Below are positions 1-41,140 of a stretch of DNA of 41,140 nt, piece by piece. Position numbers and translations under genes: made by a program. Each line of letters begins with the position of its first letter. Positions within the stretch are counted from its first letter, which is position 1. This stretch comes from Candidatus Methylacidiphilales bacterium. GTDB taxonomy: Bacteria > Verrucomicrobiota > Verrucomicrobiia > Methylacidiphilales > CAZTYG01. The stretch is from NCBI GenBank assembly GCA_033875315.1, contig JANRJG010000027.1, positions 1 to 41,140 on the forward strand, written 5' to 3'. The notes below the pieces were generated by a model that saw nothing but the letters and a program-made list of their open reading frames with translations, made no database searches and was not told the origin of the DNA.

Positions 1-1
1 A

Positions 2-250
2 AAAAGGACGGGTGAACCCTTTGCGGAGCGGCTGGGACGCATGTGGGAATCTCTCGGCGTGGAGCCGGCGAAGTGGGGCTTTTGGTCGGCCTGGGTCATG
101 AAGTTTGGGAAGTTCATCGCTCCCAGGAAGTATTACCAAGCTACCCTAGCCGATGTCGAGGGGAATGGGTTGTTGTTGGCAATAGCCAAAAGCTTAAATT
201 TGAAACCTCCCCGTGAGGGCGTTGCCCAACGGGGCCTTCGGGAAACTTGA
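2..250 (+). CDS. C-terminal end of an unidentified protein (partial)
   Basis: The frame is open from the first bases of the window to a stop at 248-250, so this is the last ~82 residues of a gene that begins upstream. An ATG at 41 exists but nothing marks it as the start. The visible tail is rich in Trp, Lys and Gly (around GFWSAWVMKFGKF) and ends in a polar PREGVAQRGLRET stretch. I recognise no family. It is on the strand opposite to comM, converges on it, and is followed by a hairpin plus T-run at 356-395. It lies in the host flank, outside both mobile elements. Confidence 0.5.
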   Translation, partial: KRTGEPFAERLGRMWESLGVEPAKWGFWSAWVMKFGKFIAPRKYYQATLADVEGNGLLLAIAKSLNLKPPREGVAQRGLRET

Positions 251-355
251 ATGGGGATGGAGAGAACGAGAGGGAATGGGGGGCAGTGGACGGACGACAG
301 ATGACGGTGGTCGGAAAGCTAACGGATGACGGCTGATAGCTGAAGGCAAAGGCAA

Positions 356-395
356 ACGGGGAAAGGATTCCCCGTCTACAAAGGGGGCTTTTTTT
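356..395 (+). terminator. Rho-independent-like terminator
   Basis: An 8-bp perfect stem (ACGGGGAA / TTCCCCGT, 356-363 and 368-375) with a 4-nt loop is followed about 13 nt later by a run of seven T (389-395). It lies between the convergent ends of the partial plus-strand gene (stop at 250) and comM (stop at 453). The gap between stem and T-run is longer than in a classical terminator, so the call is moderate. Confidence 0.4.
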
Positions 396-452
396 CTAGA
401 TTTCGGATTGCTGATTTGAAAATAGCAAACAGGCGATCCGTAGAGGGAACGA

Positions 453-1129
453 TCAACCCCAGACGGTGCGGTCGAGGGAGCGGTATTGCACGGCTTCGGA
501 GACGTGGTCGTCGCTGATGGCGTCGGCGCCGGCCAGGTCGGCGATCGTCCGCGATACTTTGAGGATGCGGTCGTAGGCGCGGGCACTGAGTTTGAGATCG
601 CCCATGGCGTATTTGAGCAGGGCGGCGGCGGATTCGCCGAGGGCGCAGTGGGCTTTGATGTCCTTGGGGCCCATCTGGGCGTTGCACCAAAGGCCTTTGC
701 GCTGGGCGAAGCGCCGGCGCTGGATCTGGCGCGCGGCCTCGACCCGGGCCCGGATGGACGCGGAGGGCTCGCCGGTGGGGGCTTTGAGGAGTTGTTCGTG
801 TTTGACCGTGCCAACCTCGACGTGCAGGTCGATGCGGTCAAGCAGGGGGCCGGAGATGCGGTTGAGGTAGCGTTGCACGGCGGTGGCATTGGTTTTGCCG
901 CGCTGGACATCCTCGAAGTGGCCGGTCGGGGTGGGGTTCATGGCGGCGACCAACATCATGCGCGAGGGGAAGGTGAGGGTGCCGGCGGCCCGTGAGATGG
1001 TCACGCTGCCGTCCTCGAGCGGTTGGCGCAGGACTTCGAGGGCGGAGCGTTTGAATTCGGGAAGTTCGTCCAAAAAAAGCACGCCGTTGTGGGCCAGGCT
1101 GACTTCGCCCGGGCTGGGGTTGGCCGAGC
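453..1129 (-). pseudogene. comM: ComM/YifB Mg-chelatase-family ATPase, 3' part (split by transposon)
   Basis: This is the C-terminal ~225 codons of the YifB/ComM AAA+ protein, a hexameric helicase that aids branch migration during natural transformation. Visible motifs run in the family order: [12 protein letters not shown], then Walker [10 protein letters not shown], then [12 protein letters not shown], the arginine-rich [20 protein letters not shown] segment, and the C-terminal Mg_chelatase_C helices ending near the stop at 453. The gene is cut at 1129/1130, where a 29.7-kb Tn7-like element begins. The preceding segment (GLIGG) is found at 30876-31097. With one 5-bp duplication removed, the join reads [14 protein letters not shown] in frame. 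Without its Walker A half this piece cannot be an active ATPase. Confidence 0.95.
1125..1129. repeat. 5-bp target site duplication, left copy (CGAGC)
   Basis: CGAGC directly precedes the transposon terminus TGTCGAAAACA. The same five bases follow the opposite terminus at 30876-30880. Five-bp duplications are the norm for Tn7-like transposition. Confidence 0.93.
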
Positions 1130-1223
1130 TGTCGAAAACACTGATTAATGCGAACTCGTTCCCTGTAAAGAAGCCACAAAGCTACTCTAAATGCTGCGAA
1201 TGCCGCCAAGTAACTATGCGAAC
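1130..1223. repeat. Left transposon end with TnsB-site-like repeats
   Basis: The terminal TGTCGAAAACAC is followed by three related direct repeats: AATGCGAAC (1147-1155), AATGCTGCGAA (1190-1200) and ATGCGAAC (1216-1223). The same motif occurs twice in the right end. In Tn7-like elements TnsB binds several such sub-terminal repeats. Assignment as TnsB sites is inference from position and repetition. Confidence 0.75.
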
Positions 1224-1336
1224 TTTTAAGGACGAGACGTGAATTACGCATAAATCAATGCCAATCAAGCAGTTGCGGCCGCTGACGTAATCGCATTTTG
1301 AAATAGACATCGTTCTGTTCGAGAGCCTTGTTTAAT

Positions 1337-2803
1337 TCATCGGGTCCATGCCTTTATGACTACATCGCGCCAGCGCTCTACGTCCCCGACACGAAATGCA
1401 TCAATAGTTGCTTTACTGGCGTAACGCTCGATCAATCCTAGGTGGTGAAGCCGGATTTGTTCCGGAAGCTCTGCATAGAACTTGAGCACCAAACCGCCGG
1501 CCATCTGCTCAGCCCCAGAAATTTTCCCATGGCACTCCCCACATAGCACCAACACATTCAGAGGCTCCCGGGCAAGGTGCGGATATCGATTCGTGGGCAG
1601 AATGTGGTGAGCCTGACTGGTCAGCGGATCTTGCCTGCTGCAGGCTGCGCATCGATGTTCAGCCGCTTCCCGCATGCGTTTCCGGAATTTGTGGTCAGCG
1701 TTCGTCGGTCTGTAGCGTTTGATGACGATGATTTGCTGGGCCTCGGTTTTCCCGCTTTCCGGGGGAGGGGATGAAGGAGTGCCATCCGAATCGCAGACTG
1801 TTTGCACGGGCGCAGAAGGTGGATTACCCGCACCCTGACCATAACCAGCTTCACCTGAGGCTTGCGCGTGGCCTGAATTTTCAGCCTCCAGGACTTCCCG
1901 AATAGTCTGGAGGGCGCATCCTTCCAGGCGGTTATTGACAAGCAGGTAGCCCGCTCCTTTGGGCTTCCGTTTAAGCAGACGGGCCAGAGCATCACGCGCC
2001 TCGGTGTCCACCTCCTGGGCCTCCTTGTAGGGGGCGAACGCCTTCACGGCCTCCTCATACGTCCGTCCGGGTTTGAGAAGAAAACGCGCCGCGAAATGAT
2101 CGGCAGTAAAAGCACCCTCCAGCTCAACCTGCCGGGCCACTGGAGGCATGCGGGTCCAGTTGTTGAAGACGTGGGCCACGCCATGGCGGGCCAACATCTC
2201 GAAATACTCCGAAACGAGGAAGGTCTCGTTGCGGATCTCCACCCCGAACTGCCACGCCCGGGTGGGTAGTTCCCCGAGGAACCGATCGAGCACGTCGACA
2301 AAGTCCCGTCCCCTCGCGAAGTCGGACGGGCCGAAGTGGGAAAACTCAAACATGAGGATGCCCACCTTGGGAAGAAGCTTCCGCATCGGGCCGAGGAACG
2401 CGCTCTTGAAAAGCCGGGCGTTGAGGAAGTTCTCGTTGGCTTTACCGGCGCGGTCCCCATAGCGCGCAATCCGGGGAAAGCGCCGGGCCGTGATCTCATC
2501 GGTCACCTTGAAGCAGAACCGGAAATCGTCTGGAACGGCGGCAGCGAGGTTGGCCAGATACTTCTCGGCCGGGAAAAAGTAGTAACCGGCGTCCACCGAG
2601 ACTGTCTTGAAGACCTCGGCGTATTCGGACAGGCAATCACGCTCGAAGCGGGTCTTGGCCACCTTGCCTCGCGTGGTGTAGCGGGCGGGATCGTAGAGGG
2701 CACCGAGCCAGCCCTCGTATTTCCAGGAGGACGTGCCGACGTAGATCCCATCGGCCGCCAGCGCGGCAGCCCGGGCGGCGACCCAGTCACGACGGAAATC
2801 CAT
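1337..2803 (-). CDS. DUF72 (YecE-like) protein fused to an HNH endonuclease domain
   Basis: Residues 1 to ~315 form a DUF72/YecE TIM-barrel-like domain (IYVGTSSWKYEGW near the start, then YYFFPAEKYL, FEFSHFGPSDF, VEIRNETFL, and YLLVNNRLEG near its end). A Pro/Ser/Gly-rich linker follows. The last ~110 residues are an HNH nuclease: CAAC zinc pair, then SQAHHILP, a conserved Asn in PLNVLVLC, and CGECHGK. I chose ATG 2803 (MDFRRDW). The open frame extends to a GTG at 2899, but that lies inside the LexA-type operator. The gene is divergent from lexA and shares its ~100-bp control region, so it may belong to the same DNA-damage regulon. DUF72 has no settled biochemical role; the HNH fusion suggests a nucleic-acid substrate. 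Domain calls are confident, function is not. Confidence 0.85.
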   Translation of the reverse strand: MDFRRDWVAARAAALAADGIYVGTSSWKYEGWLGALYDPARYTTRGKVAKTRFERDCLSEYAEVFKTVSVDAGYYFFPAEKYLANLAAAVPDDFRFCFKVTDEITARRFPRIARYGDRAGKANENFLNARLFKSAFLGPMRKLLPKVGILMFEFSHFGPSDFARGRDFVDVLDRFLGELPTRAWQFGVEIRNETFLVSEYFEMLARHGVAHVFNNWTRMPPVARQVELEGAFTADHFAARFLLKPGRTYEEAVKAFAPYKEAQEVDTEARDALARLLKRKPKGAGYLLVNNRLEGCALQTIREVLEAENSGHAQASGEAGYGQGAGNPPSAPVQTVCDSDGTPSSPPPESGKTEAQQIIVIKRYRPTNADHKFRKRMREAAEHRCAACSRQDPLTSQAHHILPTNRYPHLAREPLNVLVLCGECHGKISGAEQMAGGLVLKFYAELPEQIRLHHLGLIERYASKATIDAFRVGDVERWRDVVIKAWTR

Positions 2804-2856
2804 GGCAGGCCGATTGTGACAGCACGCCACGAAGGCTGCAAATCCGCAGCCTGGGC

Positions 2857-2884
2857 TTGCCAAAGCAGGCGACCAGCGTATAGG
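2857..2884 (+). promoter_or_regulatory. Sigma70-like promoter of lexA
   Basis: TTGCCA (2857-2862) and TATAGG (2879-2884) are separated by 16 bp. The -10 box abuts the palindromic operator, so repressor binding would cover the transcription start. The predicted start near 2891 leaves a very short leader before the ATG at 2905 or 2914. Confidence 0.5.
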
Positions 2885-2900
2885 TGAACATTTGTTCACC
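2883..2900. promoter_or_regulatory. LexA-type operator (SOS box)
   Basis: An 18-bp palindrome with 8-bp perfect arms, GGTGAACA-TT-TGTTCACC, contains the GAAC-N4-GTTC core known from Gram-positive-type SOS boxes. It lies 5 bp upstream of the first plausible lexA ATG and between lexA and the divergent DUF72-HNH gene, so it could repress both and make lexA autoregulated. I found no second clear copy in the window. Confidence 0.8.
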
Positions 2901-2904
2901 CTTT

Positions 2905-3516
2905 ATGTCCGTCATGACCCCGCTCACGTCCCGCCAAGCCGCCATCCTGGAGTTCATCCAGGCCTCGATGGCCCAGAGTGGCCTTCCTCCGACCATCCGG
3001 GAAATCGCCCGCCATTTCCGGCTCAAGAGCCCCTCGGCCGTGGCCAAGCATCTGGCGCGGCTGCGGGATAAAGGTGTGCTTTCCCCCGCCAAGGGCCGCT
3101 CGCGCGGCGCTCTCCCCACCCGACCCGTTACGCTTTTCACGTCCATTCCGGTGTTCGGCCACATCCCCGCCGGTGCCCCCTCTGCGCAGAGCCAAGGCGA
3201 TGAGGGATGTATCCGCGTCGACCTCGAAAGCATCGGCCTGCCCAAGAACGCCCGGACCTTTGCATTGAAAGTCCGCGGAGATTCCATGATCGGCGCGGGT
3301 ATCCTCGATCGGGACATCGTCATCCTGGAGTTCAAGAGCCCGCACGATGGGGCGGTGGTGGCGGCCCTGGTCGATGGGGAGACCACCCTCAAACGCTACT
3401 TCATGCGACGGGGGCAGCCTTGCCTGAGGGCTGAGAACCCCCGCTACCCCGACATCATCCCCGCGCGCGAGTTGGTCATCCAAGGCGTCATGGTCGCCTT
3501 GGTCCGCAAGGCATGA
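2905..3516 (+). CDS. lexA: LexA-family self-cleaving repressor
   Basis: Represses DNA-damage genes and self-cleaves when RecA filaments form. Numbering from ATG 2905: a winged helix-turn-helix at residues 5-65 (TSRQAAILEFIQ, LPPTIREIARHF, SPSAVAKHLARL); the cleavage bond Ala89-Gly90 in HIPAGAPS; the catalytic dyad Ser127 (RGDSM) and Lys163 (TTLKRYF). Length (203 aa) matches the family. An alternative start is ATG 2914. A GTG at 2884 is unlikely because it lies in the operator. The gene sits 12 bp upstream of the polymerase fusion, so the two are very likely one transcript under the palindrome at 2883-2900. The cassette thus encodes its own regulator. Whether it is independent of the chromosomal LexA cannot be seen here. 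Confidence 0.93.
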   Translation: MSVMTPLTSRQAAILEFIQASMAQSGLPPTIREIARHFRLKSPSAVAKHLARLRDKGVLSPAKGRSRGALPTRPVTLFTSIPVFGHIPAGAPSAQSQGDEGCIRVDLESIGLPKNARTFALKVRGDSMIGAGILDRDIVILEFKSPHDGAVVAALVDGETTLKRYFMRRGQPCLRAENPRYPDIIPARELVIQGVMVALVRKA

Positions 3517-3528
3517 AGGCGCCGAACC

Positions 3529-6500
3529 ATGATCATCCACCTCGACGCGGATGCGTTTTTTGCGTCGGTCGAGCAGGCCGCTGACCCGCGCCTGCGCGGC
3601 CGGCCGGTGGCCGTGGGGGGAAGCCGCCGCGGGATCATCGCCTCGGCCTCCTACGAAGCACGCCGACTGGGTGTCCACACCCCCATGCCCACGGCCCGGG
3701 CCTTGAAGCTCTGCCCAAACCTCATTGTTGTGCCCGGCGACTACGAAAAATACGAGCACTTCAGCCGCATGATGTTCACCTATGCCTACGACTTCACCCC
3801 CCAGGTCGAGGTGCAGGGCATTGATGAAGGCTACCTCGATGTCCGCGGTCACCCCCGCTTGACCGCAGAAGCCATCGCCACCGCCGTGCGCAAGGCCGTG
3901 CACGACACCCTCAAAATCACGGTCAGCGAAGGTGTGGGATCGAACAAGCTGATCTCCCAAATCGCCTCCAAGCTCCACAAGCCCGACCGGCTCACTGGCG
4001 TGCCCCCAGGCCAGGAACGGGCATTCCTCGCCCCCCTGGCGGCGACCTGGCTCCCGGGTGTGGGGCCGAAGGCGGGCCTGCGGCTGACCCAGGCCGGGTT
4101 GACGACCATCGGGCGCGTCGCGGAAACCCGCCCCGACGATCTCGCCCTTCTCGTGGGCGCTGCGGCGCCCGAACTCTGGAATTTTGCCCAAGGGATCGAT
4201 CCCCGTCCGGTGGTGCCCGAGGCACCCGCGGCCAAGTCCTACGGGGCCCAGGAAACCTTCGAGCAGGACCAAACCGACGAGGTCTTCCTCCTGGCCAAAC
4301 TTCACAGCCTGACGGACGGGCTGATGGCCCGTGTCCGGGCGGACGGCAAGATGGCCCGCACCCTCGCGGTCCGGATTCGTTACAACGACATGGATGAGTG
4401 CGAGCGCTCGGCTAGTCTCGACGAGCCAAGCTGCACGGAGGTGGACTTTCATCCGCTCTTGCGGTCCCTCCTGCGCAAAGCCTGGACCCGGAGGGTCAGC
4501 CTGCGGTTGGTCGCGGTCAAAGTCTCCAACGTCTATGACCTGCTCTACGACCCCGGCCTGCCGTTGGGGGGTGACCTCGACCGTGGACAAAAGGCCGCCG
4601 TTGCGCGGGTCATCGACGACATCCGCAGCCAGTTCGGACGGGGCGCCATCCTCCGCGGCCATGACCTGTGGCTACGCCACCATGAACAGGAGGTTCCGCA
4701 GCCGCCGCGGCAGCGTCGTTCTTCAACCCGCCGACACGCAGCACAGCAACCGACACCGCAGGCAAAACCCACCTGCGCCTTCCTCAACCTGAAGTCGCAC
4801 TATTCGTTTCTCGACTCGCTCCTTTCCCCTGCGGATGCCGTCCGCTTGGCCGCCGAAGCCGGAGCCCAGGTGGTGGCTCTGACCGATCCGAACCTCCACG
4901 GGATGGTCGAATTTTGTCAGGCCGCGCGCGAGGCCGGGATCCGCCCGGTGGTGGCCGCCGCGTTGCAGGTGACCGCCACCCCCTCGGAACCTCCGCAAAA
5001 CCTCAACGCCTATGTCTTGAGCCCCGACGGCCAGGTGCACCTTTGCCACCTCCTCTCCCTGCCACGGATCACGCGGCTCGATCTGTACGAGGCCCGCACT
5101 GGCCTCCTCGTTGCTCCCGCGGCTGACTGCGGTCCAGAGGTCCGCTACGCCCAGCCTGCAGACCGTCGTCTCTATGCGGTCGTGCAATCGATCCGTACGC
5201 TGACCCTGCTTGCTGAGCCCCACCCAGAGAAGCGGCGGGGCGCGTTTCATTTCCACCGCGATGCTGCTCCGCATCCCGACCTCCTCAAGACCCTCCTCGA
5301 CGCCGAAACCTATCAGCCCCCCATCGGTGGGCCGCTACTTATTCCAAGTTTCACCCCCGAAGACGGGCGCACCTCCAGGGAATTCCTCGCCAGGCTGGCC
5401 TTTGAAGGCGCCCGACAACGCTACGGCACGGACTGGACCCGTGTCCGCCCCCAGTTGGAGGAGGAATTGGCGATCATCGGCGAGGTTGGCTACGAGGATT
5501 ACTTCCTCCTCACCTGGGACACGCTGCAGCACTGCCGTGCCCGGGGCATCGATTGGATCACCCGCGGTTCGGCGGCCGATTCCCTGGTCTGCTACTGCCT
5601 CGGCATCTCCGGAGTCTGCCCGGTCCGCTTCGACCTCTACTTCAAGCGCTTCCTCAACCGCGACCGGATGGCACTCCACAAACTGCCGGACATCGACATC
5701 GATTTCCCCCATGACCGCCGCGACGAAGTTGTCCGCATGCTCCTCGACCAGCACGGAGCCCACGCGGCCATTGTCGGGGGGTTCAACACTTACCAAGGCC
5801 GCTCGGCCGTGGCCGACATCGCCAAAGTTCTCGGCGCCTCCGAGCGCCAGGTCCGCCAGTTCACCGAACGCTTCCCCCACGCCTCCGCCAGCCAGGTCGG
5901 AGCCGCCGCAGCGGCCTCCCAGGAGTTCGAGCACTGGGGCATGAACGAAGAGCCCTACCGCAGCGCGATTGATCTCGCCGCCCGCCTTGATGGCAGGCCA
6001 CGCCACGCGAAGATGCACCCCTGCGGGCTCGTGCTCTGCCGTCATCCCATCCGTTCGCTCACCCCGACCTTTGCGGCGGCCAAGGAAGGCTGGCCCACCA
6101 CCCACCTGGACATGCACGCCGTCGAAGCCATCGGCATGGTTAAAATGGACCTCCTGGCCCAGGCGGGCCTGAGTGTGCTGCGCGACACCCGCCAGGCCCT
6201 CGGCGCACGCGGCATCGACTGCGGGGTGGGAGACGGACGATCCCTCGAACCCTGGAAGGACGAAGCGATCTGGTCCATGATTGCCGTTGGCGAGTCGCGT
6301 GGCGTGCACCACATCGAGAGCCCCGCCATGCTCAACCTCGCCCGGATGTGCGGAGTAGGGCGGATCGATGATCTGGTCGCCATCGTTTCGGTCATCCGGC
6401 CCGGTGCGGCCAATGGGCTCAAGAAGAGCCAGTTCGCCCGCCGCTGCCGTGGCTTGGAACCCGCGGTTTATGCCCATGCGAGCCTCGAACCGGTGCTGCG

Positions 6501-7653
6501 CAGCACCTATGGGGTTGTCGCTTACGAGGAGCACATCGCCCAGATTTGCGAGGCGTTTTCCGGTCTGCCCGCCGGGCGGGGCGACCTCCTGCGTCGGGCC
6601 TTGGTCAAGGGGAAGACCGCCGACATCAATACGCTACGCATGGAGTTTGTGGACTGCGCCCAACGTGCCGGGCGCACGCCCCAGGAAATCGCCGCAGTCT
6701 GGGACCTATTGATCCAGTTCCAAGGCTACGCGTTCTGCCGCGCCCACTCCACGGCCTATGCGGTGGAGGCTTACGAGGCCGCCCACCTGAAACGCCGCTG
6801 GCCTCTGGAGTTTCTGGCCGCCGTCTTGGAGCACGGAAAAGGATTTTACCCACGACTGGTCTATTCCATCGAAGTTCGACGGCTGGGTTTCGGGTTCCGA
6901 CTCCCCGATGTCAACAGCCCACACTCTACTTACTTTGCCGATGCGGAGTGCGCCGTCATCGAGGTGCCGCTCAAGCAGGTCAAGGGACTGAAGGTCGAGA
7001 CCCTGGGCCGCATCGTCCAAGCCCGTGGCCACCGGCCCTTCGGATCCGTGGAGGATTTCGCCCTGCGGGTGGGGCCCTCGAGCGACGAAATGGAGGCGCT
7101 GCTGCGGGTGGGGGCACTCGATGGAATCACACCTTCTCGCACGGCCCAGTTCTGGGCCTGGAGGCGGGCGGCCCAGTGGTCGGTCGAAGGCAACCAAGGA
7201 CTCCTCTTCGCCGCCGCTTCCGAAAAAACCGAGGGGAGCCTGCCCGGCAACCGCGCCGAACCTTCGCACCACGACCGGCTCGCGGCGGAAATCGAACTCC
7301 TGAGCTTCCCCGTGTCCGGCCACCCCTTGGAGCTTTACCCGGAGGTCGATTGGTCCAAGAGCACCCCGATCCGGGACCTGGCGGGATACGTCGATCAAGC
7401 CGTCGAGGTCACCGGCCTGATCATCGAGCACCGGGTGCACACCCAGATTGATGGTCGGCCCATGAAATTCCTTACCCTGTGCGATCCCACCGGCACCGTG
7501 GATGCCGAGGTGTTTGCGGATGCCTACGCCCGATTTGGGGTACTCACGGCCCGTTACCCTGTGGTCACGGTCTGCGGCATTGTACGTGCCTTCGATGGCG
7601 GTGGGGGCCATGCCCTTGATGTTGAGATAATTATGACACCTCCGAAGCGGTAG
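3529..7653 (+). CDS. Fused Y-family (Pol IV/DinB) and C-family (DnaE) DNA polymerase
   Basis: One uninterrupted 1374-codon gene encodes two polymerases. Residues 1 to ~385 are a full Pol IV: HLDADAFF with metal ligand Asp6 and steric-gate Phe11, then GIDEGYLD with Asp99/Glu100, the helix-hairpin-helix WLPGVGPKAG, and a little-finger domain ending in GHDLWLRHH. A Pro/Gln/Arg-rich linker (~386-415) joins it to a DnaE2-like chain: PHP domain from ~416 (LKSHYSFLDS; the usual TDHG is TDPN, so PHP metal binding is probably lost), RGSAADSLVCYCLGIS, the catalytic PDIDID (Asp721/723/725), KMDLL with Asp874, HhH repeats, and an OB fold near 1285-1350. All polymerase active-site acids are kept. Known mutasomes (ImuB-DnaE2) use separate chains. 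I infer a single-chain SOS translesion enzyme. No clear clamp-binding motif was identified. Confidence 0.93.
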   Translation: MIIHLDADAFFASVEQAADPRLRGRPVAVGGSRRGIIASASYEARRLGVHTPMPTARALKLCPNLIVVPGDYEKYEHFSRMMFTYAYDFTPQVEVQGIDEGYLDVRGHPRLTAEAIATAVRKAVHDTLKITVSEGVGSNKLISQIASKLHKPDRLTGVPPGQERAFLAPLAATWLPGVGPKAGLRLTQAGLTTIGRVAETRPDDLALLVGAAAPELWNFAQGIDPRPVVPEAPAAKSYGAQETFEQDQTDEVFLLAKLHSLTDGLMARVRADGKMARTLAVRIRYNDMDECERSASLDEPSCTEVDFHPLLRSLLRKAWTRRVSLRLVAVKVSNVYDLLYDPGLPLGGDLDRGQKAAVARVIDDIRSQFGRGAILRGHDLWLRHHEQEVPQPPRQRRSSTRRHAAQQPTPQAKPTCAFLNLKSHYSFLDSLLSPADAVRLAAEAGAQVVALTDPNLHGMVEFCQAAREAGIRPVVAAALQVTATPSEPPQNLNAYVLSPDGQVHLCHLLSLPRITRLDLYEARTGLLVAPAADCGPEVRYAQPADRRLYAVVQSIRTLTLLAEPHPEKRRGAFHFHRDAAPHPDLLKTLLDAETYQPPIGGPLLIPSFTPEDGRTSREFLARLAFEGARQRYGTDWTRVRPQLEEELAIIGEVGYEDYFLLTWDTLQHCRARGIDWITRGSAADSLVCYCLGISGVCPVRFDLYFKRFLNRDRMALHKLPDIDIDFPHDRRDEVVRMLLDQHGAHAAIVGGFNTYQGRSAVADIAKVLGASERQVRQFTERFPHASASQVGAAAAASQEFEHWGMNEEPYRSAIDLAARLDGRPRHAKMHPCGLVLCRHPIRSLTPTFAAAKEGWPTTHLDMHAVEAIGMVKMDLLAQAGLSVLRDTRQALGARGIDCGVGDGRSLEPWKDEAIWSMIAVGESRGVHHIESPAMLNLARMCGVGRIDDLVAIVSVIRPGAANGLKKSQFARRCRGLEPAVYAHASLEPVLRSTYGVVAYEEHIAQICEAFSGLPAGRGDLLRRALVKGKTADINTLRMEFVDCAQRAGRTPQEIAAVWDLLIQFQGYAFCRAHSTAYAVEAYEAAHLKRRWPLEFLAAVLEHGKGFYPRLVYSIEVRRLGFGFRLPDVNSPHSTYFADAECAVIEVPLKQVKGLKVETLGRIVQARGHRPFGSVEDFALRVGPSSDEMEALLRVGALDGITPSRTAQFWAWRRAAQWSVEGNQGLLFAAASEKTEGSLPGNRAEPSHHDRLAAEIELLSFPVSGHPLELYPEVDWSKSTPIRDLAGYVDQAVEVTGLIIEHRVHTQIDGRPMKFLTLCDPTGTVDAEVFADAYARFGVLTARYPVVTVCGIVRAFDGGGGHALDVEIIMTPPKR

Positions 7654-7728
7654 AGACACCTAGCCCATGGATCGCGAGACCAGCATAATCACATTGGCTC
7701 CACTTAAAAGAATGCTATACAAGAACAA

Positions 7729-8289
7729 ATGAAATTCTGGCTTCTCCTGTCAATTTCCTTGTTGTTCTGTTTATGCGACTTCCCCTTAGCTGCTCAGGAA
7801 GCACCTCAAGAGGGTGAAACGACCATCGAGCTGGTCGACGGCTCGATCCTCAAGGGCCAGGTGACCCGCAAGACCGGGACCGAGATCATTGTACAAAGCG
7901 CAATCGGACTCAGCCGTATTCCCGCAGAAAAACTCAGCCCCAAGACCATCGAGGCTCTGGGTCTCGACAAAATCGACCCGACCGAGCTTCTCCGCAATCG
8001 CGTATCCGAGTTGGAAAAGCTGGTTGAGGAGCTGCGCGCCGAAAACCAACTGCTGCGCCAGCGACTGGCTTCCACTCCCACTCCCGCCCCAACCCCCGTC
8101 TCGCCCTCAAGCGGGATTTCCAGCACCCCGGGCTACCAGACCTCCTCGCCCGCTGCGACCAGTGGAGCCGGATACTGGATCAGCTCGACCGGCAAACGTC
8201 ACAACAGCGGATGCCGCTACTACCAGACATCCAAAGGCAGGCCGGGCACCCAGACCGAGGGTGTGGCCTGTAAAATATGCGGCGGATAG
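7729..8289 (+). CDS. Secreted coiled-coil protein with Cys/His C-terminal motif
   Basis: 186 aa. An N-terminal signal peptide (residues 1-22, ending near LAAQE) is followed by a small beta-rich segment (IELVDGSILKGQVTRKTGTEIIV, ~30-60), a leucine-rich coiled coil (~85-112, SELEKLVEELRAENQLLRQRL), a Pro/Thr/Ser-rich spacer, and a C-terminal domain with RHNSGCRYYQ and CKICGG. That terminal motif recurs in secreted proteins of Verrucomicrobiota and Planctomycetes; its function is unknown to me. The Cys and His residues could bind a metal. The gene follows the polymerase fusion by 75 bp and overlaps the start of the next gene by 13 bp, which suggests co-expression with the exported nuclease-like protein. 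Confidence 0.75.
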   Translation: MKFWLLLSISLLFCLCDFPLAAQEAPQEGETTIELVDGSILKGQVTRKTGTEIIVQSAIGLSRIPAEKLSPKTIEALGLDKIDPTELLRNRVSELEKLVEELRAENQLLRQRLASTPTPAPTPVSPSSGISSTPGYQTSSPAATSGAGYWISSTGKRHNSGCRYYQTSKGRPGTQTEGVACKICGG

Positions 8290-9158
8290 GAGGCTTCACG
8301 CTCCTGGCCCTGGTCGCCGTCCTTACTCTGGCCAGCCCGTCGTGTTCGTTCGGCAATCCAAAGCCAGCCGACCACTACCCGCTACGGGTGGCAACTTGGA
8401 ATGTCCAGTGGTTCCCAGGCAAGTCTCCTAGGAACGACCCGGCTGCCGAAGACGCCCACATTGCCTCGGTGGCCACCGTCCTCCAGCGACTTAACGCAGA
8501 CATCCTCCTCTTCCAAGAGGTCAAGGCGTGGGCCCCCCTTGAGCGGGTTGTTTCCGGCCTGCCGCGCATCCGTATCCACGTCCTTAGTCGTTTCCCGAAC
8601 CCGATCGGAGGAGGGGTTGGACCCCAGCAGTTGGCCATCGCCAGCAGACTGCCCGCGTGGTCGGCGTGGTCGGAGCCCTGGAAGCAAAGCTGGGCGAATG
8701 CTCCTCGGGGATTCGCGTTCGCCGCACTGGATGATGGCAGCGGTACCCCTATCCTAGTCTACAACGTCCACCTGAAAAGCAATCTGGGTGACCCCGTGGC
8801 GAATACCAGCAAGCGCGAGGACGCCTCGGCCCAGTTACTCGCCCACATGGCCGAGATGAAGCGGGCCTACGGTTCCGAGAAGGTCATTGTGGGGGGCGAC
8901 TTCAACACCGACATGGAGGGAGTGGGGCTGGCGGGGGAGAACACCTTACGGGCCATGGCCGAGTCCGGGCTCTTCTGGACATTCGAGGGACTGCCCTTGA
9001 CCAACCGTGTCACGCTCCCGGCCAAGGGACGCTACCCCGACGCCTGTTTCGACCACATTTTGACCAAGGGTTTCGGGCGTCCAGTCGCCCAGGTCACACC
9101 CACCCCCGAGGCCAGCGACCACCACCCCGTCAGTATCGTCATCACGCCTACGCCTTGA
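8277..9158 (+). CDS. Exported endonuclease/exonuclease/phosphatase (EEP) family protein
   Basis: 293 aa with an N-terminal hydrophobic export signal (LLALVAVLTLASPSC). The DNase I-like EEP catalytic set is complete and in order: ATWNVQWF (Asn), LLFQEVK (Glu, Mg ligand), VYNVHLKSN (His), GGDFNTD (Asp/Asn) and the terminal SDHHP (Asp-His). The family cleaves phosphodiesters in nucleic acids, phosphoinositides or sphingomyelin, so the substrate is not certain. Residue counts fit a minimal EEP domain without extra modules. The start ATG lies inside the last codons of the preceding gene, implying translational coupling. Being exported, it is less likely to act on the chromosome. Confidence 0.85.
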   Translation: MRRIGGFTLLALVAVLTLASPSCSFGNPKPADHYPLRVATWNVQWFPGKSPRNDPAAEDAHIASVATVLQRLNADILLFQEVKAWAPLERVVSGLPRIRIHVLSRFPNPIGGGVGPQQLAIASRLPAWSAWSEPWKQSWANAPRGFAFAALDDGSGTPILVYNVHLKSNLGDPVANTSKREDASAQLLAHMAEMKRAYGSEKVIVGGDFNTDMEGVGLAGENTLRAMAESGLFWTFEGLPLTNRVTLPAKGRYPDACFDHILTKGFGRPVAQVTPTPEASDHHPVSIVITPTP

Positions 9159-9297
9159 GCCCGATTTTCCCGGCTGTCACCATATTCCCACGCTCTGTCG
9201 CATCCTACGGTTGGCTCCAGCACGACCGCGGCTTCAAACACCCTTCTCCCGCGCGGGGGAAAGTCCGGTCGGCCATAAACTAAAACGGAGTACATCC

Positions 9298-9414
9298 ATG
9301 TCGAAAGCCAACGATGACAACCGCTCAAACCAGTTGAATCCCAATAACGATGCTTACTGGGATTCGCGCGGACTTGAGCGTCCCGATGATTGGGAAGACT
9401 GCCTGAAGCAGTAG
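9298..9414 (+). CDS. Small 38-aa acidic protein
   Basis: MSKANDDN...DDWEDCLKQ begins at ATG 9298 behind a GGAG element at about -10. The frame is open further upstream to 9211, but the Shine-Dalgarno spacing and composition favour 9298. It contains NRSNQLNPNNDAYWDSRG followed by RPDDWED. I have the impression that NQLNPNNxAYxxSRG-type small proteins are widespread, but I cannot name a function. It stands between the EEP gene and a convergent hypothetical gene, followed by a strong hairpin. Confidence 0.6.
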   Translation: MSKANDDNRSNQLNPNNDAYWDSRGLERPDDWEDCLKQ

Positions 9415-9434
9415 GCCACAACGGCAAGCCCACG

Positions 9435-9465
9435 GGCGGGCGCTTCCTTCACCGGGGCGCCCGCC
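9435..9465. terminator. Hairpin between convergent genes
   Basis: A perfect 9-bp GC stem (GGCGGGCGC at 9435-9443, GCGCCCGCC at 9457-9465) with a 13-nt loop sits just past the small gene (stop 9414). It overlaps the last codons of the convergent minus-strand gene (stop at 9449). No T-run follows, so it may act as a bidirectional barrier rather than a classical terminator. Confidence 0.4.
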
Positions 9466-10594
9466 TCCGGGGGCCTTGTTCACCCCGGAAAAACCGATAC
9501 GAACGATGAGCCAGGGCAAAGGCTTTGCCAGGCGAGCCAACCTCGATCCGATAGATTCCCGCGTATTGCCGAAGGGTCAGCTCCAGGTTGAAGGCGAGAA
9601 GCGCGAGCCCGAGCCAAGCCACCCGCGCCCGTGCCGCCTGCGCGCGCTTCCACTGCCTATGGAAAGGATGCCGTTCAAATGCCTTGGAGACCAGTTTGGC
9701 TGACGGCACCGACCGGCCTCGGTGCCAGCGGTTGACGTTGCCCAACCAAGCCTCAAATGGATCGACATCGTCATCCCGGGCCTCCCCTTCATCTCCCCCG
9801 GCCAGCATCTGCGCCCACTGGCGCTGGGATTCCGCACCAAAGGTCGCCTGGGCGAAGCGGGCCCATGCCTTCCAAAACATTCCTGATTGGGGTTTCTTGG
9901 CAGCCATTTCCAGCATTTTGCCAACCGGCATCACCACCCCAAACCCGGATGCCTTCACGAATGACGGGGACTCCACGCACGCTGCCAGGCACCCCAGCCG
10001 GATCATGGGGAAATCCAAAGTGCTCTCGATTGTCGACGCAGCATTCCACCTTTGAAACTCCCCCAAGGACGGATCCACCAACCGTGCCATCCTTTGCCCG
10101 TCCACCAGGTCCAGAATTGGGTCCGACTGGTTCAAAAAAGCCCAGACCCTCCGGGTCTCCTGGTCGACGTTGGTACTCTCCTGCCCAGGCGCGGCGGAGG
10201 GAATGGCGCCTACGACCCGGACCGCCGTCCTCAACGGGTCTAGGGCCGCAGCATAATCCCCCAGGACCTTATCAGCACCCAGGTTCGAGAAGAACAATTC
10301 CCAGGAATCCCAAGCCGTCGGCCGTTGGCTCTTCAGGTAATTGTCGGTCTTTCGATCCAGTAGCAGGAAGGGCACGGCCCATTTGCCGTGATGCTCAAAG
10401 AGCTGGTTGCGCCAGTCTTCACAGGCCTTCATCGTCGCGTCCTTCCTTTCCATCTTGCCGATGTGGCCGCGGGTCACCGTCTTGCGGGTAACCGGGGTCT
10501 TGATGCCGGGGGCCTGAGTCAGGAAGGCATAGTCCGGCCTTTCGGTCGAGAAGGGCAGGGAAACGAACTGGTGCGGCGTCCAAGGGATTGCCAT
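9449..10594 (-). CDS. Hypothetical protein, 381 aa
   Basis: I do not recognise the family. I start it at ATG 10594 (MAIPWTPHQF), which has an AAAGG element upstream; the frame is open to 10672. It is largely soluble and rich in Trp, Arg and Ala, with one hydrophobic stretch near the C-terminus (VAWLGLALLAFNLELTL) and a basic tail. Acidic residues cluster around GEARDDDVDPFE. It is divergent from the GYF-Mrr nuclease gene, with 10 to 90 bp between starts, so the two are probably controlled together. Its place in defence-like cargo makes a partner role possible, but nothing in the sequence shows one. Confidence 0.6.
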   Translation of the reverse strand: MAIPWTPHQFVSLPFSTERPDYAFLTQAPGIKTPVTRKTVTRGHIGKMERKDATMKACEDWRNQLFEHHGKWAVPFLLLDRKTDNYLKSQRPTAWDSWELFFSNLGADKVLGDYAAALDPLRTAVRVVGAIPSAAPGQESTNVDQETRRVWAFLNQSDPILDLVDGQRMARLVDPSLGEFQRWNAASTIESTLDFPMIRLGCLAACVESPSFVKASGFGVVMPVGKMLEMAAKKPQSGMFWKAWARFAQATFGAESQRQWAQMLAGGDEGEARDDDVDPFEAWLGNVNRWHRGRSVPSAKLVSKAFERHPFHRQWKRAQAARARVAWLGLALLAFNLELTLRQYAGIYRIEVGSPGKAFALAHRSYRFFRGEQGPRRRAPR

Positions 10595-10682
10595 AACGCC
10601 TTTTACGACGCGTGGCACCCTCAATAGATTCAAATGCCCATACGGGTTGCCTTGGCTCCATTTGACTGTCATTCTCTGACGA

Positions 10683-11777
10683 ATGGCAGCCCCCCGTCAG
10701 TTCGAGATTCAATACCGCGGCCAGACCCATGGTCCCTACGAAGCCGACCAAGTGCTGGGACTCTTGGATTCGGGCCGTGTTTCCCGGTTCGCGCTGGTCC
10801 GTGATGTGGCTTCCAGCCAGTGGAGAAGCCTGGGGGATTTGGTAGCTGCGATTCGGTTCGGCCAAGCCGTGCCAGAGCAGACGCAAGTGGATGTATCGGC
10901 GCCCATTCAGCCCCCGCCGCTCCCGCCTGATCCCGAACCATTCCAAACACCCGAGGACTCTTCGGGTTCCCTGATCAGGATCCCTGATTTGCCTCCGTTG
11001 CCGGTCACTTACCTTGCCGCCGATCCGCCCAGAGGACTCGGCCATTGGCTGAGGGGCATCATCAAACATCTGCCTTGGCCCGTGAAACTCGTAGTTGCGA
11101 TGGGCTTTATCGGAATGGCGGTTTTCGGCACTGCGGGTGCCGGGTTCGTCTCCGCCGCCACGGGAGGCATCCCGGTCTTTCTTTCACTGCTCTTCCTGGG
11201 TTTCGCTTTCATGCTGGTGGGGATCATCACCACCATCCAGGCCATCTTCAGGGACCCCAAATCAGGAGCCTACCTCGGTGTGGTCATGGGAATGATTGCC
11301 CGCGATATTGCAGTGCGTCGGGCCTCCGATGCCCTCCAGAAAGCCATGGCGGCCAAACCTGCCGCCCCAGACAAGCAGCCCATGCCGCCAGACGAAGCCG
11401 ACCTGCGGCAGCGTCTGCTCGCCATGGACCCATTCGATTTTGAGCGCCATGTCATGTCCTTTTTCTCGGACGCGGGTATGGTCGCATGGGTGACCAAGAA
11501 GTCGAACGATGCCGGCGTTGACGGCTTTTCCCGGCACCCCAAGGGTTTGGTGGTTGTCCAATGCAAGCGGAACGCCGCCTCCAACCCGGTCGGTCGCCCT
11601 GTGGTCCAACAACTCAAGGGCGTGGTGGAGGAAAATCAGGCATGGTGCGGAATCATCGTCACCACCTCATCGTTCACGCTTGAGGCCCAGGCGAGTGGAG
11701 GCAAATCGGAGCGGATTGTCCTTGTGGACATGGATGCGTTGGTTGAATGGCATAAAACCGGACTGAGCCTAGATTGA
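10683..11777 (+). CDS. Membrane-anchored Mrr-type restriction endonuclease with GYF domain
   Basis: 364 aa in three parts. Residues ~5-55 are a GYF_2 domain (YRGQTHGPYEADQV...WRSLGDLV). Residues ~135-205 hold two to three hydrophobic membrane segments (LVVAMGFIGMAVFGTAGAGF, IPVFLSLLFLGFAFMLVGI). The C-terminal ~120 residues are an Mrr_cat PD-(D/E)xK fold: FERHVMSFF, then NDAGVDGF with the catalytic Asp, VVVQCKR with the QxK pair, and the GIIVTTSSFT strand. Mrr proteins cut modified or foreign DNA. Membrane tethering of a nuclease is seen in several anti-phage proteins that act on incoming DNA, so a defence role is a reasonable inference. The start follows the divergent gene closely. Confidence 0.85.
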   Translation: MAAPRQFEIQYRGQTHGPYEADQVLGLLDSGRVSRFALVRDVASSQWRSLGDLVAAIRFGQAVPEQTQVDVSAPIQPPPLPPDPEPFQTPEDSSGSLIRIPDLPPLPVTYLAADPPRGLGHWLRGIIKHLPWPVKLVVAMGFIGMAVFGTAGAGFVSAATGGIPVFLSLLFLGFAFMLVGIITTIQAIFRDPKSGAYLGVVMGMIARDIAVRRASDALQKAMAAKPAAPDKQPMPPDEADLRQRLLAMDPFDFERHVMSFFSDAGMVAWVTKKSNDAGVDGFSRHPKGLVVVQCKRNAASNPVGRPVVQQLKGVVEENQAWCGIIVTTSSFTLEAQASGGKSERIVLVDMDALVEWHKTGLSLD

Positions 11778-11840
11778 TGGACGATGCCTCATCCCAGATT
11801 AGGCCTCATTCCAACACTTTGTAATAAATAAGGGACTTCC

Positions 11841-13148
11841 ATGGGTTTACGTTTTCGCAAGCGAATCAAGATTCTTCCAGGGATCAACCTGAATCTGGGA
11901 CTTGGAGGAGTTTCGGTCAGCACGGGAGTTCCTGGCCTCCGTTTTAATCTCTCCAAGCGCGGACTCAGTCGCACGGTAGGCATCCCTGGGACTGGCTTCT
12001 ACCACACCGAAAGAATCAGGTCCGCACCCAGAAGGCAAAACTCGTTCTCCCGCGGTCAATCGGTTGCGATCCAAAGTTTGGAGGAATTGAAAGCAGCAGC
12101 CGCCACGCCGGGTGCTGTCTTCCGCCATAGGGATAGTGGCCGCAAGGCCTCCTCGGCCTCGGTCCTCGCCGAAATTAGGCGCATGGAGACACAGCGGGCC
12201 ATCTCTTCAGCACGCGATCAAATCCAGGCCGAGCAGGACCATCTCGAGGAGTTACTCAACTTTTGGAAGGACATTCCCCGGATCCCTTCGTGGGATGAAT
12301 ACACTGCGGCCTTGGCACCCGAAGTGTTTGTGACCGACTTGGCGCGACCCCTGGAACCGGACGAAGTCCAGGCACGTCGGGAGCACCTGTTTGGTTTGGA
12401 GCAGGAACTGGCTACACAATTTCCCTACCGCTTTCTCCCAAAGTTCACTTATCGGTCAAAGATCAAGGCCCTGGAGCACCAACGATGGCCCGGTTACTGG
12501 GAATGCCTGCTCGAAGCATTCAGGCAGAAATTCGAGGTTTACCAAGCTGAGTATTCACGCCAAGCGGAAGACTGGCAGACCGCAGAGGCCGAACGAACCC
12601 AGTTTCTTTATCGGATGATGTCCGGCGATCTTGAAGCTGTGGTGTCGGGGGCTGAAGCCACGATTGAGGCAATCAACTTCCCCTTCGAGACGGAGTGCGA
12701 AATCTTCGCCGGTGAAGCCGTTGCGCTATTCTTGCATCTCGACTTGCCAGAAATCGAAGATGTCATCCCTTCTCATCGCAAGGAAGTCCTCAAAAAAGGA
12801 TCGATCCGTGAGCGAAAAATCCCTCCCAAAGAAAGAAACGAGATGTATGCGCGCCTTGTTCTTGGGCATGCCGTCTTTGTGTCATCCACCATCTTGTCGG
12901 CCGTGCCTTACCCCCAGCATATCAATGTCACGGCCTATACCCAGCGAGCCCGTCGCAAGGCGGGAGATCCGGTGGACACGTATGTCTTAGGTTTGGGTAT
13001 GTCCCGCGAGGCGCTGGCCGCTTTCGATGCAGAGGTTGAGGATATCCTCGACTGGGTGAGGGGACAGCACCCGGTCATGGACCTCGACGCCGATTTCCAT
13101 TTCTGTCCTATCGAGCGTCCTGCCTGGCTGGCTGAGGTCGAATCCTGA
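11841..13148 (+). CDS. DUF4236-domain protein
   Basis: The first ~60 residues match DUF4236 (MGLRFRKRIKILPGINLNLG, VSVSTGVPGLRFNLSKRG, TVGIPGTGFYH), a small beta-rich domain of unknown function in many phage and accessory-region proteins. The remaining ~370 residues are not recognised: a helical stretch near 105-135 (RMETQRAISSARDQIQAEQDHLEELL) and a C-terminal region ending in an acidic ILDWVRGQHPVMDLD segment. It starts 63 bp after the GYF-Mrr stop and probably shares its transcript. It converges with the giant helicase gene, with only 16 bp between stops. Confidence 0.8.
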   Translation: MGLRFRKRIKILPGINLNLGLGGVSVSTGVPGLRFNLSKRGLSRTVGIPGTGFYHTERIRSAPRRQNSFSRGQSVAIQSLEELKAAAATPGAVFRHRDSGRKASSASVLAEIRRMETQRAISSARDQIQAEQDHLEELLNFWKDIPRIPSWDEYTAALAPEVFVTDLARPLEPDEVQARREHLFGLEQELATQFPYRFLPKFTYRSKIKALEHQRWPGYWECLLEAFRQKFEVYQAEYSRQAEDWQTAEAERTQFLYRMMSGDLEAVVSGAEATIEAINFPFETECEIFAGEAVALFLHLDLPEIEDVIPSHRKEVLKKGSIRERKIPPKERNEMYARLVLGHAVFVSSTILSAVPYPQHINVTAYTQRARRKAGDPVDTYVLGLGMSREALAAFDAEVEDILDWVRGQHPVMDLDADFHFCPIERPAWLAEVES

Positions 13149-13164
13149 GTCTTCGCCGTATGTC

Positions 13165-16100
13165 TCAGCCTGCCGGTCCTTCACCGATGGCACCCATGCA
13201 CTCTTGGTGTTTACGGAGGATTTGGTGTCGGTTCGCATGAATGTCCCTGAACGCCGAAGGACTCCAAATCCGGCAAAGCTTCCATTTCGTGAGACGCTCA
13301 AGAATGAAGTGCCTGAATGCCTCCCAATCGACCGGGTCTGGGGCTTTGCCATAGCGGTTGAAGTCGCACAGGAGCCCCGCGGTGACATACAGCGGCTTTT
13401 CTGGGTGGTTGAGAGCCACATCCACGCAGAAGCCGTCGTTGCCCCAGTGGACAAATCCACCCAGGCCGAGGTGCTGGTTCGTATCCCGTCCACACCCCAG
13501 TGCAGCCACCGACGGGTAACTGTTCTGGAGTTCAACCATCTTGCCCTGCAATTCTTTGGCGGCCTCCTGCAGGTCGGCGTTCTTTTGTTTGAACTCAGTC
13601 TCTAGCTTCTCGGCGTAGTGGAGGTATTGGTAAAGCAGGATCCGCCCGTTGGGTTGGGTTCCTTCCGGCGTTTCGACAGCGGCGGCGTATTCAGATCGCG
13701 GAATGGAGGTCACGATGTGGACTTGGTCGCGGGCACGGGTTACGAGCACATTGAGGCGCCTCCCCCCATTTGTGGCCGATAGTGGGCCGAAGCCGCGGCG
13801 GAATTTGCCCTCAGGGTTGACCCCGAAAGTAGTGGAGATGATGATGTGGTCGCGCTCGTCCCCCTGGACGTTCTCCAGGTTCTTCACGAAAAGCCCTTCG
13901 AAGGATTGGCGGCCGCGGCGTTTGCGGGCATCGGCAAGTTTGGCCGCAAAATCGGGGTCTGCCTCCGCCTCCGCGTCGAGAGTTTCCAGAATCAACTCCC
14001 TCTGGGTCAGGTTGAAGCAGGCGATGCCGATGGTCGGCGGCGTAGGTTGGTTGAGCAGCTCTTTGACTATCCGACAAACTTCCTGGGCCTCCCGCTCGTT
14101 CTGGCGATCCTTGTAGAGGCCTCCGACTTGAACCAATTTCAAGGGCGAAGACGGAGCCAGGCTATTCGGGTGTGCAGGGATTGCCTGGAGCCGTCCTTTG
14201 TAGAAGGACTTGTTGCTGAATTCGATAAGGGCCGCATTGGACGAGCGGTAATGAACGTCGAGGTATGCCTCGTGAACGCTCAGGTTCAGTGCCGCACCGA
14301 GCAGGTCTTCTGTGTCCGCCTGCTGGGCCTGGAAGGCATCTTCCTCGCTCTCAATTTCGTCGTCCGATGAATCCACTACTCCAGACTCAAAAAAGCGGGT
14401 GGGGGGAAGCTGCTTGGGGTCCCCGGCCACAACGACCCGGCGGGCACGCAGGAGCACTGGCAGGGCTTCCTCAAGCCGGCATTGGGAGGCCTCGTCAAAG
14501 ACGACCACATCGAACAGGGCGGTCCGCGGGAAAATCTGGGCCACGGTGTTGGGACTCGACATCCAGACCGGACAAAGGTCGTAAAGCGGATCCCCACCAT
14601 CGGCAGCCTGGCCCACCTCGATCATCTTGCGGAGTTTGAGCGCACGGGCCCCGCGGGTCAAAAGCCGCGTCTTGAGGTTGGCGCCCTGGCTGTTCATCTG
14701 GGTCCCGGTTCCGGCAAGCAGGCGTTGGCGCGCACGTGTCTGCCACCAGGACTGGGTCTCCTGCACGGTGAGCACGCGTTTCTGCTCCTGAAGCTGGATG
14801 TAACTGTGGAGCAGTGAGTCCACCCGTTCGCTGGAGATGTGTTGCAGAGCCGAGTCGGCTCCCAGGCGCTGCCGGATGGCATTGGCCAAGGCCAGCTTGC
14901 GCAAGGCCGCAGAGGCTTCCTCATGGGAGGCCCCCACCATGGCGATGTGCTCCATCTGCCCCCGCACCGCGGCAGGAAGTTCGGCCAAGGCCGCCTCCAA
15001 ACGCAGCACATGCTCTAGGGTCGGCAGAAGCCGCTTGAGTTCCTCCAGGGTGGTGGTCACCGATCCATTGGAACGCATCGTTTCTCCCATGGAGCGGCGC
15101 TCGCTCTCACACAAAAGGCCCGAGGCGGCGGCGTGTTCTTCCCAGGTCGCAATCGCATCGGCTCGGCTGGCCGACAGCTCAAACGCATAAGCCAGCCAAT
15201 CCAGATGCTCCTTCGAGGCGAGGTATGCACGCACCATGTCCCAATGTGGGGCCAGCTCTGGGGTCGAGACGACCATGGAGAGCCCCCGGATGGCACGGGT
15301 GAGGAAATCATAAAGCCCCAGGACTTCGGCGTCATCCATCCACCGCGCGGCTTCGGTTCCCAAGGCCACATTGACCGCTCCACAGGCCTTTTGGCGTGCT
15401 TGGACACCCCGGAGGTAGGCAATCCCACTGGCGACGCTCTCCGGGCTTGGGGTGAGGCCCAGGCCTTGCAGAGCATCCTTGGCCGCCTTGGCCTTGCCTG
15501 CGAACAGGAATCGATACCACTTGGCGCAGACCGGCTCGAACGCTTCCAAAGCCGCAAGATTTCCCGCCGCCTGCCCGATGCTGATGGCCGAGGGCGGTGC
15601 GGACAGGAAAAGCCCAGTATCCAAGGGCGCCTGACGCACTTTCTGAATCTCGCCTTCGACTTGGTCGAGGAGATGGGCAAGGCGTTCCAGGCTGGCTTGG
15701 TCCATGGCCTGGATCTGGGCCACTGCCTCCAAACGGAAAACCGGGGAGACCTCGCGGAGCGCCGCGGCCAATCCCCGGCGCGCCTGGGCCTGGGGCGCCA
15801 GCGGCTCAGATCCCAGGACCGGAAGGCTTTCGTGGGCAAATTGATCAACCGTCGAGGCCAGCGTGATGACCTGGCCCGCATGCTCGGCCAGATCCTGGGG
15901 AGTGGCGGACAGGAACTGCCCCACGGACCAACCGCAGGACTGCCTCCACGGGTTTTGCCCGTAGAGGGATTGGGCCGCACGCGTGGTGATCTCCTCGACC
16001 GAGGCCTGGGCGTTCTCGGCATCCTGGAGGGTGATCTGCCCCGCCGAGGCGGTGGGCGTCAGGAGGGCTTCCGGTGGGTTCAGGAGCAGCCACTGGCCGA

Positions 16101-17484
16101 ACAGATCATGGAAGGACGATTCTCCCTCCCCGGACGAACCATGCAGGCTGTGCTGGTAGCCCCGCAGTTCGGCATGAATCTTTTCCAACTGCTCGTTGAT
16201 CCGAGTCAATTCCCTGGCCGGGCTGGGGATGACCGGTTCATCGACCAGGTTGTCCAGCCGCTGGCGCAGGCTCATGTAAAGTTCCTTCTGCTCGCGCTTG
16301 GGATCATGGATTAGCGCACAGAGATGGCCCAGACCCGCCGCGTCCAACCGGTATTTGACCACATCCAGCGCGGTTCGCTTGTCGCAGACAAAAAGAACCC
16401 GTTCGCCACGGGCTAGGTGGGAACCAATGATGTTGGTGATCGTCTGGCTCTTCCCGGTCCCCGGAGGACCATGGATGACCACCACAGGCTTGGCGGCTGC
16501 CGCATGCACGGCCGCGGCCTGGCAGGGGTCGGCATAAGTGACCAAATGCTCGTCCTGAAACGCCCGTCGCAGCTCGGCGGCGGGGGCTTCAGGCCCGCCA
16601 TCCACCGCATCCTCACGGCTTGGGCCAATCGCTTCGGGTCGCAAGAACGTCGCCACCGGGGCCACCAGTTTGGACTCCTCAGAGACCATCCAACGCGTGT
16701 CACTTAAGAGTCCCTGGTTGGCCAGAGGAAAAAGGCCAAGAACCGCGGCGGGCAAAATCGAAGGATCGTCGCCCATGTCCTCCGCCTTGGGCACAGGCGT
16801 CAATTCGACCGCTTCCCCGATGGCGGGCGGGTTCGGGATGTCGAGCGCCTTGCTGACAGCCTCCACAAGCCCGGAGACTTCCTGCCAGGGCTGGTTGCCT
16901 TCCTCGTCCGAGAACAGGTCCAGGACATCCTGGCCGGTTTGCTGCCGAATCCAGGCCAAAAGGGCGGGATTGGGCACCACGCGGTCGATCCCATCGGCAT
17001 TGGCCGAGATCGTCACCCCCTTGCGGGCTCCCAGACGCACCGCAAGGTTGATCGGAATGAAGCCCAGCGGAGCGACAATCCGGGTCGTGCGCTCCGGGCG
17101 TGGGGGCACATGCAAGATCGGGAACCCAATGCTCAGCGCCGACTCCCCGTGGTCATGCTCATAGTCGCTCGCATCCTCGGCGATCTCCCGAAGCTTGTGC
17201 AGGAGTGATTCCTGGGCCTCCGACTTGGCCTTGGCCTCCTTCATTGCCGGGGTCAACTCCCGGGGTGCCGGGTCCGGCATGCGGAAAACCGGCACCCGCG
17301 CCGGCACCTCCGCCGCGGCATCGGGCCCCAGGAGACGTGCCAGCAGCTCGCCCGACTGGGGACTTGCGAAGGCCGCCAGCATGGTCACGTCCAGGCGTTG
17401 GCGGCTGCGATGGGGACGGGCATTGAGGCACGGTCCGTTAACCAGGCTGCGATAGAGCCGGTCGAGCATGACATCAAGGATCAT
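13165..17484 (-). CDS. Very large SF1 helicase with C-terminal Vsr-like domain
   Basis: About 1440 aa; I chose ATG 17484 (MILDVMLDRLYRSL) because AGGAAGG precedes it. A ~300-residue N-terminal region is followed by Walker A HGPPGTGKSQT, an ~500-residue helical insertion, the DEAD-like motif VVVFDEASQ with GDPKQLPP (motif III), and the RecA2 core with VQGDERDHIIIS and LNVLVTRARDQV (motifs V-VI). The last ~110 residues resemble a PD-(D/E)xK/Vsr-like domain (GFCVDVALNHPEKPLYV...RIWS), though its catalytic residues look degenerate. Helicases of this UPF1-like layout with a Vsr-like tail recur in defence islands, for example Hhe-type systems. I infer a role against foreign DNA. It may be transcribed with the WYL regulator and zinc-knuckle gene upstream. 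Confidence 0.88.
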   Translation of the reverse strand: MILDVMLDRLYRSLVNGPCLNARPHRSRQRLDVTMLAAFASPQSGELLARLLGPDAAAEVPARVPVFRMPDPAPRELTPAMKEAKAKSEAQESLLHKLREIAEDASDYEHDHGESALSIGFPILHVPPRPERTTRIVAPLGFIPINLAVRLGARKGVTISANADGIDRVVPNPALLAWIRQQTGQDVLDLFSDEEGNQPWQEVSGLVEAVSKALDIPNPPAIGEAVELTPVPKAEDMGDDPSILPAAVLGLFPLANQGLLSDTRWMVSEESKLVAPVATFLRPEAIGPSREDAVDGGPEAPAAELRRAFQDEHLVTYADPCQAAAVHAAAAKPVVVIHGPPGTGKSQTITNIIGSHLARGERVLFVCDKRTALDVVKYRLDAAGLGHLCALIHDPKREQKELYMSLRQRLDNLVDEPVIPSPARELTRINEQLEKIHAELRGYQHSLHGSSGEGESSFHDLFGQWLLLNPPEALLTPTASAGQITLQDAENAQASVEEITTRAAQSLYGQNPWRQSCGWSVGQFLSATPQDLAEHAGQVITLASTVDQFAHESLPVLGSEPLAPQAQARRGLAAALREVSPVFRLEAVAQIQAMDQASLERLAHLLDQVEGEIQKVRQAPLDTGLFLSAPPSAISIGQAAGNLAALEAFEPVCAKWYRFLFAGKAKAAKDALQGLGLTPSPESVASGIAYLRGVQARQKACGAVNVALGTEAARWMDDAEVLGLYDFLTRAIRGLSMVVSTPELAPHWDMVRAYLASKEHLDWLAYAFELSASRADAIATWEEHAAASGLLCESERRSMGETMRSNGSVTTTLEELKRLLPTLEHVLRLEAALAELPAAVRGQMEHIAMVGASHEEASAALRKLALANAIRQRLGADSALQHISSERVDSLLHSYIQLQEQKRVLTVQETQSWWQTRARQRLLAGTGTQMNSQGANLKTRLLTRGARALKLRKMIEVGQAADGGDPLYDLCPVWMSSPNTVAQIFPRTALFDVVVFDEASQCRLEEALPVLLRARRVVVAGDPKQLPPTRFFESGVVDSSDDEIESEEDAFQAQQADTEDLLGAALNLSVHEAYLDVHYRSSNAALIEFSNKSFYKGRLQAIPAHPNSLAPSSPLKLVQVGGLYKDRQNEREAQEVCRIVKELLNQPTPPTIGIACFNLTQRELILETLDAEAEADPDFAAKLADARKRRGRQSFEGLFVKNLENVQGDERDHIIISTTFGVNPEGKFRRGFGPLSATNGGRRLNVLVTRARDQVHIVTSIPRSEYAAAVETPEGTQPNGRILLYQYLHYAEKLETEFKQKNADLQEAAKELQGKMVELQNSYPSVAALGCGRDTNQHLGLGGFVHWGNDGFCVDVALNHPEKPLYVTAGLLCDFNRYGKAPDPVDWEAFRHFILERLTKWKLCRIWSPSAFRDIHANRHQILRKHQECMGAIGEGPAG

Positions 17485-17597
17485 AGAAGGCCTTCCTGGT
17501 AAAGCCCGCCTTCTTAACAAAGAAGCGAGGGGATGTCTTCAAGAAACCGCAATCAGTATCACAGCCGCCGCCGGCTTCTACTTTAGAAGATAACTAC

Positions 17598-18654
17598 TCA
17601 TTTGCTGGGCTTACTCCGATAGTGCTCTCTAACGTAAGTGCCATCTTTACGTAAGTAACCATCAACATGCACGGTCTTTGGCACACCGTAAGCATTAGGT
17701 TGACTATAGTAGCTTCCGTTTTCTGCTACACGCTGGCCGAATAGCGCTGGCTCGGATAATGTAATTGAAGGGCCAGGTGTAGATCGAAAATGCGACCTTA
17801 CATAAGCGCCATCGGTCTTGAAGTATCCCCGAACGAAAACCGTCTTTGGACGACCGGTTTCCTTGCTGATTTCCCCATAATAGGAGCCGTTTTCAGCTAC
17901 GAAGCTACTGGTAACGGGCGAGCTTACTGGAGCGCGCGGAGCCTCGGGAGAAAGCAGAGGACGGGCTGAAAGACTGTAAGTAAGCGCAGCGATATCGCGA
18001 TGAACCGCGACTATTGAATCTACTTACTCCAACACCTGAACAAGACGCACAAGCAGAGAATACTGCTTTACCATTACAAAAGTAGCAGACACCGCGTCGC
18101 CCGGTGCCGTTGCAGATGTAACACTTGGCACGCCTACCCGTGCCATTGCAGTAAAAGCAAGTCGATCGCTTGCCTGTGCCTTCACAAGAGAAACACGCAG
18201 CACGTCGTCCAGAACCTTTGCAGGAGAGGCATGACTTTTTCCTTCCTGTTCCACCACATGAAAAACACGTGCCGTAAGGCCTCCGCCCCGTGGCAGAACA
18301 GATGCGGCAATCTTGCTTAGTCAAATCCTCGCCGTGGCAGCTCAGGCAGATTTTCTGAGTCAGATCTTCCCCTCGACATACCAAGCAAGTTTTCTGTGTG
18401 ATATCTTCTCCGCGACAGACCGAACACACCTTCTGCGTCAAATCTTCTCCGCGACAACTTCCGCATACTAACAGAGCGAGATTCTCACCTTTGCAATAGC
18501 CGCAAGTGTATTTACCAGAGCCTTTACAGCTTGGGCATTCGATGCGTTCGACATCGTAAACTGCTTCTGGCGGTATCTCAGCATTTGCTGACAAACAAGC
18601 CAGAACCCAACAGATGAATAAACCTAAAACAGAGTGTAAAGAATTACGCTTCAT
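17598..18654 (-). pseudogene. Secreted zinc-knuckle repeat protein, frameshifted near the C-terminus
   Basis: The open part (18654 to 17905, 249 aa) has a signal peptide (ends near LSANA) and a long array of CxxC modules: first a GED-type repeat (CxxCRGEDLTQK, about five copies), then DnaJ-like CxxCxGTGRR repeats. That frame then becomes Ser/Arg-rich and stops at 17905. Another frame of the same strand continues with two copies of a known repeat (VAENGSYYGE...GRPKTVFVRGYF...TYVRSHF; second copy ENGSYYSQ...TYVREHY), ending at TGA 17598-17600. The two parts look like one gene with a shift between about 17910 and 18030. It lies 20 bp after the WYL regulator gene. Function is unknown; an exported scaffold is one possibility. 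Confidence 0.7.
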
Positions 18655-18673
18655 TCAGGGACCCTCACAGTAG

Positions 18674-19714
18674 CTACCGGACTTGAGTGTTCACAGGAGG
18701 ACGGAGGCACTCAGAGTCGGATGACCCCTTCGATTCATACGTCTGAGCTGCAACAACCAGCCTCCGGCCAATCGAGTCGCACAACGAAGGCGGGTGGATA
18801 ACCTTCGCATGCTCCCCCCAGCCCAAAATCCACCGCTCCAACTCTGGGGACTGAACCACTCTCAGTCGCAGCCTGAGCCTACCGTCTGGCAAGTCATCGA
18901 TGGTCTGGCTGGCATGCCAAATCCGCTCCTGGACCCATCGCGCTGCGATAGGGTCAAACTCGACCTCAACATCGACCACTTCACCTCCCACATAAACCCC
19001 CATGCTTCCCTCCAACTCAGCCTGGATCGCACTAAGGTCAGGGCTAGTAAACTGGGTGCTGAGCATCCTGGCGGTCCGCATACGACAGAGAGCGAAGGTC
19101 TTAATCATGCCGCCGGCGAACTCATAGCCCAGAAGCACCCATTGACCCTGGCCACAGCGCAAATGGTATGGCCGCACCCGGCGACGCCGAAAAGCTTGGT
19201 CCTTGATGCCCCGATAGTGGAACTCCAATTCTTGGTTCCGCGATAGCGCCTGGACAACTGTCATATAGAGGTCATGGTCAAAGTTGACCAAGCCCTCGCG
19301 CGCGATGCTGATGCCGTTGCGCAGATCCTCCCAGGAGAACCCGTATTGGGCGGACTTCTCCACGGCGAACCGGCGGATGGTTTGACGAAGAGGCGCTTCA
19401 AATCCTGTTCCCTGCGAGGCGGAGACCACTTTCTCCGCCACCATCAGCGCGAAGATTTCATTCTCGGTCAGGTTCAGCCCTGGCGGCGGCTTCAGGTATT
19501 TCCAGAGGCCTTCGGCCCGGTCAAAGGCGATGTCATGCCCCCGACGCATCATCTCCTGGAGGTCATTCCAGATTGTCTTGCGGGTCACGCCCAATTCGTT
19601 GGCGACGGCCTCCATAGACCGGAGACGCCCGGCCTGGATCTCCTGTTTCAAGCGATCAAAGCGTTCGAGCATGTTTAGGCTCACCCGCCGGAGGGGTTTC
19701 TTGGGCTTTTTCAT
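18674..19714 (-). CDS. WYL-domain transcriptional regulator
   Basis: 346 aa. The N-terminal ~70 residues form a DeoR-type winged helix-turn-helix (SMEAVANELGVTRKTIWNDLQEM). Residues ~150-235 are a WYL domain (QELEFHYRG, RRRVRPYHLRCGQGQWVLLGYE, TFALCRMRTARML), and a WCX-like C-terminal domain follows (VDVEVEFDPIAARWVQERIWH). WYL regulators sense nucleic-acid ligands and often control defence genes. Here it heads a same-strand series with the zinc-knuckle and helicase genes (20-bp gap, then about 110 bp) and is divergent from DUF3892. It is a plausible regulator of those genes. Confidence 0.9.
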   Translation of the reverse strand: MKKPKKPLRRVSLNMLERFDRLKQEIQAGRLRSMEAVANELGVTRKTIWNDLQEMMRRGHDIAFDRAEGLWKYLKPPPGLNLTENEIFALMVAEKVVSASQGTGFEAPLRQTIRRFAVEKSAQYGFSWEDLRNGISIAREGLVNFDHDLYMTVVQALSRNQELEFHYRGIKDQAFRRRRVRPYHLRCGQGQWVLLGYEFAGGMIKTFALCRMRTARMLSTQFTSPDLSAIQAELEGSMGVYVGGEVVDVEVEFDPIAARWVQERIWHASQTIDDLPDGRLRLRLRVVQSPELERWILGWGEHAKVIHPPSLCDSIGRRLVVAAQTYESKGSSDSECLRPPVNTQVR

Positions 19715-19832
19715 CGGCTGTGAAATTTCCTTACACCATGCCCTGCCTAAAATCCACGCCTAATCACGGAACCGGTCTATCCCCTCCCTGGAGGTGGGGG
19801 AGAGATTGGGCCCAAACAACGGAGAAAATCCA

Positions 19833-20096
19833 ATGGTAACTCGATACGTGACCCGAACAGGGAAAGACAAGGACGGCGACATCACCAAACTCTGCAACCC
19901 CCAAGAGACCTGGTCGCCACGCCACAAAGCCGACGCGATCCGGGACATCGAAACCAGGGCGGTGGTCTACAAGGTGGCGTGGACCGACGGCCTGGTGACG
20001 GATGTCCGGGTGGTCAATGGCCCCACCCGCAAATACCTCCGCACCGACCGGGACACCACCACCCGCAACAACCTCGATGACCTTCCCGATTGCTGA
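19833..20096 (+). CDS. DUF3892-family small protein
   Basis: 87 aa from ATG 19833, which has GGAGA about 10 bp upstream (the frame is open from 19794). It matches DUF3892: VTRTGKDKDGDITKLCNP, WSPRHKADAIRDIE, and the C-terminal KYLRTDRDTTTRNNLDDLP signature. These small proteins are common near mobile DNA and have no established role. It is divergent from the WYL regulator, with about 118 bp between starts, so it may be under its control. Confidence 0.8.
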   Translation: MVTRYVTRTGKDKDGDITKLCNPQETWSPRHKADAIRDIETRAVVYKVAWTDGLVTDVRVVNGPTRKYLRTDRDTTTRNNLDDLPDC

Positions 20097-20176
20097 ACCT
20101 AAGCCCGGGGCCGGGGATACAGGCAGGCGAATGCCCGCATCCCCGGCGATCCCCGGTCGTCCAAACGAGAACCCAT

Positions 20177-20566
20177 ATGCCCAACCGTAACGAACACCTG
20201 ATCATTGGCGCGGCCGCCGGAGCGGCCGCCGCCCTTTTCATGGAATACCTCAAAACCATCGAACAACCGGGCTCCGCCATCGACTGGAACAGGGTCGCCA
20301 TCTGGACAGGTGTCGGCACCCTGGCCGCCGCTCTGCCCGATATCCTTGAGCCCGCATTCAACCCACGCCATCGCGGTCCAGCACACAGCGCTCTGACCTT
20401 CATGGCCGCCTTCTGGCTGCTTCAATCCGACTGGCTTAGGCACCACGTCGATCCCGCCATGGCCGAAGTGATTCGAGCGGGCCTCATGGGCTACCTCTCT
20501 CACTTGGCGGCCGACGCCACCACCCCGATGGGTTTGCCGTTCCTGGGATCAAGTAGCGTGCTATAG
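20177..20566 (+). CDS. YdjM-like membrane-bound metal-dependent hydrolase family protein
   Basis: 129 aa from ATG 20177 (MPNRNEHLIIGAAAG); an ATG at 20090 in the same frame overlaps the previous stop and is less likely. Hydrophobic segments at the N-terminus (LIIGAAAGAAAALFM) and centre (VAIWTGVGTLAAALPDI) alternate with conserved polar motifs: HRGPAHSAL and YLSHLAADATTPMGLPFL, whose His and Asp residues define the YdjM/DUF457 family. E. coli ydjM is a known LexA-regulated gene, which is of interest given the SOS cassette here. However, I see no GAAC-N4-GTTC operator in front of this copy. Confidence 0.8.
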   Translation: MPNRNEHLIIGAAAGAAAALFMEYLKTIEQPGSAIDWNRVAIWTGVGTLAAALPDILEPAFNPRHRGPAHSALTFMAAFWLLQSDWLRHHVDPAMAEVIRAGLMGYLSHLAADATTPMGLPFLGSSSVL

Positions 20567-20905
20567 GTCACTTGGTCGATTGATCGTTAGCTTTATTGCA
20601 TACCCAGCAGAAAAACCACAAACGCATCTGCGCAGCACTTGATTAGTATTGGTTTCTAGCAAACTAAGGGTCAGAGGGGTTGTAGGAACGGCAATGATCG
20701 GTGGTTTCACACTAGTTCGTGTCCTTATTGACGGGAGCCTAGTGTTGTGCAAGATGCGCGGAGTCGGAAACAGGACACTTCGCGGTTTGTAAAATATCCG
20801 CTCGTGCTGCCAAATACACCAACGATCTCGTGAATCCATCCTCCAGGCGCCGTAAAAAGCGCTGCCGTTTCAACAACTAGAACCGTGTCGTATTCATAGC
20901 AATGT
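20567..20905. other. Gap without a recognisable gene
   Basis: About 340 bp of lower GC than the flanking cargo. Short frames occur on the minus strand but none has a convincing start, ribosome site or family match. It may hold the promoter of the ATPase at 20906 or the remains of an older gene. It marks a compositional break between GC-rich cargo to the left and lower-GC genes to the right. Confidence 0.5.
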
Positions 20906-22660
20906 ATGATTAGAAGCATTCAAATCGTGAATATCCGGGGAATTGAGGACAGAACCTTCACGTTCGAACAGCCGGAAATGCACCCGAACAAAGTCCACCT
21001 GCTAATCGCGCCGAATGGTTTTGGGAAAAGCTCAATCGCGACCGCGTTCGCCAATCTCAATTCTCGCCGACTTTCGGTGAAGGAAAAAGATTGCTTTCGC
21101 CACGACGAAACACGACTGCCTCGCTTGGTCGTAACAGTCCGTGATGAATCCGGTGACGTTTCCCACACGGCGGATCAGACAAGGAACGAAATAGCCAGGG
21201 TTTTCGACACTTTTGTCATCCGGGGCCCCAGAAAAATCAAAGCGTTCCAACGCCCGACGGAATCCGGATATCAAGTCCCCGTCGCGGAGTTTGTGATAGA
21301 TCCAATCGAACTCTGCAAGATTCCAGAGAAGGCGGTCATTCCATACAAGTATCGGGAAGCTGCGGCGAATCTAGGCGGGGCCGGCAAGGCCGCTCCGAAC
21401 ATTACGGTTGATCTGGAGCGCAGCGCGGTTGTACGAGCGCTCCTTCAATCAAAGTTTGGAGCCAAACAACTTGGGCAGCGCCTGCAAAGCAAATACAATG
21501 CATTGCTGCAGAAGCTTAAAGCGCTGTCAGGCAAGGAAGAGGCCGTGCTCCAACAAATCACGGACCAACTTTTGACTGACGCTGCGGATATAGCCGAGCT
21601 TCGCTCCCTTTGCGATCTGTTCCTCCGCTTCAACTCGGATGCGCACGCCCTCGTCGCCACTGTTCAGCTCATCGAGATTGCGCGTGCGGACCTCAACTTG
21701 GCGAAAAAAGCCGAGCGTTGGCTTGCTTACCAAGAGAAATACCATCGCGTGAAGTCGTTTATCGACTCCTGCACCCCGAACCCGCGTTGGATCAAGACCG
21801 AAGTCAAGCAGACGGGGCAGACGCTGGTTATATCCCTTCCCAAGCCCGACACCATGTCGAACGGGCAGCGAGATTTTCTTTGTTTCCTTTCCCAACTGAT
21901 AGAGTTTGAGTTTATGTCAGAGAAAGGCAAATCAATCCTGTTGATTGACGAGATATTCGACTACTTGGATTACGCTAACGTGGTCGCATGCCAATACTTC
22001 CTCAAGAAGTTTATAGACTCGCACTCAGAATCCGGAGCGCAGGTCTATCCCCTTATACTAACGCATCTTGACCCGAGTGTTTTCAACAGCTTCATCTTCA
22101 GCAAGAGGCTTCAAAAAAACCATTATTTAGATAGGCTTCCGCAGATCGTGACCAATGGAGGCCTTTCCAAAATCATAAAGTTGCGGGACGCGGACGCCGA
22201 GTTGGAGAGCATTTTCGCCAATTTCCACGCACATCACGCGCTCTCGGATTGCGACCACAAGGACCTTTTCGAACGCAAAGGCCTGAAAACGAACTGGGGG
22301 TGCTCGAAAACTTTCCGGGAATATTGTCGGAAGCAGATTCAAAACTATTTCGATACTAATGAAGTAGAGGTGGATTATCTGGCCGTGTGCATCGGACTGA
22401 GGGTGTATATAGAGAAGAAGGCCTGCGACCAGCTCACCCCATCCAAGCAAGAGGAATTCACAAGGGTCAAAAGGACTGTCGATAAGCTGGAATTCGCGGA
22501 GCAGTATGGCGCAGCGGTTCCCGAACTCCACTATTTACTGGCCGGGCTTTACAATTCCGCCCTACACACAAATGACGGGTCTGAAGACATTTTAACACCC
22601 GTGGTCACCAAGCTTCAGAACTCATGTATCCGTGAAATGATCCGAGAGGCCCTCGCCTAG
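20906..22660 (+). CDS. Solitary ABC/SMC-like ATPase, probable defence protein
   Basis: 584 aa. The Walker A is near the start (APNGFGKSS, ~residues 35-43) after a RecF/SMC-like beta strand (IRSIQIVNIRGIEDRTF). A long helical region is followed by the ABC signature (TMSNGQRDFL, ~315), Walker B (ILLIDEIFDYLD, ~348) and the H-loop (LILTH, ~385). A ~190-residue C-terminal domain contains no TOPRIM or HNH signature that I can find, so it is not a clear OLD/GajA or PtuB-type nuclease. Such ATPases commonly pair with a nuclease, yet the next gene is an insertion sequence, so a partner may have been displaced. Lower GC than the genes to its left suggests separate acquisition. Confidence 0.8.
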   Translation: MIRSIQIVNIRGIEDRTFTFEQPEMHPNKVHLLIAPNGFGKSSIATAFANLNSRRLSVKEKDCFRHDETRLPRLVVTVRDESGDVSHTADQTRNEIARVFDTFVIRGPRKIKAFQRPTESGYQVPVAEFVIDPIELCKIPEKAVIPYKYREAAANLGGAGKAAPNITVDLERSAVVRALLQSKFGAKQLGQRLQSKYNALLQKLKALSGKEEAVLQQITDQLLTDAADIAELRSLCDLFLRFNSDAHALVATVQLIEIARADLNLAKKAERWLAYQEKYHRVKSFIDSCTPNPRWIKTEVKQTGQTLVISLPKPDTMSNGQRDFLCFLSQLIEFEFMSEKGKSILLIDEIFDYLDYANVVACQYFLKKFIDSHSESGAQVYPLILTHLDPSVFNSFIFSKRLQKNHYLDRLPQIVTNGGLSKIIKLRDADAELESIFANFHAHHALSDCDHKDLFERKGLKTNWGCSKTFREYCRKQIQNYFDTNEVEVDYLAVCIGLRVYIEKKACDQLTPSKQEEFTRVKRTVDKLEFAEQYGAAVPELHYLLAGLYNSALHTNDGSEDILTPVVTKLQNSCIREMIREALA

Positions 22661-22715
22661 ATTCTACTACAAGCCTCAAGTTTACTATAAACTGGGGCTG
22701 CCCTCAAAGGGCTGG

Positions 22716-22739
22716 TGATCTTCCCCCTGTAATTTGGCC
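22716..22739 (+). repeat. IS3 left inverted repeat
   Basis: TGATCTTCCCCCTGTAATTT and following GGCC match the reverse complement of the right end with one gap and a few mismatches. It ends with the TGA...TCA termini typical of IS3. Confidence 0.8.
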
Positions 22740-22787
22740 GGGAGCGGGTTGAGGTTCAAGCCCCCAAGGGCTAGAAAGAACCCGACC

Positions 22788-23054
22788 ATGAAACGCAACC
22801 GGCATAGTGAAGAACAAATCATCCAAGTGCTCAACGAAGCCCGCGCGGGCGGCAAAGTCGAAGACATCTGCCGTCGCCACGGCATCAGTCAGCCGACCTA
22901 TTACAAGTGGAAGCAGAAGTTCGGCGGCATGGAAGTCTCCGACGCCAAACGCCTGCGCCTGCTCGAGGAGGAGAACCGCAAACTCAAGAAGCTGGTGGCC
23001 GCCCAGGCCCTCGACGCCATGGTGTTGAAGGAGATGCTGGCAAAAAAGTATTGA
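22788..23054 (+). CDS. IS3-family transposase OrfA
   Basis: 88 aa from ATG 22788 (MKRNRHSEEQ). It has a helix-turn-helix (EDICRRHGISQPTYYKWKQKFGGM) followed by a leucine-zipper-like helix (RLRLLEEENRKLKKLV). It ends in GCAAAAAAGTATTGA, a slippery A6G run where IS3 elements shift -1 to make the OrfAB fusion. It binds the IS ends and regulates transposition. Confidence 0.93.
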   Translation: MKRNRHSEEQIIQVLNEARAGGKVEDICRRHGISQPTYYKWKQKFGGMEVSDAKRLRLLEEENRKLKKLVAAQALDAMVLKEMLAKKY

Positions 23055-23920
23055 AGCCCAAAGCCCGCCGCTCGGCCGTGGCCGAGATGATGCAACGCTT
23101 TGGGCTCTCCCAGCGCCGGGTCTGCCGCTTGAGCGGGTGGAACCGTTCCTCGGTCCAGTTCCAACCCTAGCCCAATCCCGATCAGCGTTTGCGCGAACGC
23201 ATGAAGCACTGGGCCGCCCAAAAGCCCACTTGGGGATGTCCCATCCTCCATGATGTGCTCAAAGCCGAAGGGCTGGTCATCAACCACAAGCGCACCGAGC
23301 GCATCTACCGGCAAGAAGGCCTGTCGTTGCGCCGTAGGCGGCGGCGCAAGCTGCCCTCCGCACGGCGGGTTCCCTTGGAAGCACCCACCGCCCCCAACCA
23401 GCGCTGGTCGATGGACTTCATCCATGACCAGCTCTCGGACGGCCGCCGCTTCCGCTGCCTGACCCTGGTTGATGACTTCACCCGCCAATGCCTGGCCATT
23501 GAAGTGGATACCTCTCTGGGAGGCTCCCGTGTGGTCGATGTCCTGGATCTGCTGGCGCTAACCCGACCAATGCCTCAGACCATCACCACGGACAACGGTC
23601 CGGAGTTCACCGGCAAATCCATCCATCGGTGGGCCCGGGCCGCCGCGGTCCGTCTCCATCCCATCCAACCCGGCAAACCGATGCAGAATGCCTTCATCGA
23701 AAGCTTCAACGGCACCTTCCGCGAAGACTGCCTCAACCAGAATTGGTTTGACACCATCCCCCAGGTGCAGCTCCTCATTGAACTTTGGTGCAACACCGAC
23801 TGCGACTCCCTTCGGCCCCACAGCTCCATCGGACGTGTCCCGCCTGATGCCTTCGCGGCCCGATGGAAACAACAAAACCAAACCAGAAACAACACCAACC
23901 TCTACCTCAACCCGGCCTAA
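23040..23920 (+). pseudogene. IS3-family transposase OrfB with in-frame TAG
   Basis: Reached by -1 frameshifting at the A6G run, the frame reads KPKARRSAVAEMMQRFGLSQ... and then meets TAG at 23168-23170. It resumes at once with PNPDQRLRERMKHWA and continues to the stop at 23918-23920. The rve integrase core is intact: Asp in WSMDFIHD, Asp in TTDNGPEF, and Glu in NAFIESFNG. An internal start at 23189 would still yield most of the catalytic domain, but without the N-terminal part. The element is therefore probably inactive. Confidence 0.85.
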
Positions 23921-23938
23921 TTTACGGGGAGAAGATCA
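23914..23938 (-). repeat. IS3 right inverted repeat
   Basis: Partner of 22716-22739. The transposase stop codon TAA (23918-23920) lies inside it, as is common in compact IS3 elements. Confidence 0.8.
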
Positions 23939-24068
23939 GCGTAGGCCGCCATCTGATCCATACGGTAGCGGCACGAACCGCCTTGACATGGGCTCAATGG
24001 GAGAAATGAACGCGAAAAACTCTGTACATCCGCGGTTAATTTTTTAGGGTTCCCCAAGTCCCGCTAGA

Positions 24069-24863
24069 ATGCTTTACCGCATGAAGCAATCTTCCACCAA
24101 TCCAAGCGTAAATGTGCCCGCGCGACGCATAACCAAGAGTCATACCTCGCTTACAGGGTTCATTGTCGCAGGGAAGGCCGGCGGCTCAGTTGCTTTCGAG
24201 TCCAGGTTGGAGCGGGACTACTTCATCCAACTGGACTTCGATCCCGCTGTCCGCTCATTCGCTGCCCAGCCCCTGAAAATTCAATACACGGGCCGGGACG
24301 GTAAACAACACTCCTATACACCAGATGTGCTGGTCCAGTATAGCAAGTCCCCCTGGGGTAACCGCGGACCCAAAACGGATTTGGTTGAAATCAAGAGCGA
24401 CGCGGATCTGGCCAGGAAATCCGGTCTCTACGAAGAGCGCTTCAAGGCCGCAGCAGAATACGCCGCGAAAAGAGGCTGGAAATTTAGCGTGCTGAGGGAA
24501 CGCGATATCCAAACTGACTTCAACCGCAACGCATTCTTTCTCTGGGGGTTCAGAAGGCATCGGGAGCACCGTCCACATACCGCCATAGTTCGTGCCGCTA
24601 TCCGCCGGCTCAACAGCACTACCGTTGGGCAGTTGCTGGATGAAGCCATTCTGTTGCACGAGACCAGACACGGGCTTCCCGGCAGCTTTGAAGACCCCGA
24701 CATGGTGAAGGCGACCTATTTGGCAACAATTTGGAAGCAGCTTAGCTCCGGCTACATCGAAGCAGACCTCAATAAGGCGCTCCACAACCGCACGGAGGTT
24801 TGGGTCTCTGCTGGCCACTCCCAACGTCCAAGATCAGGACTGATTTCCTTCGACCATGAGTAA
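24069..24863 (+). CDS. tnsA: TnsA-like (TniC) transposon-end endonuclease
   Basis: 264 aa. In Tn7-like elements TnsA cuts the 5' strands at the transposon ends, working with TnsB to give cut-and-paste movement. The restriction-endonuclease core is complete: Glu44 (AFESRLERDYF), Asp86 (YTPDVLV) and the ExK pair Glu107/Lys109 (DLVEIKS). A TnsA C-terminal helical domain follows (DEAILLHETRH). The start is ATG 24069; ATG 24081 is possible. It overlaps tnsB by 8 bp, indicating a coupled operon. The IS3 element lies 130 bp upstream and may have altered its promoter (a TTGACA occurs at about 23983). Confidence 0.9.
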   Translation: MLYRMKQSSTNPSVNVPARRITKSHTSLTGFIVAGKAGGSVAFESRLERDYFIQLDFDPAVRSFAAQPLKIQYTGRDGKQHSYTPDVLVQYSKSPWGNRGPKTDLVEIKSDADLARKSGLYEERFKAAAEYAAKRGWKFSVLRERDIQTDFNRNAFFLWGFRRHREHRPHTAIVRAAIRRLNSTTVGQLLDEAILLHETRHGLPGSFEDPDMVKATYLATIWKQLSSGYIEADLNKALHNRTEVWVSAGHSQRPRSGLISFDHE

Positions 24864-26709
24864 CGTCATTAAACTGGTGAAGGGTTCGCTGGTGCGGAGA
24901 AACTCTCGCGAGTTTATCGTCCGCGATATTCTCAATGAGACTGAAGTGCTTCTCACCGACATTTCAGAAAATGTGAATCTGGTTGCCGCCATTTCGAGTC
25001 TCGAACCAATCAGAAATGACGAAGCGGTTGCCATTCCCGACCTTGCAGCGATATCGGAGGAGGCATGGTCTGTGGCCGAACAGCGCTTTCGGGTGGTCCA
25101 CGCACTGCTTGACCGGAGAACCACCGTGAAAGACTGCGCCGAGGCTGCGCGTAACGCCGGAATTCATCCTGCAACGCTATATCGGTGGCGGCAAAGATTA
25201 CTCCGGGAAGGATCTATCGCCGCACTCATTCCCCGAAAGTGCGGGAGAGTCGCTGGCCGCAAGGTCCTGGACGCAGCTATAGAAGAAGTCATCCAGTCCT
25301 GCATCAAGGAGGTGTACCTGCAACCCGCCAGGGCTACATTTGGGACGCTGCACGAAGACATCCTCATAAAGTGCCGCGAACTGAAGCTTCGCGCTCCCCA
25401 CATCAACACCGTAAGGGCGAGGCTCCGTGACATACCCCGTCGAGAGGTCGTTATGGCGCGGCTTGGATCAGATGTTGCCGAGCAAGCCTACGGAACAAAT
25501 ATGGATACGCCCGCCGTCGCCGACCTTCTCGATGTCGTCCAGATAGATCATACGCTGCTCAACATCATCGTTGTAGATGACGAGTCACGACTCCCGATCG
25601 GAAGACCGTGGATTACAGTGGTGATGGATGTGGCCACCCGCGTCGTACTGGGTTTCTGTCTGGCGCTTGAACCGCCAGGGGCTCTGTCTGTGGGTTTGGC
25701 CCTTTGCCATGCCATCCGCATGAAGGAGCACTGGGCATTTGGGCTCAAACTGAGCACTGATTGCGATTGGCCCTTCTTCGGGGTCCCCAAGTTTGTCCAT
25801 GCGGACAACGCGAAGGAATTTCGAGGGGAAATGCTCAAGAGGGCCTGCACGCAGTACCAGATCAACCTGCAATGGCGCCCCGTCAAGAAGCCCAACTGGG
25901 GTGGACATATCGAACGCTACATGGGGACTCTTTCAGAGAAGCTGAAAGGCCTGCCGGGCGCCACCTTCTCCAACCCCAAAGAGCGCGGAAACTTCCCTTC
26001 CGAGAAAAGCGCATCAATGACCTTGAAGGAATTGGAGCGATATCTGGCGACTATAATCGATGGTGAATACCACCGCAAGGTCCACTCCAGCCTGGGCATA
26101 AGTCCTCGGGAGGCTTGGAGGCGCGGCATTACTTGTAGCGCCAAGAATCGTGGCTGCGGCCTGCCCCCTTTTGTTGACGACGAAGAGCGGCTCCGGATGG
26201 ACTTACTTCCCTTTGTAGAGCGGACAATTACCGACTACGGGGTCCGAATCAAGGGCATACACTACTATGCGGATGTCCTGCGGCCTTACACACATGCCAC
26301 CATCCCAGGGCGGGCAAGAATAAAGCGGCAGTTCATTTTCCGCTACGACCCGCGGGACATCAGCGAAATCTATCTGTGGGATGAGAAAAACAGCCGCTAT
26401 CATCCTATCCCCTATAGGAACACGGGACTTCCTCCGATCAGTCTATGGGAGCTTCAAGCTGTCAGAAGGCGGCTGCGTGAAAAGGGGCTTACCCAGGATG
26501 ATGAATCAGTCATTTTTAACACATACAAGGAATTGCGCCGTCAGATCAGCACTTCGGAAAAAGCGACAAAGCGAGCGCGCAGGCAGGCTCAGGCCAAGCG
26601 TCTTTCCGGTAAACCAGCCAAGACTACCCAATCCACGATGCCTATTGAGCACAGTTCTAAGCACGAACAGTTTGCGCCGGACATGGTTGGAATCAGGTTT
26701 AGATCATGA
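24856..26709 (+). CDS. tnsB: TnsB-like (TniA) DDE transposase
   Basis: 617 aa. It binds the end repeats and joins 3' ends to target DNA. An N-terminal helix-turn-helix region (DCAEAARNAGIHPATLYRWRQRL, ~residues 95-117) precedes the integrase core with Asp231 (VVQIDHTLL), Asp317 (HADNAKEF) and Glu353 (GGHIERYMG); the last two are 35 residues apart, the classic D-35-E spacing. A Mu-type C-terminal beta-barrel (GIHYYADVLRPYTH, FIFRYDPRDISEIYLWD) and a basic tail that would contact TnsC follow. Length and domain order fit TnsB/TniA. Stop and the next start overlap (ATGA). Confidence 0.95.
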   Translation: MSNVIKLVKGSLVRRNSREFIVRDILNETEVLLTDISENVNLVAAISSLEPIRNDEAVAIPDLAAISEEAWSVAEQRFRVVHALLDRRTTVKDCAEAARNAGIHPATLYRWRQRLLREGSIAALIPRKCGRVAGRKVLDAAIEEVIQSCIKEVYLQPARATFGTLHEDILIKCRELKLRAPHINTVRARLRDIPRREVVMARLGSDVAEQAYGTNMDTPAVADLLDVVQIDHTLLNIIVVDDESRLPIGRPWITVVMDVATRVVLGFCLALEPPGALSVGLALCHAIRMKEHWAFGLKLSTDCDWPFFGVPKFVHADNAKEFRGEMLKRACTQYQINLQWRPVKKPNWGGHIERYMGTLSEKLKGLPGATFSNPKERGNFPSEKSASMTLKELERYLATIIDGEYHRKVHSSLGISPREAWRRGITCSAKNRGCGLPPFVDDEERLRMDLLPFVERTITDYGVRIKGIHYYADVLRPYTHATIPGRARIKRQFIFRYDPRDISEIYLWDEKNSRYHPIPYRNTGLPPISLWELQAVRRRLREKGLTQDDESVIFNTYKELRRQISTSEKATKRARRQAQAKRLSGKPAKTTQSTMPIEHSSKHEQFAPDMVGIRFRS

Positions 26710-27605
26710 GTTCGCATTTACACAGGCACGTTATCCCGCATCTCTCCCTTCCTATGGAAGCGAGAGTGCTTCAACTCACTGAGGAGGTTTGGATTCCTTA
26801 CCGACGGGGTGAAGAAATCCTGGACTACTTACAGGAGTTGCTGATGATGAACCGCAGAGCAAGACCGCACAGTGCGCTTCTTGTAGGTCCTACCAACAAC
26901 GGAAAGTCTTTTATTCTGAAGGAATTCTTGCTTCGCAATCCAAGTCCACGGTGCCTACCCAGCGAAGCAGATGTCGCACCCATCGTCTACATCCAGGCGC
27001 CCGAGGAGCCAAAGGAAAGCACATTCTTCGATGCGATTTTGGGGCAATTCTCGACTCCTTGCCGACCCGGCGATCCCGTTAATCAAAAGCGGTATCACGC
27101 ACTCCAAATTCTTAAGGGTGTTGGAACCAAAATCCTCATAATCGATGAGATTCAGCACATCTTGGCGGGGGACAATAAACGGCAGCGGGTGATGCTTAAT
27201 CTGATCAAGTATCTTAGTAACGAGCTCGGGATATCAATTGTAGCGGCTGGTGTTGAAACAGCGCTCAACGCGATTCAAATTGATAATCAGGTCGCGAATC
27301 GGTTTCTCCCCATTCCACTGCCTCGCTGGAAGTACGATGAGGAGTATAGGAAACTTCTCGCGACGTTTGAGGCGGTCATTCCGTTGGCTCTTCCCTCCGC
27401 GTTTGCTTCACGGGAGATGTCTTATGTGCTCTGGGAACAGAGTGGAGGCTTGATCGGAGAGCTGTCCACGCTCCTTGCGACTGCAGCACGATTCGCGATC
27501 AAAAACGGGGAGGAACGAATTACCATTGAGATCCTAAATGCCATCGATTGGACCGCGCCGGGAGATCGAAGGAGAAAGACTGAACTCACGTTTGAACCCT
27601 ACTAG
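26706..27605 (+). CDS. tnsC: TnsC-like (TniB) AAA+ regulator
   Basis: 299 aa. An ATP-dependent filament-forming regulator linking target selectors (TniQ, TnsE) to the transposase. Walker A is GPTNNGKS (residues 61-68) and Walker B is ILIIDEIQ (Asp147/Glu148). An arginine-containing sensor region (NQVANRFLPIPLPRW) follows. It is shorter than Tn7 TnsC and closer in length to TniB proteins. It overlaps tnsB by 4 bp and the 5' extension of tniQ downstream. Confidence 0.94.
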   Translation: MSSHLHRHVIPHLSLPMEARVLQLTEEVWIPYRRGEEILDYLQELLMMNRRARPHSALLVGPTNNGKSFILKEFLLRNPSPRCLPSEADVAPIVYIQAPEEPKESTFFDAILGQFSTPCRPGDPVNQKRYHALQILKGVGTKILIIDEIQHILAGDNKRQRVMLNLIKYLSNELGISIVAAGVETALNAIQIDNQVANRFLPIPLPRWKYDEEYRKLLATFEAVIPLALPSAFASREMSYVLWEQSGGLIGELSTLLATAARFAIKNGEERITIEILNAIDWTAPGDRRRKTELTFEPY

Positions 27606-28905
27606 CAGGCCTTTTGTCCGTTACTCGGGATCTCCTGGGTGCCATGGCCAATCATCATTGCCTTGGTCCATAAGGCCAAAACCCCTTCCGGGTGAGCTAT
27701 TTACGTCGTGGCTGGTTCGCCTATCCTCGGCACATGGGATAAAGCTTCAGACGTTCTGCACGAGGGTTTGGCCCGGCGCGAGGACTCTTTGGACCAGAAA
27801 TGCTGATCGTCACAGGACACCCGAATTCTGGAAACTCTTGGCTGAAGGGGTGGGATGCGACGAAGATGTCATTCGTCGAACACACCTTAGCAGCCTAGAG
27901 GACAGACTATCACCAGAGGTGGTTCCAGATGGCATGACCAAGTGGGTTCTGCCAATGGGAAAACGGTCCAGGGTATGCACAAAGCCGGGCCTGCTATTCT
28001 GTCCTGAGTGTCTTGCGAACGCCCCAATTCCCTATTTCAAGATGCAGTGGCGCCTTGCGTGCTCAGTAGTCTGCATCGAGCATAGTATCCACTTGCAGGA
28101 CCGGTGTCCAAAATGCGGCAGCCCGGTGAATTTACATCGTCTGGACATGGGCAACAAGCGCAGACTCCCTTCGTATGCAGTATACAGTTGTTACAATTGT
28201 CGTGCAGATCTCCGTTTGGCCCGTTCATCGAGAGCGTCAAAAGAGCTGACCTCATTCCAAAGATTATTGGAATACTCTCTTGATCAAGGCTACGTCGCAG
28301 ATCCGGTGCTGAGATTGAACTACACCCATCTCTTCTTCGATGGCCTTCATATTCTCTTGATGTTCGCCTTGTCCCAAGCCCCAATAAGGTTTCGGGAGTC
28401 AGTCACGCCAGCCCGCTCTCCTACCCACTTGGGCTACGCGTCATTGGAGGATCGAATCAAGGCATCCTCGCACATCGCTTCATGGTTGGTTGATTGGCCC
28501 AGAGTTTTCGTTGATTGGTGCCGTGTGCACCGAGTTACGAGCTCCGATGTGACGCAAGAACCGAACCAAGCGCCGTTCTGGGTAGCGTCCGTTCTCCGTT
28601 CGGAGCTTTTGCACCTGCACACGCACTGGAAGCATCTTCGGGCAATGCCCGCGGCGAGCAGCTATAAGGAATCTTTCAGACTGCAACTCAGTCCATATTT
28701 CAAAAGGCTGAAGGAAGCGGAACGGATGGCGAGTCGCCATAAGCACTTGCTGCCAGCATCGCCCAAGCGATTCGCGGACCTTTTGAAGGCAAAAGGGTAT
28801 TACGCTAGTACAACGCACTGGAGCCATATTGCGCTGCGTTGGGAAAAGTTCTTCGTCCGAGGTAAGCGGCGCAAAGGGTCAGGCCGGACTGAATACTCAG
28901 GCTAG
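27538..28905 (+). CDS. tniQ: TniQ-family target-selection protein (TnsD/TniD-like)
   Basis: Up to 455 aa. The TniQ signature begins at LPGELFTSWLVRLSSAHG. Zinc ligands follow in family order: FCPECL, an intermediate CSVVCIEHSIHLQDRC, CPKCGSP and SCYNCRADL. The longer C-terminal region (~200 residues) is the variable part that reads the target in TnsD proteins, so it may recognise comM. ATG 27538 would overlap tnsC by 68 bp. The conserved region starts about 50 residues in, and no better ATG lies between, so a GTG or TTG start near 27620-27660 is possible. It converges with the TnsE-like gene, overlapping by 9 bp. Confidence 0.9.
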   Translation: MPSIGPRREIEGERLNSRLNPTSRPFVRYSGSPGCHGQSSLPWSIRPKPLPGELFTSWLVRLSSAHGIKLQTFCTRVWPGARTLWTRNADRHRTPEFWKLLAEGVGCDEDVIRRTHLSSLEDRLSPEVVPDGMTKWVLPMGKRSRVCTKPGLLFCPECLANAPIPYFKMQWRLACSVVCIEHSIHLQDRCPKCGSPVNLHRLDMGNKRRLPSYAVYSCYNCRADLRLARSSRASKELTSFQRLLEYSLDQGYVADPVLRLNYTHLFFDGLHILLMFALSQAPIRFRESVTPARSPTHLGYASLEDRIKASSHIASWLVDWPRVFVDWCRVHRVTSSDVTQEPNQAPFWVASVLRSELLHLHTHWKHLRAMPAASSYKESFRLQLSPYFKRLKEAERMASRHKHLLPASPKRFADLLKAKGYYASTTHWSHIALRWEKFFVRGKRRKGSGRTEYSG

Positions 28906-30729
28906 TAACTCAGCGAGCTTCTCGCCGAGTGAGTGGGCGCATGATGCAACGTACTTAATGCGAACAGCATTTTTCTCCGAGTTAGATACTTCGGCCGGAA
29001 TCGTTAAAACGGCATGCCTAATGTTTGCGATGGATAGGCCATGGTCACTGAGATGACGCGTAGGAATTCGCCCTCGGCACAACATTTGCCTCAATAGCAA
29101 TTGCTCTATCAAAGAGCCGGATAAAGCCCTCTTGTCCCGACTCCATACAACACGCATAGCAAACCTTCCATTTGGGGTGGTATCCTCAATGTCAAAGACA
29201 CAGCAGTAACCTCCTCTTCCGTCGGTAAATTGTGCTACATAGAAAGTCCGATGCGCGTCCGATTTGTTTTTATTAAGGACATAAAGCCAACCGCATTTTG
29301 AGGCCAAATACGCGGAAGCCGCTTTACATAACCGCTGGTTCGTTGGTGTTATCCGAACGCCTTTCCATGGCTCCTCTAGGCCGAAGACTTGAGGCCAGGT
29401 GGCGGGCTTGAAGCCTCGACCTGCAGAAGCCTTTTCAACGATCTCCATAAAGGTCCCGCAAATAAATAACTTTTCACGTTGGATAGCTTCTCCTTGGTCC
29501 TGGCTGAGTTTGATCCTCCCGTGTTCCCCATGCGGGCTTGGCACAGCGTCCAAGGTGTGTTTCGGAAAGCTAACGTCGTCGCTTCTAATACCTTGCCGGT
29601 TACTACTTGCTTGTGGTTTACGCAGAACCTCCAAGTGCTCAATTCGGCTCAGACTTGTAAACGCATTGCCCATTTCACTTGTCGGAACGTTGACGACGCC
29701 GGCAAGGTTACTCCCGGCTTCGACTGTCACTTGGACCTGAGAACCTGATGGAAGCCATTGTTGCCCTAATGCCGGGTATTTTTTAGGACTCAACGATGGC
29801 GCAATACCGCCCTGGTTGGATTGCTCGATCACCACTTTGCCCAACTTTCTAAGCGGCTTGATAGCCAGAATCCGTTCCACCAAATGTGTTTCCGATGACC
29901 CAACTCTCGAACTCCACGACATTTGGAATTCGATCTGCTTGATCGACGTAAACGGCCAGTCAAACAGCGGATATTTGCTCGGTTTCTGAGAAAGCTGCTC
30001 AAACCTAAAAGTTTTATGGACTTCAAGTAGTGATTTGCGGAGGGCAGTTTCTGCAACCATACTGGCGATGACCGCACATTCTGACTGTGAAGCTTCGGGT
30101 CCTAGGTGTAAATGAGTCGCGTTTCTAATACTATCGTAGTTCGACCTAGCGCCGCAAAACCACCTTTGTGTCCCAATATCGCCACTTAGCACCGCCATGA
30201 ACAGTTTTGAAGTGGCGCAGGTGAAGAATCGGATCGCTTCCCAAGTGGGAATCAGCACGTTGGCGACACTTCCCTTCCTGCTAAAACGAAGCCATATCAA
30301 TGCGTAGTCACAGTCTACGGCGCGAGGGAAAATGGCCTCAAAGCGACTCACTGCCGCTTGTACACCACTGTCTCTTAACGTGGCTCGGTTATCTCGTCGG
30401 ATCAACTTTACAGGGTCGTTCAAATCCCCGCGGACCACAGTTATACCAACGGTAGGAGGATTAATGGTTTCCGCTGGCTCAAATATGCTGCCCACAGGCA
30501 ACGCCGGAATGTATGCCGTGGCAATAGTCGCAGTCTTGATGAGCTCTGGGCCTCTCTCAGCTATCCAGACAACCCGCCTGCCTTGGCGTTTGGCTATGCA
30601 TGGAGCCCAGTAGGACTGCACGAATGCAGTGGGAAATCCCGCGTTCTCATGACTCACTTCCCCGAACGCCTGCAACCGATGGGGCCTCTCAAACTTCAAG
30701 CAAAGTATAAGGTTCGGCTGCGTCTTCAT
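28897..30729 (-). CDS. tnsE: TnsE-like (TniE) protein
   Basis: 610 aa. I call it TnsE-like from position and layout: an N-terminal beta-rich part, a central region ending LVERILAIKPL like the TnsE VEEIVGLE segment, a polar low-complexity stretch, then a C-terminal domain (CGWLYVLNKNK, AQFTDGRGGYCCVFDIED, IEQLLLRQMLCRG) that follows the TnsE C-terminal pattern. In Tn7, TnsE directs insertion to replicating DNA and mobile plasmids. The gene reads inward from the right end, opposite to tnsABC-tniQ, so it is separately controlled from a promoter within the 146-bp terminal region. Similarity is judged by eye and is distant. Confidence 0.65.
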   Translation of the reverse strand: MKTQPNLILCLKFERPHRLQAFGEVSHENAGFPTAFVQSYWAPCIAKRQGRRVVWIAERGPELIKTATIATAYIPALPVGSIFEPAETINPPTVGITVVRGDLNDPVKLIRRDNRATLRDSGVQAAVSRFEAIFPRAVDCDYALIWLRFSRKGSVANVLIPTWEAIRFFTCATSKLFMAVLSGDIGTQRWFCGARSNYDSIRNATHLHLGPEASQSECAVIASMVAETALRKSLLEVHKTFRFEQLSQKPSKYPLFDWPFTSIKQIEFQMSWSSRVGSSETHLVERILAIKPLRKLGKVVIEQSNQGGIAPSLSPKKYPALGQQWLPSGSQVQVTVEAGSNLAGVVNVPTSEMGNAFTSLSRIEHLEVLRKPQASSNRQGIRSDDVSFPKHTLDAVPSPHGEHGRIKLSQDQGEAIQREKLFICGTFMEIVEKASAGRGFKPATWPQVFGLEEPWKGVRITPTNQRLCKAASAYLASKCGWLYVLNKNKSDAHRTFYVAQFTDGRGGYCCVFDIEDTTPNGRFAMRVVWSRDKRALSGSLIEQLLLRQMLCRGRIPTRHLSDHGLSIANIRHAVLTIPAEVSNSEKNAVRIKYVASCAHSLGEKLAELLA

Positions 30730-30829
30730 GAGTCGGTTCGCGCCTTATGGTGATGCCAGCGAACCCTGCGAAATCAAGCTTCGGGATTTCTGCTCTGATA
30801 ATTGAGTTGTGTGATGATATTCAATTGCG

Positions 30830-30875
30830 TTCGCAGCATTCAGTGTGCTGCTCGCAGCGTTGCGTGTTTTGGACA
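30830..30875. repeat. Right transposon end with TnsB-site-like repeats
   Basis: On the minus strand the terminus reads TGTCCAAAACAC, then AACGCTGCGAG (30851-30861) and AATGCTGCGAA (30830-30840). The latter is identical to the left-end repeat at 1190-1200, in mirrored orientation. Spacing from the tip differs between ends, as in Tn7. Confidence 0.75.
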
Positions 30876-30880
30876 CGAGC
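30876..30880. repeat. 5-bp target site duplication, right copy (CGAGC)
   Basis: Matches 1125-1129 exactly and lies directly outside the TGT...ACA terminus. Confidence 0.93.
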
Positions 30881-31097
30881 CGCCGATCAGGCCGACGTCG
30901 GAGATGGTGTGGTGGGGGGAGCGGAAGGGGCGGCGGGCGACCAGGCTCTGCCCGGGGGGCAGCAATCCGGCCACGCTGTGGATGCGGGTGGTTTCAATGG
31001 CTTCTTCCAGGGAGAGGGTGGGCAGGATGGTGGGCAGTCGCTTGGCCAGCATGCTTTTCCCCGAACCGGGATTTCCGATGAGCAGGATGTTGTAGCC
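30876..31097 (-). pseudogene. comM: ComM/YifB ATPase, middle fragment with Walker A
   Basis: 74 codons reading [21 protein letters not shown] (the Walker A loop) through [36 protein letters not shown], where the transposon intervenes. An in-frame TAA (31098-31100 on the minus strand) directly abuts GGC-TAC-AAC, so the upstream comM coding is gone and a second element begins there. The rest of the N-terminal Lon-like domain is not found in the window and presumably lies past the far end of the second element. Confidence 0.93.
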
Positions 31098-31149
31098 TTA
31101 TTTCCCACTTGCGGTTGACAAACCTCAGGTGCCTGGACTTAACCTAAAC

Positions 31150-33147
31150 ATGAAGACCGCACCCCGTGCCTACCACTACGTAAGATTTAGCACTCCAGAA
31201 CAAGCCGGGGGTGATTCCCTACGGCGACAATCCGCACTCGCAGACCAATACTGCGCCGAGAAGGGCCTGACCCTCGACAATTCCCTGCGACTCCGTGACC
31301 TGGGCGTAAGCGCCTTTCGGGGAAGCCACCGGTCGAAGGGAGCATTGGGTGCTTTCCTTGCCAAGGTTCGAGCTGGGGAGATCCCTCGGGGATCGCGCCT
31401 CCTCTTCGAGAGCTGGGATCGTCTTAGCCGCGAAGGCTTGCTGGAGCAGGTTGAATTGCTGGTGGGCCTGCTGAGGGCCGGTATCATTTTGGTCATCCTG
31501 GCCGATGGCCAGGAACTTACAGAAGAGGTGGTCTGCCAAGACCCCTTCGCCTTCTTCGGGAGCATGTTGAAAATGCAGTCCGGCAATGCGGAATCGAAGC
31601 GCAAGAGTCGCCACGGTTCCGCAGCATGGTTCGGCAAACGCGAGAAGCTGACAAAAGAGGGGAAGAAGCTCACGGCCCGCTGTCCTGCCTGGCTCCGGAT
31701 GAGGCCTGACAGGACAGCGTTCGAGTTCATCGCGGAGCGGGTCGCCCTGATCCGCCGCATCGTTAACGAGAAGCTGGCCGGCAAGGGGGTGGTCTACATC
31801 GCAAACCAGTTCAACCGTGAGAAGATTCCGGCCTGGGGAATGGACGGGCGAGGGGGGGAGATGTGGCACAAGTCGTACATCCAGAAAGTGTGCGAGTCGT
31901 CGGCGCTGGTCGGCCGCTTCCAGTCCTACAAAAAGGTCGACGGGAAACGTGTCCCCGTGGGGGATCCGGTCGAGGGATATTTTCCTGCCGTTATCGACAT
32001 GGACCAGTGGGCCAGGCTCCAAGGCGCTTTCCACCGCAAAAAGTTCCACCGGGGACGTGTGGGGGAAAACCTTTCCAACCTTTTCTCACATCTGACCAAG
32101 GATTGGGATACGGGTCTGCCAATGATCCGCCTATCCAAGGGGGATGGCCTCGCATACCTCCAGTGCGCCACTGGAGGCGCCGGCTGGCCTTACCACCATT
32201 TTGAAAAATGCGTGCTTTCCACCATTGGGCACATCGACATCGCTGCCATCTTCGCCAGTGGTTCGGACCTTCTTGTGGATGAGTTCCAGACCCGTGTCCT
32301 TGGTTTGAAGTCTCGGATCGAATCCCACAAGGCAGCCATCCAACGGCTATTGGAAGTAGCAGAAAGCAGTAAGACGCCCCCCAAGTCACTCGTTGAGCGG
32401 ATCAGTGAAAAGGAACTGCAGCTCTCGGTTATGGAAACCGAACTTCAGCAGGCTGAGAGTAGTGCTCCCACGACCCCCGAAGCCATTCATTCTGGCTTGG
32501 CCACCATCCGGGAACTCATCGACAAGAGTGGAGACCGGGATTCCCGTTTTCAGATTCGGGAGGCCCTGCGCTCCTCGGTCAACGTCATTCGAGTGGACCC
32601 GGTGCTGCGGGACCCCATGGTCGGGCAACTGACTGTGAAACCGGGCGAGGAAGCATTCACCGGATTCTGGTCGTCCTTTATGGATGCCACCCAGGTCCAC
32701 ATGCAACCGGGATACAAAGTCACCTCGCGGTTTCGGCGCTTCGAGATTGAGTTCGCGAACGGGACGAAACGCCTAGTTTATGTCCCTGAGCATGGTGGCA
32801 ATGCGGGTATTATTGAGGGTGGGCGCCAGATGGTGACCAAGTTCGCCGTGCCCGCCCCCTATGGCCCGCGTCCTGAGCAAAAGCGGAATGCCAAGGGCCA
32901 GTATGGAGCGGTGAAAAAGCCGAAGGCGAAGAAGCTGCGGCCCCATTCGATCTCACCCCTGGATTGGGATCTCGACCAGCTTGAGTTGGCCCCCGGGGAT
33001 GCCCTGCGCTACGCAACTTTCAAAGATTGCTGGTGGCAGGAAAGGTTCGTCTTCGTTCCCCCTTCTGCCCCCGCCCCATCACGGTCCCTTCCGCTTGTTT
33101 CGAGGGGATTGTCCAAGTCGGCGGCTCGCCCCACCCTGACCCTCTGA
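31150..33147 (+). CDS. Large serine recombinase (integrase)
   Basis: 665 aa from ATG 31150 (a GTG at 31129 is in frame but less likely). The resolvase catalytic domain has nucleophile Ser14 (YVRFSTPEQ), then SLRRQ, and the WDRLSREG arginine motif. A Recombinase domain follows (VALIRRIVNEKLAGKGVVYIANQFN...W...YIQKVCESSALVGRF). A coiled-coil region (ELQLSVMETELQQAE) comes later. The CxxC zinc ribbon usual in these enzymes is not apparent; the corresponding region has only isolated Cys and His residues. Such enzymes integrate DNA at one short site, here probably the comM ATP-binding-loop sequence next to the gene. The product is much longer than a simple resolvase. Confidence 0.93.
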   Translation: MKTAPRAYHYVRFSTPEQAGGDSLRRQSALADQYCAEKGLTLDNSLRLRDLGVSAFRGSHRSKGALGAFLAKVRAGEIPRGSRLLFESWDRLSREGLLEQVELLVGLLRAGIILVILADGQELTEEVVCQDPFAFFGSMLKMQSGNAESKRKSRHGSAAWFGKREKLTKEGKKLTARCPAWLRMRPDRTAFEFIAERVALIRRIVNEKLAGKGVVYIANQFNREKIPAWGMDGRGGEMWHKSYIQKVCESSALVGRFQSYKKVDGKRVPVGDPVEGYFPAVIDMDQWARLQGAFHRKKFHRGRVGENLSNLFSHLTKDWDTGLPMIRLSKGDGLAYLQCATGGAGWPYHHFEKCVLSTIGHIDIAAIFASGSDLLVDEFQTRVLGLKSRIESHKAAIQRLLEVAESSKTPPKSLVERISEKELQLSVMETELQQAESSAPTTPEAIHSGLATIRELIDKSGDRDSRFQIREALRSSVNVIRVDPVLRDPMVGQLTVKPGEEAFTGFWSSFMDATQVHMQPGYKVTSRFRRFEIEFANGTKRLVYVPEHGGNAGIIEGGRQMVTKFAVPAPYGPRPEQKRNAKGQYGAVKKPKAKKLRPHSISPLDWDLDQLELAPGDALRYATFKDCWWQERFVFVPPSAPAPSRSLPLVSRGLSKSAARPTLTL

Positions 33148-33203
33148 CCCTCCGATCCTCTTCCCGGGGACAGTAGGAGAGTCGTGGCTACTCGGCCTGG
33201 TAT

Positions 33204-33372
33204 TTTCGTTTCTTTCGCCGTGGGGGGAGGTCCGGAATTTATGGCCGAAATCAATCGGGCCCGGAAATGCCTGTTACTTTCGTTTCTTTCGCTGAGGGGA
33301 AGGCACGGAATTGTGCTCAAAATGGATTGGAATCCAGAGCGCGAGTTTGCCAGCTATTTTCGTTTCTTTCGC
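33204..33372 (+). repeat. Three spaced direct repeats with core TTTCGTTTCTTTCGC
   Basis: The 15-bp core occurs at 33204-33218, 33278-33292 and 33358-33372 (steps of 74 and 80 bp). It is followed each time by a G-rich tail; after the first two copies GGAATT also recurs. The third copy forms the 3' end of the minus-strand HTH gene (encoding QRKKRK and the stop). They may be partial duplications of that gene end, or protein-binding iterons. Confidence 0.7.
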
Positions 33373-33716
33373 TGAGGGGGCAGGGTCTCGATAAAAGCCA
33401 GAGCTTCAGTTCGGAGTATTTTCATGTGCCCCCGATTGTTGCGCACGGCGGTTAATTTACCTTCGTCTACCCATTGTCGCACCCGTGTGTTTGTAACCAT
33501 AGCTACGAGTGCTATGTCTGCGGGGGTCAGGTAATCCCCTCTCCAAGGAAACGCGAGCACCCGATCTAGGAATTTCAAAGCTTCCTCCATAGTGCCCCCA
33601 GTAAGGCTGAAAGATCTGACCTGCTGGCCTTGGTAGTCGTGCACGGTGAATTGACCGGTTACGTCGTCCAAGGGGATCTGTGACTGGTCGGTGGCGGGCT
33701 TGAGCTTTTTTCCCAT
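33354..33716 (-). CDS. Small helix-turn-helix (excisionase-like) protein
   Basis: About 120 aa from ATG 33716 (MGKKLKPATDQS); an upstream TTG at 33740 is possible. The C-terminal half is a MerR/excisionase-type HTH (LTPADIALVAMVTNTRVRQWVDEGKLTAVRNNRGHMKILRTEAL), ending in a basic RKKRK tail. The N-terminal half is beta-rich (FTVHDYQGQQVRSFSLTGG). Its position next to a recombinase fits a recombination directionality factor or regulator. It is transcribed toward the serine recombinase. Confidence 0.7.
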   Translation of the reverse strand: MGKKLKPATDQSQIPLDDVTGQFTVHDYQGQQVRSFSLTGGTMEEALKFLDRVLAFPWRGDYLTPADIALVAMVTNTRVRQWVDEGKLTAVRNNRGHMKILRTEALAFIETLPPQRKKRK

Positions 33717-33914
33717 ACCCAAAGGCTGGAGAAGTCCCAACGGGCTGCCAAGCCTCCTCCCCCCTTGCCAAGCCGCCTATTTGCCCCGTTTAGGCCGGTC
33801 TCGGGCTTGGGCAAGGTGTTTGTCGCCCTGGAACCCTATCGCCCGAATTTGGGCCGTTTCTGCCAAAAGTTGAGAAATGGGTGAACTATTTCCGCCCGAC
33901 CCCTAGTATCCCCT

Positions 33915-34118
33915 ATGACAATCGCCCCTTCCTCCCAAGCTTCTTCCCTGCCTGCCATAGCCAAGCGCACCGGCATACCCTTGGGGACACTCCAGGGGGC
34001 CGTCACCCGTGGGGAACTGCCCGACGAGCCGTCCCAAGAGCAGTTGGATGCCTGGTTACAGTCCCGGGTAGTCGACAACGCCCCCGTATCTCTGGACTGT
34101 GCCCCCGGTCAAAACTAG
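33915..34118 (+). CDS. Small HTH protein
   Basis: 67 aa. SLPAIAKRTGIPLGTLQGAVTRGELP is a compact helix-turn-helix like those of MerR or excisionase proteins, followed by a short acidic tail. No Shine-Dalgarno is visible before ATG 33915 and the leader is pyrimidine-rich. Its stop overlaps the next gene's GTG start, so the two are likely translated together. Confidence 0.55.
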   Translation: MTIAPSSQASSLPAIAKRTGIPLGTLQGAVTRGELPDEPSQEQLDAWLQSRVVDNAPVSLDCAPGQN

Positions 34119-34476
34119 CCTCCCTGCCGCTCCTGCCCCGAGCTTTCCCCTCCTGTCCAAGTCACGCCTCGCCAGGCGTTACGGGGTGACCGTGTCCTGC
34201 GTGGAAAAATGGATGTCCGAAGGCAAGGTTCCCTTCTATCGCCTTTCTTCCCGAGTGGTGCGTTTCGATCCCCTGCAATGCGACATGCGCCTTTTGGCCC
34301 GATACATGCCCGGTCGAAGCGAGGTGTCCCGCAGGACGGTGAAGCTCCATGACCACCCCTACCAGATCCCGCTGGACCTGGGTGAACTTCCTCCACCCCC
34401 CGAGAAGAGGACCACGCTCATGACTCTTCCCCGGACGCGCCCGGTGTGGGCAAGATTGTTGGGGGTCGGTAAATAG
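34099..34476 (+). CDS. Excisionase-like HTH protein
   Basis: 125 aa from GTG 34099. Residues ~18-60 (LLSKSRLARRYGVTVSCVEKWMSEGKVPFYRLSSRVVRFDP) match the helix_turn_helix_17/excisionase pattern: HTH, wing, then an Arg-Phe-Asp strand. A Pro-rich C-terminal part follows. It overlaps the preceding small HTH gene by 20 bp. With the tyrosine recombinase downstream, a role in excision or in controlling that gene is plausible. Confidence 0.65.
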   Translation: MPPVKTSLPAAPAPSFPLLSKSRLARRYGVTVSCVEKWMSEGKVPFYRLSSRVVRFDPLQCDMRLLARYMPGRSEVSRRTVKLHDHPYQIPLDLGELPPPPEKRTTLMTLPRTRPVWARLLGVGK

Positions 34477-34599
34477 TTGCCTTTCCCCGCTTGCAGATCC
34501 GGGGCTGCCTCGACATAGGACCGGGACAATGGCAGCAGTCCCCAACTTTGAACCTCTCCGTAGTGGCTTGGAAGCACTCTTCCGGGGCCTTGGGGATGG

Positions 34600-34618
34600 T
34601 TGCAAGGTTCTTGCAAGG
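34600..34618 (+). repeat. Paired TTGCAAGG direct repeat (left)
   Basis: TTGCAAGG-TTC-TTGCAAGG: two identical 8-mers with 11-bp period, about one helical turn. A second pair of the same build is at 34834-34852, on the other side of two hairpins. The layout suggests arm-type protein-binding sites. Confidence 0.7.
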
Positions 34619-34747
34619 TTTGCCGGGGGGACTGGGGTAGATCAACCACTTACGAAGAGCGCGGGGGTAGGGTTAAAAGGGGTGTTTTTGGGGCAAAAAA
34701 GCCCTGTTTTACCTCTCAAAAATCCGATGGGGTCCCAAAGAAGTCAG

Positions 34748-34786
34748 AGGGAGCTTCGCTCCCTAAGATTATCTTTAGCAGATAAT
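34748..34786. promoter_or_regulatory. Two adjacent perfect inverted repeats before the tyrosine recombinase gene
   Basis: AGGGAGC-TTC-GCTCCCT (34748-34764) and ATTATCT-TTAGC-AGATAAT (34768-34786) are both perfect 7-bp-arm palindromes three bases apart. The second, with a 5-bp centre, has the geometry of a tyrosine recombinase core site. Alternatives are operators, or an RNA attenuator in the leader of the gene starting at 34893. Confidence 0.5.
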
Positions 34787-34833
34787 GAACCCCGCCCCGT
34801 CCTCCTCCCAGAAGCCGTCCCTGCTCTCCAACT

Positions 34834-34852
34834 TTGCAAGGATGTTGCAAGG
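34834..34852 (+). repeat. Paired TTGCAAGG direct repeat (right)
   Basis: TTGCAAGG-ATG-TTGCAAGG, same 8-mer and 11-bp period as the pair at 34600-34618. It ends 40 bp before the chosen start codon of the recombinase gene. Confidence 0.7.
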
Positions 34853-34892
34853 ATTACTTGGCCCGAAGGGGCAAAACCAAGCGGAGGTTACC

Positions 34893-36461
34893 ATGAGTGA
34901 CCTCATCAAGAAGGGGAAGGTCAGGAATCAGCCCTGCTATTATGAAGTGCCTCCCTCGGGTGATGGAATGCGATGGAGAACCCTCATTCCCGGCAGGTTC
35001 GTCAAGGCAGAGAGAGAGGCCAAAGGCGAAAAGGTAGGAAAATCCTCATGCCAGGAAAGGTTGAGGCACGACACGGAGGATCAGGCCAAGGACCACCTCA
35101 AGCTCCGCATGGGCCAAATTTGGAAAGCCATCCAACTCAAAGATCAGGCCGCAGAGGATGAACGGTTGCTCCAAATTGCCCGCAGGGCCCATGCCATGAT
35201 CAAGAGTAAGGGGTACGACATCACCCTTGAGGATTTTGTCGAAGAGTTCATGCCCAACATTCACTATGTTCTTTTGCCCGTTCGTGAATTTTTCCGACGC
35301 TATTTAAGAGAGGTTCACATGAAGGATATTGACAATCCTGGCCCCCTTGATGGCGCATCCTATTGGAATAACATTGTGTGTCTTTATCGTAAGCTGCCCC
35401 CCTCCATCTTGGACAAGGCTCCCAGCAAGGTGGACTGGTCCACAGAATTCAACCCGGTCCTTTCAGAAAAGGGTAACAAAAAGTCCACCATTGCGGCAAA
35501 CCGTCGTTACCTTCACACCGTCTTTGAGCACTTCACAAAAAGGTCATTCATTCTTACCAACCCGGCCGACTTTGTTCCCCGTTCTGGCAGACTTAAATCG
35601 CATTCCCGGCGCGGTCCCACTTCGGTACCCGACCACTCACCGTTGGAGTTGGTAACACTTCTGGACTTCACCCTGGCCAAAGCACCCGAGTTATACCCGG
35701 CCATTATTCTGCTCATTGGCTCGTGCGCCCGCTGCCAGGAGATTGCCAACTACAGGTGGGAGTACTTCAATCCAGGCCTGGGGTCAGTCGGCGTGCCTGA
35801 GTTCATTCAAAAAGGCGAAGGCACCTTCTACCATGCCAACTACCTCCCCAGGGGGCTATTCGTGCGGCTCCAAGCATTCTTCAAGAACGACATTCCGAGG
35901 AATGGCTATGTTGTGGCCCTTGATGTCCCGGAGGATCCGAAAGACCCCGACGTGACCTACAATGCGCGCAAAAAGGCCTTCTCGGAGAAACTCAACGTCC
36001 ATCTGTTCAATTCCACCTTCAAGAAGATGGAGGGACGGGAAGAAAACGAAAAGGATCGCGAGCCGATCAGAAAGCTCGGTTTGTCCATGCTCAAGGCCTT
36101 GGGTGCAAACATCAACTTCATCGCCCATTTCGCGGGTCATATGGATAAAGAGACCACGATTGATAGTTACATCTATCGTCTCAACTTAAGGAAGACTCAG
36201 GATGCCTACCTGAATTTCTACCCTTCTGACTACCTCGATAACCCGGAAACCTTCACCCCGGATCTGGCCTACAAAGAGTCGCCGGAGTACCTCGACAAAA
36301 TCGGCCAGAGCCCCAGTGCTGCTGCAAGCACAGCGCCCCCTCCAAGCGCTGCCCCGAGCGACGCACCAGCTCCCACCGCACCTCCCACCACTGCTCTCCC
36401 TGCTCCGCAGGCACCCGCTGCATCGAAAGGCAAGAAGCCTCGTGGACTCAGCCCTGGCTGA
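34893..36461 (+). CDS. Tyrosine recombinase-like protein
   Basis: 522 aa from ATG 34893, preceded by a strong GGAGG at ideal spacing; the frame also opens at 34785 without a ribosome site. A core-binding-like helical region (~130-230) precedes a catalytic domain: Arg I in SCARCQEIANYRWEYF (matching the ARxxEIxxLRW box), then PIRKLGLSMLKALGANINFIAHFAGH, where Arg II and the box-II His are kept but the His of HxxR is Pro. The presumed nucleophile Tyr is in TTIDSYIYR. A Pro/Ala-rich tail of about 60 residues ends the protein. The divergent HxxR and long tail place it among atypical phage-integrase-fold proteins. Strand-cleaving activity is likely but unproven. Confidence 0.75.
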   Translation: MSDLIKKGKVRNQPCYYEVPPSGDGMRWRTLIPGRFVKAEREAKGEKVGKSSCQERLRHDTEDQAKDHLKLRMGQIWKAIQLKDQAAEDERLLQIARRAHAMIKSKGYDITLEDFVEEFMPNIHYVLLPVREFFRRYLREVHMKDIDNPGPLDGASYWNNIVCLYRKLPPSILDKAPSKVDWSTEFNPVLSEKGNKKSTIAANRRYLHTVFEHFTKRSFILTNPADFVPRSGRLKSHSRRGPTSVPDHSPLELVTLLDFTLAKAPELYPAIILLIGSCARCQEIANYRWEYFNPGLGSVGVPEFIQKGEGTFYHANYLPRGLFVRLQAFFKNDIPRNGYVVALDVPEDPKDPDVTYNARKKAFSEKLNVHLFNSTFKKMEGREENEKDREPIRKLGLSMLKALGANINFIAHFAGHMDKETTIDSYIYRLNLRKTQDAYLNFYPSDYLDNPETFTPDLAYKESPEYLDKIGQSPSAAASTAPPPSAAPSDAPAPTAPPTTALPAPQAPAASKGKKPRGLSPG

Positions 36462-36649
36462 GCCGGTTGGGTTGCTGCTGCTTCACCGGGCGTGAGGTGG
36501 CTTGCCTTCTCTATGCTCCTCGCTCTTTCCACGGCGGCCTGAGAGCAAGAGCAGGAGCAATGCACCTAGGTAGACCGCCATGAAAATGACGGGTTGCTCC
36601 CGGAGTAGGCTATTCAAAAGTTCGGGCATATTGATTTCCCAAAGTGTTT

Positions 36650-38293
36650 TCACCACTCGTTGTCCTCGCCAATCGGCGTTTCGCGTTTAAACCAAAGGTC
36701 CCATTCGATATGAAATTCCCGCAGGCCGGCAGCGGCCTCAAGGAGGACTTTGCCCATGCCAATGCTCGAGAACTCAATGGCGTAGTGTTCCATGTTTCGC
36801 TCCAAGTCGCTTACGAGGCGGGGAACATTATTGAAATTGAATTCGTGCCCGAAAAGTTCTTCATTGGAGGTTTCGCGATCCCAGTATTCCTCAAGCGACC
36901 AGCAAGTGGCACCCAGCAGTAAAGCTAGTGTGCTTGAATCGCCCAATCCGCCCTCTTTTTCCGACCCTGCCAGTTCATTTTCTCCCGCTGCCAAGAATGT
37001 CTCATGCAGTTTTACGTGCAGCATAAGCAGTCGAATGCTGCGCGCCGCAGCGAGGGCGCGAAACCGGACAGACTGTTCATCGGCCATAGGGCGCACTGCG
37101 GGAGACCAGTTTTCCGGCATAGTGGGTTGGGGTGGCGGCGGCGCGGCCTTGGGCGGAGGAACGGTCGGTGGAATCGTGAGTTGGAGTTGCGCTGCCAGGC
37201 CACCAGTCGCTGCGGGATCTGCTTTTGGTGCAGCCTCTTTGTTTTTCGGTTCGGGGTGCTTCCCGTTTTTCCCGGGTGGTTTAGTCTGGCCTGCGGAACC
37301 TTTGATCCATGGGTTCCCTTTCTTCCCGGGCTCGTGTGCCGGTGGGTTTGTGGGACCAGTGGGGGGTGCGGGGAACGGGCCTGGGGAGAGATTGAAGGGC
37401 TTCAAAAGGGGAATGTCCTTTTCCACGGCATCCGCCGCCAGGCGCAGGCAATAACTTTCAAACCACCTCATCCCCTGGTTACTGTCCACGGCTGCTTTTG
37501 CCAGTGAACGAATCTCGGTATCAGGAATCTTTTTCCCTTTCTCACCTTTGAAGGCGGAATGGATCCGAATGATACCGCGAACGTACTCAGCTTCAGTCGG
37601 GGGCTCCAACATGACCACGTCAGCGGCAAAACGGGAAGCGATCTCCGGGGGCAACCCCTGACCGTTGACCTTGCGCGAATAGTGGGGGGGATCGAGCTTC
37701 ACGGGATCCCCCACGGCGAATCCAACCTGGGGCCGGTTCGCTGCCGCATCCTCCTCTTTTTGCTGGGTGGCCAGTTGTTGGAAAGCCCCCGCCCCGACGA
37801 CAAAGACGTCTGCAAAGCGGGCAATATGTTCGTCACTCCAACCGACACCTTTGAGCCGCCCGTCGCCATCCAACAACGCAAGCACCTCCCCAAAGACGCC
37901 CAGGGCCCAAGAACTTCCATATGCACCACCTGCCCCCGGCGGCACCGTTTTGTCGACCTCGTCCAAAAATAACAGCTTCTTCTTGGAATCGGATGCACCG
38001 ATGAATGTTGCAACTGTGGTTAGAGAGGATGGTTGGGTGGCAGCCCCCCAGGGGATCCATGAGTTGCAGGGGATGGTCATTGACGCCAGGCCCATCTCCC
38101 CGGCGAACCTGCGAATGACTTCCGTTTTACCAACCCCAGTGGGGCCTACCAATAAAGTGTGTGTTCGGACCTTCACGCTGCCCACTTTGGGCATGAGGCA
38201 TTTGACGGCAAAATTACGCTGAAGGGATTTTAGTGCGGCGGCCTGGCTGGCGGTCGTGAGAGTGTCAACCTTTTGAGGTTCTGGTACGGGCAT
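36650..38293 (-). CDS. ClpX-like AAA+ ATPase with proline-rich linker
   Basis: 547 aa from ATG 38293, with AGGAG 6-7 bp upstream. Residues ~45-290 form an AAA+ module like ClpX: Walker A GPTGVGKTEV, Walker B KLLFLDEVDK, arginine finger region PPEIASRFAADV, and a lid domain (YVRGIIRIHSAF). A Pro/Lys-rich disordered linker (~305-395) leads to a ~150-residue helical C-terminal domain with acidic character. It lacks the ClpX zinc-binding N-domain, so it is not the housekeeping unfoldase. A remodelling factor for a recombinase or replication complex is conceivable, but no partner is evident. The leader contains the structured segment at 38323-38386. Confidence 0.75.
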   Translation of the reverse strand: MPVPEPQKVDTLTTASQAAALKSLQRNFAVKCLMPKVGSVKVRTHTLLVGPTGVGKTEVIRRFAGEMGLASMTIPCNSWIPWGAATQPSSLTTVATFIGASDSKKKLLFLDEVDKTVPPGAGGAYGSSWALGVFGEVLALLDGDGRLKGVGWSDEHIARFADVFVVGAGAFQQLATQQKEEDAAANRPQVGFAVGDPVKLDPPHYSRKVNGQGLPPEIASRFAADVVMLEPPTEAEYVRGIIRIHSAFKGEKGKKIPDTEIRSLAKAAVDSNQGMRWFESYCLRLAADAVEKDIPLLKPFNLSPGPFPAPPTGPTNPPAHEPGKKGNPWIKGSAGQTKPPGKNGKHPEPKNKEAAPKADPAATGGLAAQLQLTIPPTVPPPKAAPPPPQPTMPENWSPAVRPMADEQSVRFRALAAARSIRLLMLHVKLHETFLAAGENELAGSEKEGGLGDSSTLALLLGATCWSLEEYWDRETSNEELFGHEFNFNNVPRLVSDLERNMEHYAIEFSSIGMGKVLLEAAAGLREFHIEWDLWFKRETPIGEDNEW

Positions 38294-38322
38294 AAGTCTC
38301 CTGGGAACATTTTTAATTGAAG

Positions 38323-38386
38323 ACCCACCGGAACGGGTGGGCGTGGCAAGCGCGGGGGAGGCTCTCCTTAGCGGAGAGCGGTGGGT
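38323..38386. ncRNA. Strongly structured leader segment with alternative pairings
   Basis: ACCCACCG (38323-38330) can pair perfectly with CGGTGGGT (38379-38386), enclosing a perfect hairpin CTCTCC-TTAGC-GGAGAG (38362-38378) that stacks directly on it. The same 5' bases can instead pair with GGGTGG (38335-38340). Mutually exclusive helices resemble an attenuator or riboswitch-like leader. It lies 30-93 bp upstream of the AAA+ gene on the minus strand. It could equally be a DNA-level binding site or small RNA. Confidence 0.4.
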
Positions 38387-38772
38387 ATGGAGACCCAGGA
38401 GACAATGGTGCGCGTGTAGTCCATGAAGAGGATTTTCAAGATATTCCTACTGACCTCTTTGCCAAGTCAAATTTCTCAGGAAGCGATTCTAATCCCAGTT
38501 GTTCAATCTAAACCAAAGTAAGCAAGTGTCTGGAATATCGCTTCAAAGTTTTCGATGTTTTCTGGACACATTAACCGGAATAACCCTTTGGAACTAGCCC
38601 CCCCATGTAACCGCCCTCTAATGCCCAAGACATGGCCTTCTTCATATGGATCCAGTTTGTGGGTGGCGGGGTGTTGTTCTGGGTAGTGGTCGCTATTTCG
38701 AGGCATTTGCGCGTCAACACCCTTTGAGGCATATAGCCCCTATCTTAATTAAAACAAACAGGAGTAAATAAC
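38387..38772. other. Gap without a recognisable gene
   Basis: About 390 bp with no convincing coding frame. A 67-codon minus-strand frame (38503-38706) lacks a ribosome site and any recognisable motif. The last 30 bp are AT-rich and end in AGGAG before the membrane-protein gene, so a plus-strand promoter probably lies just upstream of 38770. Confidence 0.5.
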
Positions 38773-39210
38773 ATGAAGAATACGATTGGTTGGAATCAGG
38801 TTGTGCGGTGTATTGCCCGTGGGTTTCTGCTGATGGTGTCGTCGGCTCTTGTGGTGGGGGTCGTCGGGTCGGTATTTTTCATATGCCGAAAGTTGGCCGC
38901 GATGTATGGATTGGCTCAATGGTTGACGTCGACATGGGCTGTTTCCGAGGCTTTCTTCACCCTGTTTACGCTGGCCTTGATCCCGCTACACGTCCTCATG
39001 CTGATGGGGTGGCTTCTTTGGTGGAAAAAGCCAGGGTGGTCCATGTTCAAAATCAACGTGACGTTTTGTCACATGTTTGTGGTTGTTTGGCTAGGCATCG
39101 TGGCAGTTGAATTTATTCAGTCGGGAGGTGGTAGCGGTGGTTTCATCTGGATGCTTATCCTCACTTTATTTTGGGGATGGTCTCTATATAGGAACCTATT
39201 TGTGGATTAA
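38773..39210 (+). CDS. Hypothetical four-helix membrane protein
   Basis: 145 aa with a clear AGGAG ribosome site 8-10 bp upstream. Hydrophobic segments are near residues 14-37 (GFLLMVSSALVVGVVGSVFFI), 57-84 (FFTLFTLALIPLHVLMLMGWLLWW), 95-113 and 122-143, so nearly the whole protein is in the membrane. I recognise no family. It is followed at 43 bp by a larger membrane protein on the same strand and probably co-transcribed. GC is lower than in most of the window. Confidence 0.7.
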   Translation: MKNTIGWNQVVRCIARGFLLMVSSALVVGVVGSVFFICRKLAAMYGLAQWLTSTWAVSEAFFTLFTLALIPLHVLMLMGWLLWWKKPGWSMFKINVTFCHMFVVVWLGIVAVEFIQSGGGSGGFIWMLILTLFWGWSLYRNLFVD

Positions 39211-39253
39211 AAAATATGCTGGCCACTAAAGATGCTTTCTTCAGTGTCGCGAA

Positions 39254-40453
39254 TTGATGCCATTCGAGAAATATTGGAGTTGGGTAAAAATTATTGCAGT
39301 TGCTTTGCTTGGTCTATTTCCAATCACGGGGACCCTTCTGATCGTTCCCCATGCCTACCGTTGGGGTCACATCCCCCAGCTCACGTTGGATGAAGGGGCA
39401 GTTTCATTGTTCTTCCTGATACTGGCCCTTTCCGTCGGTCTCGGGCTGTATCTGTTCCTGCTTTTTTACGCCCTTCATTGGCTGGATAAATGCGTGGTCA
39501 GGATCAAGAACCGACAAGTGCTACCACAACGCAAATTGCTTACGGTGGTGCTATTTGTTGCTGTGCCGGTCGTGGTGGTTTCTGCTTTGGCGGTTGGGGT
39601 TGTGTCGAAGCTCTCCCTAAACATTACGTGGTCGCTGCTTCTAATCTGCCTGCTCTTCCTAGCAGTTTTGTGCTTCTTCACGCTCTTGTCGTGTAACGAT
39701 AGCCCGTTGACATTGAAGGGCCTTGTTTTTAAGGGATTTTGCCATGTTCTTCCTCTCTTCATCTCATGTATTTTAGTTGGCGGCACTTTTGGTTTTATCC
39801 TAGGAATTCTGGAGCACGATCATGCCGCATTTTACAAAGTTCTGATTTTTTATACCTTCTTTATAGCGTTTTTCTTGACTGCGTTGCTTGGTCTTCGTGA
39901 ATGGGATCAGCGTGTTTTCTTGGTGTTTGTCGGTGCTATTATTCTCGTCGTGGCTAGTGGAACACCGGTATCGCAAAGACTTCTTGGATTGTGGAATCTG
40001 GCAAATGTCGAGCACGCTCAGGTGGCGGTCACTCTTGAGTCGGCTTCGTTGCTTGAAACATCTCACGTTGGAAGGCGGATGAAAACCGATGCGGCTTCAT
40101 GTGCAGTATTCGATGGGTTGTACATTGTCTATGCAGTCGGAGGGTCTTTTGTGGTTGCTGACCGGGCTTCCGTCGACGAGCGGTTGAAACAATTTTATGA
40201 AAGCAACCGCCACCGCCTTTTTTTCTGGAAAGAATACCCCCGCATGGATTCCATCCCTTTGGTCAGCCTGAAAACAGAAAGTGTTCTTGGATTTAGTCCT
40301 CAGAAACCTCCCGCTCGCGCGGACGGGCAGGCAAAGCGCACGCAGAGTGGAGGGGATTCCAAGGTTGAAGAACAAGGTGCCTGTTCAACGTCGCATGAAG
40401 AGTGTTCGCCACCATGCCTAGTTCCTTCTGTGCGCAATATTCCCGCACATTAA
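39254..40453 (+). CDS. Hypothetical polytopic membrane protein with soluble C-terminus
   Basis: 399 aa. About seven hydrophobic segments occupy residues 12-245 (for example LGLFPITGTLLIV, FFLILALSVGLGLYLFLLFY, VVLFVAVPVVVVSALAVGVV, LLLICLLFLAVLCFFTLL). A ~150-residue soluble domain follows (from about QVAVTLESASLLETSH), then a polar Cys-containing tail. No catalytic motif is recognised. It probably forms an operon with the smaller membrane protein upstream. The AT-shifted composition suggests an origin different from the GC-rich cargo of the first element. Confidence 0.7.
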   Translation: MMPFEKYWSWVKIIAVALLGLFPITGTLLIVPHAYRWGHIPQLTLDEGAVSLFFLILALSVGLGLYLFLLFYALHWLDKCVVRIKNRQVLPQRKLLTVVLFVAVPVVVVSALAVGVVSKLSLNITWSLLLICLLFLAVLCFFTLLSCNDSPLTLKGLVFKGFCHVLPLFISCILVGGTFGFILGILEHDHAAFYKVLIFYTFFIAFFLTALLGLREWDQRVFLVFVGAIILVVASGTPVSQRLLGLWNLANVEHAQVAVTLESASLLETSHVGRRMKTDAASCAVFDGLYIVYAVGGSFVVADRASVDERLKQFYESNRHRLFFWKEYPRMDSIPLVSLKTESVLGFSPQKPPARADGQAKRTQSGGDSKVEEQGACSTSHEECSPPCLVPSVRNIPAH

Positions 40454-40703
40454 AAGTCTGTTGGGTCAAGATGCTGGCCCCAACTTACCGATTGGCAATT
40501 CGGAAGAAGAAGGCTCCCTAAACTGTATTTAGCGACGTTGCAGGTTTTGCGAGTTTATCCATCTCTGAGCTATCCGTTGGCCCTATGGCTTCGCCATAAG
40601 ATTGCCACAAATTCGCTCTTTCGACTTTTATTATCGAGTTATTCACAATGGCGCGGGTTAGGCATAGACAGTAACTAAATTCATCTTTATTAACCTAAGT
40701 TCG

Positions 40704-41140
40704 ATGAGACGTTCCAGGAATTTTGGTGGAAGTTTTCTTTCTGCCTTCGCTGTGCTGACTATTGTCCTCGGCCCGGGGGAAGCCCAGACGGCAGATACGA
40801 CTCAAGCATCCACTGAACCAACTTCGAAGCAGGAAAGTGAGTTCTACGAGGAAGCAGTGGATTGGTGTCCCTGGCCGGACTTCGTCAATATCATCTGCTT
40901 CCCAGAAGCAGGATACGCCTACATCAACTTCATCAAGTTCTCCGTGGAGGAAAACGGCAGTTACTTCGGAGATTTTCCCGTCCTCTGCACCATACCGGAC
41001 CTGGATAAGTTGCCCGCCTCGGGTTGGATCTATGATCCCAAGACGGGCTATTCCTGTTGGATTTCCGTGGAGGTGGGCAATGGAAAGCTGGACTTGGACA
41101 ATTATGGGCTCATTCCCACGGCTGCACGGCAACTGAAACA
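40704..41140 (+). CDS. Secreted hypothetical protein (partial, runs off window)
   Basis: The frame opens at ATG 40704 and is uninterrupted to the window edge (145 codons visible). An Arg-rich start and hydrophobic stretch (SFLSAFAVLTIVLGPGEAQ) form a signal peptide. The mature part starts with a Thr/Ser/Glu-rich linker and continues with an aromatic, Cys-containing domain (DWCPWPDF, IICFPEAGYAYI, WIYDPKTGYSCWIS). I recognise no family. It is preceded by 250 bp of non-coding sequence with a short hairpin (TATGGC-TTC-GCCATA, near 40582-40596). Confidence 0.65.
   Translation, partial: MRRSRNFGGSFLSAFAVLTIVLGPGEAQTADTTQASTEPTSKQESEFYEEAVDWCPWPDFVNIICFPEAGYAYINFIKFSVEENGSYFGDFPVLCTIPDLDKLPASGWIYDPKTGYSCWISVEVGNGKLDLDNYGLIPTAARQLK

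Follow-up and report, generated by a model that had tools for sequence, protein, structure and literature searches.

A bacterial protein that joins a Y-family and a C-family DNA polymerase in one chain behind lexA

The window analysed here is a 41,140-nucleotide stretch from Candidatus Methylacidiphilales bacterium (GCA_033875315.1, contig JANRJG010000027.1, positions 1 to 41,140). It contains a single open reading frame that encodes both a DinB-like Y-family polymerase and a DnaE2-sized C-family polymerase, and this frame starts 12 bases after the stop codon of lexA. The features of the locus are as follows.

2883-2900 (no strand assigned): LexA-type operator, palindrome GGTGAACATTTGTTCACC; LexA binding is inferred
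2905-3516 (+): lexA, with HTH and S24 self-cleaving domain; Ala-Gly site, Ser and Lys present
3529-7653 (+): fused Y-family/C-family DNA polymerase, 1374 aa
3541-3972 (+): Y-family catalytic domain (IMS); Asp6, Asp8, Asp99, Glu100
4234-4533 (+): Y-family little finger (IMS_C)
4591-4674 (+): RecA-N-terminal-like motif (residues 355-382), with a helix predicted at 349-369
4690-4767 (+): flexible linker (residues 388-413)
4786-5061 (+): PHP domain with degraded metal site
5383-6159 (+): C-family palm/thumb (DNA_pol3_alpha); Asp721, Asp723, Asp874
6250-6666 (+): C-family finger domain
6895-7143 (+): helix-hairpin-helix (HHH_6)
7195-7209 (+): possible clamp-binding pentapeptide QGLLF (residues 1223-1227); the family pattern Q-G-W/L-L-L/F/I is moderately conserved and the function is inferred from position
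7408-7632 (+): OB fold, below the Pfam cut-off

The polymerase frame is open for its entire length, with no internal stop. Pfam places IMS at residues 5-148, IMS_C at 236-335, PHP at 420-511, DNA_pol3_alpha at 619-877, the finger domain at 908-1046, HHH_6 at 1123-1205 and a sub-threshold OB fold at 1294-1368 (23.2 bits against a cut-off of 27). NCBIfam matches the first part to DNA polymerase IV models and the second part to DnaE models. Asp6, Phe11, Asp99, Glu100, the PDIDID motif at 720-725 and Asp874 are where the initial annotation, which described a complete Pol IV followed by a complete DnaE-like polymerase, had placed them. The C-family half is, however, DnaE2-sized (959 aa, compared with 1265 aa for the frame of the genome's own DnaE1), and the initial annotation missed both the RecA-binding-type motif in the linker and the lexA gene with its operator immediately upstream. 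No solved chain was found to span both halves, as sequence and fold searches hit Pol III alpha with the C-family part and DinB-type enzymes with the first 390 or so residues. An AlphaFold model of residues 1-1200 (mean pLDDT 81.5, pTM 0.64) shows two folded lobes with a disordered stretch at 388-413 (pLDDT under 50). The fingers of the Y-family half are poorly modelled (pLDDT under 50 at 11-77) and the mutual orientation of the two lobes should not be trusted.

We next asked whether the fusion is conserved. Of 60 genomes from the same order, two others carry the full fusion, at 60% and 54% identity. A scan of 84,980 GTDB species genomes, from which the best 80 relatives were kept, returned loci that all appear to belong to Verrucomicrobiota; record titles are Verrucomicrobiota or generic, apart from a few MAG labels that look mis-assigned (for example Klebsiella). 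In 79 of these 80 loci both halves lie in one open frame, with linkers of variable length. The best-80 cut favours fused, close relatives, so this proportion is not a prevalence, and in an even sample of 289 genomes of the phylum only three had a match at E <= 1e-150, one of them without the Y half, indicating that the fusion is patchy. In three long members (loci L087, L088 and L100) the extra segments are low-complexity or repeat-like, and no intein was recognised by eye. No phage record covers 80% of the query, and a plasmid search made with the C half only gave under 60% identity. Across the 80 aligned fusions (window protein included; homologues at 44-62% identity to it), all seven catalytic acids (Asp6, Asp8, Asp99 and Glu100 of the Y-family half; Asp721, Asp723 and Asp874 of the C-family half) are unchanged wherever the residue is present, so both active sites look maintained.

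In a tree of C-family proteins, the fusion forms one clade (support 100) with a long stem, together with the split genes of a related family (f4, see below). This clade is separate both from the genome's own DnaE1, which lies on another contig, and from DnaE2 of the ImuABC type found in related genomes. Its loose neighbours are the two-gene DnaEs of Persicobacter and Desulfosarcina, although long branches meet here, and the C-family half scores below the NCBIfam cut-off for error-prone polymerases (433 against 939); whether it belongs to the DnaE2 group is unclear. The Y half forms one clade near active DinB-type enzymes and away from ImuB. The PHP metal site is degraded: the genome's own DnaE1 reads HLHVHTEYS...TDHGN, whereas the fusion reads LNLKSHYS...TDPN. 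This supports the loss of the metal site proposed in the initial annotation, but it adds little, as DnaE2 enzymes nearly always show it (PMC12926913).

Residues 355-382, between the two polymerases, read KAAVARVIDDIRSQFGRGAILRGHDLWL and resemble the N-terminus of RecA. A profile of the 80 homologues aligned against what we take to be residues 1-74 of E. coli RecA scored 23.7, compared with 15.9 for the best of 60 column shuffles, and against the genome's own RecA it scored 20.3 versus 12.0. The motif is conserved among the homologues, but it is short and its statistics are modest, and Pfam DUF4113 was not detected in the window linker. Published work identifies this motif as the RecA or ImuA docking element of Y-family proteins (PMC6511836, PMC11791113). 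In split relatives the Y-family gene ends shortly after the motif, which places the fusion point just behind it.

The upstream gene matches the LexA model TIGR00498 at 155 bits, contains LexA_DNA_bind and Peptidase_S24 domains, and is the only S24 gene found in the genome. Its start was set at ATG 2905 because the listed GTG at 2884 lies inside the operator. Among the homologous loci, an S24 gene lies within 400 bases upstream on the same strand in 68, encoding a full LexA in 46 and a short, UmuD-like protein in 22, and the self-cleavage site and the Ser/Lys pair are kept in those aligned. Many loci also carry TGTTC-N4-GAACA, which appears to be the Verrucomicrobia LexA box (Erill et al. 2016). 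This sequence lies 400-900 bp upstream of the polymerase in 25 of 76 loci; only 27 copies, 25 of them in this upstream interval, occur in all 926 kb of these loci, and the reversed control pattern gave none. The window has no such site within one mismatch and fewer two-mismatch hits than chance. Instead, it carries the perfect palindrome GGTGAACATTTGTTCACC at its lexA, the 16-mer core of which, GTGAACANNTGTTCAC, has one exact copy in the 3.15-Mb genome. No LexA-like palindrome was seen in front of recA, leaving the SOS regulon in this genome unclear.

Not all relatives are fused. Genomes of family f4 have PolY and DnaE as separate genes, in the best case with a crcB gene between them on the other strand. 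The tree of Y-family sequences puts these split genes outside the fused ones (92/93), but the C-family tree does not, and AU tests (p = 0.44 and 0.47) do not distinguish whether the two-gene arrangement is the older state or a later break.

The nearest known counterpart of the fusion is the DnaE2B-PolY-RecA system of Bacteroidetes, which has been predicted computationally (Timinskas and Venclovas 2019, PMC6511836; Timinskas et al. 2026, PMC12926913). The comparison made in the initial annotation, with separate ImuB and DnaE2 chains, was therefore too narrow. These systems pair an active Y-family polymerase carrying a RecA-NT motif with a DnaE2-type polymerase without proofreading, have no ImuA and often have regulatory genes alongside, and they are predicted to be RecA-bound mutasomes. 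Persicobacter shows this pair, with a PolY with intact motifs followed by DnaE. They are, however, encoded by two genes rather than one chain, and the C halves are separated by long branches and only loosely sister. The two surveys describe DnaE2B with active or inactive PolY and RecA as multi-gene systems and mention no Y/C fusion in the text searched, and further searches of openly licensed papers found none.

The ImuA-ImuB-DnaE2 mutasome is a LexA-controlled partnership of a Y-family protein with DnaE2, but it consists of separate chains with a catalytically dead ImuB, an ImuB-C domain and ImuA. Only one match to the RecA family was found in the genome at E <= 0.001, so no ImuA was seen. 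E. coli Pol V (UmuD'2-UmuC-RecA) resembles the fusion in having a Y-family polymerase with a RecA-NT motif beside an S24 self-cleaving protein, and in Verrucomicrobiaceae the neighbour of the fusion is UmuD-like. Pol V lacks a C-family half, however, and the neighbour in the window is a full LexA. The replicase alpha subunit DnaE1 shares the C-family core, but the genome's separate DnaE1 has intact PHP motifs and the C half of the fusion is shorter.

Together, these results are best explained by a LexA-controlled, RecA-dependent translesion mutasome built as one chain, a reading in which we have reasonable but not full confidence. Under this model, DNA damage makes LexA cleave itself, which opens the lexA-polymerase operon, and the RecA-like motif between the two polymerases docks the chain on a RecA filament. 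The Y-family half then inserts nucleotides opposite the lesion, and the DnaE2-like half, which lacks proofreading, extends the distorted end and fills the gap, without the partners having to be assembled from separate subunits. The fusion and its conservation are firm, but RecA binding, SOS induction, both polymerase activities and the hand-over from one to the other are inferred from sequence in the absence of biochemical or expression data. Insertion followed by extension, as suggested in the initial annotation, is a fair inference. It is further possible, though this is more tentative, that a RecA protomer sits at the hinge between an inserter and an extender, such that bypass runs from insertion to extension within one molecule without partner exchange, in a single-chain class of mutasome largely confined to Verrucomicrobiota.

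How cells hand a damaged primer end from an inserting to an extending polymerase is hard to study because the partners assemble transiently, and a single chain with both active sites fixed in a one-to-one ratio gives a clean system in which each site can be killed separately in the same molecule. The fusion also indicates that the PolY-DnaE2 partnership, so far inferred from gene neighbourhood and models, is close enough to be covalent in a whole lineage, and it places the RecA docking motif between the two polymerases. Such fusions are strong evidence of physical partnership for the unfused systems elsewhere.

Alternatively, the Y-family half might work as an ImuB-like adaptor to RecA and the clamp, with only the DnaE half synthesising DNA. 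In ImuABC the Y-family partner is a dead adaptor and DnaE2 does the synthesis, and Desulfosarcina ovata has a lexA-DUF72-PolY-DnaE operon in which PolY has lost its catalytic motifs. This appears unlikely, because Asp6, Asp8, Asp99 and Glu100 are, unlike in ImuB, invariant in every fused homologue that covers them, and the two-gene relatives in the same order also keep them.

Two further possibilities seem less likely still. The protein might serve in repair synthesis, such as gap filling after excision or break repair, rather than in lesion bypass, as DnaE2 has been linked to excision-coupled synthesis in non-replicating bacteria (PMC8102061) and LexA control does not specify the substrate. 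A Y-family active site and a RecA-type motif, however, point to bypass on RecA-coated DNA. Slightly less plausible is that two chains are made in the cell, by an internal start or by cleavage in the linker, so that the protein behaves as an ordinary two-subunit system. The linker is long, variable and disordered, and a two-gene version exists in family f4. Nevertheless, the window linker has no in-frame ATG, GTG or TTG codon (residues 384-423), only 7 of 80 homologues have a start codon there with a Shine-Dalgarno-like sequence, and separate genes would do the same job, yet 79 of 80 loci keep one frame.

Although the window is a draft contig (42 contigs in the assembly), an assembly or reading-frame artefact is refuted by the presence of the same fusion in 79 other loci, including the Brevifollis gellanilyticus NBRC 108608 and LW23 genomes.

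A DUF72 protein sits next to lexA in the window (divergently oriented) and in LW23, and inside the lexA-PolY-DnaE operon of a Desulfosarcina plasmid (window 1337-2899; L126:1292-2098 and L097:3273-4301). DUF72 occurs near the fusion in 12 loci; it is possible that this protein is an unrecognised SOS partner. In L040, L041, L045, L071, L089 and other Verrucomicrobiaceae loci, the upstream S24 gene lacks the LexA DNA-binding domain and looks like UmuD, suggesting a Pol V-like partner for the fusion there.

In family f4, in which the PolY and DnaE genes are split, a crcB-type fluoride channel gene is inserted on the opposite strand between the two (loci L141:5387-5885 and L146). The genome G024 (locus L136) holds both the fusion and an adjacent pair of an ImuB-like gene and a DnaE2. 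In the G036 genome (locus L149:2973-4766) the Y-family half breaks off at about residue 261 and runs on in frame into a histidine kinase and receiver domain, which reflects either a rearrangement or a misassembly. The homologues L087 and L088 (after residue 1139) and L100 (after residue 903) carry roughly 100-200-residue low-complexity in-frame inserts in the C-family half that look like translated genomic repeats.

Elsewhere in the window, the following genes were identified:

10683-19714, a defence-like cluster comprising an Mrr-type restriction endonuclease, a DUF4011/AAA helicase with a nuclease-like tail and a WYL regulator

24069-28905, Tn7/Tn5053-like transposition genes encoding a TnsA-like nuclease, a Mu-type transposase, TniB and TniQ

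31129-33147, a large serine recombinase with Resolvase and Recombinase domains, located downstream of the transposon genes
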